IMG/VR virus record: IMGVR_UViG_3300027754_000159 | Coordinates: 1-46,353 of that record | DNA length: 46,353 bases | Direction: 5' to 3' (one strand) | Source of the DNA: a virus | Shown: piece after piece, positions 1 through 46,353 of the stretch | Layout of the letters: each line of letters begins with the position of its first letter | Position numbering within the stretch: the stretch's first letter is position 1 | Notes under the pieces: generated by a model | Databases searched by the model: none | Seen by the model: the letters and a program-made list of their open reading frames with translations, nothing else | What the model was told of the DNA's origin: nothing | Made by a program: the position numbers and the translations under genes

Positions 1-2636
1 GCTACCCATATAGTTGTTGCTGGTATAAACTGTTCCATAAATGGAATCCAAAAACTTTGAAATTGTTTTTTATAATTTTTTAAATCATAAAGGCTTAAAT
101 AAGTTAGTGTTGACACTGTTGTTGCTGAAACAATTGATGATGAACAAACAGTAGTTGAAGTTATTACTAAACCAGTACAAGCAAATACTGTACTTGGAGG
201 TACGGTTGAACAAACATCAATTGATGTGTTAGCACTAACAATAATTGGTGTTATAACATTACTGTTACAGTCTGTATAATCTAAAGAACAATCCCCACCT
301 GTATTAGTAATATTGTATGACATACAATTTGTTTGGTAACAAATACTTGTATTGGCGGATAAAGTATGTCCGCTAGGACAAGCTAATGTAGTACCACTAA
401 TAGGACAATCAGCACACATATCAAATGTTAACCAAAGTTCTTTAGAGTTTAAAACTAAATTACTATGTTTTTCGTATACACTTGATTGTTTAAAATAATC
501 CGTATATCTCCAAGGTATATCAGCATCTAAACTAGGAGCAAAGGTTCTATTAATAGTACCCTCACCGTTTAACATACCAAAACTACCGTCATTCCTTTCA
601 ATATTGTCATAATCTGAAATACCTACACTTGGTATTCCTGGGTTATAGGCCCAAGATTTTTTATTATCAATTACACGAGTTAAATTAAAACCCGGACAAT
701 GAATATCATTTACAACTAAAGAAGATTCTTGTTTAGCGCAATTAACTCTAATGTCATCAACAAAAATATCGTAATTACAACAACAAGCTAGTCCTTGGTA
801 TATTTCTAATTTAACACCAAAATTTAATGTCAAACCTGAACTTGGTAGTGTTGCTTTAACCTCAACCCATCTATCAAAATAATCTGTACTAGAGTTATAA
901 ACTTTAACTTGTGTTAATAGACTGTTTAATGTAGGGTCTGTTAACGAAACTTTAGCTAATATAGGGTTTGTTATATTATAACAACATGGTTTTGTGTCAG
1001 CCGCCTGTGTAATAACAAAAGTAGTTAAATCAATAGTGCCAGCAGGTGTTTCTGTACCAACTTGTCTTGCGTTTGAAGAACTTGGATTTGGTAATGTTAC
1101 ATTACCATTTAAAACAGGTATTACAGCCCCAGTGTTTGGGGTCAATGTTATATCACAAAATACACCGTCAATAGTTATACTATCATCACTTGGTGGATCA
1201 GGGATTGGTTGACATGGGTTTTCTGGTTTACCAAAATACACCCACATAGATATCTCCAAATCATTTTCACAAGGTGGTACATCCATTGTTGTATCATTAA
1301 GTGAAAACGTTACAGGTAAACAATCATCTTTCGGTACTGAATAACAATATGGTGATTGCCAAACCCAAGGTAAGTTATTATCTTTAATTAATCTATTACA
1401 ACAAGCCTCACTTATTGGCGTACCATTTTTTGTAACGATTTGAATTGTATTATTAAATAAATCTAATGTATTAATAATTTGTACTTCAGTTATATCTATA
1501 ACACATTGGTCAACAATTGGTTTACACATACAATTACCATTACTAGAAGTAGATGGTGTTTGTGTAATTACAAAAGTATTTAAATTAATTGTTCCAACTG
1601 GCGTTTCTGTACCAACTCGTCTTAATGTAGGTAATGGTGTTGCTTGTGTACCAACTATTCCGACTCCACTAACTGCCGTACCAACTGTTGTAGTTGTAGT
1701 AGTACTTGTATTTGTATTTGTAAGCCCAATAGTATCCCAATAACCACCGTATTGATCACAAATACCTTTATTAACTAATGATGGATTACCTGTCGATAGA
1801 CCAAAGTTTACATAAAAACCACCTGTTAAATTTAAAGCGTTAGATAAAATTAATCTAGCCTCAGTTAAATCACTAATACCATTACTATTAGTGTCACCAC
1901 TATTATTAATGTTTGCTAAAATAAAATTAGTTTGTTGAGTTGTTAAATCTAAAGAAGGTCCAATAGTGGAAAAATTATTTGTAAAAAAGGTATAACCTTC
2001 TGTTGTAGATATAAGACTTAAAAAATCATTTAAATTTGAAATACAACTAGGTTCTGATACTTCTTGTGATGGTTTATCACAAAAACAAATACCATTTTTA
2101 AAAGTACCGTTAGCGGTGGCACAACATCTTTCATCTAAAGGTTCACCGTTTGATGTAGTGGCATAAAATGTTTGTCCGCTATTAGTTACTAAATCTACAA
2201 TTTGTTGCCATAAAATAGGTGATGTTAATTGTAAACTTTGTCCGTTATGGGCTGATATGTATGTATCGTTCCACCAATCAAAATTTGTACAATCAATACA
2301 TGTTGCTGCCTGACATAATCTAATTGTTGTGGATGCTGATATAACTGTTGTTGTATTTATAGTACCTAAAAAAGTGGGGCCTATAACAGTATTTGTAAGA
2401 TTTATATTAGATGATGTTGTATTTGGCACTGTGTTGTATGAACAACAACAATTTACGGTCGCGTTAGAATCATAATTTAAAGCTAAAGGGTCCATACACC
2501 CAGTTATTTGTGCTTCGTAGATACAACATATTGAGCAGCTATCATTTGCTAAAGGATCATAATTTAAAGCTAAAGGATCCATACACCCAGTTATTGTAAA
2601 ACTTGGTCCGCTATTTACTAATACTTTTACTGCCAT
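1..2636 (-). CDS. Large surface/tail protein with flavobacterial-type repeats (3' end cut by window)
   Basis: An open frame of 878 codons runs off the left edge; its ATG is at 2636. Two copies of a 'GCMDPLALNYD' repeat lie at residues 16-34 and 45-63. This resembles the GCxDxxAxNY repeats common in secreted flavobacterial proteins. An EF-hand/dockerin-like loop (D-x-N-x-N-G-x-x-D-x-x-E) lies near residues 240-257. Two Cys-Cys modules ('DERCC', 'SEACC') match those of the next gene. A VGTETP-containing repeat of about 20 residues occurs near residues 340 and 520. The segment before the cut reads 'FMEQFIPATTIWV'. It is the last visible gene of the baseplate/fibre operon, 58 nt after its neighbour. 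I infer a fibre or receptor-binding surface protein, but no enzymatic motif is visible. Confidence 0.85.
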   Translation of the reverse strand, partial: MAVKVLVNSGPSFTITGCMDPLALNYDPLANDSCSICCIYEAQITGCMDPLALNYDSNATVNCCCSYNTVPNTTSSNINLTNTVIGPTFLGTINTTTVISASTTIRLCQAATCIDCTNFDWWNDTYISAHNGQSLQLTSPILWQQIVDLVTNSGQTFYATTSNGEPLDERCCATANGTFKNGICFCDKPSQEVSEPSCISNLNDFLSLISTTEGYTFFTNNFSTIGPSLDLTTQQTNFILANINNSGDTNSNGISDLTEARLILSNALNLTGGFYVNFGLSTGNPSLVNKGICDQYGGYWDTIGLTNTNTSTTTTTTVGTAVSGVGIVGTQATPLPTLRRVGTETPVGTINLNTFVITQTPSTSSNGNCMCKPIVDQCVIDITEVQIINTLDLFNNTIQIVTKNGTPISEACCNRLIKDNNLPWVWQSPYCYSVPKDDCLPVTFSLNDTTMDVPPCENDLEISMWVYFGKPENPCQPIPDPPSDDSITIDGVFCDITLTPNTGAVIPVLNGNVTLPNPSSSNARQVGTETPAGTIDLTTFVITQAADTKPCCYNITNPILAKVSLTDPTLNSLLTQVKVYNSSTDYFDRWVEVKATLPSSGLTLNFGVKLEIYQGLACCCNYDIFVDDIRVNCAKQESSLVVNDIHCPGFNLTRVIDNKKSWAYNPGIPSVGISDYDNIERNDGSFGMLNGEGTINRTFAPSLDADIPWRYTDYFKQSSVYEKHSNLVLNSKELWLTFDMCADCPISGTTLACPSGHTLSANTSICYQTNCMSYNITNTGGDCSLDYTDCNSNVITPIIVSANTSIDVCSTVPPSTVFACTGLVITSTTVCSSSIVSATTVSTLTYLSLYDLKNYKKQFQSFWIPFMEQFIPATTIWV
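2470..2508 (-). repeat. 39-nt direct repeat, copy 1 (GCMDPLALNYD unit)
   Basis: This encodes residues 43-56 of the large surface protein. It matches the copy at 2557-2595 at 38 of 39 bases, and the copies start 87 nt apart. Near-identity at the DNA level suggests a recent duplication or gene conversion. Confidence 0.9.
2557..2595 (-). repeat. 39-nt direct repeat, copy 2 (GCMDPLALNYD unit)
   Basis: This encodes residues 14-27 of the large surface protein. It differs from the copy at 2470-2508 by a single G/A change. Confidence 0.9.
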
Positions 2637-2694
2637 TTAGTTATAATTATTTTTTAATTTGTTTTTTAAACTATTTTTTATATTTTTTCTAAAT

Positions 2695-5600
2695 TTATTC
2701 GTAAATGCTCCAAGTCGGTGTACAACTAGGGAATGCTGGAGGACTAGAACCTATGGTACAAAAGCTAATTGGTGTTCCACCAACATTTTGATAAAGGGTA
2801 AAACCATATTCAAAGAAAGGACTTGTTAAAAAAGTTGTTAGATTTGAGTCTGTATATACTTTTGTAGTGGTCGCCGGTGTAAACCCATAAGGTACATATA
2901 CCGTAGTAAGACCTATAGCAAGTAATGCTGATGAATATACCCCACAAACCCCTGGTGCTATCGGAATACATGGGCTAGTTCCAACTTTTACCGTAAAAGA
3001 TGAATATAATGGTTCCAGTGTTAACACACATTTATTTGTTAATGTGTTCCAATTTATTGCAGTATTATTTACTTCAGCTTTATAACTTGTACAACAAGCT
3101 TGTGATATTGAAGTTCCATTAAATAAAACTTCGTTTGAAGTTATTGTGTAACCCCCAGAACTAACTGGTGCACATTGGTAACATTTTTGTAAATCAAGTG
3201 ATGCTGGTCCTATTCCATACCAACCATTTTTTGCCAAACAACAAGTTTCATCTAAACTAACACCGTTAGGTTTAACAATAACTCCACTTACAATATTAGT
3301 CACAACAGGACATTTTAAACATTTACCTGTTAATGTATTATAAGTAAATCCGTAATCAGTACAACATTGTTGTGTTAAATCTGCCCCAGATGGGTATTCT
3401 AAAACATAAGAATCTGTGTTTGATATACTAATTGAAGGTGGACATGCTGAACAATAGTTGTTATTACCTGTTAAATTAGCGAAACTTAAACCAACACTAT
3501 CTACTAAGTTACCATTTGCTCCTGTTGTTGAATTAATAGTAACCACTGAACCATCTGTATAGTTAGCCGTACAACATTCTTTTGATAATAAATTACCTGC
3601 TGGTGTTACATACACATGACTTGGATTGACTGTAGTACTAGCACATGGATTTATATTTGGTGTTACACAATAATAAGTATTAGATGTAGGTTCTAAAATC
3701 CATTCACCACCCCTTAATCTACAACAAGCATTATTATTGATTGGTTTATCAACATTATCTAATAATAAACAACCGTATGTATTAAAGAATCCGGATAATA
3801 TATTACTTAAAAATATTGATGGTGATGCCCTAATTAATGATGTCGTAACGTATCCTAAACTTATAGCTAAATCTAATATTTGTTGGTCTGTTAATAACGC
3901 TATATATTCGTCAGCACTACACACTTTTGTTATGTAAGATTCTGGTGGACACCAATAACAAACAAAACTATCACTTAATGGTAGTTGTCGTTGTTGAGCC
4001 ATAAATAAAGTGTTTGCGGGTATTATTTGTGCCGTCATAACAGGACCTCTTGGTGTTGTAACACCAGTACTAGTATCTTTAATACAACTTGCATCAAAAC
4101 ATTTTCTTCCGTCCCAACTTACATTAAAACCTAAAGTAGTCTTATTACAACAAGATTCTGGTACTGTAACACCGGCTGATATTACAACACAAGGCCCTAA
4201 GGGGTTTAGATCTGATGATATCATACATTCTAATGCTGTTGGGCAAACTACAGTACTAGCATTTGTACTTGGTAACCAGTAATTTTGACAACATTTCTCA
4301 TCTTGTAAAGGTGTTTTTGGTACTGTATTTATATAAACAACTCCATCATCACCATAACTTAATTCATAATTACAAACATCACAAGTTTCTTTAGTACCAG
4401 TACTAAAACTAATTTTCATTGAATATGTATCACCACTTGGTCTTCCGTAACTTGGTGCGTTATTACCTCCAACATAAGTTAAACCGGCTGAATTAACTAT
4501 AGCGTTTTCAACCATACTATTAGTATTTAAGGCGTCAGCATAACCTGTACCGTAATATGGTACTGGTAACCCATTTTGGTCGAAGATAAAAGTACCTTCA
4601 TTATAGTTATTAAAATAATTTGTATTAACAGTTACATTAGTTGTACCTGTTAATAAATCGTTAAAATTAGGTACAAAGCATTCAAATTGGTCAAAATAAC
4701 TTACACCAAAATCGTAAGGACCAAAATGTGGGTTATTACCCAATGTCGAATCACTTCCACCGTTATACCAAAATCCATTTATTTGAAAGTAATTATCGTT
4801 AGTTTCTTGTGGTATTCTTGGGAATCCGTAGTCATCCATAGGTAAGTCACTTAGATTTAATAAATCGGAATCACCATAAATTTTACTTAATTCTTCCCAA
4901 ACTTTAATAGGGTTTAATCTATTGTCTGCCAAATAAATGTATTCATCTAATGAAATCATACATTCTGAAATGTTAAATAATTTAAAGAAAAATTCTATAA
5001 CTTTTCTAGTTCCTTTAGATTTATATAACCACCATGCATTTATAACCAACCTTCTCCATAATTCAACATCTAATTCTTTTGCTGATAAACTTCTTGAGTA
5101 CCCACTAAAATGTGTATCAAAAGATGGCTGTATTTGTTGTTGTAAATTAAAATTATCTGTTGTTACTGTTAATAAAACATCAAAACCTAAATTTTTAGCA
5201 ATAATTTTTATTAACTCATCAGATGTATTATCAAGTTTATTGTAAGTTACAACGTTTGCAAAAGAAATACCGTCAATATATTTTTTTACTTCATCAAATT
5301 CTCTACCATAAATTCTTAATAGTTTATTAACTTTTCTACCATAAATCTCAGTTCCATCACCATTTGTATCAAATTCATGTATTGATTCAGAAACAAATTT
5401 TCTAGCAACTAAATCAGTTTTATAAGAATCAAAAAGTGATGCCATCGCCAACATGTTTTCAACATATAAAGCGTAATCACGAGTGTTTATATCTAAATTA
5501 TAACCATCACTTATTGGCCATGTTAAAGATTTGTTTATATAAGTAATAAAACCATCAGCTTCTTGTGGTACAGTGAATGAAGATGTATATATTGGTGTTG

Positions 5601-6402
5601 TTAATCTATTTAGAATTATTTTTTCAAAATCACTAGCATAATTAAAAAATAATTCAACCTCTTCTTTATTTGGTTTTATATGATACGTTAACTGACCAAA
5701 TGTTGATGCTGTTAAACTAGGGAATGGATTACCTTTTGTTGTTATAGTTAAGTAAGGATTGTTTGTTGTTGACCCAGTATAACCAATAACATTAAACTCT
5801 TTTACACCATTCCATACTACATATTTTTTATAATCTCTCGATAAATTGAAAATGTCGTCTGGTAATAGTTTTGAAAAATTATTATTTTCGTCAATAACTA
5901 ATTCAAACGGATTACTAATAATATTTTTAGATATTAAAAATGAAGAAGTATCTATACCACTATTATAAGAAAAAGATAATACGGTATTAACAGGCATATT
6001 AGATTTAGATGTGGGGTTTAGATATAAAGAACCTTTCCACTTAGAAATAACTTGTTCTATAGATACCCTAGCGTATTCATAAAAACTACCAAAATAAACA
6101 TATCTACTTATGTTGTTAATATCAAAATTTAATCTAACAAAAATATCGTTAGATAGTAATATTTGAGATGTTTGTTGATTTAAATTTAGGTTGTCTAAAG
6201 AATAATAATCCGACCATTGTCCACCTAATTCAAAATTTTTATTTAACTTACTATTTAAGTTAGTTGTTATTTGAAAATTACCAAAAGTAAAAAGTGAAGC
6301 ACCGTCAGTAAACTGAAGACCAACTAAGTTAGGGGAAAAATCACCTTCTCTTCTTTTATACGCGTCTGTTAATGACCTAGGTGTTACTTTAACTGTTGGC
6401 AT
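2695..6402 (-). CDS. Large tail/baseplate-attached protein with Cys-Cys repeat region (1235 aa)
   Basis: The ATG at 6402 overlaps the upstream stop as TAATG. The N-terminal half (about residues 1-520) looks like a baseplate or tail protein: around 340-475 it has 'LRIYGREFDEVKKYI' and then 'LVINAWWLYKSKGTRK', reminiscent of P2 gpI-type tail proteins that link fibres to the baseplate. The C-terminal half, from about residue 700, carries at least seven modules. Each has a double cysteine (near 704, 750, 893, 943, 1012, 1054 and 1103), and most are followed by a further Cys or C-x-x-C about 15-25 residues on. The same module occurs in the next gene. I infer an adapter domain followed by a disulphide- or metal-stabilised fibre or receptor-binding region. 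The exact T4 counterpart is unclear. Confidence 0.85.
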   Translation of the reverse strand: MPTVKVTPRSLTDAYKRREGDFSPNLVGLQFTDGASLFTFGNFQITTNLNSKLNKNFELGGQWSDYYSLDNLNLNQQTSQILLSNDIFVRLNFDINNISRYVYFGSFYEYARVSIEQVISKWKGSLYLNPTSKSNMPVNTVLSFSYNSGIDTSSFLISKNIISNPFELVIDENNNFSKLLPDDIFNLSRDYKKYVVWNGVKEFNVIGYTGSTTNNPYLTITTKGNPFPSLTASTFGQLTYHIKPNKEEVELFFNYASDFEKIILNRLTTPIYTSSFTVPQEADGFITYINKSLTWPISDGYNLDINTRDYALYVENMLAMASLFDSYKTDLVARKFVSESIHEFDTNGDGTEIYGRKVNKLLRIYGREFDEVKKYIDGISFANVVTYNKLDNTSDELIKIIAKNLGFDVLLTVTTDNFNLQQQIQPSFDTHFSGYSRSLSAKELDVELWRRLVINAWWLYKSKGTRKVIEFFFKLFNISECMISLDEYIYLADNRLNPIKVWEELSKIYGDSDLLNLSDLPMDDYGFPRIPQETNDNYFQINGFWYNGGSDSTLGNNPHFGPYDFGVSYFDQFECFVPNFNDLLTGTTNVTVNTNYFNNYNEGTFIFDQNGLPVPYYGTGYADALNTNSMVENAIVNSAGLTYVGGNNAPSYGRPSGDTYSMKISFSTGTKETCDVCNYELSYGDDGVVYINTVPKTPLQDEKCCQNYWLPSTNASTVVCPTALECMISSDLNPLGPCVVISAGVTVPESCCNKTTLGFNVSWDGRKCFDASCIKDTSTGVTTPRGPVMTAQIIPANTLFMAQQRQLPLSDSFVCYWCPPESYITKVCSADEYIALLTDQQILDLAISLGYVTTSLIRASPSIFLSNILSGFFNTYGCLLLDNVDKPINNNACCRLRGGEWILEPTSNTYYCVTPNINPCASTTVNPSHVYVTPAGNLLSKECCTANYTDGSVVTINSTTGANGNLVDSVGLSFANLTGNNNYCSACPPSISISNTDSYVLEYPSGADLTQQCCTDYGFTYNTLTGKCLKCPVVTNIVSGVIVKPNGVSLDETCCLAKNGWYGIGPASLDLQKCYQCAPVSSGGYTITSNEVLFNGTSISQACCTSYKAEVNNTAINWNTLTNKCVLTLEPLYSSFTVKVGTSPCIPIAPGVCGVYSSALLAIGLTTVYVPYGFTPATTTKVYTDSNLTTFLTSPFFEYGFTLYQNVGGTPISFCTIGSSPPAFPSCTPTWSIYE

Positions 6403-7301
6403 TATATTGTAGGAATATTAGTTATTGTATTGAAGTCTTTTGAAAAATCAATATTATTAATTAATTGACGAACTTCGTGTAATGGTTCACCAGTAAATTG
6501 GTCTTGTATTTCATATAAGTTATACTGTTTATATATACGATTTTGAAAATCGTATATAGTGTATTTACCATCAACAATAGATTTAATTTGATTGCCAAAC
6601 ATACCATAGGCTAAAGTTTCTATATCATATTCTACCATATCAATTTCTAATTGAATTGGATTAAAAAACGTATTTGTTACGGTTATTTCTTGGTTAACAG
6701 ACCCAATATCTGGAAACTGATTTGGTCTAACATTTGGTGCTGAACTTGGTGTTAGCGTACAAAAAACTAAATTTGAGTTGTTGTTGAATGTATATCTAAC
6801 AGCTTTTTGTGTTGTGTTAGAAAGATTTGCGTTAACAGGTTCGGCTCTATTAGCTGAAGTTATAATTCTAAAAAAATTAGGTATTCTAGCTCCTGTATTA
6901 ATATCAAAATATTCAATACGATAACCAATTAAACTAGAAGCGTCTTGTATTCCTAAAGCATTTAGGTCTAATACAATACCTTTAACATCGGGAAGAGCTG
7001 ATAAAACACCACAATCAGTTATTTTACCTCTAAGTTCTATAGGTTTTATAATTACGGTATAAATACCTTTTGCCGAAAAATTAGCCACAGGTAATTGTAA
7101 GTTATATAAACCATCAAAAAATGGTATACCATTTGTATTAGGTACTGGATGATTAAATCTAGTTATTACTTGATTTGGTGTTAATTGTTGTAAAGGTATT
7201 GTTGGTAGTATGTCCCTATTTGGTGAATATGTATACCAAATTTCCATATCATTTGGTCCCGCTGTAGCTGGTCTAACCAGTCCGTAATTTCCTGTTGCCA
7301 T
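6402..7301 (-). CDS. Uncharacterised virion protein (299 aa)
   Basis: The ATG at 7301 lies 2 nt after the upstream stop, and the stop overlaps the next ATG as TAATG, so the gene is embedded in the baseplate operon. The protein is rich in Asn, Thr, Pro and Ile with no signal peptide, membrane segment or enzymatic motif, a composition typical of beta-rich virion proteins. The C-terminal third ('YTIYDFQNRIYKQYNLYEIQ') is less low-complexity. I do not recognise a family. Position between gp6-like and fibre-like genes suggests a wedge or fibre-adapter role; this is inference from context only. Confidence 0.75.
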   Translation of the reverse strand: MATGNYGLVRPATAGPNDMEIWYTYSPNRDILPTIPLQQLTPNQVITRFNHPVPNTNGIPFFDGLYNLQLPVANFSAKGIYTVIIKPIELRGKITDCGVLSALPDVKGIVLDLNALGIQDASSLIGYRIEYFDINTGARIPNFFRIITSANRAEPVNANLSNTTQKAVRYTFNNNSNLVFCTLTPSSAPNVRPNQFPDIGSVNQEITVTNTFFNPIQLEIDMVEYDIETLAYGMFGNQIKSIVDGKYTIYDFQNRIYKQYNLYEIQDQFTGEPLHEVRQLINNIDFSKDFNTITNIPTI

Positions 7302-7303
7302 AA

Positions 7304-7717
7304 TTATATATTTTCTGTAATATTGTAATATCCGTTTCTGTAATTAATCAACCCTTCAAGTGTTTTAATTTCTGATAGTCTAGATTGTCTTTCAAAAACC
7401 GCCACACCCATTCTTTCTATAAATACCTCGTCACTAACTTTTGGTGGAAATACCATACCCATTTTAGCCTCTTCTTTTATGACAGGGTGTTTAATAGTAT
7501 CTATTTGGTTTAGGCCAGATAAATTTGTGTTAAAAGTTGTTAAATATGATTTACTAAAAAATGTTTGATATGATACATCACCTATTGTGTAGGATAGTTT
7601 TGGTACTATTCCGTTGGTATCAAAGGCTGTGACCCCATTAACACCTACTTGGTATGGGTTTACTCTGTTATATGTTTTTACAACGTCTAATTTGTTTGAA
7701 GTATATCCTGTTATCAT
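7304..7717 (-). CDS. Uncharacterised small virion protein (137 aa)
   Basis: The ATG at 7717 lies one base after the upstream stop (TAATATG). The protein is soluble-looking, with a basic C-terminal half containing 'ERMGVAVFERQSRLSEIKTLEGL', which could form a helix. Very tight spacing to neighbours on both sides argues it is a real member of the baseplate/fibre operon. No family is recognised; a fibre connector or chaperone is possible but unsupported. Confidence 0.75.
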   Translation of the reverse strand: MITGYTSNKLDVVKTYNRVNPYQVGVNGVTAFDTNGIVPKLSYTIGDVSYQTFFSKSYLTTFNTNLSGLNQIDTIKHPVIKEEAKMGMVFPPKVSDEVFIERMGVAVFERQSRLSEIKTLEGLINYRNGYYNITENI

Positions 7718-7718
7718 A

Positions 7719-9590
7719 TTAAACTGCTATTGATGATGTTATTGTACAGCCATTACCATCTACAACAGTAACTTTTAATGAAGTATAAAGTGCTTCCGTT
7801 GTACAGAAAGCATCAGATGTTATTCCAGAACCCCAACTAACCGGACCACCAATTATAGGTATCATATCCCATGTTACAGTATAAGGTGCGACACCACCAT
7901 CAACATTTATAATACCTTGTCTTGAATTAGCTAAAGTACATCCAGCACTTGCAATACCTGGTATTATTGTACTAATATTAGGTGTACCTACAAAACTTAA
8001 TGGCATTGGTGGTTGTGTTAATGTTATTATTGTTGTTGCCGAACAAGATACTCCATAAACGTCTGGTGAATCTACCACTGTTATAGTATGTGTTCCCGCA
8101 CTCATAGTTATTAATTTTGTTGTTACAATACCAGGTAGTGGTGTTGGTAAATTAAGTACGCCATCTAAATAATATGTAATTGTTGGTGGTGTTAAAGTTG
8201 GGTAAGCAGTATATGTTGTTGTATCTGTTGTATAAGTACTTGTGAACGTAACTCCAGTTGTATTACCATAACAAGGTATATTAAACCCATTTAATGACGA
8301 TATACTACTATTTGTTAAATTAAGTCTAGGTTTTTGTTGTATAAGTTGATTAACTGTTGGTCCGTTACATAAATTACTATCTTTTATTTTAATTGTATAT
8401 GTACCAACTCCTAGGCCTGACCAAATAAAAGGTCCATTTCCATTTTGTGATGGGCTTATTAATGACGAACCTAAATACAATTGAGTGTTATATGGTGGTG
8501 TACCACCAGCAGGATTTACAGTGATTGAACCATTTGTAGAACCATAACATGTAACATTTGTATGTGGATAACTATATGTAACAGGTGTACTAGCTGACAC
8601 GATTATTGGTGGTAATGTTGTTGTGTTACCAACACTGTCTAAAATTTGTAATGTATAACAAGGTGTGGTACTAATAGGACAAGGTAATAAATTGTTAAAC
8701 GTTGCACTACCTGTACTACCTGTTATTGTAATAGATGTTGGCCCTGTTAATATAAATTTATATCCATCAGGTGTTGGTATGCCTCCCGATACATTAGCAG
8801 AAATTACTCCTGTGTTACCACCACTACAATCAACATTAATTATTGAAGTAACACTACCAGATATTGGTGTTGGTTCTGTTATAGTGAACATTGATGAGAC
8901 AACGGAACCGGTACCATCAGTTATTTGTACTGTGTATACTCCAGCACATAATGAAGTTATTCCAGAAGTGGTACCATAACTATTTGATGTGGTACCTGAG
9001 TACCATAAATAAGAATAAGGTGGTAACCCACCTTGTACCACAACACTTGCCTCACCATCACAACCACCAGGTGATGTTGCGTTTGTTTGTGAATTATCTG
9101 AAACTAAATTAAAACTTAATCCTTGTGGTTGTTGTAAAAATATAGATTTGTATGTTATATCACAATTAGCATCTGAAACTTTTAATGTATAATTACCTGA
9201 GGCTAAATTGTTATACCCAGCATTTAAATTTGTCGATGTGAAACCATTAGGCCCTGTCCATTCTACTGTTTGTGGTGATAGACAACCTGTTACTGTTGCC
9301 GATAAACTTCCGTTATTAGCACCAAAATATGTTATAGGTGTTGTCGAGAACGTTACTGTACAATTGTTTATAACTAAACAAGGTTTTTGTGCTAACCCAT
9401 CATTACTTAAGTTCCATACACCAGATAGGTCTACAATTTCATAAACAGGGTTTTCAGTATCAGTATATATACCTATATCTTCAAAATTTTGTTTTAAGAA
9501 AAAAGGAAAATATAACGTACTGGCAGTGATAACAAGGTTATCTGTTCTACCAATTTGTTCATAACCAACCGTTCTTTTATATATTTCCAC
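7719..9590 (-). CDS. SprB-repeat virion surface protein (623 aa)
   Basis: The start is GTG at 9590, one base after the upstream stop; no nearby in-frame ATG exists, so GTG is preferred. After an N-terminal segment of about 80 residues ('TVGYEQIGRTDNLVITAS') the protein is a chain of roughly six beta-sandwich-like units, beginning near residues 90, 177, 253, 347, 438 and 555. Each has a core such as 'CYGSTNGSITV..GGTPPY' and several end 'GVYTVQITD' or 'GTYTIKIKD'. This is the SprB repeat (Ig/PKD-like) known from flavobacterial gliding adhesins. I infer an elongated virion spike or fibre that contacts host surface glycans or gliding adhesins, probably attached through the N-terminal segment to the baseplate. 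Confidence 0.88.
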   Translation of the reverse strand: MEIYKRTVGYEQIGRTDNLVITASTLYFPFFLKQNFEDIGIYTDTENPVYEIVDLSGVWNLSNDGLAQKPCLVINNCTVTFSTTPITYFGANNGSLSATVTGCLSPQTVEWTGPNGFTSTNLNAGYNNLASGNYTLKVSDANCDITYKSIFLQQPQGLSFNLVSDNSQTNATSPGGCDGEASVVVQGGLPPYSYLWYSGTTSNSYGTTSGITSLCAGVYTVQITDGTGSVVSSMFTITEPTPISGSVTSIINVDCSGGNTGVISANVSGGIPTPDGYKFILTGPTSITITGSTGSATFNNLLPCPISTTPCYTLQILDSVGNTTTLPPIIVSASTPVTYSYPHTNVTCYGSTNGSITVNPAGGTPPYNTQLYLGSSLISPSQNGNGPFIWSGLGVGTYTIKIKDSNLCNGPTVNQLIQQKPRLNLTNSSISSLNGFNIPCYGNTTGVTFTSTYTTDTTTYTAYPTLTPPTITYYLDGVLNLPTPLPGIVTTKLITMSAGTHTITVVDSPDVYGVSCSATTIITLTQPPMPLSFVGTPNISTIIPGIASAGCTLANSRQGIINVDGGVAPYTVTWDMIPIIGGPVSWGSGITSDAFCTTEALYTSLKVTVVDGNGCTITSSIAV

Positions 9591-9591
9591 T

Positions 9592-10362
9592 TTAAACCAT
9601 TATAAATTCTGACATTGTTATTACATCAATACCGTTAGCACCAAAAGGTACATTTGGTTTAAAATTAAACCCACCATTATTTAATTTAGGGTTAATTATT
9701 TCTATAGCACTAGTTCTCCAATCTCTATTAAGTGGGTCTTTATAATCACTAATAGTTATTGGTATTGAGGGTGGTGACAACGGTAGATTAATAAACCTTT
9801 GTACTTTACCTGTTTTAGCGTTAAAAAAACTAGCCGTCATATAAACAATTCTATTATTATTATTTTTAATAAAGTATTCATCATTTCTTAACCAATACAA
9901 CCTATTGAGTTGTAGTATTGGTTGTGCAGTACCATTAACGTTCAAATCCTCAGTAAAAATTAGATTACTGGTATCACCACTATTACTGTCATAAAAATAT
10001 AGTCTAAAAAAACTTTTTTTAAACACATTTTTATTTTTAATTATATCTAAATCTGTAATATCAGCCGAATTATATGAAATATTATAAGTTGAAGCGGTTA
10101 AATCCCAAAACCTAAATTGTATCATAAGTCCTTTACCTGAATTAGCTAAATTATTAGAGTAGGTATATCTAGTAGTTTCAGCATCAAATATTGGGTTGAT
10201 GGCTTTCTGTCTTTCAGCAAGTACAATATCTTGGACATCTTCACCATAATCAACAGGTAAAAATTCCATATCAATAGGTATGGATATAGCCTTAGACAAA
10301 CCAACTTGGGTACTTCCGCTTACTCTTTCAAAATTATTTCTTATTTGATACTTTATTAACAT
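9592..10362 (-). CDS. Uncharacterised baseplate-region virion protein (256 aa)
   Basis: The ATG at 10362 overlaps the end of the upstream gene by 7 nt, suggesting translational coupling. The protein has no signal peptide or membrane segment and is Asn/Ile/Tyr-rich with beta-like alternation. The N-terminus 'MLIKYQIRNNFERVSGSTQVGLSKAI' and the acidic stretch 'DYGEDVQDIVLAERQKAI' are the most distinctive parts. No family is recognised. Its place directly after gp6-like and a 610-aa protein is compatible with a wedge component such as a T4 gp8 equivalent, but sequence does not show this. Confidence 0.75.
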   Translation of the reverse strand: MLIKYQIRNNFERVSGSTQVGLSKAISIPIDMEFLPVDYGEDVQDIVLAERQKAINPIFDAETTRYTYSNNLANSGKGLMIQFRFWDLTASTYNISYNSADITDLDIIKNKNVFKKSFFRLYFYDSNSGDTSNLIFTEDLNVNGTAQPILQLNRLYWLRNDEYFIKNNNNRIVYMTASFFNAKTGKVQRFINLPLSPPSIPITISDYKDPLNRDWRTSAIEIINPKLNNGGFNFKPNVPFGANGIDVITMSEFIMV

Positions 10363-12188
10363 TCTTGTGTTAGGTTTATTGCCGATCTTATTCCACTCTG
10401 ATTTATTACAGAAGCTGGGTTAGGTATTTGTGTTCTAACATATAAATTATTACTGAAATAAAAATAATGTGCCCCATTAAGGAATGGGTAATCAACACCA
10501 TTTTTACCTTCTTCAAAATAACCAATAGTTAATAAATCTTTCCAAGCTATCGAACCATCTGCGTATGTAACATAATTTTCTGGTATGTCTATAATAATTT
10601 CATTTGGTCCTGCCGTCTCTATAACACTGGAATATTTTCTAATGTCTAATCTTTTAAAAGGTTTATAGTAGTACCCATTACCATTTGGATCTGTACTAAC
10701 ACCAAATCTGTGTATTATATCAGAAACAGTTTTTTCTTGTAGTTCTTTAGAATTAAATTCTACAAAATCACCAATGTATCTACTACCAAGTGTGGCTTGT
10801 ATGTCACCGTTAACATCTATAGTTTCTGTTCTACCAGAACTTTTTTCTATACTACCAATACCTGTTGGATTATTTAATGAAATATACTCCAATCCGTTTG
10901 AGGTGTCGGTGGTTGTGCGGTTAAAATCCCAATCAGCATTAACATGTGTCCAGTCATATGGGTTTTTACCGGCTCTTTTTGTTGTTGTATAATAAACTTG
11001 TGATAATGTTGCCCCTCTATTATCACGAAGTCTTTCAATATTAATATCTTGGTTGAACTGAAATAACCATGTGCCATTTGCTGTACCTAATCTAACATCG
11101 GATACATCACTATATGTGTTAGTACTAAAAGCACAAGGATATGTTTCATAGATATTTGACGATATAACCTCAAAATTTCTTATATAATATTCTGAAGGTG
11201 TTGCATCTAACCTTCTCCATTTTGGAAATGGTGTTGGGTAGGTAAAATTTGTACCTTTTGTTGTTGATAGTGCGGTTTTAATAATAAATTTTGTTGATCC
11301 GGAACTACCTATAACATTATACACCCTCCACACACCGTTTAATAAATTGGAGTTATCTGTCCTAATATCAACAAAATCGTTAGTTAATAAATTATGTGGT
11401 GATGTTGTGGTTATGGTTGTGTAAATGGTTTCACCAAAAGAAAAAGAACCGACAGTACTACCACTTATATCGGTAGATGTGGCTAAAAAAAATGTTGCTG
11501 AGTTATTAAAATTTATATCATCAAACGATGCGTCTACCATTCTAACAAAATTACCAAAACCAAAAGGTGTTGTTGAACTAGCATCTATTATAGTATCTAG
11601 TGTTAAATCTTTTTTAATGTTGTCATCATCAATACCTGCGTTTCTTACTTTATGTATACCTTGTAAAGAGTTATAATTTATACTACTATAAAGATATATG
11701 TAGTCACCTTCATTAAGGTTATGTGTTTGTACACCAGTTAAAGTTAAATAATCATTATTATTTATCGTTGTTGTATTTAAAGTTTCATATTGTAAACCAC
11801 GATAAGCGTTAGAAGATATTGTTCCACTAGGTGTTCTAGCATTTATTAAATAATTAGAGTCTGAATTATATGGGTATGTAATTTGCATAACCCAATTATT
11901 TGGTGCTACCGGTGGGTTACCATAAAATAAAGGATCCCAATTTGTACTTGTAGCTCCTGAAGATAAAGAATTTGTTGTATAAATATTTAATTTACCACTG
12001 AATCTATATTTTTTAGATTTATTTCTTTCATCATCAAAAACTTGTTGTAAATTAATAATGTCAATAATATCATACTCGGTTAAAGGTTTTGTTTTTTCCT
12101 CTAACTGTATTCTTATATTAGTGTCAGCATTTTCAGCAATTTTATACCTACTACTACCAATTAAATTTGTGATACTATCTGTTATCAT
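10356..12188 (-). CDS. Baseplate-region virion protein with two FCCH-like modules (610 aa)
   Basis: The ATG at 12188 overlaps the gp6-like stop as TAATG. Two internal segments share the pattern 'T..HNL..(G/N)D(Y/F)...' followed by 'L.G...V': residues about 148-180 ('THNLNEGDYIYLYSS') and about 259-290 ('PHNLLTNDFVDI'). Such modules resemble the small beta domain called E1 FCCH, which recurs in phage structural proteins. The rest is Asn/Thr-rich and beta-like. In T4 the gene after gp6 encodes wedge protein gp7; gene order makes a functional analogue possible, but I cannot show homology. Confidence 0.8.
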   Translation of the reverse strand: MITDSITNLIGSSRYKIAENADTNIRIQLEEKTKPLTEYDIIDIINLQQVFDDERNKSKKYRFSGKLNIYTTNSLSSGATSTNWDPLFYGNPPVAPNNWVMQITYPYNSDSNYLINARTPSGTISSNAYRGLQYETLNTTTINNNDYLTLTGVQTHNLNEGDYIYLYSSINYNSLQGIHKVRNAGIDDDNIKKDLTLDTIIDASSTTPFGFGNFVRMVDASFDDINFNNSATFFLATSTDISGSTVGSFSFGETIYTTITTTSPHNLLTNDFVDIRTDNSNLLNGVWRVYNVIGSSGSTKFIIKTALSTTKGTNFTYPTPFPKWRRLDATPSEYYIRNFEVISSNIYETYPCAFSTNTYSDVSDVRLGTANGTWLFQFNQDINIERLRDNRGATLSQVYYTTTKRAGKNPYDWTHVNADWDFNRTTTDTSNGLEYISLNNPTGIGSIEKSSGRTETIDVNGDIQATLGSRYIGDFVEFNSKELQEKTVSDIIHRFGVSTDPNGNGYYYKPFKRLDIRKYSSVIETAGPNEIIIDIPENYVTYADGSIAWKDLLTIGYFEEGKNGVDYPFLNGAHYFYFSNNLYVRTQIPNPASVINQSGIRSAINLTQEC

Positions 12189-14005
12189 TAAGATTTAACC
12201 CTTATTTTAATATCTGTTTGTGGATATTTTATTTCAAACATAGTATCAAACTCTCCAAATAAAGTGTAATCAGCACTTAAATCTATTTGTTTAGTTATTT
12301 GATCTACATAAGGTTGTGATGTCGCATTAGAAGAATAATTACCACCGACTTTATTATATACTTTTATGTCAACCACATTAAGAACACCACCAACGTTGTT
12401 TATGGACTCTACTAATTGAGCTAAATAAATATTTTGACCCATTTGCCATTTATTAATATCAAAATAAGATTTTATAGTGTTAATCGTATTATTCACAATC
12501 TCACCTTGATTGTATGCTTTATCAGTGTATAAATCGATATCAAAAGATATATTAATTATTCTACCGTCTCTAACTAAAACATAATCATTAATCATCCTAT
12601 AATCAGCTAACCAAGTAGCCATATTTTCTTTTAAAGTATTAGTTGAAGAGTTACTTAACTGTCCTTTGGAATCTAAACCTAAAATACTGAATTCAACCTT
12701 ATTTGACCTTTCGGCTATTTGCATTCTATATGGAACACCATATTTACCTGGCATTTTAAATACTTGAGCTAAATAATCTTTTAAAGTTACCGCCCTATTT
12801 TGTGAAGCAAAGTTATATTTTGTCATCCATCGTATTTCATCAATTGACGGTTCATCAGCCCCACCAAATGAAGGTATTGGGTTATTAACTTTTAATGAAT
12901 TTTTTACAAATTGGTTATTTGCTACTACTGGACCATTGACGATTGTTTCTACAATACCAACACTTTTTATAACATTACTACCAATATTTGCTGTTGATCC
13001 ACCACCAACTCTATAATTTATGTATAAAGTAGTGTTTGGTTTAACAACCTCACCTAATGCTGTAGTATTAAAAAAATTAGATATTTGTAATACATATTGG
13101 TTATTTGTATACTGTTGTAATTGTTGTGTATCGGAAAAACCAGAACCAAAAGTTAACTTACAAAACCCAGTATCAGTATATTCTTTTACAAATTTTCTAC
13201 TTATGTTAATCCATTTACCCGGTTTAATACCACTATTATCAGTACTTCTTGATGAATCTTCGACAAAAATTTTATCTTCAGCTAATGAATCAACTTCCCA
13301 CCATCTTAAGTTATTATCCATAAATTCTGAGGATGTTGGGTTATCTATAAAAGTAGTACCATTTTTTGTTATAATTTGATCTATTGAAACTACGTTATTA
13401 TCTGGTAATATAATTTCTAAAAAAGGTATTGAATCATTTGTACCAATTACTTTTTTATATACTTTACTAATACCGTTACTCACAATTTCTCTTTTAACTA
13501 ATGTATAGTTAATGATTTTATTATTAGCGTCAATAACAGGTATTATAAGTCTATTAGGTATTCCACCAGTACTATAAGGTGATGAAAAATCTATATCATC
13601 TAAAGTCTCAAAAGTTTGTCCAGCACCATTAACTTGAGCACCATATTTAATAATTGGTGCGTATCTAATATCAAAAGTGTCACCATAAACTGGGACTGTA
13701 ACTGAAAAATCTACTAAAGTCACGGAAGAACGTTTACCGGGTATTTTTAAACCTAGAGTTCTAGCGATGTTCAATATAGACCTTCTTTCCTGAGCGTAAT
13801 CTATTTGTGTTTCAGTAAACATTCTATCTGTGTGATAGGATAACATATCTGATACCGCGGCGTTTAACTCAATTAACATAGTACCTATTGAGGCATCGTT
13901 AAAATCTTGGTATAATTCTGGGTAGAAGTGTTGTATGTATGTAATAAGTTCACCTTTTACATCTGCGAAATTTCTAGCGAAATAATTAATTTTTTTCTCT
14001 GACAT
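12188..14005 (-). CDS. 6: Baseplate wedge protein, T4 gp6-like / baseplate J family (605 aa)
   Basis: The ATG at 14005 is 6 nt after the gp25-like stop. The N-terminus has the typical gp6/J-family opening 'NYFARNFADVKGELITYI' then 'DFNDASIGTMLIELNAAVSDMLSYHTDR', followed by 'RRSILNIARTLGLK'. The central part 'VTLKDYLAQVFKMPGKYG' and the C-terminal 'VESINNVGGVLNVVDIKV' also match this family, in which two copies per wedge form the inner ring of the contractile-tail baseplate and drive sheath contraction. Length is close to T4 gp6 (660 aa). The neighbouring gp25-like gene gives the usual 25-6 pairing. Identification is confident at family level. Confidence 0.93.
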   Translation of the reverse strand: MSEKKINYFARNFADVKGELITYIQHFYPELYQDFNDASIGTMLIELNAAVSDMLSYHTDRMFTETQIDYAQERRSILNIARTLGLKIPGKRSSVTLVDFSVTVPVYGDTFDIRYAPIIKYGAQVNGAGQTFETLDDIDFSSPYSTGGIPNRLIIPVIDANNKIINYTLVKREIVSNGISKVYKKVIGTNDSIPFLEIILPDNNVVSIDQIITKNGTTFIDNPTSSEFMDNNLRWWEVDSLAEDKIFVEDSSRSTDNSGIKPGKWINISRKFVKEYTDTGFCKLTFGSGFSDTQQLQQYTNNQYVLQISNFFNTTALGEVVKPNTTLYINYRVGGGSTANIGSNVIKSVGIVETIVNGPVVANNQFVKNSLKVNNPIPSFGGADEPSIDEIRWMTKYNFASQNRAVTLKDYLAQVFKMPGKYGVPYRMQIAERSNKVEFSILGLDSKGQLSNSSTNTLKENMATWLADYRMINDYVLVRDGRIINISFDIDLYTDKAYNQGEIVNNTINTIKSYFDINKWQMGQNIYLAQLVESINNVGGVLNVVDIKVYNKVGGNYSSNATSQPYVDQITKQIDLSADYTLFGEFDTMFEIKYPQTDIKIRVKS

Positions 14006-14011
14006 AGTTTT

Positions 14012-14395
14012 TTAAAATTTTAATGTAACAAAATCAGATGATTTAAAAGTACCTGTTGTTACTGTGTAATCTATTTTTACCTCAACAGCGTGGGTGTTAT
14101 CTGTTGAGGGTGTTGATGTTAATTGTGTAACATTTAAGTTTGGTATAAACTTTTTTATAGCCTGATTTATCTCATTTGTAATTGCCGTAGACGTAATCCC
14201 ATCGTTTTGTTCAAAAATATATTGTCTAAGATTAGCCCCAAAATCAGGCATATATAAACGTTCACCTTTGTTTGTTAATAACAAGTGTACTAAATCGGAC
14301 TTTATAGCCTTTTTAGATTCTGAATTCATTTTCAAAAATTTTCCATCTGGATCATCTTGAAAAGGAAATTGTATGTTTATAAATCTTGAGCCCAT
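14012..14395 (-). CDS. 25: Baseplate wedge protein, gp25-like (GPW/gp25 family, 127 aa)
   Basis: Length is nearly that of T4 gp25 (132 aa). The core shows the family pattern: 'KKAIKSDLVHLLLTNKGERLYMPDFGANLRQYIFE' (residues about 28-62, read here in two halves around 'KGERLYMPDFG'), where the E-R-x-x-x-P-x-F-G motif is typical. The C-terminal part is beta-like ('HAVEVKIDYTV'). It joins the baseplate wedge to the first sheath ring. It heads the leftward wedge operon, directly after the TATAAATATC element at 14405 and a terminator, so transcription probably starts here. Confidence 0.95.
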   Translation of the reverse strand: MGSRFINIQFPFQDDPDGKFLKMNSESKKAIKSDLVHLLLTNKGERLYMPDFGANLRQYIFEQNDGITSTAITNEINQAIKKFIPNLNVTQLTSTPSTDNTHAVEVKIDYTVTTGTFKSSDFVTLKF

Positions 14396-14404
14396 TGTTT
14401 TATC

Positions 14405-14414
14405 TATAAATATC
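14405..14414 (-). promoter_or_regulatory. Conserved TATAAATATC element (GATATTTATA on coding strand), copy 1
   Basis: Identical 10-mer found before four leftward genes. Here it ends 9 nt before the gp25-like ATG and lies downstream of a terminator, which favours a promoter core. The coding-strand core TATTTATA is close to, but not the same as, the T4 late box TATAAATA, which is instead read on the + strand. Confidence 0.6.
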
Positions 14415-14469
14415 TGTTGTAGAAATTTACCAACAAAAAATAAAATCTAAAGTGTAAATAATATTACAT

Positions 14470-14494
14470 AAAAAATCCTCTAAGTTTTTAGGGG
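14470..14494 (-). terminator. Intrinsic terminator after the HNH gene
   Basis: Stem CCTCTAA (14477-14483) pairs with TTAGGGG (14488-14494) around a 4-nt loop. In the leftward direction it is followed by A then six T. It lies 13 nt after the HNH stop and closes the replication operon before the gp25-like operon. Confidence 0.7.
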
Positions 14495-14506
14495 GGGTTT
14501 GTTAGA

Positions 14507-15121
14507 TTATTTAGGTAATACTATGTCTACCTCATATTTAGTGTTTAGACCCCATTTAAAATTATTTATGTCATTTATTATCGGGTTATCTATTTTATTA
14601 TTTTCGGTTATCTTATTACATAGATATATAAACATTTCCTGTGGGAAACTATTTTTCATTATATTAACGTGTTTATGTAACCATTGTACATTACCTTTAA
14701 TGTACCCTTTGGTGTTATCTATTCTATCTAGAGATGCTGTATAATCCGAACCATTCCACCTAGTGGGTAAAGTTATGTCAACACCAGATAGAGCACATTT
14801 ATCTTCTTGTTCTAAAAATAACTTATAAACATATTCTTTAGTTAAATTAAAATCTAAATTACGTCTTTTACTGCGTTTAGATATTTTTGAACTTGTTATG
14901 TTATACCATAAACTACTGCTTATATCACCGTTTTTTTTTAATCTGTTTTTACAACCACACGACACTATTAAAGCACGTCTAAGATGGTCACCACTAATAC
15001 TTTTAATTACACCACACTCACATTCGCATACCCATTTTGTATGTTTATGATCATTAGAAAGGTCTTCATGTAAGACTTTTAACTTACCGAAGACCTTATC
15101 TTTCATTTCCACTTTTTTCAT
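14507..15121 (-). CDS. HNH homing-type endonuclease (204 aa)
   Basis: The N-terminal part has the DNA-binding zinc-type pattern 'W.CECECG' (near residue 30) and 'SCGC' (near 54), as in phage HNH/AP2-like homing enzymes. The C-terminal part is an HNH nuclease: 'CALSGVDI', then 'ASLDRIDNTKGYIKGNVQWL', which carries the D-R-I-D and N-x-x-W residues of the beta-beta-alpha metal fold. It is free-standing, immediately downstream of the ribonucleotide reductase gene, a favoured neighbourhood for phage homing enzymes. Its start overlaps no other gene, and an inverted repeat sits just upstream. It is probably a mobile insertion within the replication operon rather than a replication protein. Confidence 0.88.
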   Translation of the reverse strand: MKKVEMKDKVFGKLKVLHEDLSNDHKHTKWVCECECGVIKSISGDHLRRALIVSCGCKNRLKKNGDISSSLWYNITSSKISKRSKRRNLDFNLTKEYVYKLFLEQEDKCALSGVDITLPTRWNGSDYTASLDRIDNTKGYIKGNVQWLHKHVNIMKNSFPQEMFIYLCNKITENNKIDNPIINDINNFKWGLNTKYEVDIVLPK

Positions 15122-15122
15122 A

Positions 15123-15159
15123 TCACATGTATTTACATATAAATATGTTGTACATGTGA
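15123..15159. repeat. Inverted repeat TCACATGTA...TACATGTGA with nested TATAAATATG
   Basis: Perfect 9-bp arms (15123-15131 and 15151-15159) flank a 19-nt loop. Inside lies the near-palindrome CATATAAATATG, a 9/10 match to the TATAAATATC element. It sits directly before the HNH ATG. It may be an operator, an RNA hairpin that delays nuclease expression, or a trace of the insertion; the sequence cannot decide. Confidence 0.75.
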
Positions 15160-15204
15160 AATGATTTAGTTAATTGTATGTTTTTCTGTGTTTTCTTCTC
15201 TAGT

Positions 15205-17070
15205 TTAAAACGAATCCACAGAACACGCTCCCCCGGCACACGCGGCTTCACCACTTAAGTTTGTATTGTCATCCAATTCAATTACTTTAGTTAAATCAAC
15301 ATCTTTTAAACTGTTTAATAAAGATTCGTATTTTTCTTTTGTACAATCTTCAAAAGGTGCTTGTATATAAGATCCACCGTCATAAGGTAATACTGAAAGT
15401 CCGTTATAAAAATCTTTATTATCCCACATCCAAGTACCCACTAAATCCCATTCATTTTCTTTGATTGAAATTGTTGCTGATACGTTATGTGTATTTGAAC
15501 CACCTCTATGTCCAGCTTTAACCCACTCTTGTGAAACTTTTTTAACTCTTTCTAAAAGTTGGAATACCGATTCTGTTCTCATAATAGCTCCTTCTGGTGC
15601 TTTTTGTGGAATAGAAATTACTGCTGTGTCATGTGGTCTAAAATATTCATCCTCAACTAATTCAGGGTGATAAATTGAAAGGTATGTGTAAATAGCTTCG
15701 TTTTTACCAACACGAATTCTACGAACATAATAATCATTGTGCCAAGCGTGAATACCTGAAGAAGTACCTAATACTAAAGAAGAAGTACCTGAAGGTTTAA
15801 CTGTAGATGTTCTTGCTGCTTTGTTAATACCTAATAAACCAGCTACTCTTTCGTTTTCTTCTTTAACTGCTTTAGCCGCTTTCTTCATGTCATAACCTAA
15901 TACAACACCAGACCCAATACCAGTCATTCCTACACCAATTAAGGCATCTTTTTCTGTTGTACGTTTCCATACATCACGAAGATAATGGAAGTCTGTGTAA
16001 CCAGCCTGAAGAGTCCCAATGAACGCTGCTGCTTTAACTCTTTGTTCAAAATCTTCTTGTGATTGAATATCTGAACCATTAACTTCACATAAGTTACAGA
16101 ATTGGTATGGTCTTAACGCGATTTCACAACAAGGGTTAGTTCCCCAATCTTTATCGTTTGATAAGTAAATACCTGGCTCACCAGCCCCACTTAATTCAAT
16201 ACGTTTCCAAAGGTCTAAAAAATAATCTTTTGTAATTTTATGTCTCATTAATACCGCTGAGTTATTGGCTCTACCTCTTTGTGGATTAGTTTCCCACCAG
16301 TTACCTGATTTACAAGAAATCATTTCATCATCGTCAGCTGAAAATAATGAGATTAATGCCGCTCTACGAATACCACCAGCTAATACCGCGTCAGCGATAA
16401 AACAAATAATATCATGAACTTCTATTGGGGATAATTTATCACCGTCCTGTTTGTTATCTAAAACTTTTTTAATGTTATGTAAACAATCCTTCAACGGTTG
16501 AGGTCCTGGTGCTTTACCACCTGAAGTTACTAATCTAGCTCCTTTAGCTCTAATATCAGAAAAATCAAAAACAGGTGTAGAGGCTTTTTCACCGAAATAA
16601 GATTCCATTAGAATTTTAATTGAGTCAGCCCAACCTTCGATTGAATCACTTATTAAGTATCTTCTTGTTCTATTTGAACTTGGTTTTTTAATTTCAGATA
16701 ATTTATCCACATGATGTTTTTGAACTGAATACCCAACACCTGTACCACCTAACAATAAAAACATTGTTTCAGAAAAAGAATCTGTATGGTCAATTGGCAT
16801 GTATGCACAATTATAAACTCTGTTTGGTGAAATTTCGATTGGTTTACCTCCGAACTGTAAACTTCTCATAGAAGGAAGTACTTTCTTATCGTATACCATT
16901 TTATAAACTTCTTCTATTTCCTCTTTCATAAAAGGATATTTTTTTTGGTGCATCTCTTTGTTTCTAGTCACCAATTCTTCCCAAGTCTCTCTTCGATTTA
17001 ATTCGGGGATATATTTTGCGTACTTCATATAGACAGTGATGTCCGAAAGTAATTTACTTGACAGTTCCAT
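15205..17070 (-). CDS. nrdJ: Adenosylcobalamin-dependent (class II) ribonucleotide reductase, NrdJ/RTPR type (621 aa)
   Basis: Makes deoxyribonucleotides for phage DNA synthesis using a coenzyme-B12 radical. The N-terminus 'NRRETWEELVTRNKEMH' and 'VLPSMRSLQFGG' fit monomeric RTPR rather than NrdA. Expected cysteines are present: C88 ('NCAYMPID') and C325 or C328 ('CNLC') as the active-site redox pair, C314 in 'NPCCEIAL' as the thiyl-radical residue, and C611/C616 in the C-terminal 'CAGGAC' as the reducing pair. The radical-site motif is usually NPCGE; here the Gly is Cys. 'VKPSGTSSLVLGTSSGIH' is the conserved barrel loop. At 621 aa it is shorter than the Lactobacillus enzyme (739). No NrdB-like partner is visible. 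The ATG at 17070 follows the helicase stop by 22 nt. Confidence 0.93.
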   Translation of the reverse strand: MELSSKLLSDITVYMKYAKYIPELNRRETWEELVTRNKEMHQKKYPFMKEEIEEVYKMVYDKKVLPSMRSLQFGGKPIEISPNRVYNCAYMPIDHTDSFSETMFLLLGGTGVGYSVQKHHVDKLSEIKKPSSNRTRRYLISDSIEGWADSIKILMESYFGEKASTPVFDFSDIRAKGARLVTSGGKAPGPQPLKDCLHNIKKVLDNKQDGDKLSPIEVHDIICFIADAVLAGGIRRAALISLFSADDDEMISCKSGNWWETNPQRGRANNSAVLMRHKITKDYFLDLWKRIELSGAGEPGIYLSNDKDWGTNPCCEIALRPYQFCNLCEVNGSDIQSQEDFEQRVKAAAFIGTLQAGYTDFHYLRDVWKRTTEKDALIGVGMTGIGSGVVLGYDMKKAAKAVKEENERVAGLLGINKAARTSTVKPSGTSSLVLGTSSGIHAWHNDYYVRRIRVGKNEAIYTYLSIYHPELVEDEYFRPHDTAVISIPQKAPEGAIMRTESVFQLLERVKKVSQEWVKAGHRGGSNTHNVSATISIKENEWDLVGTWMWDNKDFYNGLSVLPYDGGSYIQAPFEDCTKEKYESLLNSLKDVDLTKVIELDDNTNLSGEAACAGGACSVDSF

Positions 17071-17092
17071 ATTTTTATTTTTTAAATTTTAA

Positions 17093-18496
17093 TTATTTTT
17101 TTTGTAACTCTTTTGCTCTTTGTATTCTATCACGAGTGTGATTTTCTCTTTTTTCTTCTTGACCTTTTTCATAACCTAAGAATGTTTGTGAGGTTTCTGT
17201 GTCAATATGTACCTTACCATTATCGAAAGTACAATCTTCAAATATTACCCCATCACGTCCAAAACGTGATTTTAAAACAGCTATAGTAGCTCTTCCAGAT
17301 TCTTTTTGTGGTAAGGTTCTCGCTACAGACATAATAAAATGTCCTATTTGAGCTTTCTTAATGGAACCACCCATTTGGTCACCTGTAACAACATCAGCAC
17401 TAATTGAACTTCTATTTCCTTGAACGGCTGTCCATCCAACTAAACCAAATTCACTTAACATTGATTCAAAACCTCTCATAACATTTCCTTCACCTGACCA
17501 TTCATCACTGTATTGTTTTACTGATTCAACACAGTCAATATAGTCTAAAAGAATTATATCTGGTTTAAATCCTGTAGAAATTTCGTGTCTAACAAACGAT
17601 TTTATTGTTTGCATTGTAACCCCTTCTGATGTAAACTTTCTAATTCTAAGGTCGTTAGTCCTGTTTGAGGTAACTTCTTTATGTTTAGCTAAGACTTCTT
17701 CTTTTCTTTCTGCTAAATCATTTAAATCAATTCCTGACCAACAAGCCAAATGTTTTCTTTTAATAACATCAGGCATATCCTCAAAAACAATTTGTAAAAC
17801 ATTATAACCACTATTATAAGCTGTATTAGCCATCTTAGTTAATATTGTTGTTTTACCAACACCATACGGTGCTAATACAACTCCAAGTTCACCTCGTGAT
17901 AAACCCCCATCGGTTAATTCATCTATACCATTTATTCCTGTTGGAATTGGGTGTCTAAAGTCTTTTTCTAATACTGCTTCAATATTTTCGGTTATTGAAG
18001 TTCCTTCGTCTTTTTCAGAACCTATTGAAAGAGCTTCTCTTAAAATTTCAGCACAAGTTTCGTAGTTATCAAACTCACCATTGTCAACAATTTTAGTAAT
18101 TTTTTCGTTGGCTTTTTTTAGTTCTTGTTGTCTACAAAAATTTAATGCTTTCTTTTGAACAAACTCCCAATCAGGTACGGCCATTTCACGAATTTCTTTT
18201 AACATTTCAAAGACATAATCTTGTGTAACCTTATCTTTAATCTCCATCTTAAAAATAGTTTCCAAAGTGTCCATAGCAGGAATCTTTTCGTATTTCTCAT
18301 AGTAGTCCTTTATTTGGGCTACTATGAGACGAAAATATTCATTTTCAAAGTACTTTGCGTGTACAATGTCTATGATTCTATCTGAAAATTTTTTATTAGC
18401 TGGATGTAAAAGTTGATTGATTAACTCTGTTTGAAACTTGTAACCTAAATACCCTAATGTAACATTTTTACCCATCTTTTTAGTTTGTATACTCAT
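17093..18496 (-). CDS. 41: Replicative DNA helicase, T4 gp41 / DnaB-like (467 aa)
   Basis: Unwinds DNA at the phage fork as a hexamer. The N-terminal ~165 residues are helical, as in the DnaB/gp41 N-domain. The RecA-like ATPase begins at 'GINGIDELTDGGLSRGEL', followed by Walker A 'GVGKTT' (212-217) and Walker B 'DIILLDYID' (313-321). A downstream stretch 'VLKSRFGRDGVIFE' matches the segment holding the arginine finger in DnaB-family helicases. Length is close to T4 gp41 (475). It lies between a duplicated-domain ORF and nrdJ in the replication operon, 9 nt after its upstream neighbour. No separate primase is visible in the window. Confidence 0.92.
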   Translation of the reverse strand: MSIQTKKMGKNVTLGYLGYKFQTELINQLLHPANKKFSDRIIDIVHAKYFENEYFRLIVAQIKDYYEKYEKIPAMDTLETIFKMEIKDKVTQDYVFEMLKEIREMAVPDWEFVQKKALNFCRQQELKKANEKITKIVDNGEFDNYETCAEILREALSIGSEKDEGTSITENIEAVLEKDFRHPIPTGINGIDELTDGGLSRGELGVVLAPYGVGKTTILTKMANTAYNSGYNVLQIVFEDMPDVIKRKHLACWSGIDLNDLAERKEEVLAKHKEVTSNRTNDLRIRKFTSEGVTMQTIKSFVRHEISTGFKPDIILLDYIDCVESVKQYSDEWSGEGNVMRGFESMLSEFGLVGWTAVQGNRSSISADVVTGDQMGGSIKKAQIGHFIMSVARTLPQKESGRATIAVLKSRFGRDGVIFEDCTFDNGKVHIDTETSQTFLGYEKGQEEKRENHTRDRIQRAKELQKK

Positions 18497-18505
18497 AAAT
18501 AGTAA

Positions 18506-18943
18506 TTAGAATTTTGTTGTTGCGTATTCCACATTGAATTTTTCTTGTCCTAAAATATCTTGTATTTGGTTTATAATTTTAGGAATTAATTCACGAATAT
18601 CAACACTATATCTAACTCTTTGTGGATAAACATTTCCAGTGAATTTTTTAGCCGCTACAACTCTTTCATCTATTCTGATTTCAAAATCAAAGATATCTTC
18701 TTTGTCATAGATTGGTGTTCTATTTATTTGTTCTTCGGTTTGTTTTTCATAAGGATTGTATTGACCCCACAAGAACTCAAAAGACTTATCTTTTAATTGT
18801 TTTTGTACTATATCAACACAATCATTAACACAGTCTAACATCTCTCTTGAGTTAACTGATTTTGGATTAAAATTTTTCATAGAAAAATATCTTTGGCAGA
18901 TAATATTTCCGTTTATACGTAAGACGAATTCGAATTTCTTCAT
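18506..18943 (-). CDS. Uncharacterised protein with an internal tandem duplication (145 aa)
   Basis: The ATG at 18943 overlaps the RNase H stop as ATGA. The two halves align with each other: residues about 3-55 ('FEFVLRINGNIICQRYF' ... 'VDIVQKQLKDKSFEF') and about 85-140 ('FDFEIRIDERVVAAKKF' ... 'INQIQDILGQEKFNV'). Each half would form beta strands followed by a helix. No known family is recognised. Its position between RNase H and the helicase suggests a role in replication, perhaps as a helicase accessory or loader, but this is context only. Confidence 0.8.
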   Translation of the reverse strand: MKKFEFVLRINGNIICQRYFSMKNFNPKSVNSREMLDCVNDCVDIVQKQLKDKSFEFLWGQYNPYEKQTEEQINRTPIYDKEDIFDFEIRIDERVVAAKKFTGNVYPQRVRYSVDIRELIPKIINQIQDILGQEKFNVEYATTKF

Positions 18944-19959
18944 AATTTTGAATTTTTAAAGTTATTTTTTTCTTTTTTACTTAATTTAATAAATGGGTCT
19001 AAAAAATTTACATACCCATTTTCTCCGCCAGGGATAGCGTACATAACACCATCCTCAAACATCATTTTTAAAACATTTTTATAATCTCTACCTTCAGGAT
19101 TTAAAGGTAAGTTTATAAGATTCATTACTTCTTCTTTGGCTTCATCCGTTAAAAGAGGTTGGTGTAAATCAATAATAATTTTGTTTATCTCATAAACATT
19201 ACCTTTGTGACATCCCTTTGTTTTACCTTCTATTATTGAATCAAATACTTTTAAATTTTTTCCTTCCTTCAGTATTTTAGTTTTTTCTAAAATCTCTTCT
19301 AAAGTTACCTTCCTTTCTTTTATTTCAGGAAAATGTGTTAAGAGAGTTGTTTCAGATACACCTTCTATACCTTTGATATTATCACTAGTACATCCTTCAA
19401 TAATCTTAACTAAACCAGCATTTTCGTAATAATGTTGGAAGAACCAACTGTAATTACCAATACCCACTAAAACTTTTTTGTCAGCCAAAAATAAACTAAC
19501 TTCAGTTGTTATTAACTGACATAAGTCTCTATCATTTGTATAAATGATAACTTCTTCATTTTTGGATTTGTTAAGGGAATAATATGAAAGTAAATCATCT
19601 GATTCACAATCAGGATGTTCATACTGACGTAGGAACAAATCTTCAGCGTAAGCTTTAACTCTTAATTTTTGAGTTTCATAGCTTTCATCAATAAATCTTG
19701 GTCGATTGTTTTTGTATTCTGGGTAGTAGTCAAGTCTTAAATACCCACCTCTTTCACCATCCCACATGATAATAACCTTATCAATAGATAATTCTACTAT
19801 ATGTTTTCTAAGTGTTGAGTAGAATTGGAATATTCCACCTATGTGTCTTTCCTTATAAAAAACGTTCTTTGCTCCGCTATATGAGCGTTTCATTAATACG
19901 TTTCCGTCAATAAGAAGTGTTTTGGTTTTTTCTTTTTTCTTAACTACTTTGAGACCCAT
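18940..19959 (-). CDS. rnh: 5'-3' exonuclease / RNase H, T4 Rnh/FEN-like (339 aa)
   Basis: Removes RNA primers from lagging-strand fragments. Metal-binding acidic residues of the FEN/PIN nuclease fold appear in order: 'LLIDGN', 'MWDGE', 'ESDDLLSY', 'TNDRDLCQL' and 'GCTSDNIKG', the last beginning the helix-hairpin-helix-type region 'GVSETTLL'. Length is near T4 Rnh (305). A longer reading from TTG at 19986 adds nine residues; the internal ATG at 19959 is preferred, and it overlaps the upstream gene by 20 nt. The stop overlaps the next ATG as ATGA. Confidence 0.9.
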   Translation of the reverse strand: MGLKVVKKKEKTKTLLIDGNVLMKRSYSGAKNVFYKERHIGGIFQFYSTLRKHIVELSIDKVIIMWDGERGGYLRLDYYPEYKNNRPRFIDESYETQKLRVKAYAEDLFLRQYEHPDCESDDLLSYYSLNKSKNEEVIIYTNDRDLCQLITTEVSLFLADKKVLVGIGNYSWFFQHYYENAGLVKIIEGCTSDNIKGIEGVSETTLLTHFPEIKERKVTLEEILEKTKILKEGKNLKVFDSIIEGKTKGCHKGNVYEINKIIIDLHQPLLTDEAKEEVMNLINLPLNPEGRDYKNVLKMMFEDGVMYAIPGGENGYVNFLDPFIKLSKKEKNNFKNSKL

Positions 19960-20185
19960 TCCCTGTGAAATTAAAGGGTTGAACAATATTTTTTTTTTCT
20001 TCTTCTTGGTATTCTAAGACCCCTACTTCAACTAAAAAAGCTAACCATTCAGCACTTAATTCTTCGTGTGGTTGTAAGTATCTTTCAACACCTTGTTGTA
20101 TAAGGTAGAAACAACTCATTTGCCCACCATCAACTGTTAAAGCCTCTGTGTTTAATTCTTTTAGTTTGTTGTAGTTAATTTTCAT
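19940..20185 (-). CDS. Small uncharacterised protein between uvsX and rnh (81 aa)
   Basis: The ATG at 20185 overlaps the UvsX stop as TAATG, and the 3' end overlaps the RNase H start by 20 nt, so it is tightly coupled to both. The protein has a helical middle ('MSCFYLIQQGVERYL', 'LSAEWLAFLVEVGVLEYQEEE') and a disordered tail. No family is recognised. A small recombination or replication accessory is a reasonable guess from context only. Confidence 0.75.
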   Translation of the reverse strand: MKINYNKLKELNTEALTVDGGQMSCFYLIQQGVERYLQPHEELSAEWLAFLVEVGVLEYQEEEKKNIVQPFNFTGNGSQSS

Positions 20186-21252
20186 TATTCAAGTCCTTCT
20201 AGTTCTATGTCAGTTTTGGAGTCTTCTAATTGGAAGTCTTCTCCCTCTTTTATGTCTAAACCATTTTTAATAAATGTGTCAGCCCAATAGTTAGAGTATT
20301 CTATTTTATATTTTTCTTCAGCCTCTTTTGAGTCTTCGATGAAACCGTGTGGTGTTACAATAACTTTACCATCTTCATATCCAATACCATTAACATGGTT
20401 TTTAAGGATAGATATTTTGGTTCTAGCAGCGAATTTAATCTTTCTACCGTTTTTAGTTGCCATAATTTTATTAGTTCCAGCTCCTTTTTGGTTACCATAT
20501 AAGAAAATCAAAGTACTGTTAAGGTAAATTGCCTCACCACCTTTCATTTTAATTTTTGGTTGTCCCATTGGAGAGTCAGGTAATTCTACCCAAGGTTGGT
20601 TAACAAACACAATAGTATTTGTATACTTGTTAGGTTTACCGTCAGACAAAGTTTCTTTTCTTGATGAAGTAATTCTACCATTTAAACCCATCCCAATTTT
20701 GTCGGCTAATACAGACGCGTTATGCATCTTACCACCTTTACCATCGAAAGTCATTTTACATGGAATTGAACCTACTGAATCCCAAAAGAACACTATATCA
20801 TAAGGAATTTCACCTTTTGCTTGTGCATCCAATACTTGATTGATGTAATCTGTGATTTGTTCAATATAATCAAAATCATCACGGAAAAGATAAAATCCAT
20901 CCCATTCTCCTGGACTTAGTTCTTTTGTATCTAAACCCATTAACTGAGCGTGACCAAAACTCCACTTCTTTTCTGTAATAACAAATACAGGTAGAATACC
21001 GTTTTGTTGACACCAAATAGCACTTTTTAATAAACCTGTTGTTTTTCCTGTATCGGAATGACCTAAGAAAACATTTAAATGTCCTAATGCTGGTCCAGGT
21101 ACTCCTGTAGCTTTTTGAAAAGCTTCACCCAAATCAATAAATCTATCGGCTTTATATTTAGTTTTAGCACTAAATTTATCCTTTAGAGAATCAAGTGAAA
21201 ACTCTTTTTTACCTATAGCTTTTTTAGCTGTTATTTTTATATCTCCAGACAT
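20185..21252 (-). CDS. uvsX: UvsX/RecA-like recombinase (355 aa)
   Basis: Forms filaments on single-stranded DNA and drives strand invasion for recombination-dependent replication. Walker A is 'GHSDTGKT' (64-71), with Asp/Thr in the loop where bacterial RecA has Ser/Gly. Walker B is 'DIVFFWDSVGS' (152-162). 'VFVNQPWVELPDSPMGQPKIKMKGGEAIYL' (given here in its recognisable parts FVNQPW and KMKGGEAIYL) corresponds to loops L1/L2 and the following strand in UvsX-type proteins. Length is near T4 UvsX (391). The SSB gene just upstream (10 nt gap) is its functional partner. Confidence 0.9.
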   Translation of the reverse strand: MSGDIKITAKKAIGKKEFSLDSLKDKFSAKTKYKADRFIDLGEAFQKATGVPGPALGHLNVFLGHSDTGKTTGLLKSAIWCQQNGILPVFVITEKKWSFGHAQLMGLDTKELSPGEWDGFYLFRDDFDYIEQITDYINQVLDAQAKGEIPYDIVFFWDSVGSIPCKMTFDGKGGKMHNASVLADKIGMGLNGRITSSRKETLSDGKPNKYTNTIVFVNQPWVELPDSPMGQPKIKMKGGEAIYLNSTLIFLYGNQKGAGTNKIMATKNGRKIKFAARTKISILKNHVNGIGYEDGKVIVTPHGFIEDSKEAEEKYKIEYSNYWADTFIKNGLDIKEGEDFQLEDSKTDIELEGLE

Positions 21253-21262
21253 AGTTTAGTTT

Positions 21263-22105
21263 TTAAAATGGCATTTCATCATCTTCTTCCTCTTCACTAG
21301 ATTCATCACTAGTAGGTGGAGCTACATATTTTACAGTAGTTGTACCTTCTTTTTTGGAAACTTCTTCACCTTTAGCTACAAACTTTTTCAAGTTTTTATC
21401 ATAAACAGGAGTTTCACCGTTTGCGATAATTTCAAGATACTCTAATGGAGAAGATTTGTATACTTCTTTCCAAGTACCAGCATCTTTAATCCAAGTGTTA
21501 GCTTTGGTTTTGTCTGTAGTCAACATTGATTGGTCTTCAGCCATGATAGAAGTAACTTTTGTGTTATTCTTATCACCTCTTGCCAATACAAGAACTAAGT
21601 CACGACCTTCTCTTGGATCTGACAAATCACCTTTCTTTGTGAAAAGAGGAATCATTTTATCTAATTCACCTTCACCTTTGTAGTTGTGTTTGAATCGATA
21701 AATTTTGATACCGTCATCTTCTTTAGAACGGTCAATTACACGTGCTAAATAAAATTTAGCTGCTTTGTAGGTCTTGGCGATTTTTTTATCTTCCTCACTA
21801 CCTGTAGCTTTTAAAGCTTTTTCTACTTCACACAAAGGACAAGTTTCTCCGTCATTGTGTTCTCTACAGTACAGTTTTCTCCACTGTCCATTAACTTGCA
21901 TAACATGGAAATAGCCTTCTTCAAAAGGTGAACCACCTTTTTCTTTAGCCGGCATCAAACGAATGGTTGCTTCACCATTGTTTACTCCATCTTCTAATCT
22001 TGGGTTAAAGTACTTTGAGAAATCTGGGCCATCAAAGGATTTTCCACCTGAGGCACTTTTGTTTTTTTCGTACTGACTCATTATCGAGCCTAAAACATCA
22101 CTCAT
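21263..22105 (-). CDS. 32: Single-stranded DNA-binding protein, T4 gp32-like (280 aa)
   Basis: Coats single-stranded DNA at forks and recruits replication and recombination proteins. A zinc-binding set C80-x2-H83-x5-C89-x2-C92 ('CREHNDGETCPLC') matches the gp32 zinc module, and the region after it ('KFYLARVIDR', 'DLVLVLARGD') is OB-fold-like. The C-terminus is a flexible acidic tail ending 'EEEEDDEMPF', like the protein-interaction tip of bacterial SSBs. Length is close to T4 gp32 (301). It is the first gene of the replication operon, after a terminator and a candidate promoter. Confidence 0.93.
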   Translation of the reverse strand: MSDVLGSIMSQYEKNKSASGGKSFDGPDFSKYFNPRLEDGVNNGEATIRLMPAKEKGGSPFEEGYFHVMQVNGQWRKLYCREHNDGETCPLCEVEKALKATGSEEDKKIAKTYKAAKFYLARVIDRSKEDDGIKIYRFKHNYKGEGELDKMIPLFTKKGDLSDPREGRDLVLVLARGDKNNTKVTSIMAEDQSMLTTDKTKANTWIKDAGTWKEVYKSSPLEYLEIIANGETPVYDKNLKKFVAKGEEVSKKEGTTTVKYVAPPTSDESSEEEEDDEMPF

Positions 22106-22153
22106 TTTTCTAATTTTTTAATTGTTTAACTAACTTTTTTTAAATACTTAAGA

Positions 22154-22187
22154 CAATTATAAGTATATTATTCCTTTTTGTAAACAA
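22154..22187 (-). promoter_or_regulatory. Candidate Bacteroidota-type promoter for the replication operon
   Basis: Reading leftward: TTG (22187-22185), 23-nt spacer, TATAATTG (22161-22154). The known flavobacterial consensus is TTG, 17-23 nt, TAnnTTTG, so this has one mismatch in the -7 box. It lies just after a terminator and 48 nt before the SSB ATG. Confidence 0.45.
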
Positions 22188-22211
22188 AAAAGGGGGTATT
22201 AACCCCCTTTT
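22187..22211. terminator. Intrinsic terminator between the acidic-protein gene and SSB
   Basis: Perfect stem GGGGGT/ACCCCC extended by A:T pairs (about AAAAGGGGGT and ACCCCCTTTT) with a 4-nt loop and T-runs on both sides, so it can work in either direction. It ends the leftward unit containing 22219-24275. Confidence 0.88.
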
Positions 22212-22218
22212 ATTTATA

Positions 22219-23832
22219 TTAATTTTTGTTGTTTTTAGATTCGTTTGACATTTTAACGTTAGGCATAAAACGGAAAGTTTTATCCTTTTCAATCTTAAGT
22301 TTTACTTTACTACCTATTTTAAAATTATAAGCCGTACTATAATAATGAAATTCAACAGTCTCACCTTTATTAGTTTTTACCGTCACAACAATACCCGCCG
22401 ATTCAGTTTGACCCATATCTTCAATTATACCAATAAAAGTTTCACCAATTTCAGCGTTACGTGTACTACCATCAGCGTTTGTTACATCAACGTCACTTAT
22501 AGAAACACCGAGTGTTATAACCGCTGCCATAGCAATACCAGTTGAAACATATGAACCTAATTTACCTTTATTAATTTCAGTTAAAACTTTTTTTTTCCTG
22601 TGTCTAGATTCACTCATACCCTGAAGCGTGTTGTTGACCTCTTCTATTGTATTTACTATGTTTTGAATTCTATTTTCAATTTGTTCGATAACTTCTGGAT
22701 CGGCATCCATTTCTTTAGCTTTTAATACACTTTCTGTTAAGCTATTAATAGTTTCTTCAATACTATCACCCATCTCACTTTGATAAAGTTCTTCGAAGGA
22801 TGAAAACCCACCAGATTTAATTTCATCAATTATATTTTCATTTCTTAAATGACCCTCTAACATACCAAGAGTTATAGTAGTCATGAATAGTGCCATTTCA
22901 ATTAGTGAATCACGTTCTGAGTTATCATCATTTTCACCTTCCTCACCAAAATTTAATGATGTCTGTTCATCATTCTCTCTCAATCTTTTTTTCTTGTTTT
23001 TAGATTCAGGAACAAAAGATTTTTTAATATCAATAGAACTAAAATCTTTAACGTCTTCACCATTTGGGTCTAATTTCCAAACTTTAACTTGTCCATCTGG
23101 ACTTTGTCCATCAGGTGTATTACCGTCTGTAACTTCATAATTACTTTTTTTAGCCACATCATCCCAATAATCTGTTAACTTAACATTGAATGGGTAGCTA
23201 TCTAATGAACGTAATTCTAATTTTTCTTTTGGTTTTTGTGATTGTAAATCTTGTTTAATAGAGTTAATTTCGTTAGAAACTGAATCTATTTTAGATAATG
23301 ATGTCTCAAAGTTTTTAAACTGAGCCATTAAATCTTTAATCATGTTTTTACCTTCTTCAGCCGCTGTTACAGCTCTTTCAGCCGAACCTTTAGCGTCATC
23401 AGCTCTTTTTACGATATCGGTAACATCGATTTCTTCGGTATCAGAGTCATCATCAGATTCGATATCATCAGCCGCACTAAATTCATCTGCGGTACCAAAT
23501 TCATCATCATCAGTTTCTTCAGTATCTCCTTCGGTATCACCAAATCCACCTTCATCTTCCGTATCCCCACCTTCTGTATCATCACCAAAATCAAAGTCAG
23601 CATTGTCTTCACCACCTTCTTTGTTGTCTCCACCTTCGGCATCATCACCAAAATCAAATTCCGTATCATCTGTTTCTTCTTCCTCATCATCAGCATAATC
23701 TGTACGTTGTTCTGGATCTAGATAAGGTGCGTGATTTCTTTCTGTTAAAAAGTTACCACCTGTTTTAGTATTATAACCAAGAAGTTCTTTATATCTCTTT
23801 AGAGACTCATTCAATTCGTTAGATTTTTTCAT
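22219..23832 (-). CDS. Very acidic uncharacterised protein (537 aa)
   Basis: A GTG at 23850 gives six more residues, but the ATG at 23832, one base after the upstream stop, is preferred. Order of parts: a helical N-terminus ('NELNESLKRYKELLGY'); an Asp/Glu/Gly-rich disordered tract (about 46-140) with a repeated 'FDFGDDxEGGD'; a helical, probably coiled segment (about 140-200); a middle soluble region; a helical region near 310-410; and a hydrophobic stretch at about 427-447 ('TGIAMAAVITLGVSI') followed by a beta-rich C-terminus. The acidic, helical nature recalls phage scaffold or core proteins, but the hydrophobic stretch is unexpected there. No family is recognised; a head-assembly role is speculation. 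Confidence 0.8.
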   Translation of the reverse strand: MKKSNELNESLKRYKELLGYNTKTGGNFLTERNHAPYLDPEQRTDYADDEEEETDDTEFDFGDDAEGGDNKEGGEDNADFDFGDDTEGGDTEDEGGFGDTEGDTEETDDDEFGTADEFSAADDIESDDDSDTEEIDVTDIVKRADDAKGSAERAVTAAEEGKNMIKDLMAQFKNFETSLSKIDSVSNEINSIKQDLQSQKPKEKLELRSLDSYPFNVKLTDYWDDVAKKSNYEVTDGNTPDGQSPDGQVKVWKLDPNGEDVKDFSSIDIKKSFVPESKNKKKRLRENDEQTSLNFGEEGENDDNSERDSLIEMALFMTTITLGMLEGHLRNENIIDEIKSGGFSSFEELYQSEMGDSIEETINSLTESVLKAKEMDADPEVIEQIENRIQNIVNTIEEVNNTLQGMSESRHRKKKVLTEINKGKLGSYVSTGIAMAAVITLGVSISDVDVTNADGSTRNAEIGETFIGIIEDMGQTESAGIVVTVKTNKGETVEFHYYSTAYNFKIGSKVKLKIEKDKTFRFMPNVKMSNESKNNKN

Positions 23833-23833
23833 A

Positions 23834-24034
23834 TTAGATTGTGTATTCACTTAATAATTGACGACCATCATTTGTGATGATTTTCTTATGTTCTCTTTTA
23901 ACAATCTCTTCTGGATTGTTGATTAAACATTCTTCACCTTGACATTCTACTTGTTTTGTAGTTTTTAAAAAAGAATCAAGTTTAGATTTGATTTCGTTTT
24001 CTTCGGTGTTTTCTTTTTTTCTATTTTTAATCAT
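23834..24034 (-). CDS. Small charged uncharacterised protein (66 aa)
   Basis: The ATG at 24034 lies 4 nt after the upstream stop, and the stop is one base before the next preferred ATG. The protein is Lys/Glu-rich with two cysteines spaced C-x4-C ('VECQGEECLI'), too few for an obvious zinc site. No family is recognised. Tight spacing supports it as a real member of the 24275-22219 unit. Confidence 0.65.
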   Translation of the reverse strand: MIKNRKKENTEENEIKSKLDSFLKTTKQVECQGEECLINNPEEIVKREHKKIITNDGRQLLSEYTI

Positions 24035-24038
24035 AACT

Positions 24039-24275
24039 TTATAATAATTTTTTTATTCTAGTAATTTCCTCTTTCATGTTTCTATGATTTTGCATTTGAT
24101 TCATAATACCCATAAAAGTTTGACCGTTTGGTTCTATTTCAAATTCAGATTTATCTATTTTATGTCCAGTCATATTTTCATAAAATATAACCCATTTAAT
24201 TACAATTTCTTTAATATTTTTACCTGAATCTAACCATGTAGCAAGTAGAGCTTTTTCAAAATCTAGAGTGTTCAT
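24039..24275 (-). CDS. Small uncharacterised protein (78 aa), first gene after a TATAAATATC element
   Basis: The ATG at 24275 is 11 nt from the conserved element. The protein is mostly helical, with 'NIKEIVIKWVIFYENMTGHKI' and a basic C-terminal helix 'HRNMKEEITRIKKLL'. No family is recognised. It heads a short unit with the 66-aa and the acidic proteins, so expression with the structural genes is likely. Confidence 0.7.
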   Translation of the reverse strand: MNTLDFEKALLATWLDSGKNIKEIVIKWVIFYENMTGHKIDKSEFEIEPNGQTFMGIMNQMQNHRNMKEEITRIKKLL

Positions 24276-24286
24276 AATCTTTTATA

Positions 24287-24296
24287 TATAAATATC
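24287..24296 (-). promoter_or_regulatory. Conserved TATAAATATC element, copy 2
   Basis: Identical 10-mer filling most of the 25-nt gap between genes at 24301 and 24275, ending 11 nt before the latter's ATG. No terminator lies between, so it may add a promoter inside a longer operon. Confidence 0.55.
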
Positions 24297-24300
24297 GAGA

Positions 24301-24699
24301 TTAAGGTAAAAATACTCTTTCAATTGTGGTAATCTCAAGACTATCACCTTTTAAAAGAATAATTTTATTTTTAAACTTTTCCCAATCGATTTTATATTCT
24401 TTATAGTTAACGTTACCACCCAAACCACTTTCTTGTTCTATCAACTTATTTAAAGCATTAATAGTGAAAATGGTATCACCTTTTTTATGTACTTGTATTG
24501 TTTTTGGGATTTCTTTCTTAATATCTATTTTTTGTTCGATATCAAGATTAATTTTGTAAGTTAAAAGAAACTCGTTATCGGTCTTAAAGAAAAAGACTTG
24601 TTCTTTCTTAACATCAAATTTTCTGTTTATTTTTTTTAAAATACTTTCTAGGTATTCTTCTTTAACAAAGGAGGCTAGAAGTAGTGTTTTTTGTTGCAT
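24301..24699 (-). CDS. Uncharacterised protein (132 aa)
   Basis: The ATG at 24699 overlaps the upstream gene by 38 nt in another frame. The protein alternates beta strands and helices ('LASFVKEEYLESILKKINRKF', 'EFLLTYKINLD', 'TIFTINALNKLIEQE'), like a small ferredoxin-like or RNA-binding fold, but no family is recognised. It is followed by a TATAAATATC element. A regulatory or assembly role cannot be told apart from sequence. Confidence 0.75.
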   Translation of the reverse strand: MQQKTLLLASFVKEEYLESILKKINRKFDVKKEQVFFFKTDNEFLLTYKINLDIEQKIDIKKEIPKTIQVHKKGDTIFTINALNKLIEQESGLGGNVNYKEYKIDWEKFKNKIILLKGDSLEITTIERVFLP

Positions 24700-25291
24700 C
24701 CCTAAATAGTAAGTATGGCAGATATTTTATAGTTAAATATTTAAGTTCATTTTTAAAGTTTTTTTCCAAATTTTCTTCAAAAAACTTGGTACTTTCTTTC
24801 AATGTACTAATTATTATTTCCCTATCGAACCCAATAAAATCTAACTGTTCAAGGTCGATAGAAAATATAATAAAGTTGTGGTATATATACACAACTTTAT
24901 TTAAGTATAAATATGCAAAACCACCCGCAACGCTTTTAATTTTAGTAATTAATTCTTCGGTAGTATTGATTTTATATATTATAGGGTCTATATTAAAAAA
25001 TTTTATTTCTTTAACGTAGTCCTCATAAGTTTTTTTAATAAAACTTTTTAAATCTTCTTCAAAAATAGTTCTCTTTTCTGTTGTAGAAAAAGTCCAATAA
25101 AGGTTATCCTTAATTTTTTTTCTTAAGATAGATGCTTTTGGAATGTTTGTTTTGGTTTCTTCCCACCCAATGATTAATGTGGGCAAAGTATTGTCTTTAA
25201 TTTTTAAATATTCTTCAATACTTAAAATATTAAAACCATTAGGTATGCCTGTTATACCATTGTTTGTAACAATATTTCCTACAATACTCAT
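24662..25291 (-). CDS. Uncharacterised protein (209 aa)
   Basis: The ATG at 25291 lies 39 nt after the lysozyme stop. The protein is Ile/Lys/Phe-rich, with a mixed alpha/beta pattern, including 'PTLIIGWEETKTNIP' and 'GGFAYLYLNKVVYIYHNFIIFSIDLEQ', and a helical C-terminus. The paired strands look like a nuclease- or regulator-type core, but no catalytic motif is evident and no family is recognised. It overlaps the next gene by 38 nt. Confidence 0.75.
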   Translation of the reverse strand: MSIVGNIVTNNGITGIPNGFNILSIEEYLKIKDNTLPTLIIGWEETKTNIPKASILRKKIKDNLYWTFSTTEKRTIFEEDLKSFIKKTYEDYVKEIKFFNIDPIIYKINTTEELITKIKSVAGGFAYLYLNKVVYIYHNFIIFSIDLEQLDFIGFDREIIISTLKESTKFFEENLEKNFKNELKYLTIKYLPYLLFRDATKNTTSSLLC

Positions 25292-25330
25292 TAATTAATG
25301 ATAAGTAATTAAAAATTAAAAAGAAACTTT

Positions 25331-25960
25331 TTAGTACTTACTTAAGGCTAATTTAAACATTTCCCAATTTTCTTCAGCACCACTCTTACAACCACTAGCA
25401 CAAAGACTAGGATTTACAACTTTTCCAGGTTCATCTTGTTTATACCCACACCTTGTTACAACATCTGTACCTTTTGGTAGTGCTCTAGCTAATGAAGTCC
25501 AAGTACAATCTATTTTACCTTTAACAATCATTTTACTAAAATTATCAGCAGATTTAGATGCCTCAATTAACTCACTTTCACTAATCTTACCTGATATTAA
25601 TTTATAAGCTAAGTAGTCTTGATTACTCTTACTAAATGGTGCGTTATAATAGTAGTCTATATTTTTATATGTGTTAGGTTTAGTTAACTTTGTTAAAGTT
25701 AAATCTGTTTTATTTTTTTCCGATAATTCCCACCAAGTAGAACTTAAAAAACCATATCTACCCGCGGCCGTAGTTGCATAACCATCTTTTATTAACCAAT
25801 CATTTCCTCCGTGGCCAAAAGTACAATTTTCTGACCATCCATTAATTGTGTAAAAAGCAAAAAGAACGTCATAACCATTTTGTGACACACCTAAAGGTCC
25901 TTCTGTATAAGCTATAGTATCTAACATAGCTCTATAATATTTTGATGTTACTGCCGGCAT
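25331..25960 (-). CDS. Lysozyme-like cell-wall hydrolase, lambda-R/GH104 type (209 aa)
   Basis: Cleaves glycan strands of peptidoglycan. The N-terminal region shows the GH104 pattern: 'MLDTIAYTEG' with Glu20 in the position of lambda R's catalytic Glu19, 'NGYDVLFAF', and 'TTAAGRYGFLSSTWW' (the A-A-G-R-Y-x-F-L signature). The C-terminal 60 residues add a Cys-bearing tail ('CASGCKSG'). No signal peptide or membrane anchor is seen. It directly follows the tail-hub gene (3-nt gap), which itself carries a peptidase domain. I therefore favour a virion-associated hub lysozyme, equivalent to T4 gp5's role, over a free endolysin; no holin is visible next to it. Confidence 0.85.
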   Translation of the reverse strand: MPAVTSKYYRAMLDTIAYTEGPLGVSQNGYDVLFAFYTINGWSENCTFGHGGNDWLIKDGYATTAAGRYGFLSSTWWELSEKNKTDLTLTKLTKPNTYKNIDYYYNAPFSKSNQDYLAYKLISGKISESELIEASKSADNFSKMIVKGKIDCTWTSLARALPKGTDVVTRCGYKQDEPGKVVNPSLCASGCKSGAEENWEMFKLALSKY

Positions 25961-25963
25961 ATA

Positions 25964-28900
25964 TTAAGATATTTTACCTAATGATTGTAATTTATTTTGA
26001 AGTGTTACATTTTTTACTTTTCCTTGACTAGCTTTAGCCACAGTTCCAGTGTTATTAGTATTTGTAGCGTTACTTGCTGTAACTAATTTAACGTTATTTA
26101 ATGTTGTTAAATCTGGATAACCATTAGATTTATTAACATTATATTGATCCCCACTTTTAATTTTACCTGTATAAGAACTCTTAAAATTAGGGTGTCCACC
26201 ATCAGGTTGTAATGTGTATTCATAGTGCCAAGGTTCAGAAGATAATGGTTGCCACCCAAAACTTGGAGCGTTTTCTTGCATCCACAATAAAGCTAAATCA
26301 TTCATTGTTCTTAGTTCGTCTGATGTTGGGTTACCTGTTAGATTGGCGTAAAAATCTTTTACTTTTTGTAAATTTAGTTTTCCACTAGATAAATAAGATG
26401 CTGAATTTTCTTTTGCTTTAGCTACAGCTAGAGAAGTACAATCATCAAAACCTAATGATTTAGCCTCTTGTTTACAAACATTACTATTACTATATACACC
26501 TTTATCACTAGGTAGTTTTACACTGTAATATGTTGCCCCACCTTTAAACGGTGTTGTATCACAAGCCATACCATAACCATGATTACTAGAACTATATATT
26601 TTACCATTAAGTTCTTGTACAGCCGCTGTTTGTGGTGAACATGAAGCTTTTCTATCTGTTAAGTTACCACCACAGTTATTCTTTCTTAAAGTTATTTGTG
26701 AATCTACGGTTCTATAATTAGAACCTGTTTTTGATATCAATACCCCTGTATCAGTTTTCATTTGTGCTGCCATAGCTTTCCAAGCGTCTGCAGCTTCATG
26801 GAAAAAGTATGTGTAAGAACCATAATCAGAACCTAAATTAACTAACACCGTATTACCAGCATTTATAGGTAATAAACCACCATTACTTTTATCCAACCAA
26901 GGTTGTTTTACACCAGTTTTATAATTAACAATAAATGTATCATCAGCAACGTTAGAACTACTAACATTTCCATTTGTGTTACTAGCCTCAGGTTGTGTTT
27001 GAGAGGTATTTGTACCGCCATCTGTTTTAACAGTAGCAATAGATTGTCCAACTTTATTTGTTTTTAAATCTTTAAATGACATATCCATAGCAATTGCTGC
27101 ATCAACAACAATTGGTATTGTTGCTCTTGGTTGTCTAGTTCCTTTAAAAGTTGTTGTTGCGTTATTAGGTTTAAAATTATGCCTAACTTCAGTTATTAGA
27201 TAAGCTCCACTAAACATCGGTACACCTATTAAATCAAAATATGTCATAGGTTGTATCATCATGTTACCTAAAGATTCTACTTGACAAGAATATGATCTTG
27301 TTAAATAAATAGAATTTAAATTTTGTCCTTTTGATGTTTGGTCTGTACCTCCTTGTTTACCAAGTTTATCGATAGCTAATAAAGATTCTGCCGTTTCACT
27401 AAATTCTGATTGGTCTAATTGTATATTTTTAAAATGATTTTGAGTATCTAACCCGTAAACAACTTTGAAAGCGGTATAACCTTTACTACCAACTAATTTA
27501 GGATCTTTTGTTTCTGCTGGTTGTGCGGTCTGTAATGGATTAGAAATTGAAAATCCATCATCTTCTAAATTTTGTAAAGCCTTTTTATCGTCAGGGCAGT
27601 TAGCGTTGGATTTTATTTGTAACTGTTTTGAGTTTCCACCTACATACATGGATAAAAATAAAGGGCCACAACTAACATTATCTAAAGACAATGTCGGTCT
27701 AAACATATCCTCTAAATCTTTTTTATCAGTACCTTGTGGAGTAAAATTTATATAACCTGGTAATGGAAAAAATAAGTATTCATTTTCTGCTAATAAATCA
27801 GAAATATATTGGTATAAAGAAATTTTAATGTTGTCTTTTAATTCAAGAAGTTTTGTTACATTAAGAACCGCGATATTACCAATATCACCCATTACCCTAT
27901 TAACATATTGAAAATGTGAGGCTAGCGTTGGTTTTTCCCCATCACCATTACCTGATTTACAATTTTTTCCGGCTGATTCAACCAAATTAAAAAATAATTT
28001 ATTTTTATCCGACGCAGAAATCCATTTATCTGTTAAAGACTTAAATGTTCTATAAAAGGAAAGTTTTACATCATCATCTTTTAATGAAGATCCAAGATTA
28101 TCCTCAATATTTTTTTTCTGAATTTCATCTATTTTTTTAGTTTTATTAGTTTGTAACGTATCAAAAAATGAGTTTAAATACTCATCAAAAATTTTATTAG
28201 ATATTACAAATTTTGAGTTGAATTTATTTGTTGTTATAGTGTCTGATGAATCTATACCATACCATATTTTTGGTGTTGAATTTAAAATCCAATATTTTTC
28301 AGAAACCAATTTTTTAGTTTCCGTAAGATTTGGTTTTAAAGCTAAAGCAACACTATTGTTTGTTGTACCATTAACAGCTGTTTTAGATATTTCACGACTC
28401 CAAGAATAACTACCGCCAATTAATGACCCTGTAGATGTGTTGTCAAAATTAATAGGATCTATTTCTTTTAAAATATTGTTTGAACTTCCACCAAAATCTG
28501 AATCTACCCATTCTTCAAAGTTTTTTATAAAAATATCTTTTACTTCATCTGGTAGATGTTGCATTACCATACCTAAGTTACCGTCAGAAACTCTATCTCT
28601 ATGTATAAAACGTCCTTGTCTTAACATACTGGTTGGGTCAATTAAATTTTCAACGTTTGGATCTGAATGTAGGTTTTTAAAGACATCAGTTACGGTATCA
28701 CCGTAGTTACACATTTCTTTATACCCAAATCCAATCCTATCTTCTGGCATTATAGTTTGATAGTCTAAATAATCCATAGTATTAGTGAATACTTGTACAT
28801 AAGAACAAGCTTCACCCTTACCACCAGCAAATCCTTCTGGGTGAACATATGGTATATGATGTGGTGCTATCCAAAGTTGTGACCAATTATAATTGTCAGA

Positions 28901-31900
28901 TATTTTTTTTGCAGTCCATAGTTGACCTGAGGCGTCGTTAGGGTTTACTATCTGTGATAACTGTAATCCTTTAGGATCATCTTCAGTACCAATATCCCCA
29001 TCACCAAAACTTATTTTACCATATGTTGAGCCTGAAGCTAATAACCCATAGTAATTAAAATAAACACATGCGTTTGGTGTTATGGAAGCAACCCCAGAAC
29101 TAATTACATTACCGTCAAGACCACCTGTTACTGGTTGTGATATTGTCCAAGGTAAGTCGCCACCATGCCCTTTTGCCAAAATTTTGGCTGGCTCCGAAAG
29201 AAGTGACCAAGCTTGGTATAACCCAAAACCTATTACATCATCAGCCCAATCTTTAACATATTTACCTTGAGCCGATAAATAATTAGAACTAAATGATGAT
29301 GTTTGTATCTTAGGTGTCCAAGATGTGGAACTACGATATATTTTATTTAAATATATATCTATATCGTTTCTTTCTATATTAGATAAACTTAATATTTTTT
29401 GTGTTATTTGGGTTGTTGGTGAAAACGACCATGCGGTCGATGTATATGCCTCACCTGAATGTGCCTCACGTTTTTTTCCATCATATGAATGCCAACCTGG
29501 TTGTGCTAAAGGATCAAACCCTGTTGGTAAATCACCGGCCGCTAAAGTATTATAAGGTTGTAAGGGTTTATTCCATTTTCCATCTGCTTTAACACCAACA
29601 AACATTTTCCATCTCCAAAGTTGTGCTCCTAAAGCTAATGCCCACATTTTTGGTACTTTAGCAATACCTCCGGCGGTATTGAATGCTTTTAGTGAGTATG
29701 TACTACTAGGTTCATATCCAGTGTCTTCAGAATCGGTTATAGCTAATAAAAATCCTGAGTTTGAACACGCTCTTATAATTAATGGTGTTGGTTTACATGT
29801 ATGTAAGAACAGATAAGCTAAATTTCTATCTTGTATTTGTTTAGTGTTTAGATTTGACCCATAACCTGTTGTTGGTTTTTGTAATTCTCCCGCACCAGTC
29901 TCTATTCTAAATTTATTAACGTTATCCATCCATAATGGTGTTGTAACAAACGCTGTACTAATACCATCTTCTTCTACCTGATCGTAAGGATCGACCCCAG
30001 TCTGATCGCCAAGTGTCATTGCTGGTTCATCAACTAAATACTGTTGTGTAAATATTTTTGACGAATCTCCGTCATTTGTTAAAAGACTAATACCTAAAAC
30101 TCCATCATTACCTTGGTAATCCCAAGCGGTTATTAAACCCATATTTGACACTGGTAACCCATTTAAATCTGTGTCAACACTCCACCAAGAACTAAATTTA
30201 TCCGCTTGAGCATCTTTCATACCTAAAGTTGTAAAAAGTCTACCGTCAACAAAATTTATTGTTTTTTGTGATTCATCCACTATAGCTTTAGGTTGTGGGT
30301 TATCCGTGGTTTTAAATTCAGTACTACCAAATGTAATAGCTTGTGTTGATGTGGTTATTTTCTTACTGAATTTAGTTACAGCTTTACTAAAATCACCATC
30401 CGCAGGTAATATCTCTATTTTTCTTACTTCAGTTTCTGGTATTATTTGTAGTATATTAGCCCACCCCATGTTAAAAGGGTCGGCAGTTATTAAAACTTGT
30501 GTATCCGATGTCTCATCAAATAAAGGTATCCCATCTGTTGGGTTGAATGTTTTGTACAAATCTGTGGATGTAAAACTTTCTTGAAAAGGGCTTACAATTC
30601 CAGGTGTAGTACCTGAAAGTAATAAATTACTGGTAACTAAAGAACTAGCTAAGATATCTTCTTCAATAGAATTTGAGTATTTGGTTTTTAACACATTTAT
30701 TACCTGTGTTTTAAAAGTATCTTTTGTTAACCCAATTAATAAACTTTGTAAAACTCTAACACCACTATCACCTTCTTGAGAATTTATTAAATTCCATGCA
30801 TCTATTTCACCAAAATTACTAGCTAAACTCGTATCATAGCTTGTATTACTTAATGGTGTCCAATTTCCTAGTCCAACATTAGGTATAAATGTTGCGTCAT
30901 TAGTTAACCTAATTGGTGAGAATAAAGTGTGATCACAAGCAATAAACATTCTTTCGCCAACAACCCTATAAATGTCATTTGGGTTTACTAAACCGTAATA
31001 CTTTATTGGGTTGTTATCTCCCCAAACAGGTGCCTCTAATGGTGTTATAGGTACATAATTATCCCAACCAGCTTTTCCCGCTTTATCTTCATTTAATAAA
31101 TCTATATCTCTTTGATATTCTAAAAAAGCTTGTATAAAATCTTCAACAAATCTAACTTCCGGCCAATTAGCAAATTCCGTATTTTTACCTGGGTAAGCCT
31201 CTTTTGTACCCTGTACCTCATTAGCACCTGAATTACCAACACCTAAAAAAGTTTTTTCAATATAAGCCGGCCATGCATATACTTTTTTGGTACCTGTACT
31301 ATTAATAGTTTTGTCATTTACCCAATCTTCAAGTGAATTTGATATGTGGTAATTTTCAGCTTTAACGGCAACTTCTAAAAGTATTTCCATGAAAGCGTCT
31401 GTATTACATAACAATATTGTAAATATATTTCTTATTGTTGGGTTAAAGCCTATTCTATCTACAACAAGTTTATTTATGTCTGCTATTACTTCTTTTCTAT
31501 AATCATCTACTACTTTATCTAATTTAGCTTTTTCATCTTCAATATCTTTTATTATCCACCCCATATCAAGATACTTTTCTGTAGTAGTTGTATCATTTTT
31601 TTTATACCCTAATGAGGCATTATCTAATATGTTATGCCAATTTGTTAAGTTTAATGAATCGTATATTGTATCAAAACCACTTGCAGGATCACCACCAAGT
31701 TGACTTCCTGTGGCTGAAGTTAACATTTTTAAGCCGTCAGCATATACTTTATCCGCATAAACATTTTCTTCTATTTTAAAACTTTTTGTAATTTGAATGT
31801 TTAAAGGAAAAATACCAGGTGTTGGTGTTTTTACAAAATGGTTATAGATTATTGAAGATGTACTTGCTGTTGACGGATCTAATAAATAATTAAGTATTGT

Positions 31901-32974
31901 TTGGTCTTTAAAAACAAGTCTTTCTTTTTTTTCCACACCACTACCGTAAGCCGCACTTGTTTGTATTTCAACACCATACCCATCTTGAGCTAATGAAAAC
32001 ATAAACTTATTAACCACCTCAATGTATTGTGCATAATCATTTTGTAGTTGTATTAAGTTAGTCAACTTACTAAATTCAGGACTATTGGCAATTAAAGGTT
32101 GGGTTTTCTTTTCAAAATCTTGTATTTTATGTAATAAATCTTGTATTGTATAACATCTACCTGGTAGAGCCGGATTATCACACCAAGGTGTTCCAGATTT
32201 TACAGGATCTTCAACTGTTAAACCATTATCTTTATAGAATTTTTTTGTATCTAAATATTTTTGTTTTAGTTTACCTTGTGGGTCATATGAACTATTTAGA
32301 AATTGTGAGGCCCCAACATAACCAACTATTGTATCTGAAAGGAAAGCAAAAGAATATCCAATAAACTCACCCTTACATTCCATATTACCAGTATCTGAAT
32401 TAAATTTTGTATTAAATTTAACTAAGTTTAAATAATATTTAACAGGTTTACCGTAATAACCTTTAACCGTTAATTCAAATATTGGATATGGTAAATTAAA
32501 AAATAACCCATATGGTGAACAAGAACCTTGTTCAAAAAGGGTTGCTCCTCTAACATCAATAAAATCTATAACAACTTTAGGTGCTACCTGACTTTTAATT
32601 TCTATATCTACATTTGTAATACCAAAACCTTCAAAATCTTTATATAACTCAATATTTGGTCCTCCACCTATTTCTGTCCAATCAGTAGTTAAATTAACTT
32701 TTGATTTAAATAAATGGTCCTCATTAATTGTTGTTGTATCTTGTGGTGTTATTAAATCTATTGTATTAGCGATTTTAGTGTTAATACTGAATTTATTATC
32801 AGCTATCTGTGTAATAACACTCTTACTTTTTTGTTTAGCTTGTAAACTTAAAAAAATAGACATATCTTCAAGTGGTACTATTTCACCTAAAGGGTTTGGT
32901 TCTATGATTCTAACGTCATTAGTATCTGAAATAACTTTTGGATTAAAACTACTATCTGAATAAAAACTACTCAT
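25964..32974 (-). CDS. Giant baseplate hub / tail lysin with C-terminal M15 peptidase domain (2336 aa)
   Basis: The ATG at 32974 overlaps the upstream stop as TAATG. The N-terminal region contains 'VDIEIKSQVAPKVVIDFID' and 'FELTVKGYYGKPVKYYL', which look like hub-type beta domains. Residues about 1830-1955 ('TYFDLIGVPMFSGAYLITEVRHNFKP') resemble the gpD/gp27-like hub fold. The C-terminus (about 2010-2270) is an M15-type D-Ala peptidase: 'SNYRTVDSQ', then 'SNHGYGMACD' (near 2131, His and Asp zinc ligands) and 'EPWHYEY' (near 2248, third ligand His). It would cut peptide cross-links while the adjacent lysozyme cuts glycan. The middle ~1500 residues are unassigned. The product is far longer than T4 gp27 and gp5 together. 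Confidence 0.87.
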   Translation of the reverse strand: MSSFYSDSSFNPKVISDTNDVRIIEPNPLGEIVPLEDMSIFLSLQAKQKSKSVITQIADNKFSINTKIANTIDLITPQDTTTINEDHLFKSKVNLTTDWTEIGGGPNIELYKDFEGFGITNVDIEIKSQVAPKVVIDFIDVRGATLFEQGSCSPYGLFFNLPYPIFELTVKGYYGKPVKYYLNLVKFNTKFNSDTGNMECKGEFIGYSFAFLSDTIVGYVGASQFLNSSYDPQGKLKQKYLDTKKFYKDNGLTVEDPVKSGTPWCDNPALPGRCYTIQDLLHKIQDFEKKTQPLIANSPEFSKLTNLIQLQNDYAQYIEVVNKFMFSLAQDGYGVEIQTSAAYGSGVEKKERLVFKDQTILNYLLDPSTASTSSIIYNHFVKTPTPGIFPLNIQITKSFKIEENVYADKVYADGLKMLTSATGSQLGGDPASGFDTIYDSLNLTNWHNILDNASLGYKKNDTTTTEKYLDMGWIIKDIEDEKAKLDKVVDDYRKEVIADINKLVVDRIGFNPTIRNIFTILLCNTDAFMEILLEVAVKAENYHISNSLEDWVNDKTINSTGTKKVYAWPAYIEKTFLGVGNSGANEVQGTKEAYPGKNTEFANWPEVRFVEDFIQAFLEYQRDIDLLNEDKAGKAGWDNYVPITPLEAPVWGDNNPIKYYGLVNPNDIYRVVGERMFIACDHTLFSPIRLTNDATFIPNVGLGNWTPLSNTSYDTSLASNFGEIDAWNLINSQEGDSGVRVLQSLLIGLTKDTFKTQVINVLKTKYSNSIEEDILASSLVTSNLLLSGTTPGIVSPFQESFTSTDLYKTFNPTDGIPLFDETSDTQVLITADPFNMGWANILQIIPETEVRKIEILPADGDFSKAVTKFSKKITTSTQAITFGSTEFKTTDNPQPKAIVDESQKTINFVDGRLFTTLGMKDAQADKFSSWWSVDTDLNGLPVSNMGLITAWDYQGNDGVLGISLLTNDGDSSKIFTQQYLVDEPAMTLGDQTGVDPYDQVEEDGISTAFVTTPLWMDNVNKFRIETGAGELQKPTTGYGSNLNTKQIQDRNLAYLFLHTCKPTPLIIRACSNSGFLLAITDSEDTGYEPSSTYSLKAFNTAGGIAKVPKMWALALGAQLWRWKMFVGVKADGKWNKPLQPYNTLAAGDLPTGFDPLAQPGWHSYDGKKREAHSGEAYTSTAWSFSPTTQITQKILSLSNIERNDIDIYLNKIYRSSTSWTPKIQTSSFSSNYLSAQGKYVKDWADDVIGFGLYQAWSLLSEPAKILAKGHGGDLPWTISQPVTGGLDGNVISSGVASITPNACVYFNYYGLLASGSTYGKISFGDGDIGTEDDPKGLQLSQIVNPNDASGQLWTAKKISDNYNWSQLWIAPHHIPYVHPEGFAGGKGEACSYVQVFTNTMDYLDYQTIMPEDRIGFGYKEMCNYGDTVTDVFKNLHSDPNVENLIDPTSMLRQGRFIHRDRVSDGNLGMVMQHLPDEVKDIFIKNFEEWVDSDFGGSSNNILKEIDPINFDNTSTGSLIGGSYSWSREISKTAVNGTTNNSVALALKPNLTETKKLVSEKYWILNSTPKIWYGIDSSDTITTNKFNSKFVISNKIFDEYLNSFFDTLQTNKTKKIDEIQKKNIEDNLGSSLKDDDVKLSFYRTFKSLTDKWISASDKNKLFFNLVESAGKNCKSGNGDGEKPTLASHFQYVNRVMGDIGNIAVLNVTKLLELKDNIKISLYQYISDLLAENEYLFFPLPGYINFTPQGTDKKDLEDMFRPTLSLDNVSCGPLFLSMYVGGNSKQLQIKSNANCPDDKKALQNLEDDGFSISNPLQTAQPAETKDPKLVGSKGYTAFKVVYGLDTQNHFKNIQLDQSEFSETAESLLAIDKLGKQGGTDQTSKGQNLNSIYLTRSYSCQVESLGNMMIQPMTYFDLIGVPMFSGAYLITEVRHNFKPNNATTTFKGTRQPRATIPIVVDAAIAMDMSFKDLKTNKVGQSIATVKTDGGTNTSQTQPEASNTNGNVSSSNVADDTFIVNYKTGVKQPWLDKSNGGLLPINAGNTVLVNLGSDYGSYTYFFHEAADAWKAMAAQMKTDTGVLISKTGSNYRTVDSQITLRKNNCGGNLTDRKASCSPQTAAVQELNGKIYSSSNHGYGMACDTTPFKGGATYYSVKLPSDKGVYSNSNVCKQEAKSLGFDDCTSLAVAKAKENSASYLSSGKLNLQKVKDFYANLTGNPTSDELRTMNDLALLWMQENAPSFGWQPLSSEPWHYEYTLQPDGGHPNFKSSYTGKIKSGDQYNVNKSNGYPDLTTLNNVKLVTASNATNTNNTGTVAKASQGKVKNVTLQNKLQSLGKIS

Positions 32975-33300
32975 TAACTATCAATTTTATATAAAATATC
33001 GTAATTATCTACTGATTGTTGGTAAATTTGAAGTGCGTTATTTAATGGAAATGGTATCCTTATTGTAGAACCTTCTGGGATATCAAACTCCAAACCACCG
33101 TATTGTGGATTTGCCTGCATTATTAACCAACCATAGTATGGTGTACCATAATACGTTTGTGAAACAATGTCAAGTCTTGTCCTACTTTTATACTGAATAA
33201 GAATGTCAGAACCTAAATTAGGTATTTTAATAAATGGTACTGCCTTAACTTGGTTATTGATTCTAAACCTATCGTATCTATCGTAATATTGTTTTGCCAT
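32974..33300 (-). CDS. 53: LysM-like baseplate protein, gp53/tail-X type (108 aa)
   Basis: The core 'SRTRLDIVSQTYYGTPYYGWLI' (residues about 38-60, quoted in recognisable halves) followed by 'NPQYGGLEFDIPEGSTIRIP' has the LysM-type layout of P2 gpX and T4-type gp53: L-D-x-x-x-x-x-x-Y-G, W-x-I, N-P, then P-x-G-x-x-I-x-x-P. gp53 locks wedges around the hub. It overlaps both neighbours as TAATG, directly before the hub gene, which fits. Shorter than T4 gp53 (196 aa). Confidence 0.75.
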   Translation of the reverse strand: MAKQYYDRYDRFRINNQVKAVPFIKIPNLGSDILIQYKSRTRLDIVSQTYYGTPYYGWLIMQANPQYGGLEFDIPEGSTIRIPFPLNNALQIYQQSVDNYDILYKIDS

Positions 33301-36300
33301 TATATTTTTATTGTATTAGTAGCGTTATAAGTTTTCTTTTGTCCGTTAGGGAAAATTGCTGCATCTTTTTCAGTTACACTAATTATATAAGTACAATTAA
33401 TATTAGGTGACACATTACCTGTTACAGCCTCAAATAATGTACAATCTTTACCAGGGCAATTATCAAATGATAGAATTATTTTGTCATGTAATTCAGTGTT
33501 TGTTACAACATCTTGGTCAAAATTACCACCATAAGCTTTACTAAGTATAATTATCGGTCCGGTATTACCAACAATGTCAACTTCTACACCTAGTAAAGTC
33601 CATTTTGTATTATTAACTTGTATTTGTATACCTGAATCAGTTTTAGTTATTGTTGCAATATCATCTGATGGGTTATCAACACCAGCTGTTGTCGCCGGTT
33701 TAGTATCACCTTGTGATGTTGTTTGGCTATTATTTAATTGGTAACTTGCATCACTATCTATTTCATCGGTTTCAGCCTTTGTCATGCCAGCATCTGTATT
33801 AGTGGTATCTGGTGATGTTATTGGTAATGAATTTTTTAATTCGTTACCGGCTATTACCGAGGCATTAGTGACATTCGTAACATCTTCTGGACTTTTAAAC
33901 GCCCCAAAAGTTCCACTATAAACAAATTTTTCTTTCTCACCCAATATAGCGTTTAATGTACGAGCCGGATTATAAACACTTGTATTAGCGAAAAAGTTAT
34001 ATGATACAGCGTTTTGTAATTGACTTATTGGCCCTCCCAATGAACTTCCACCAATAAATTTAAACCCAATACTTACTTTTGCTATCATTGGTTGTACACC
34101 AATACCTTCTGGATTTAAATCCCAAACTAAAGGGTCAAAAGTAAAATTACACGAGTCTATAACTATTTTTGTATGGTAAAAATCACCAATTCTTAAAACA
34201 CAGATTGGGGGTCTACCAAATACCATATTTTGTGGTAAATTTAAATCACCTAATTGTGGCCCTTGTCTTGTACATTGTTGTAAAAAAGTTAACCTTGAAT
34301 TAAGCCCTTCTGGTGTCATCGCGTGAAAAGCGGGGTGAAAGTTTTTAATTCTATCTGTTAACGAATCATATAAAAAAGGATCTGTCTTTTTCATATCCAC
34401 AAAATAATCCGATTCAGTTATATAGTAATTAACTGCCTCATCTATAGCTTTAGTTTTTTCTTGTTCAGCTAAGGCTTTTAATTGTTCAGCATTTTGAGCG
34501 TTTTGAATATTTTTTAAAATGTTAGCTTGTAAAACAGTATTTGGTTGCAAAGTTATTTGTGCATATCTAGCTAATTTAGCCACTTTAGAATTAGCTTGTC
34601 CAGGTAATAAATTTTTATCACAAGGATCACCATCACAACAATCATCTTTACCTGTAATAGCATTTTTACAACTACTTTCAGGTGGACAAGGAATTGGGTT
34701 CTCTAATGTTGGTATACCTTCTGTTACCCACCTATTAAGGTCGTCACTTAATGTACTTTCTTTTGGATAGTATTCATTTGTACCAGCTAATTTAAGTTTA
34801 TCCGGATAAGATTCTTCGTTTTCTATTATTTTAGTAATTAGGTATTTTTTTGTATTGTCAGCTCTATCTTTAGCTAATTGTACATTAAAAGTATCTGTTG
34901 GTTGAGCGGCAGATGTAAAACCTTGTACTTTTATCGTAAAATTTTTACCCTCTCCTGTTGCTAAAAATTCCGCCAACATATCTAATTGTAGTCCACCAGG
35001 GTTGTTAAAAACTTTATAATTTAAACCACCCGGTTGTACTTGTATATAACTATTATATGTACCACCAGAAGAATTTATACATTGTAATTGACCTGCGTAA
35101 GGACCGGCGATACACATAACAGTATTTTCATATTCTGTAGATACTGCTCTACCTACACCGTTTGGTGATGAATAATCTATACCCTCTCTGATTCCACTAC
35201 TTCTACAGTTTTCAAAATAAATTTTAAGGTCAGTAACCAAACCTTCTGGTATTGTTGGTGGTTTTGGTTCTACTGTTGGTGTTACTGTTTGTGTTGTATC
35301 GGATGTTTTTTGTACTCTTTCACTATCTGGTTGATACCCTGAAAATAAAATTTTAATAGATTCAGCGTCACACCCAGCAAAAAATGAGTCGTATCCATCG
35401 CCATTTAATGTGTCACCAAATTTATCCCTTAAAGTATTTAAAACTTCAGGATGATCCACAACAACGGTAAAATCTAATGAACCACTTCTTTCGGTGTGGT
35501 TATAAGTATAAATCGGTTCTCCTCTACCAATAAAACTTGTAGTATCCCAAGATACTGATGTGCTATCAGTGAAATTTAAATCATAAGGTGGAAACCACAT
35601 AATTCTACCACCATTTGGTCCTCTTTCTGATGGAGATAATTCATTAAAATGTGGTGAATCTTTCCAAGCCAAGTTTTCAATTGAAAACATGTATGGTACC
35701 AACAACCCACGAAAACTACTTTTAGTTGGGTTTGTGGCATCTACAACATTTTTTATTTTTGCAGCGTTATAAGCATCATTATCTTCTTTTGTCCAAGCAA
35801 TTTTTGGCATACCAACATTGGCATTTTCACCCTGTGTACGCCAATTCATGGTCATTGTACTGTTTTCTGTTTGCCCTTTCCACCAATTATTATCACTTCT
35901 AACTAACTCATTAAAATATTTATAAGGTCTTCTTACTGACCAAGAACGACAATATGAACCAAATTCTTCAACACCGTTACCCCATTTAGTTTCTAATGCT
36001 GTATTACCGTTTGATACTAAATTATGTAGTGTGTTTTTTTCACCACCATGTATACTTATAGCGTAATTCGCATCACTGTTTACTAAACCAATATATCTAC
36101 TACCACTCTTACGATCATTTGTTGTCTTATTAACTAAATCTTGTGTATATTTTAAAATACCTTTTTTTGGTTTATACGGTGAGTTTTGTCCCCAATACAT
36201 TCCACTACGTTCAGGACTTGGGTAATTTTCTGGTATCTTCCCTATATCTTCAGCCGACATTTCTGTGCCTATAGGATTTTCGGCTTCAAACTGAACAAGA

Positions 36301-37904
36301 TTATTAGTATGGTGATAAGGATGGTTTGCTGAATTACTTAATGTGTCAAAACCACTTCCACTGTTATTTAAAATAGAATCAATACTGGTATCACTATCTA
36401 CGGTACTGTCTGGTTTATTAGGTGCGTTACTTGCTGATTTATTTAATAAACTTTTTACCTTATTATTAATAGAATCTATAATTGATGTGGATCTACCGTT
36501 AGTATTTGTTTTTTGTGGTTCTGTATATGTTAAATAATTTTGTGTTGATGGAGCTTGTCCCGCACCTAATTTTTCTTTTAAAAACTTTTTAATTCCTGTT
36601 GCTGGAGTGTTATCAGCTGATTCTAATTTAGGTCCGTATTTATTTATATAAAGTGCGTTATACAATAAAGATTTTTGTCCACTACCTGTATGGTCTAATA
36701 TATCATTTGTAATGTCTACATCATTTTTATCCACACCGTAACCACCAAAAGAACCTTGTGGTATAATACTTACAGGTAAATTAAATCCAGCAAGGTCGGC
36801 AGCAAATTCTAAGACTTTACCAATACCACTCTTTGGTACTGTTATCTTATAATTTTGTTGTATTAAATTTCCACCAGATAAAAGACTAAAAGGACTAACA
36901 TTCAACGCTCCAATTGTGTTGTCTGTAAAATTTAATTTAATTCTATTTTTTAATTCGACACCTCTTCTTTTTCTAGCTATAGTATCTAAATCAGAAATAT
37001 TTTGTCCGTCAGGTTTATAATTGATACCTGAACCTAATTCACTAAAAGGTACAACACCAACGCCTAAAGTTCTACTTAATAATTGGTCTCTAAAATCACT
37101 TCCTGATTGTGTATTATATTCTATAAATCCTGTACTACCATAAACAACTTCATCACCACCATAAGAATAGTTTATAATTTCAGAAGGTCCGTATTTATTT
37201 GAACTTCTAGCTAATAAACCAATATCTCTTACTTCGTGTGTTGTAGTTTGGTATCCACCATCACTAACCCAAGTTTCTATATTACCAGCAAAACCTATTT
37301 TTAATGTTGATGGTACCCCATAGGAAGTACCTAAAGAATCATAATTACTATTATAAATTGTTGTCCATTCAAATGGGTACCAAGTATTAAGTTCTAATGG
37401 GGTTGGGTTTTTATCAAGGTTGTCTTTTCTTGGTTGTGTAAAATTATTTATTGGCCCTGGTATTAAAGCGGCATCTTCAGCTGAAGGTAAATCATTTACT
37501 GAAGTTGTTAAATTCATTTGTGACGCTGCATCAGTACCCAATCCAGCTAATATTGGTGTTGTAACACCCAATACGTTAGACACTTCAGGGTTAATATTTG
37601 GTAAGTTACTTGTTAAGTTAACTTGTCTAGGGTTTGTTAAATTATTATATAAAGAAGGATTTTGAGCAACATCTTGTAAATTAGGAACGTCAACAACATT
37701 TGGTAATGACATTGAAACATCGTATTCTGTTGCTCTATCAACCCAAGGGTTACCACCTAAAACTCCACTTATCACAGAGTTAGCTACTGGTAAATTATGT
37801 GTAAATAGATAAGTACGAAAATTAGTATCCGTTATTGGACCTAATATACCACTATCAAAGTTATCTATGTTATAATTAAATGGGTTTATTTGGTTTGATG
37901 GCAT
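33300..37904 (-). CDS. Very large tail/baseplate structural protein with OmpA-like segment (1534 aa)
   Basis: Heads a leftward tail unit behind TATAAATATC copy 3. Recognisable parts: 'RGEPIYTYNHTERSG' then 'VVVDHPEVL' near 793-820, a motif I associate with large T4-like tail proteins; an OmpA/MotB-like segment near 985-1025 ('FTIKVQGFTSAA', 'LAKDRADNTKKYL'), the kind that binds peptidoglycan; a Cys-rich loop near 1071-1098 ('DDCCDGDPCD'); and 'GVQPMIAKVSIGFKFIGG' near 1266 followed by 'ANTSVYNPARTLNAILGE'. No signal peptide. I infer a tail-tube-tip or baseplate component that may grip the cell wall during penetration; the T4 equivalent is uncertain. Confidence 0.85.
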   Translation of the reverse strand: MPSNQINPFNYNIDNFDSGILGPITDTNFRTYLFTHNLPVANSVISGVLGGNPWVDRATEYDVSMSLPNVVDVPNLQDVAQNPSLYNNLTNPRQVNLTSNLPNINPEVSNVLGVTTPILAGLGTDAASQMNLTTSVNDLPSAEDAALIPGPINNFTQPRKDNLDKNPTPLELNTWYPFEWTTIYNSNYDSLGTSYGVPSTLKIGFAGNIETWVSDGGYQTTTHEVRDIGLLARSSNKYGPSEIINYSYGGDEVVYGSTGFIEYNTQSGSDFRDQLLSRTLGVGVVPFSELGSGINYKPDGQNISDLDTIARKRRGVELKNRIKLNFTDNTIGALNVSPFSLLSGGNLIQQNYKITVPKSGIGKVLEFAADLAGFNLPVSIIPQGSFGGYGVDKNDVDITNDILDHTGSGQKSLLYNALYINKYGPKLESADNTPATGIKKFLKEKLGAGQAPSTQNYLTYTEPQKTNTNGRSTSIIDSINNKVKSLLNKSASNAPNKPDSTVDSDTSIDSILNNSGSGFDTLSNSANHPYHHTNNLVQFEAENPIGTEMSAEDIGKIPENYPSPERSGMYWGQNSPYKPKKGILKYTQDLVNKTTNDRKSGSRYIGLVNSDANYAISIHGGEKNTLHNLVSNGNTALETKWGNGVEEFGSYCRSWSVRRPYKYFNELVRSDNNWWKGQTENSTMTMNWRTQGENANVGMPKIAWTKEDNDAYNAAKIKNVVDATNPTKSSFRGLLVPYMFSIENLAWKDSPHFNELSPSERGPNGGRIMWFPPYDLNFTDSTSVSWDTTSFIGRGEPIYTYNHTERSGSLDFTVVVDHPEVLNTLRDKFGDTLNGDGYDSFFAGCDAESIKILFSGYQPDSERVQKTSDTTQTVTPTVEPKPPTIPEGLVTDLKIYFENCRSSGIREGIDYSSPNGVGRAVSTEYENTVMCIAGPYAGQLQCINSSGGTYNSYIQVQPGGLNYKVFNNPGGLQLDMLAEFLATGEGKNFTIKVQGFTSAAQPTDTFNVQLAKDRADNTKKYLITKIIENEESYPDKLKLAGTNEYYPKESTLSDDLNRWVTEGIPTLENPIPCPPESSCKNAITGKDDCCDGDPCDKNLLPGQANSKVAKLARYAQITLQPNTVLQANILKNIQNAQNAEQLKALAEQEKTKAIDEAVNYYITESDYFVDMKKTDPFLYDSLTDRIKNFHPAFHAMTPEGLNSRLTFLQQCTRQGPQLGDLNLPQNMVFGRPPICVLRIGDFYHTKIVIDSCNFTFDPLVWDLNPEGIGVQPMIAKVSIGFKFIGGSSLGGPISQLQNAVSYNFFANTSVYNPARTLNAILGEKEKFVYSGTFGAFKSPEDVTNVTNASVIAGNELKNSLPITSPDTTNTDAGMTKAETDEIDSDASYQLNNSQTTSQGDTKPATTAGVDNPSDDIATITKTDSGIQIQVNNTKWTLLGVEVDIVGNTGPIIILSKAYGGNFDQDVVTNTELHDKIILSFDNCPGKDCTLFEAVTGNVSPNINCTYIISVTEKDAAIFPNGQKKTYNATNTIKI

Positions 37905-38119
37905 CTATAAATCTTTTTATATAAATATCGTTTTAAAGATTTTATGTTTCATTTTTTTAAAACCGTTATACCAACATGTAAAAGAAAAAAATTAAAATAA
38001 ATTAAATTTATACAATTTACTTACAATAAAATTATAGCTAATATTAGCGCGGATCTCTTTTATATATTATTAATACTAACTATAATATAAGAAGCAAATA
38101 AATAAAGCAGATCGGAATT
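37905..38119. other. 215-bp AT-rich intergenic region with 12-bp palindrome
   Basis: Longest gene-free stretch of the window. It contains TATAAATATC copy 3 near its left end and a perfect 12-bp palindrome GCTAATATTAGC at 38037-38048, without a T-run that would make it a clear terminator. No further gene or RNA is recognised. Confidence 0.6.
37920..37929 (-). promoter_or_regulatory. Conserved TATAAATATC element, copy 3
   Basis: Identical 10-mer ending 15 nt before the ATG of the 1534-aa tail gene, in an otherwise gene-free region, consistent with transcription starting here. Confidence 0.6.
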
Positions 38120-40882
38120 TTATCTTCCTTTACCGCCATTTTTATCTTTTTCAGTGGACTCAGCGATTAACTGTTTTAACTTACTAACAAAAATAGGGTC
38201 AGATACCCAATCAGTATCGGATTTACCACCTGATTTACCAGCAATTTGAATTGAACCGTCTATATGTAACGATTCGTCAAATTTTATTGTTGTTGTTGAT
38301 CCCAATAAAGCCATCCATACAGATAAATCTTTTAAAGCTTGAAGTTTATTTTCGTCTACTGAATTTATAGCGTTAATAGTTTTTGTGATACCTTCTGCAC
38401 CACCTGTCGACGCTAAGGCTGACGCCGTTTGGGTTAACATCGAGGTAACACCACCCAATATTAATAAACCAGGTAAAGCAAGTAATGATGAAAATGCTAG
38501 AGCTATAAGTGAGGCTGATAAAAGACCTATTGATATTGCTAAAAACCCCATACCTAAAGAAGCTTCTATTAATTGTGGACCAGAGATAACTGTAAATAAT
38601 TGTGTCAAGGAACCTAATATTGTTGATACTCCTTCAGCAACCAATTTAAAAGCGTAACCTAACGCCATAGCGGCAACCGATAACCCAAGTAATAAAAGTA
38701 CACCTATTTCACCAATACCTGTTTCACCTAAAGCACCTAAAGCAAAAACTGCCAGTGTTAATACACCAAGACCCGCTGCCATAACAAGTATACTATCAAG
38801 ACCAACATCTTTCATCATTTGTAGACCATAAGCAAGTGGAATCATAGATGCACCCAATATTGCGATAGCTACAGCCCCTTCAATCATATCTTTTTCGACT
38901 TTACTTAAAGCCCAAGCTGCCGTACCTAAAATGGCTAATCCGGCCGCGGTCATTAATATAACCTCACCTTTATTACTAACCTTATCCATTTCTTGTAAAG
39001 ATTTAGCAAAAACAAACAAAGCCGCTGATAAAATTAAAATAGCTACAGCCCCTTTAATCATATCAGTAGCGTTAATACCTTTGGTTACATCACCAGCTCC
39101 ACCCCCTTTTGTACTTGGAGTTGAGGGTGATTCACTTTGTGTACTTAAACCACTAGATTCTTTTTTAGATAACCATTTCATTTGTTTTTTTGAAAAGTCC
39201 CCACCTTTACCTGTGGCAGCATTAAAACCTTTACCCATTTCATACCCTTGTTTAAAATTTTTACCAGGACCAAAAAATCCTATCATATTTTTAACAAAAT
39301 TAATGGCTTGTATAGCTTTCATTACTAAAAATAAAGTGCCTACACCTATCGCGAACCATTTAATTATGGGTAATAACATTTTTGTTGTATCTAAAAATTT
39401 TGTAAAACCAGAAGTTAAATTGTCAGCGGCTGGCTTTAACCAATTTTGTATTGATTGTAAAAGAGGCCAAAAAGCCATTGTGAGTTGGTCTATGACAGCA
39501 GCCCATTCTTGTCTCATACTAATAGCGTCTTTTTGGGTTTTATCATCTAAATCCCTTTTTTTAGCTAAATTTATGGCCTCATCCTTACTTAATTCAGAAA
39601 GTTTTTTAGTTAAGGGTAACCCTGTATCTGGATTTACACCTATCTGTATTGTACCGTCAGCATTAGCCATACCTGTTATCATGTCAACAGTTTTAGGGTC
39701 TAACCCTTTACCTTTTAACATACCTTCAAAAGCATTAATTTTGGCTGTCTGTTTTGCTGTTTTAGCTAGCTCAGCATAATCCATACCTAAAGCCGCTGCA
39801 GCCTCTTTTAACCTATCCAATTCATTCGCATTAACTTTCCATTCCCCAGTCGCCTTATCAAAAGTCGCTGATGCTGAAGCAGCCTTTGTTAAACTCTTAG
39901 CCAATTCTTCAGGTGAATTACGTGCTTTATACATTAATTGAAATGGGTCACCCAAAGCTGCTAAACTACCACCTAATACTTGTAATTGAGCTGCGGCCTC
40001 AATAGCACCTTCAGGTCTAAAAACTTTATCAGCCACAGAAGCGACTGAATTCATATCTATTTTATATTTTTCAGAATATGCTGCCATAGCCATCATACCC
40101 TTAACACCTTTATTAAAATTAAGTTTGTTCATCAAACCCAAGTTTGATTGAAACGATTTTAAAACTTTTGAAGAGTTCGCTCCAATAGCCTCAGCCTCGG
40201 AAGACATTTCAGCAATTAAAGCTACGGACTTTTCAGCCCCAAAACCAAAAGCTTCCATTTCACCTGACATAGCAGCAACACCCTCAACACCTAAACCAGT
40301 TTTAGCACCAATCATAGACATAGTTTTAAGGACCTCACCACTTAAAATAACAGACCTACCAACCTCATCCGAGTAAGCTCCTTGAGCCTCAGCTAAATCT
40401 TTTGCTTCAAAACCCCATTCAGCAGCAACATTTCTTGCGGCTATCATGTTACTTTGCATCATATTCATTTTTGAACCAGACAGACCCATGTTAACACCTG
40501 TCTTACGAACCGCCTCATCAAAATCAAACCATTTAGTTAAAATATTACCTAATACCCCTAAGAAATTTTTATCTAAAATGTTGGCGGCCGATTTAATTAA
40601 ACTACCTTGTTTAGCTAATTGTTTATTAGTTTCTATTAAAAGTTGTTGTTCTTTTTTAAGTGAGGCAAGTTTTTTTTTGCCTTCTTCCGTTGTATCTTCA
40701 GCTAATTCAAGTATTTGTGCTTGAATTATTTTTATATCCCCCCAATTTTTATTTATTCTATTTTGATACTCAGCATAACCTTTAAAAGAAGTTACTTGTT
40801 CTTTAAAAGTTTCGTTAATATCTTGTTGCATTTGAAGGTATTTAGCCTCATCTGCAAGATTTCTTTTAAAATTATCTTCCAT
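38120..40882 (-). CDS. Tail tape measure protein (920 aa)
   Basis: Sets tail length and is thought to reach into the cell envelope on ejection. The N-terminal ~100 residues are helical ('KKLASLKKEQQLLIETNKQLAKQG'), residues about 130-420 are Ala/Gly/Met-rich helices typical of tape measures, and residues about 505-815 hold roughly seven hydrophobic segments ('IKWFAIGVGTLFLVM', 'GAVAILILSAALFVFA', 'LLLLGLSVAAMALGYAF' and others). The C-terminus is charged. The ATG at 40882 overlaps the upstream stop as TAATG. With about 1.5 Angstrom per residue, the length would give a tail of about 140 nm (inference from the known rule). Confidence 0.88.
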   Translation of the reverse strand: MEDNFKRNLADEAKYLQMQQDINETFKEQVTSFKGYAEYQNRINKNWGDIKIIQAQILELAEDTTEEGKKKLASLKKEQQLLIETNKQLAKQGSLIKSAANILDKNFLGVLGNILTKWFDFDEAVRKTGVNMGLSGSKMNMMQSNMIAARNVAAEWGFEAKDLAEAQGAYSDEVGRSVILSGEVLKTMSMIGAKTGLGVEGVAAMSGEMEAFGFGAEKSVALIAEMSSEAEAIGANSSKVLKSFQSNLGLMNKLNFNKGVKGMMAMAAYSEKYKIDMNSVASVADKVFRPEGAIEAAAQLQVLGGSLAALGDPFQLMYKARNSPEELAKSLTKAASASATFDKATGEWKVNANELDRLKEAAAALGMDYAELAKTAKQTAKINAFEGMLKGKGLDPKTVDMITGMANADGTIQIGVNPDTGLPLTKKLSELSKDEAINLAKKRDLDDKTQKDAISMRQEWAAVIDQLTMAFWPLLQSIQNWLKPAADNLTSGFTKFLDTTKMLLPIIKWFAIGVGTLFLVMKAIQAINFVKNMIGFFGPGKNFKQGYEMGKGFNAATGKGGDFSKKQMKWLSKKESSGLSTQSESPSTPSTKGGGAGDVTKGINATDMIKGAVAILILSAALFVFAKSLQEMDKVSNKGEVILMTAAGLAILGTAAWALSKVEKDMIEGAVAIAILGASMIPLAYGLQMMKDVGLDSILVMAAGLGVLTLAVFALGALGETGIGEIGVLLLLGLSVAAMALGYAFKLVAEGVSTILGSLTQLFTVISGPQLIEASLGMGFLAISIGLLSASLIALAFSSLLALPGLLILGGVTSMLTQTASALASTGGAEGITKTINAINSVDENKLQALKDLSVWMALLGSTTTIKFDESLHIDGSIQIAGKSGGKSDTDWVSDPIFVSKLKQLIAESTEKDKNGGKGR

Positions 40883-42684
40883 TATTTACGTGGTTGTAAC
40901 ATTAACTTACCTGTAAAAGGTGTTGTACCTTTATATGCGTAAGCATTTTTATTTATTTTAACCTCTATCGGACCTTTAAACCAATTTGGATTTGGTTTTA
41001 TTGGTGTCACTACTAAAGCTCCATCATTATCACCACTACCTTGTGGTTTTATAATGATAGAACCAGGTAAAGTCATACTTTGTTTAATAATCATTCTATC
41101 ACTTTTGAAATCTGAATTAACAAAAGTTTTAATTATTGGTTTTATAACATCATCGTCACCTTCTTTAATATCATATATTTTACCCGAAACAGGAACCTCT
41201 TTTTTAATTTCTTTAGTGAATAAACTACCAGTACCACCACCACTGCCACCTTTACTGAACTTACTAACATCTTCACCTCTTTTAGCCTTAGCTTTAGGAC
41301 CTAATATTATAGATTTTGAATATATTTTTGTTTCTAAATCACTAGCAGCACCAAAGAAAATTTTACCTTTTTCTAAAGAAGTAGATTCACCTTCTTCTTC
41401 CTCTTCAAAAATTAATTTAACATTATTAGCTATGTTGTTAATAAAAGATTCCATTGTCGACATACTAGCTTTAGGTGTATTATTTACATTAATATTTTTA
41501 CCACTTTCAATACCTTTTTGTTTACCGCCTTTAGTCATTTCAGGTAGTTTACTAAAACTTCTTAAAAAATTATTAAAACTACCGATAAGTTTTTTCCAAA
41601 GAAGTTTTCTTTCTTGTTCGTTTGAGGTATTAGATTTACCTTTTGACGCGATTATAAATAATTGTTTATAAAAATCTTTTATAACATTATAAGTTTCAGA
41701 ATTTTTACCACTTTTTGCTACTTTAGCAAATAATGAAAATAATTCCGTCATAAAGTTTTGTAATTCAAGTTTAACTTTTAAATACTTTCTTTGTCTTCCA
41801 GACATTGAAGTTGGTGCCTCTAACAAACCGTTGGTCTTTAAATCTTTTAAAGTCACCAAAAGAGGTTTTTTATTTATTTTAATAGATTTTGTTGTATTGA
41901 TTATCGCGTCTAAAAATATTTTTTGAAAATCTTCGTCAGTTTGGTATTGTTGAATTACTGAGAAAAAGTTAGCCTTTTCTTTAAGGTTTGTAAGTTTTTG
42001 GTTAGCCTCTTTAATATCTTTTCCATTATAATAATTGCCCTTACCATTTCCACCGTTTTCTTTTTTTTCACCATCCTCGTCTTTACCTTCTTCTTCTTCA
42101 CCATCTTCTTCCCCATTTTCACTTTCACTAACACCTGTATTTAAAAGTTTTATAAAATCGTCAAAAATACCTATATTATAAAACTTACCTTTACCACCAT
42201 CATCACCTGTTGCAATAGCCTGAATACCTTTTTTAGTTCCAGGTAAATTTGTTACAAGTTCATCAGCGTCAAAATGTATTTTAAAAATACTACCACCCGG
42301 TATTTTAACACTAATTTCACCTTTACCATTTTTTACATTAAAATTAGTATCGTCTTCCGTTTTAAGTTCTAAAACTAAACCGTTATCAACAGAATTAACA
42401 CGAGCCAAAGTATCAAACTGAATTGGTTTTGGTATTGTCAATTCTTGAGCCTTATCTTTTACCTGTAATAAAAAATTATATTTAAAAGGTTCTACGGACA
42501 ATTGTTCAATAGTTGTAACACCTCTCAAGGCCGCTAAATCTGGTCTAGCACCCATACCAGCCATTCTTTCTTTCACCCTATCAACAGCTAGGTCAGCTGT
42601 TGCGGCCTGATGAGCTCTATCATCACCAGTCACAGATTCATCTGCTTCATATAAAGTTTGTCGTATAATACCTTTAATGTTCAT
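40882..42684 (-). CDS. Uncharacterised tail-region protein (600 aa)
   Basis: First gene of the tape-measure unit, directly behind TATAAATATC copy 4. Its N-terminus 'MNIKGIIRQTLYEADES' resembles the short 'IRKILKE' leaders at 45354-46323. A beta-rich region follows (about 65-175), then a long acidic low-complexity tract (about 185-225, 'EEDGEEEEGKDEDGEKKENG'), a helical region (about 235-420), a second acidic patch ('FEEEEEGE') and a basic, Gly-rich C-terminus. No family is recognised. In T4, genes 27 and 28 sit between gp51 and the tape measure, so a hub-assembly role is possible but not shown by sequence. Confidence 0.8.
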   Translation of the reverse strand: MNIKGIIRQTLYEADESVTGDDRAHQAATADLAVDRVKERMAGMGARPDLAALRGVTTIEQLSVEPFKYNFLLQVKDKAQELTIPKPIQFDTLARVNSVDNGLVLELKTEDDTNFNVKNGKGEISVKIPGGSIFKIHFDADELVTNLPGTKKGIQAIATGDDGGKGKFYNIGIFDDFIKLLNTGVSESENGEEDGEEEEGKDEDGEKKENGGNGKGNYYNGKDIKEANQKLTNLKEKANFFSVIQQYQTDEDFQKIFLDAIINTTKSIKINKKPLLVTLKDLKTNGLLEAPTSMSGRQRKYLKVKLELQNFMTELFSLFAKVAKSGKNSETYNVIKDFYKQLFIIASKGKSNTSNEQERKLLWKKLIGSFNNFLRSFSKLPEMTKGGKQKGIESGKNINVNNTPKASMSTMESFINNIANNVKLIFEEEEEGESTSLEKGKIFFGAASDLETKIYSKSIILGPKAKAKRGEDVSKFSKGGSGGGTGSLFTKEIKKEVPVSGKIYDIKEGDDDVIKPIIKTFVNSDFKSDRMIIKQSMTLPGSIIIKPQGSGDNDGALVVTPIKPNPNWFKGPIEVKINKNAYAYKGTTPFTGKLMLQPRK

Positions 42685-42697
42685 TAATACTTTTTTT

Positions 42698-42707
42698 TAT
42701 AAATATC
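42698..42707 (-). promoter_or_regulatory. Conserved TATAAATATC element, copy 4
   Basis: Identical 10-mer ending 13 nt before the ATG at 42684, and immediately downstream (leftward) of a terminator. This placement is the best argument that the element starts transcription. Confidence 0.65.
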
Positions 42708-42714
42708 TGTTAAA

Positions 42715-42739
42715 TTAAAAATGGGACATGAAGTCCCAT
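42715..42739 (-). terminator. Intrinsic terminator after the gp26-like unit
   Basis: Perfect 7-bp stem ATGGGAC (42721-42727) / GTCCCAT (42733-42739) with a 5-nt loop. Leftward it is followed by TTTTAATTTA. It starts 4 nt after the stop at 42743. Confidence 0.8.
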
Positions 42740-42742
42740 CTT

Positions 42743-42937
42743 TTATCTACTTTTACCTTTTGATTTAGCTCTATTATATTCTGCTTTCTGTTCCTCCAAT
42801 TCTTTTTGCCATAAATCCAAATAAATTCTTCTTTCCCATATTGGCATTGACATCACAGATTCATAAGAATATCTCATATGTTTTACCATGTAATATATTT
42901 CTTTTCTAAGATCTAAATTATAACTTGACGTTAGGCC
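42743..42937 (-). CDS. Overlapping downstream frame, probable frameshift extension or gp51-like protein (64 aa after the slip)
   Basis: An open frame reaches back to a TTG at 43000, deep inside the gp26-like gene, and has no ATG until 42889, which would drop 'GLTSSYNLDLRKEIYY'. That stretch and the following 'MRYSYESVMSMPIWERRIYL' read as one continuous domain, like the small gp51-type hub-assembly proteins encoded after gene 26 in T4. The frame joins the gp26-like frame at a run of seven T. I therefore annotate it from 42937 as the extension made by a +1 (317-aa) or -2 (318-aa) slip. An independent 48-aa protein from ATG 42889, preceded by A-rich sequence, is the alternative. Confidence 0.6.
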   Translation of the reverse strand, partial: GLTSSYNLDLRKEIYYMVKHMRYSYESVMSMPIWERRIYLDLWQKELEEQKAEYNRAKSKGKSR

Positions 42938-43697
42938 AAAAAAAGTTGAGTCCGAGGGTAATTGAAGTGAGAAAGCTACCTGTCGGCCCCTCCACCTCAA
43001 CCGACATGTCTATACCTGGCTCTATTATATCTGAATATTCTCTAAATTTAAGAGAATCAAAAGCTGGCATTATATTAATATATTGTTGAATATAATTAGG
43101 ATCTCTATTACCTTCAATTTCTTTGATTTGTGCTTGTAGCCTGTATGTTAATGTATTTGAGATTTGGGATTTTGTTGCTTTCTCATATTTTTCTGACCTA
43201 GAAAGAATCGACCTTTCGTCACCAACAGTTAAAAGTTTAAATTTGATTTTCTTTTTACTTCTTGGTAATAAAAATTCAAATTCACCGTTTTCATCAGGTT
43301 CAACACCTTTTGGTAATTCTTTTGTTTTAAGGGCGTTTAAATCAATTTCGTGTTCAAATTCTACACCACTATTTGGATCTGTTAACTTAACTGGATAAAT
43401 TTCTCCATAACCTGTGGCTCTTAACCAAATCATAATTGCGTTTCTATCACCAATTAATAATTGGTCCATAGGAACTGGAGATTCTTTAATTTTTCTCTCC
43501 ATAAGAACGTCAATAACTTTACCACTCTTAATTAAGTTTGGTGATGTTAAGATATTTTCATCCATAGCGGTCATGTATTCTACTTTTACGTTACCTTGTT
43601 GACCTGGATATAATAACCCACCAGAAGGCAAAGGAATAACATCGAATGGTGCTTGTAATTGTACTTCTTGTGTTTGTTGTTTGTTTACATTTGACAT
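42918..43697 (-). CDS. 26: Baseplate hub / tail assembly protein, T4 gp26-like (259 aa)
   Basis: N-terminal pattern 'IPLPSGGLLYPG' followed by 'VEYMTAMDENIL', 'VIDVLMERKI' and 'MDQLLIGDRNAIMIWLRATGYG' is that of the gp26-like family encoded near the tape measure of T4-like phages. The zinc-type C-x-x-C present in many relatives is missing; in its place is 'DPNSGVEFEHEIDL'. The C-terminal part is helical then beta. Slightly longer than T4 gp26 (208 aa). It opens a short leftward unit that ends in the terminator at 42715-42739. Its last codons contain the AAC TTT TTT TGG slip site. Confidence 0.82.
   Translation of the reverse strand: MSNVNKQQTQEVQLQAPFDVIPLPSGGLLYPGQQGNVKVEYMTAMDENILTSPNLIKSGKVIDVLMERKIKESPVPMDQLLIGDRNAIMIWLRATGYGEIYPVKLTDPNSGVEFEHEIDLNALKTKELPKGVEPDENGEFEFLLPRSKKKIKFKLLTVGDERSILSRSEKYEKATKSQISNTLTYRLQAQIKEIEGNRDPNYIQQYINIMPAFDSLKFREYSDIIEPGIDMSVEVEGPTGSFLTSITLGLNFFWPNVKL
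42938..42944 (-). other. Candidate slippery site (seven T on coding strand)
   Basis: In the gp26-like frame the site reads AAC TTT TTT TGG. A +1 or -2 slip re-pairs tRNA-Phe perfectly and enters the frame that runs to 42743; a -1 slip hits TAA after two codons. Confidence 0.55.
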
Positions 43698-43727
43698 GTT
43701 AAAAACTATTTTTTATTTTTATTATTA

Positions 43728-43745
43728 TTTAAGCTGTAGCTTAAA
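43728..43745. promoter_or_regulatory. 18-bp palindrome TTTAAGCT-GT-AGCTTAAA, operator candidate
   Basis: Perfect 8-bp arms around GT. It lies in the divergent region between the gp26-like gene and the rightward cassette, just downstream of the candidate leftward -7 box, where a repressor or activator could act on the start site. Confidence 0.55.
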
Positions 43746-43749
43746 ACTT

Positions 43750-43779
43750 AAAACATATTCTCTAATAGTAAAGTTTCAA
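43750..43779 (-). promoter_or_regulatory. Candidate Bacteroidota-type promoter for the gp26-like unit
   Basis: Leftward: TTG (43779-43777), 19-nt spacer, TATGTTTT (43757-43750), one mismatch from TAnnTTTG. The gp26-like ATG lies 52 nt downstream with no Shine-Dalgarno sequence. Confidence 0.4.
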
Positions 43780-43841
43780 TAAATAAATACACTATTTTCT
43801 TTTTTTTACAAATAAAATTTTATAAAACCAAAGTTTATACG

Positions 43842-43849
43842 TATCTTTG
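43842..43849 (+). promoter_or_regulatory. Bacteroidota -7 box TATCTTTG for the rightward cassette
   Basis: Exact match to TAnnTTTG, 18 nt before the ATG at 43868. No TTG is found at the expected -33 distance, so an activator may be needed, or the short leader and -7 box alone suffice. Confidence 0.55.
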
Positions 43850-43867
43850 TGTATAAATTATAACAAA

Positions 43868-44320
43868 ATGATAGAAACATTAACATTGGAAAATTGGATT
43901 GACAACTACCTAATCAATTCAGAAATAGTTTACAGTATTGAGGATAAAGACCACTATGAAATTTATTTTTTAAATAAAAACGGTATACCTTTTTTTGAAA
44001 TTAAAAAATTCAATTCAATTGAATTTGGTGTGGACACAACTATTGAACATGAATATTTAAATAAATTCTTAAAAATTAACACTAAAAAAGAATTTACCAT
44101 AAATGAGGGTAAAACCATTAGTTTTAGTAAAAAACTTATAGAATCTTATAATAGGGTTTACGGTACTACTATTGGTCTGAAATTAAAATACTCTAACTCG
44201 GCATACTACGGTATGCATAGAGAATTACCAGAATGGGCAAGATTACAAAACATCAATATAATTAAATCTGAAAAAGATAAATCTATTGTATTAGAAGAAA
44301 TTAAAAATAAATTAAAATAA
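43868..44320 (+). CDS. Uncharacterised protein of the rightward cassette (150 aa)
   Basis: A TTG at 43847 would extend the frame but would overlap the predicted -7 box; the ATG at 43868 is chosen. The protein is an alpha/beta protein with 'LENWIDNYLINSEIVYSIED', then paired strands ('HYEIYFLNKNGIPFFEIKKF') and a helical C-terminus ending 'VLEEIKNKLK'. No signal peptide and no recognised family. It stands one base before the metallopeptidase start, so the two are probably made together and may act together. Confidence 0.78.
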   Translation: MIETLTLENWIDNYLINSEIVYSIEDKDHYEIYFLNKNGIPFFEIKKFNSIEFGVDTTIEHEYLNKFLKINTKKEFTINEGKTISFSKKLIESYNRVYGTTIGLKLKYSNSAYYGMHRELPEWARLQNINIIKSEKDKSIVLEEIKNKLK

Positions 44321-44321
44321 T

Positions 44322-45326
44322 ATGAAAATGACACAAGATAAACTAAATAGATTAACAGAAGTTCTTTCAGTACCGACACATTCACAAAATGAGGCTTTAA
44401 TGATTGAGTATTTACAAAAAGTTTTAACAGAAAAAGGGTATGAACATTATACAGATACTCACGGTAATATCTATGTAACAAAAGGTTTTACCAGAAATTT
44501 CCCTTGTTTCATCGCACATACTGATACTGTACATAAAGTTAACAAAAACTTAACTGTATTACAGGAAGAGATAGATGGTGAAGTAACTTTAAGAGGTATT
44601 GATAAGGAATCTAAAAGACCTTTAGGTATTGGTGGTGATGATAAGTGTGGTATTTATTTAGCTCTTGAAATGTTAGATACATTACCTAATGTAAAGATAG
44701 CTTTCTTTGTATCTGAAGAAATTGGGTGTAAAGGTAGTATGTACGCAGACCCAAAATTCTTTGAAAACGTTGGTTATGTAATTCAATATGATTCTCCAGG
44801 TGGTGACTCTATGAGTTTAACATTAATGGGGCGTTATTTATTTAACCAAAAATCAGAATTTGCTGACAAAGTAACAGATTTAATTACCGAACACGGTATC
44901 ACTGATTGGGCTTACCATCCTTATACAGATGTTTGGCAAATCATGGAAAAATTTAACATAGCTTGTTTAAACTTAGCGGCTGGTTATTACAAATATCACA
45001 CTGACAACGAATATGTTATAGTTGACGATGTTCAAAATGGTTATAACTTAGGTTTGAAACTTGTTGAAATTCTTGGTGAGAACAGTTATAAAAACTATAA
45101 AGAAGATAAAAAACACACTTATTCAACATACTGGGGTGGAGAAACAAAGGTATACAATCCAGCCAAATCTAATAACTTATTAGTAGAGGGTGCTAAAGAT
45201 GAAACTGACGGTGATGATATCTTTAATAACGGTGAATATGTTTGTACTGACCGTGGTCGTAAAGATTATGGGTATGGACCTTATTACAGTAGAAGTGAAC
45301 AATGGGATGAAGATTATGATTGGTAA
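44322..45326 (+). CDS. M20/M42-type zinc metallopeptidase (334 aa)
   Basis: Predicted two-zinc aminopeptidase or carboxypeptidase. Ligands and catalytic residues of the clan appear in order: H66-x-D68 in 'IAHTDTVH', D106 in 'GGDDKCG', E132-E133 in 'SEEIGCKG', D157 in 'QYDSPGG' and H226 in 'YKYHTDNEY'. The opening 'LNRLTEVLSVPTHSQNE' is typical of peptidase T/M20 proteins. There is no signal peptide, so it would work in the cytoplasm. The C-terminal ~70 residues are acidic and Tyr-rich ('DYGYGPYYSRSEQWDEDYDW'). The gene ends at a terminator. Such a peptidase is not part of phage assembly; it may recycle host peptides or disarm a host factor. Confidence 0.88.
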   Translation: MKMTQDKLNRLTEVLSVPTHSQNEALMIEYLQKVLTEKGYEHYTDTHGNIYVTKGFTRNFPCFIAHTDTVHKVNKNLTVLQEEIDGEVTLRGIDKESKRPLGIGGDDKCGIYLALEMLDTLPNVKIAFFVSEEIGCKGSMYADPKFFENVGYVIQYDSPGGDSMSLTLMGRYLFNQKSEFADKVTDLITEHGITDWAYHPYTDVWQIMEKFNIACLNLAAGYYKYHTDNEYVIVDDVQNGYNLGLKLVEILGENSYKNYKEDKKHTYSTYWGGETKVYNPAKSNNLLVEGAKDETDGDDIFNNGEYVCTDRGRKDYGYGPYYSRSEQWDEDYDW

Positions 45327-45330
45327 AAGA

Positions 45331-45356
45331 AAAGGGACTTAATAGTCCCTTTTTTA
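45331..45356. terminator. Bidirectional terminator between convergent genes
   Basis: Stem AAAGGGACT (45331-45339) / AGTCCCTTT (45344-45352) with loop TAAT and T-runs on both strands. It lies 4 nt after the peptidase stop and overlaps the stop of the leftward gene at 45354. Confidence 0.92.
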
Positions 45357-45830
45357 TTTTAATTTAACATCATGTTCAACACCCGATTCGTCATAATAAC
45401 TAATTTCTACTTGGTATAATATAGCTGGGTAGTCTTGACCCAAATAATAGTCTGACATATCTTTTGGAGTACCATAATTATCATCTTCATCATACGAGGA
45501 AATACTCAAACCAATGCTTTTAACTATTCTATCAACATCTTGCCATCTACTAATATCTTCATTTTCCCTACTTAATAAAGTGCTGTAAAATTTACAAACA
45601 TTTATAAAAGTTTGAAAGGATTCGTTATTATCTGATTTGAAATGATATTCTTCTCTTAAAGTTCTATCACCATCATCCCAAGTTGAATTAATAATAAACA
45701 TATTTTTGATTGCTGGCCTATTTCTTAAACCAATAACCTCAAAAGGTAATTCAGTATTAGCAAAATCATTACTTACGGAATCAAACCATTCTTCAGATTC
45801 TTTTAATATTTTTTTTATGTTATTCCTCAT
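45354..45830 (-). CDS. Uncharacterised protein with capsid-targeting-like leader (158 aa)
   Basis: A longer reading begins at TTG 45851, but the ATG at 45830 gives the leader 'MRNNIKKILKESEEWFD', closely matching its upstream neighbour 'MRKILKE'-type start ('MKDRIRKILKETEDEFD'), and is chosen. It overlaps the upstream gene by 11 nt. After the leader the protein is a soluble acidic alpha/beta protein ('FEVIGLRNRPAIKNMFIINS', 'EISYYDESG'). T4 internal head proteins carry short N-terminal targeting peptides cut by the prohead protease after L/I-x-E; the leader here contains L-K-E. Packaging into the capsid is inference. Confidence 0.75.
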   Translation of the reverse strand: MRNNIKKILKESEEWFDSVSNDFANTELPFEVIGLRNRPAIKNMFIINSTWDDGDRTLREEYHFKSDNNESFQTFINVCKFYSTLLSRENEDISRWQDVDRIVKSIGLSISSYDEDDNYGTPKDMSDYYLGQDYPAILYQVEISYYDESGVEHDVKLK

Positions 45831-46323
45831 TACTATTTTCCAACTCTTCAATTCTTTCTCTTAATTCTTCAATTGTGGATTTTAAATCGTCAATCTCAGA
45901 TTCTTTTTCTGTCTCCATTTCTTCACGACCTTCTTCACGACCTCTATCAAAACCGTCATCATATGCTGATTCTTTAGCCTCATCTACTTGTTCTAGCACA
46001 TAATCATAACTATAATAATCATCACAACACCCATCACAATCACAATCTTCACGACCACTATCATAACCAGCCTCTTTCCCACTATCATAAACAGATTCGA
46101 ATTGGTCAAAAAGTTCTTTACCAACTTCTTTTAATGTATTTATATCGTGGAAACCGGCATCAACTAATGTTTGATATATAGCTAAAATGCTTGTATTATA
46201 TTCATCATCAGTTTCAGACCAACCAGATTGAATCTCTTGCTCAACTTTTGTTGTGTCAAAACCACGAGCCCAATCAAACTCGTCTTCAGTCTCTTTTAGT
46301 ATTTTTCTTATTCTATCCTTCAT
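45820..46323 (-). CDS. Acidic coiled-coil protein with capsid-targeting-like leader (167 aa)
   Basis: The ATG at 46323 overlaps the upstream partial gene by 11 nt. The leader 'MKDRIRKILKETEDEFDWA' is followed by an acidic body with a Gly/Asp repeat ('YDSGKEAGYDSGRE', 'YDDGFDRGREEGREE'), a Cys cluster 'CDCDGCC' (about residues 94-100) and a C-terminal coiled coil ('LKSTIEELRERIEELE'). No family is recognised. The Cys cluster may bind metal. The shared leader with the next gene and the coiled coil shared with the gene before it suggest a small duplicated family, perhaps of packaged or scaffold-associated proteins. Confidence 0.78.
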   Translation of the reverse strand: MKDRIRKILKETEDEFDWARGFDTTKVEQEIQSGWSETDDEYNTSILAIYQTLVDAGFHDINTLKEVGKELFDQFESVYDSGKEAGYDSGREDCDCDGCCDDYYSYDYVLEQVDEAKESAYDDGFDRGREEGREEMETEKESEIDDLKSTIEELRERIEELENSNEE

Positions 46324-46353
46324 TTAAACGACTTTCTAATTCTTCTATACGTG
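46313..46353 (-). CDS. C-terminal end of a further tandem gene (cut by window)
   Basis: The last 13 codons are visible, ending 'RIEELESRLNEG' and TAG at 46313. This resembles the coiled-coil end 'RIEELENSNEE' of the next gene. The 11-nt overlap with the next ATG (ATGAAGGATAG) repeats the layout of the following gene pair, so this is probably another copy of the same small family. Confidence 0.6.
   Translation of the reverse strand, partial: RIEELESRLNEG

What the first reader, a model, noticed from the sequence alone, without database searches (positions are those of the whole stretch)
42743..43697. Probable programmed frameshift joining gp26-like and gp51-like frames
Seen: the downstream frame overlaps the gp26-like gene, lacks an ATG that would keep its conserved-looking start, and meets the upstream frame at AAC TTT TTT TGG. 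A +1 or -2 slip yields a fused 317- or 318-aa product; a -1 slip ends at once. Known: many tailed phages make tail assembly chaperones by frameshifting just upstream of the tape measure gene, usually -1 but sometimes +1 or -2. In T4 genes 26 and 51 are adjacent separate genes. If real, this would tie the T4 26/51 pair to the G/GT chaperone logic.
Basis: partly seen in the sequence, partly recalled or inferred. Interest (0 to 1): 0.72.

Follow-up and report, generated by a model that had tools for sequence, protein, structure and literature searches.

The report
Frameshifted phage tail-assembly chaperone gene
A phage gene for a tail-building helper protein is predicted to be read in two ways, because some ribosomes skip one base at a run of T's and add a second domain; relatives of phage T4 usually do this by stepping back one base, whereas this lineage steps forward, and T4 itself uses two separate genes.

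Summary
Confirmed and extended. On the minus strand, a 259-aa gp26-like ORF (PF12322) overlaps a +1-frame ORF encoding a small helical gp51-like domain. The two meet at AAC TTT TTT TGG. The +1 arrangement is conserved in 106 of 107 scored loci: metagenomic phages, Flavobacterium phage immuto, Microcystis phage Mel-JY01, SP-15, LIS04, GXN1 and a 484-kb phage. Slip-site variants (TTT CTT TGG, TTT CTA TGG, TTT TTC TGG, CTT CTT TGG, TTC TTT CGT) break the homopolymer but nearly all keep a UUU-Y step. That fits +1 re-pairing of P-site tRNA-Phe and argues against -2 shifting and transcriptional slippage. The second frame has no conserved start codon, yet evolves as protein-coding sequence. Homologous genes in jumbo phages, cyanophages and Aeh1-like phages instead use a canonical -1 T_TTT_TTC heptamer. 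T4 has two paralogues: gp26 (short form) and gp51 (fused form). So this is the T4-family tail assembly chaperone (TAC-N/TAC-NC). The T4 26/51 logic is already published (Vladimirov 2022, known here through citing papers). I found no report of the +1 version or the change of direction. No protein-level evidence exists; efficiency and the exact slip codon are inferred.

The parts
42918..43697 (-). Zero-frame ORF: short chaperone form (TAC-N, gp26-like), 259 aa
   Evidence: PF12322 E=2.6e-10, phrog_150 E=3.3e-11; AF2 pLDDT 88
42936..42947 (-). Predicted +1 slip site AAC TTT TTT TGG (T7 run 42938-42944)
   Evidence: Sequence; position and UUU-Y pattern conserved in relatives
42743..42937 (-). +1-frame extension after the slip: 64-residue helical TAC-C (gp51-like) domain plus stop
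   Evidence: phrog_634 E=1.1e-7 and phrog_150 C-terminus; hhalign with the -1 clade / T4 gp51 domain E=3.8e-9; three helices predicted
42918..43009 (-). Stretch in which both frames are open (frame overlap)
   Evidence: Stop-to-stop extent of the second frame
40882..42684 (-). Next gene downstream, 600 aa, function unknown
   Evidence: No significant family match
38120..40882 (-). 920-aa ORF, candidate tape measure protein (by position and hydrophobic helices only)
   Evidence: Inference; no family match; tape measure gene follows the chaperone in immuto, LIS04 and SP-15

Best explanation
[quoted passage not shown] Most ribosomes read to the zero-frame stop and make the 259-aa short form (TAC-N, gp26-like). 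A minority, with peptidyl-tRNA-Phe in the P site at AAC-UUU-UUU-UGG, re-pair one base forward on UUU and resume decoding at GGC in the +1 frame, giving a 317-aa long form that carries the helical TAC-C domain. By analogy with lambda gpG/gpGT, the short form would coat the tape measure protein and the extra domain of the long form would recruit tube subunits. Shown here: the frame offset, its conservation, coding selection on the second frame, codon constraint at the slip site, and homology to T4 gp26 and gp51. Inferred: the frameshift event itself, the exact slip codon, its efficiency, and the chaperone role.
For: 106/107 scored loci have the domain in the +1 frame. Slip-site variants TTT TTT TGG, TTT CTT TGG, TTT CTA TGG, TTT TTC TGG, TTT CTA TTC, TTC TTT CGT, TTT TTT CAC all contain a UUU-Y step that lets tRNA-Phe re-pair at +1; one locus has CTT CTT TGG, like the CUU-U slip of RF2. 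The Phe slip codon is TTT in 61/61 distinct junctions against 667/849 TTT elsewhere in these ORFs. No start codon is conserved in position; 22 of 83 loci have no ATG/GTG/TTG before the domain. Past the zero-frame stop, substitutions fall 174/109/514 on second-frame codon positions 1/2/3. T4 gp51 is the same fusion in one frame. The homologous junction uses canonical -1 T_TTT_TTC in 84 of 86 cyanophage/Aeh1-type loci and in six jumbo phages. C-terminal domains of the +1 and -1 clades are homologous, hhalign E=3.8e-9.
Against: No peptide, ribosome-profiling or reporter evidence. The A-site codon is a sense codon, not a stop or an obviously hungry codon, so what drives +1 slippage is unclear. The SD-like signal enriched upstream in part of the clade (GGG glycine codon at -3: 29/54 vs 90/875 elsewhere) is not present in the same form in the window (GGA there). 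No downstream RNA structure stood out. Loci are related, so the counts are not independent.
Confidence: 0.9

Rival explanations
1. The two frames make separate proteins: the second ORF is translated from its own internal start, perhaps coupled to termination of the first.
For: Many loci have some ATG/GTG/TTG in the second frame (61 of 83 at or before the slip, mostly TTG). Depositors annotated short separate ORFs from internal starts, e.g. in immuto and phiAS5. Cygsa01 has an overlapping TAATG.
Against: No start is conserved in type or place and 22 of 83 loci have none before the domain. Separate initiation gives no reason for the invariant TTT slip codon or the constant frame offset. T4 gp51 and phrog_150 carry the joined form. 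In -1 relatives the frame opens only at the heptamer.
Confidence: 0.05
2. A -2 frameshift at the T-run, as in phage Mu, makes a 318-aa fusion.
For: Reaches the same frame; T7 in the window permits re-pairing.
Against: Sites such as GAA CTT CTT TGG, ACC TTT CTA TGG and GAA TTC TTT CGT do not allow -2 re-pairing but do allow +1.
Confidence: 0.03
3. RNA polymerase slips on the T7 run and a mixed mRNA population encodes both proteins.
For: T7 homopolymer in the window and in many relatives.
Against: TTT CTT TGG (28 of 83 non-redundant loci), TTT CTA TGG and TTC TTT CGT lack a homopolymer longer than three or four yet keep the offset.
Confidence: 0.03
4. Sequencing error or decayed gene.
For: A single-base indel would produce such a picture in one sequence.
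Against: The same offset occurs in isolates and many independent metagenomes, with coding selection on both frames.
Confidence: 0.01

Closest known systems
T4-like tail assembly chaperones (Vladimirov, Gautam & Davidson 2022; T4 gp26 = TAC-N, gp51 = TAC-NC; PF12322, phrog_150)
   Same: Homologous N-terminal protein and C-terminal domain; a short and a long product.
   Different: T4 uses two divergent paralogous genes and no frameshift. Here there is one gene with a predicted +1 frameshift.
-1 frameshifted gp26 homologues of cyanophages (Kyanoviridae), Aeh1-like phages and jumbo phages (121Q, RaK2, PA5oct)
   Same: Same gene family, same junction position after an F-F motif, same C-terminal domain.
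   Different: They use a canonical T_TTT_TTC heptamer with the domain in the -1 frame; here it is in +1 at UUU-Y sites.
lambda gpG/gpGT chaperone frameshift
   Same: Short and extended forms from one gene by a frameshift near its 3' end.
   Different: -1 shift (PMC5009743); sequence homology to lambda gpG/gpT was not tested.
RF2 (prfB) +1 frameshift, present in 72% of Bacteroidia examined (PMC8710568)
   Same: P-site slip one base forward on a U-rich codon; SD-like sequence upstream in part of the clade.
   Different: RF2 slips before a stop codon with a short SD spacing; here the A-site codon is sense and the SD-like signal is not universal.
Haloarchaeal virus HSTV-2 tail-gene frameshift, described as very likely +1 (PMC5009743)
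   Same: +1 frameshift in a tail-assembly context.
   Different: Different virus group; homology not tested.

Membership tests
T4-like tail assembly chaperone (PF12322 / TAC-N) | PF12322 domain above the curated cut-off | tested here: met
   40.8 bits against cut-off 24.5, E=2.6e-10
T4-like tail assembly chaperone (PF12322 / TAC-N) | Short and long forms share the N-terminal part; the long form carries a conserved C-terminal domain | tested here: met
   At sequence level: second frame matches phrog_634 and the phrog_150 C-terminus and the T4 gp51-type domain by hhalign, E=3.8e-9. The long form is predicted, not detected.
T4-like tail assembly chaperone (PF12322 / TAC-N) | Gene lies just upstream of the tape measure gene | tested here: inconclusive
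   True in immuto, LIS04 and SP-15; in the window a 600-aa ORF intervenes and the 920-aa candidate has no family match
T4-like tail assembly chaperone (PF12322 / TAC-N) | Fold like known tail assembly chaperones | tested here: inconclusive
   HK97 chaperone 2OB9 is the top VIA-align row but Z is only 4.8; Foldseek rank 2, not significant
T4-like tail assembly chaperone (PF12322 / TAC-N) | Binds the tape measure protein, needed for tail assembly, absent from virions | not testable with these tools
   Needs genetics and biochemistry
Canonical -1 programmed frameshift (X XXY YYZ) | Extension encoded in the -1 frame behind a heptamer | tested here: not met
   -1 frame stops at once (TTG GCC TAA); the domain is in +1
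+1 programmed ribosomal frameshift | P-site tRNA can re-pair one base downstream | tested here: met
   UUU to UUU here; UUU-Y in nearly all relatives, CUU to UUU in L020
+1 programmed ribosomal frameshift | Slow A-site codon or stop, plus a stimulator such as an SD-like sequence | tested here: inconclusive
   A-site codon is UGG or another sense codon; SD-like GGG enriched in part of the clade, not in the window
+1 programmed ribosomal frameshift | Fused protein detected | not testable with these tools
   No proteomics data available here

The most novel reading that the evidence does not exclude
The recoding direction of one homologous chaperone gene changed in evolution: -1 at T_TTT_TTC in the T4 superfamily and jumbo phages, +1 at UUU-Y in this broad lineage (Flavobacterium, cyanobacterial and Firmicutes phages), and no recoding after gene duplication in T4. 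A one-base length change near the F-F codon run would suffice, with essentially the same fused protein kept throughout.
Probability: 0.6. Interest if true: 0.62.

Novelty: new variant of a known kind. Interest (0 to 1): 0.52.

Why it matters
Chaperone frameshifting was described as conserved in long-tailed phages except T4 (PMC5009743). This gene family shows three solutions to one need, two chaperone forms from shared sequence: a -1 shift, a +1 shift, and duplicated genes. That makes it a natural system for asking how frameshift direction evolves and how the ratio of the two products is set. In practice, the second half of this gene is missed or annotated as a separate small protein in public genomes, including SP-15, immuto, cyanophages and many metagenomic phages.

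Tried and rejected
blastn against GenBank phages found nothing. A mixed alignment was too diverse for a profile scan. Downstream RNA structure: 50-nt folding energy no different from background. DUF6760 (PF20546) is a weak match to the second frame (E=2e-4, below cut-off); whether contractile injection systems share the arrangement is untested, since 287 genomes of one available phylum held no match and the controls did not ring. A single origin of the +1 mode is not shown: support 81/51, and 57/17 after trimming and dropping long branches. T4 gene 26 keeps no fossil heptamer: it reads GAG TTC TTT GAG. Solved structures by sequence: no significant match. The Vladimirov 2022 paper could not be opened, so whether it mentions any +1 case is unknown.

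Full report
What was checked. The minus-strand ORF 43697..42918 (259 aa) ends ...ITLGLNFFWPNVKL*. A second frame, +1 relative to it, is open across its 3' end and stops at 42745..42743. The junction reads AAC TTT TTT TGG CCT AAC GTC AAG TTA TAA, with the T7 run at 42944..42938. A +1 slip yields 317 aa, -2 yields 318 aa, and -1 stops after TTG GCC.

Identity. The first ORF matches PF12322 'T4 bacteriophage base plate protein' (E=2.6e-10) and phrog_150. The second frame matches phrog_634 'baseplate hub assembly catalyst' (E=1e-7) and, tellingly, the C-terminal end of phrog_150 (columns 224-281, E=5e-4). So the reference family itself holds joined forms.

Conservation of the +1 arrangement. IMG/VR relatives at 35-97% identity, 80 of at least 599 relatives of the Flavobacterium phage immuto protein and GenBank phages were scored with HMMs for both parts. 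Of 107 loci with both parts (window included), 106 have the second domain in the +1 frame and one (Pseudomonas phage PA5oct) in -1. The +1 set includes Flavobacterium phage immuto, Microcystis phage Mel-JY01, Bacillus phage SP-15, Listeria phage LIS04, Streptococcus phage GXN1 and a 484-kb metagenomic phage. Rhodothermus phage RM378 shows TCC TTT TTT TGG and an open +1 frame by eye, but its domain was not recognised by the HMM.

The slip site. Across 83 non-redundant loci the three codons are TTT TTT TGG (42), TTT CTT TGG (28), TTT TTC TGG (5), TTT CTA TGG (4), and one each of CTT CTT TGG, TTT TTC TAT, TTT CTA TTC and TTT CTT TAC. More distant phages have TTC TTT CGT, TTT TTT AGT and TTT TTT CAC. 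The common denominator is UUU followed by U or C, on which tRNA-Phe can re-pair one base forward; CTT CTT TGG (L020) has the CUU-U step known from RF2. Sites without a homopolymer argue against transcriptional slippage, and -2 re-pairing fails at several of them. The Phe slip codon is TTT in 61/61 distinct junctions, although TTC makes up 21% of Phe codons elsewhere in these ORFs. Because the loci are related this is not a clean probability; clustering at 60% protein identity still leaves 12 groups with several different slip sequences (the pattern in that script caught an upstream F-L-R in some groups, so its codon list is only indicative).

The second frame is translated, and not from a start of its own. 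Past the zero-frame stop, 40 disjoint pairs of relatives differ 174/109/514 times at codon positions 1/2/3 of the second frame, a coding signature like that of the first ORF (301/133/661). No start codon is conserved: 22 of 83 loci have no ATG, GTG or TTG before the domain, and in the rest the candidates vary in place and kind.

Possible stimulators. The glycine codon three before the slip is GGG in 29/54 junctions against 90/875 elsewhere, and upstream pairing to the anti-Shine-Dalgarno is stronger than background (mean -4.0 vs -1.6). This resembles the SD-like element of RF2, whose +1 frameshift is common in Bacteroidia (PMC8710568). The window has GGA there, so the element is not universal. 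No downstream structure stood out.

Homologues that shift the other way. Of 86 loci of cyanophage and Aeh1/phiAS5 type, all have the same domain in the -1 frame; 84 have it directly after T_TTT_TTC and one after T_TTT_TTT, with the zero-frame stop one or two codons later, and in several the -1 frame opens only at the heptamer. Six jumbo phages (121Q, RaK2, Atu_ph07, SCTP-2, Vibrio 2.275.O, PA5oct) have T_TTT_TTC and RAS14 has T_TTT_TTT. Pseudomonas phage Cygsa01 lacks the heptamer and may use an overlapping stop/start TAATG. Profile comparison shows homology of the C-terminal domains of the +1 and -1 clades (Prob 96, E=3.8e-9) and of the N-terminal parts (E=6e-9).

T4 itself. Genes 26 and 51 are adjacent but divergent. 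Both proteins match PF12322 and phrog_150 and each other (BLASTP 2e-6). gp26 covers columns 14-235 of phrog_150, ending where the frameshift genes end in frame zero; gp51 covers 13-280, the fused length. On a tree of the N-terminal part, gp26 and gp51 fall together next to the -1 phages Aeh1 and phiAS5; -1 rows lie on both sides and +1 rows on one side of a branch, with the minimum of three changes. Support for a single +1 group is weak (81/51, then 57/17), so the number of direction changes is not settled.

Structure. AF2 gives a confident model of the first ORF (pLDDT 88). The best of 592 aligned PDB chains is the HK97 tail assembly chaperone 2OB9 (Z 4.8), which is suggestive but below the level at which a match is trusted. 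The second domain is predicted as three helices (pLDDT 87).

What is known. [quoted passage not shown] Vladimirov, Gautam and Davidson (Virology 2022) identified T4-like chaperone genes; PMC10885494 cites it for one short and one fused gene instead of a frameshift, and PMC12846349 cites it for poly-T -1 signals in T4-like phages. Thus the family, the function and the T4 duplication are known. The +1 version, its breadth and the change of direction were not found in the literature searches made here in an open-access library, which is not proof of absence.

Verdict. A conserved, predicted +1 programmed frameshift in a T4-family tail assembly chaperone gene: a new variant of a known kind.

Noticed in passing
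window 33300-37904 (-): A 1534-aa protein in the baseplate region carries a near-cut-off OmpA-family (PF00691) match at residues 973-1029 (E=4.8e-5), unexpected for a baseplate-region protein.
   Followed up: no
window 44322-45326 (+): A 334-aa protein with weak, below-cut-off peptidase M20/M42 matches (E about 1e-4), divergently oriented from the chaperone gene; a possible phage-encoded aminopeptidase.
   Followed up: no
window 14507-17070 (-): A B12-dependent ribonucleotide reductase (15205-17070; PF02867, PF21995) lies among baseplate genes, next to a 204-aa ORF (14507-15121) that looks by eye like an HNH-type endonuclease but has no Pfam match.
   Followed up: no
window 25964-32974 (-): A 2336-aa protein without any Pfam match whose C-terminus contains HGYGMACD and WHYEY stretches resembling an M15-type peptidase (by eye only).
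   Followed up: no
L120 (Pseudomonas phage Cygsa01), around 3300: A relative with the domain in the -1 frame but without the T_TTT_TTC heptamer, with stop and ATG overlapping as TAATG; it may have replaced frameshifting by coupled reinitiation.
   Followed up: partly
window 42773-42913 (-): The second-frame domain weakly matches DUF6760 (PF20546, below cut-off); whether contractile injection systems use the same arrangement could not be tested.
   Followed up: partly

Follow-up and report, generated by a model that had tools for sequence, protein, structure and literature searches.

Near one end of a partial phage genome, two adjacent genes with different bodies open with almost the same eleven residues, which raises the question of what such a shared leader is for. 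The stretch analysed here (the window) is a virus record of 46,353 bases, which is partial and not a whole genome, and an earlier note on it had proposed a set of packaged proteins comparable with the internal head proteins of T4. This fragment comes from a far-T4 myovirus. Baseplate proteins of the T4 type are encoded, namely gp6-like and gp25-like wedge proteins with a Pfam T4_baseplate match, and the gp6-like protein shows 30% identity to Microcystis phage Mel-JY01 (190 kb) and 29% to the Flavobacterium immuto phages (160 kb). Replication proteins similar to RecA/UvsX, a DnaB-type helicase and single-strand binding protein were also recognized by eye, and head genes are absent from this fragment, which lacks the head block. 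The host may be a member of the Bacteroidota, to judge from the immuto phages and from a published group of bS21-encoding Bacteroidetes phages, whose head gene set is similar (PMC9723584).

The leader genes of the window

The features on which the argument turns are as follows (a slash in a sequence marks the end of a leader or propeptide).

45354..45830, minus strand: leader gene 1, 158 aa, alpha/beta body (ORF, homologs and model)
45798..45830, minus strand: leader-coding segment of gene 1, ending L-K-E, with E as residue 11
45820..46323, minus strand: leader gene 2, 167 aa (ORF and 23-row alignment)
46291..46323, minus strand: leader-coding segment of gene 2, ending L-K-E
46313..46353, minus strand: leader gene 3, 3' end only, the rest lying beyond the window (frame RIEELESRLNEG*)
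45820..45830, minus strand: overlap of genes 2 and 1, 11 nt, ATGAGGAATAA
46313..46323, minus strand: overlap of genes 3 and 2, 11 nt, ATGAAGGATAG
44322-45326, plus strand: M20/M42-like peptidase (scores below curated cut-offs), antiparallel to the leader genes
40882..42684, minus strand: 600-aa protein encoded in the tail block; its leader, MNIKGIIRQTLYE/A, is probable and divergent
42699..42706, minus strand: promoter-like motif ATATTTAT upstream of the 600-aa gene
22219-23850, minus strand: 543-aa acidic protein

The leaders of gene 1, MRNNIKKILKESEEWFD (MRNNIKKILKE), and gene 2, MKDRIRKILKETEDEFD (MKDRIRKILKE), reach 19.5 and 19.9 bits when scored with a matrix derived from leaders of four other records, which together with direct reading bears out the earlier observation of two adjacent genes with shared leaders. 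Both junctions were likewise found to overlap by exactly 11 nt, as had been claimed; the corresponding junction in another locus (L014) overlaps by 38 nt, so 11 nt is not a general figure. A contig nearly identical to the window (L010; 92% to gene 2 and 98% to gene 1) carries gene 3 complete at 8229-8678, starting with MKNLIKKILKEAEDEFEWARGLD (MKNLIKKILKE), in the order tail tube, homing-type endonuclease (by eye), gene 3, gene 2, gene 1 and, on the opposite strand, the M20/M42-like peptidase, whose position is kept in many relatives. The endonuclease-like ORF (7351-8223), which is inserted there between tail tube and gene 3, encodes 290 aa.

The complete copy also refines what had been said of the bodies. 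They do differ between genes 1 and 2, and gene 1 has only the leader in common with genes 2 and 3; gene 3, of which a shared coiled-coil end had been noticed, is paralogous to gene 2 from end to end. Among homologs of gene 1 (26-98% identity, 17 rows) M1, I5, I8, L9 and E11 are invariant, and K10 and E11 are invariant in the alignment of gene 2. The body of gene 2 is helical, with a CDCDGCCDDY motif and a C-terminal coiled coil. Its homologs in G010 (L244) and in L036 carry a longer leader, MKKIIKLTE[KN]DI.KLV.KIIKE, whose KIIKE boundary aligns with that of the short form, so that homologous bodies bear different leader classes. In a structure model of gene 1 of moderate confidence, the leader is a low-confidence helix (residues 1-13, pLDDT <50) and most of the body is better defined; searching this fold against the PDB gave no match at E <= 0.001, and eight viral proteins of no known function were matched at E <= 0.001 with TM 0.36-0.50 on the query. 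The model of gene 2, helical and of low confidence (mean pLDDT 58.9), was too poor for a fold search.

The 600-aa protein, which had been said to open similarly, starts with MNIKGIIRQTLYE/ADES. Its L-x-E and the endings of its relatives near the same place, which are L-x-E or M-x-E in most of them (LLKE in five loci, and also ELKE, IMTE and LLSE), agree with that claim, while a matrix score of only 4.7 does not, and a related protein (L045, 12838-14559) is without such a leader. A family search with this protein gave no match, and used as a query against viral contigs it retrieved no relative, the relatives being found later in other loci. The 543-aa acidic protein scores -6.4 and was left out of the leader counts; in most of its relatives an L-x-E or I-x-E is conserved around residue 25-40, behind an N-terminus that differs from the leader (LNE.LKRYKELLGYN...).

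One leader on many bodies

The phenomenon is far larger than the window shows. A search with the tail tube protein yielded 80 loci from related contigs, and a degenerate leader DNA pattern matched 9 of 13 long records selected in this way, whereas the reversed control gave 0 matches; all 15 records selected by the leader matched, as their selection required, mostly several times each. Six of the 13 IMG/VR records were analysed whole (G001, G004, G006, G007, G009 and G010); G002, G003 and G005 have leader sequences in common with G004 and were left out of separate analysis. A matrix was constructed from 41 seed leaders of G001, G006, G004 and G010, four leader-rich related records of 108-380 kb, and detected leaders on 29 of 340 genes in G001 (1.2 expected), 34 of 373 in G006 (0.7), 21 of 207 in G004 (1.0) and 12 of 106 in G010 (0.3), these being the same four genomes on which it was built. 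Records outside the matrix gave few matches: 3/218 in Mel-JY01 (expected 0.6), 3/183 in immuto (0.3), 1/349 in G009 (0.3) and 2/326 in G007 (0.6). An unseeded search for gapped words at N-termini recovered the same motif in the four leader-rich records, with M..LI.K, I..IL.E and ILKE occurring some 14 to 180 times more often than expected; the same scan on T4 did not recover its capsid-targeting sequence (CTS), which has too few copies. More proteins with this leader, which the earlier note had proposed to look for, are thus present at 12-34 genes per record in four relatives, scattered over entire genomes, with some lying between the protease and capsid genes.

When the genomes and the fetched loci were combined, 289 leader proteins resulted, unique on their first 60 residues; three bodies were too short, and BLAST at 1e-3 placed the other 286 in 121 body clusters, 78 of them singletons. 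Since low scorers may be chance, as might a ClpB-like (12.6) and a helicase-like ORF (9.5) in the pool, a stricter set scoring at least 16 was made, which holds 198 proteins in 83 clusters. That an ordinary basic helix at the N-terminus, repeated by chance or inherited within one paralogous family, gave rise to the leader is scarcely credible. Chance is ruled out by the matrix counts (0.3-1.2 genes expected per record) and the unseeded word search, and a single family, which does hold for genes 2 and 3 as true paralogs, is ruled out for the leader overall by the 121 clusters, even if some of them may still be distant homologs. The exact pattern MKNLI[RK]KILKE was found in 73 stretches of viral contigs and in one stretch of a prokaryote genome collection; the latter, a 63,985-base contig filed as Prochlorococcus, equals an IMG/VR virus contig in length and in the gene there, so the leader is in practice a virus signature.

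In its consensus form the leader is an amphipathic basic peptide, M-K-N-L-I-[KR]-K-I-L-K-E, which stops at [LI]-x-E, an ending found in 277 of the 289 proteins. Weighted by body cluster, the relative entropy of the eight scored positions is 1.6-3.5 bits and highest at E (3.3-3.5), falling to 1.0-1.25 at +1 and 0.26-0.43 at +2 and then to near background; conservation within the scored positions (-7 to 0) comes partly from selection, and the drop after E does not. Up to 20 residues behind the leader, 105 of 286 proteins, from 27 of 121 clusters, carry an acidic aromatic element, DF[DE]W (nine proteins in a control window), so that in many members the kept unit reaches beyond E. The residue directly after E (P1') is most often another E (113 of 286).

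What is conserved might instead be a DNA or RNA element, such as a promoter plus start region or a recombination site, with the peptide incidental. In G001, G006, G004 and G010, the motif ATATTTAT was looked for in the 60 nt before genes that have an upstream gap of at least 15 nt. It stands there in 44 of 52 leader genes and 24 of 37 structural genes, against 1 of 17 genes of replication or metabolism and 152 of the 555 remaining ones. In relatives it precedes head, tail and leader genes, and we read it as a putative late promoter. It mostly starts 12-16 nt before the start codon of leader genes, which leaves almost no untranslated region and suggests near-leaderless transcripts. Within the window its nine copies do not exceed chance (12.4 expected), and five of them precede ORFs of the minus strand by 18-25 nt, the gp25-like, 600-aa and 1534-aa genes among them. 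A nucleic-acid element would suit the spacing of 12-16 nt and the use of ATA for the eighth codon (Ile) in 158 of 180 leaders (background 0.46). In contrast, leaders of exactly 11 codons (180 in all), compared pairwise between clusters, differ by 0.617 per synonymous and 0.145 per nonsynonymous site, which argues that the peptide and not the DNA is kept, and a TerL-like gene of G006 (by eye) has the motif at the same distance but lacks this leader. The DNA-level reading was rejected on the codon divergence, with the ATA bias remaining, and we hold it to be highly improbable.

Head protease, capsid protein and leader function

T4 gp21 cuts after L/I-X-E, and propeptides of 10-19 residues bring T4 internal proteins into the core, according to a published account (PMC9026906). 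The earlier note had suggested looking for a gp21-like protease; an S77 match, sought in the 46-kb window, was found only in its relatives, in 9 of 15 records (the 13 selected by tail tube, Mel-JY01 and immuto). Among the 15 leader-selected records, five have S77 and the same five a full gp23, and the other ten have neither, apart from G018, which holds a gp23-like piece of 196 aa. In seven related records the gp23 propeptide ends in I-S-E (three), I-N-E (one), L-N-E (two) or V-S-E (immuto), hence [LI]xE in six of the seven, at residue 59 or 60, aligned with the FLTE/A of T4 and followed by A, S or T. G007 possesses S77 and gp23 without a convincing repeated leader, which is a gap in the argument; the KFI..IF that recurs at its N-termini seems to stem from repeats upstream being read through, and was left uncounted.

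The protease of Mel-JY01 itself starts ...VQKIIKE/S. That the protease bears the leader was considered and dropped, for the S77 of G010 had entered the pool only through a weak off-register score (9.4). In G009, the record of locus L087, the S77 gene (183551-185353, L269) is interrupted directly after its HELDHPD motif, and PF03420 matches in two pieces; the insert is intein-like, with C as first residue and ...N before S at its end, and if it is an intein, protease activity would wait for splicing. Short gp23-like ORFs were also seen apart from the full capsid gene in G001 (11262-11816), G004 (118469-119090) and G018 (27399-27758), those of G001 and G004 lying near leader genes.

Other lineages possess different repeated leaders, most of which end in [LI]-x-E as well. 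In G009, M(K/N)LNEQ..RMK.MMG[LI]xE opens seven proteins, ending LNE, IKE, LKE or INE, one of which matches ART-PolyVal above the curated cut-off (1.6e-9) and another weakly. Immuto and Mel-JY01 have leader classes of their own: the immuto leaders are MENFDLKKFLVE and MKKQILSEQF..IITE, with MENFDLKKFLVEN[RK]LT or close variants on four proteins and MKKQILSEQF on two, and Mel-JY01 carries MIKLKSLL[QK]E or MIKLMSLVTE on three related proteins.

Most bodies of leader proteins gave no Pfam match (119 of 121 cluster representatives were scanned); among the matches listed are a C39-type peptidase, a GIY-YIG domain and a GP88 protein, and, weakly, DHH and Tox-ART-HYD1. A leader-bearing cluster of 12 (L056 6358-6771, L123, L155) contains repeats of the LGNLxSVGGxLxLxxTPI type, leucine-rich-repeat-like by eye. 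ADP-ribosyltransferase-type bodies, which recall T4 Alt, stand behind three unrelated leader types; one is a clear ART-PolyVal, the others being weak or assigned by eye.

G009, 222897-223517: ADP-ribosyltransferase-type body
G009, 224411-224995: ADP-ribosyltransferase-type body
L162, 1429-1914: ADP-ribosyltransferase-type body
Mel-JY01, 60276-60926: ADP-ribosyltransferase-type body
Mel-JY01, 62056-62718: ADP-ribosyltransferase-type body

Judged from sequence, the 11-residue leader is probably a capsid-targeting propeptide, and large T4-related phages appear to put one short, probably clipped-off tag on dozens of unrelated proteins. Several features count against it: an S77 match is lacking in the window and in 10 of 15 leader-selected records, the leader genes of the window sit among tail genes, matrix matches outside the seed records are few, and P1' is most often E in leader proteins versus A, S or T in the capsid proteins. 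An E at P1', like the DF[DE]W element kept behind E on many bodies, would fit a packaging or docking tag that stays uncut on a scaffold, shell or other assembly protein, with E as a contact residue. Such a tag is rather unlikely, given the sharp fall of conservation at E, the protease-type site found where T4 is cut in the capsid protein of these phages, and the recurrence of [LI]xE at the end of an unrelated leader in a second lineage. A tail-block location, as seen for the window leader genes and the 600-aa protein, would suit a leader that routes late proteins elsewhere, to a chaperonin, the tail, a membrane or a phage-made compartment, and the title of a cited work links a T4 head protein N-terminus to GroEL. 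Routing of this kind leaves the [LI]xE ending common to the capsid protein unexplained and fits poorly with leader genes that are spread genome-wide, also between protease and capsid genes; we regard it as improbable.

With a cleaved propeptide, the leader would dock each protein on the scaffold core during head assembly, the S77 protease would cut after L-K-E with loss of the leader peptide, and the body would be left in the head with the DNA. Some bodies, such as the C39-type peptidase, the GIY-YIG nuclease and the ADP-ribosyltransferase-type folds, may then be delivered into the host at infection, and genes 3-2-1 of the window would form one late operon of cargo placed inside the tail gene block. 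The packaged proteins supposed in the earlier note are partly supported, by the many further leader proteins, the S77 protease and the protease-type capsid sites, all of which lie in relatives.

A more general cargo code is conceivable, toward which we lean somewhat less than away from it: one or a few exchangeable leaders with a head-protease site would load some 12-35 proteins per virion, mostly effectors aimed at the host or factors against its defences that enter along with the DNA, and new genes would join this arsenal by gaining a late-promoter-plus-leader cassette. T4 Ip1-3 have only their leader in common and are injected anti-restriction proteins, as stated in a published account (PMC12373910), which makes a host-directed function a fair guess for part of the cargo, and no more. 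No description of this leader was found among open-licence PMC papers. If the interpretation is true, a 33-nt signature would mark the packaged cargo of uncultured large phages from sequence alone, over a hundred candidate families of injected proteins, nearly all of unknown function, would come into view, and a ready peptide tag would be at hand to load foreign proteins into such heads. The three-protein system of T4 would then be a small version of a much larger strategy, in which leader sequences are replaced between lineages and the protease site is kept.

Comparison with known packaging systems

The closest known counterpart is the CTS of T4 (IPI-III and Alt, cut by gp21). Both systems combine a short N-terminal leader, unrelated bodies and an [LI]-x-E ending; those leader-selected relatives that hold a full gp23 encode an S77 protease too, and one related lineage has an ADP-ribosyltransferase-type body, as Alt does. 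The comparison with T4 internal proteins drawn in the earlier note is thus apt in its logic and fails for the leader sequence, which is MKNLI[RK]KILKE here and MKTYQEFIAE in T4 ipII/ipIII (by eye). The systems also differ in scale, T4 having three IPs and Alt where each of the four records has 12-34 leader genes, and in the frequent DF[DE]W after E and the promoter-like motif just before the leader. T4 cargo is cleaved and packaged, whereas cleavage and packaging are predictions here. In appearance the nearest T4 N-terminus is that of the capsid vertex protein gp24, MAKINELLRE/S, which we take to be its cut position; LLRE/S resembles ILKE/S in look, and this propeptide stands on one structural protein only.

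SPN3US and phiKZ are likewise large myoviruses with many ejected head proteins and a head protease that cuts after x-x-E; SPN3US cuts after A-X-E, several propeptides exceed 100 residues, and the portions consulted of the two reports mention no common short leader (PMC5694885, PMC10052503). In phage P1 the first 30 residues of DarB take a foreign protein into the capsid, as with the leader proposed here, while the N-termini of the Dar proteins are without a consensus in the part of the report consulted (PMC9024508). The claim is one of analogy and not of homology: in the best reading, the leader would do what the propeptide does for T4 internal proteins, at a far greater scale.
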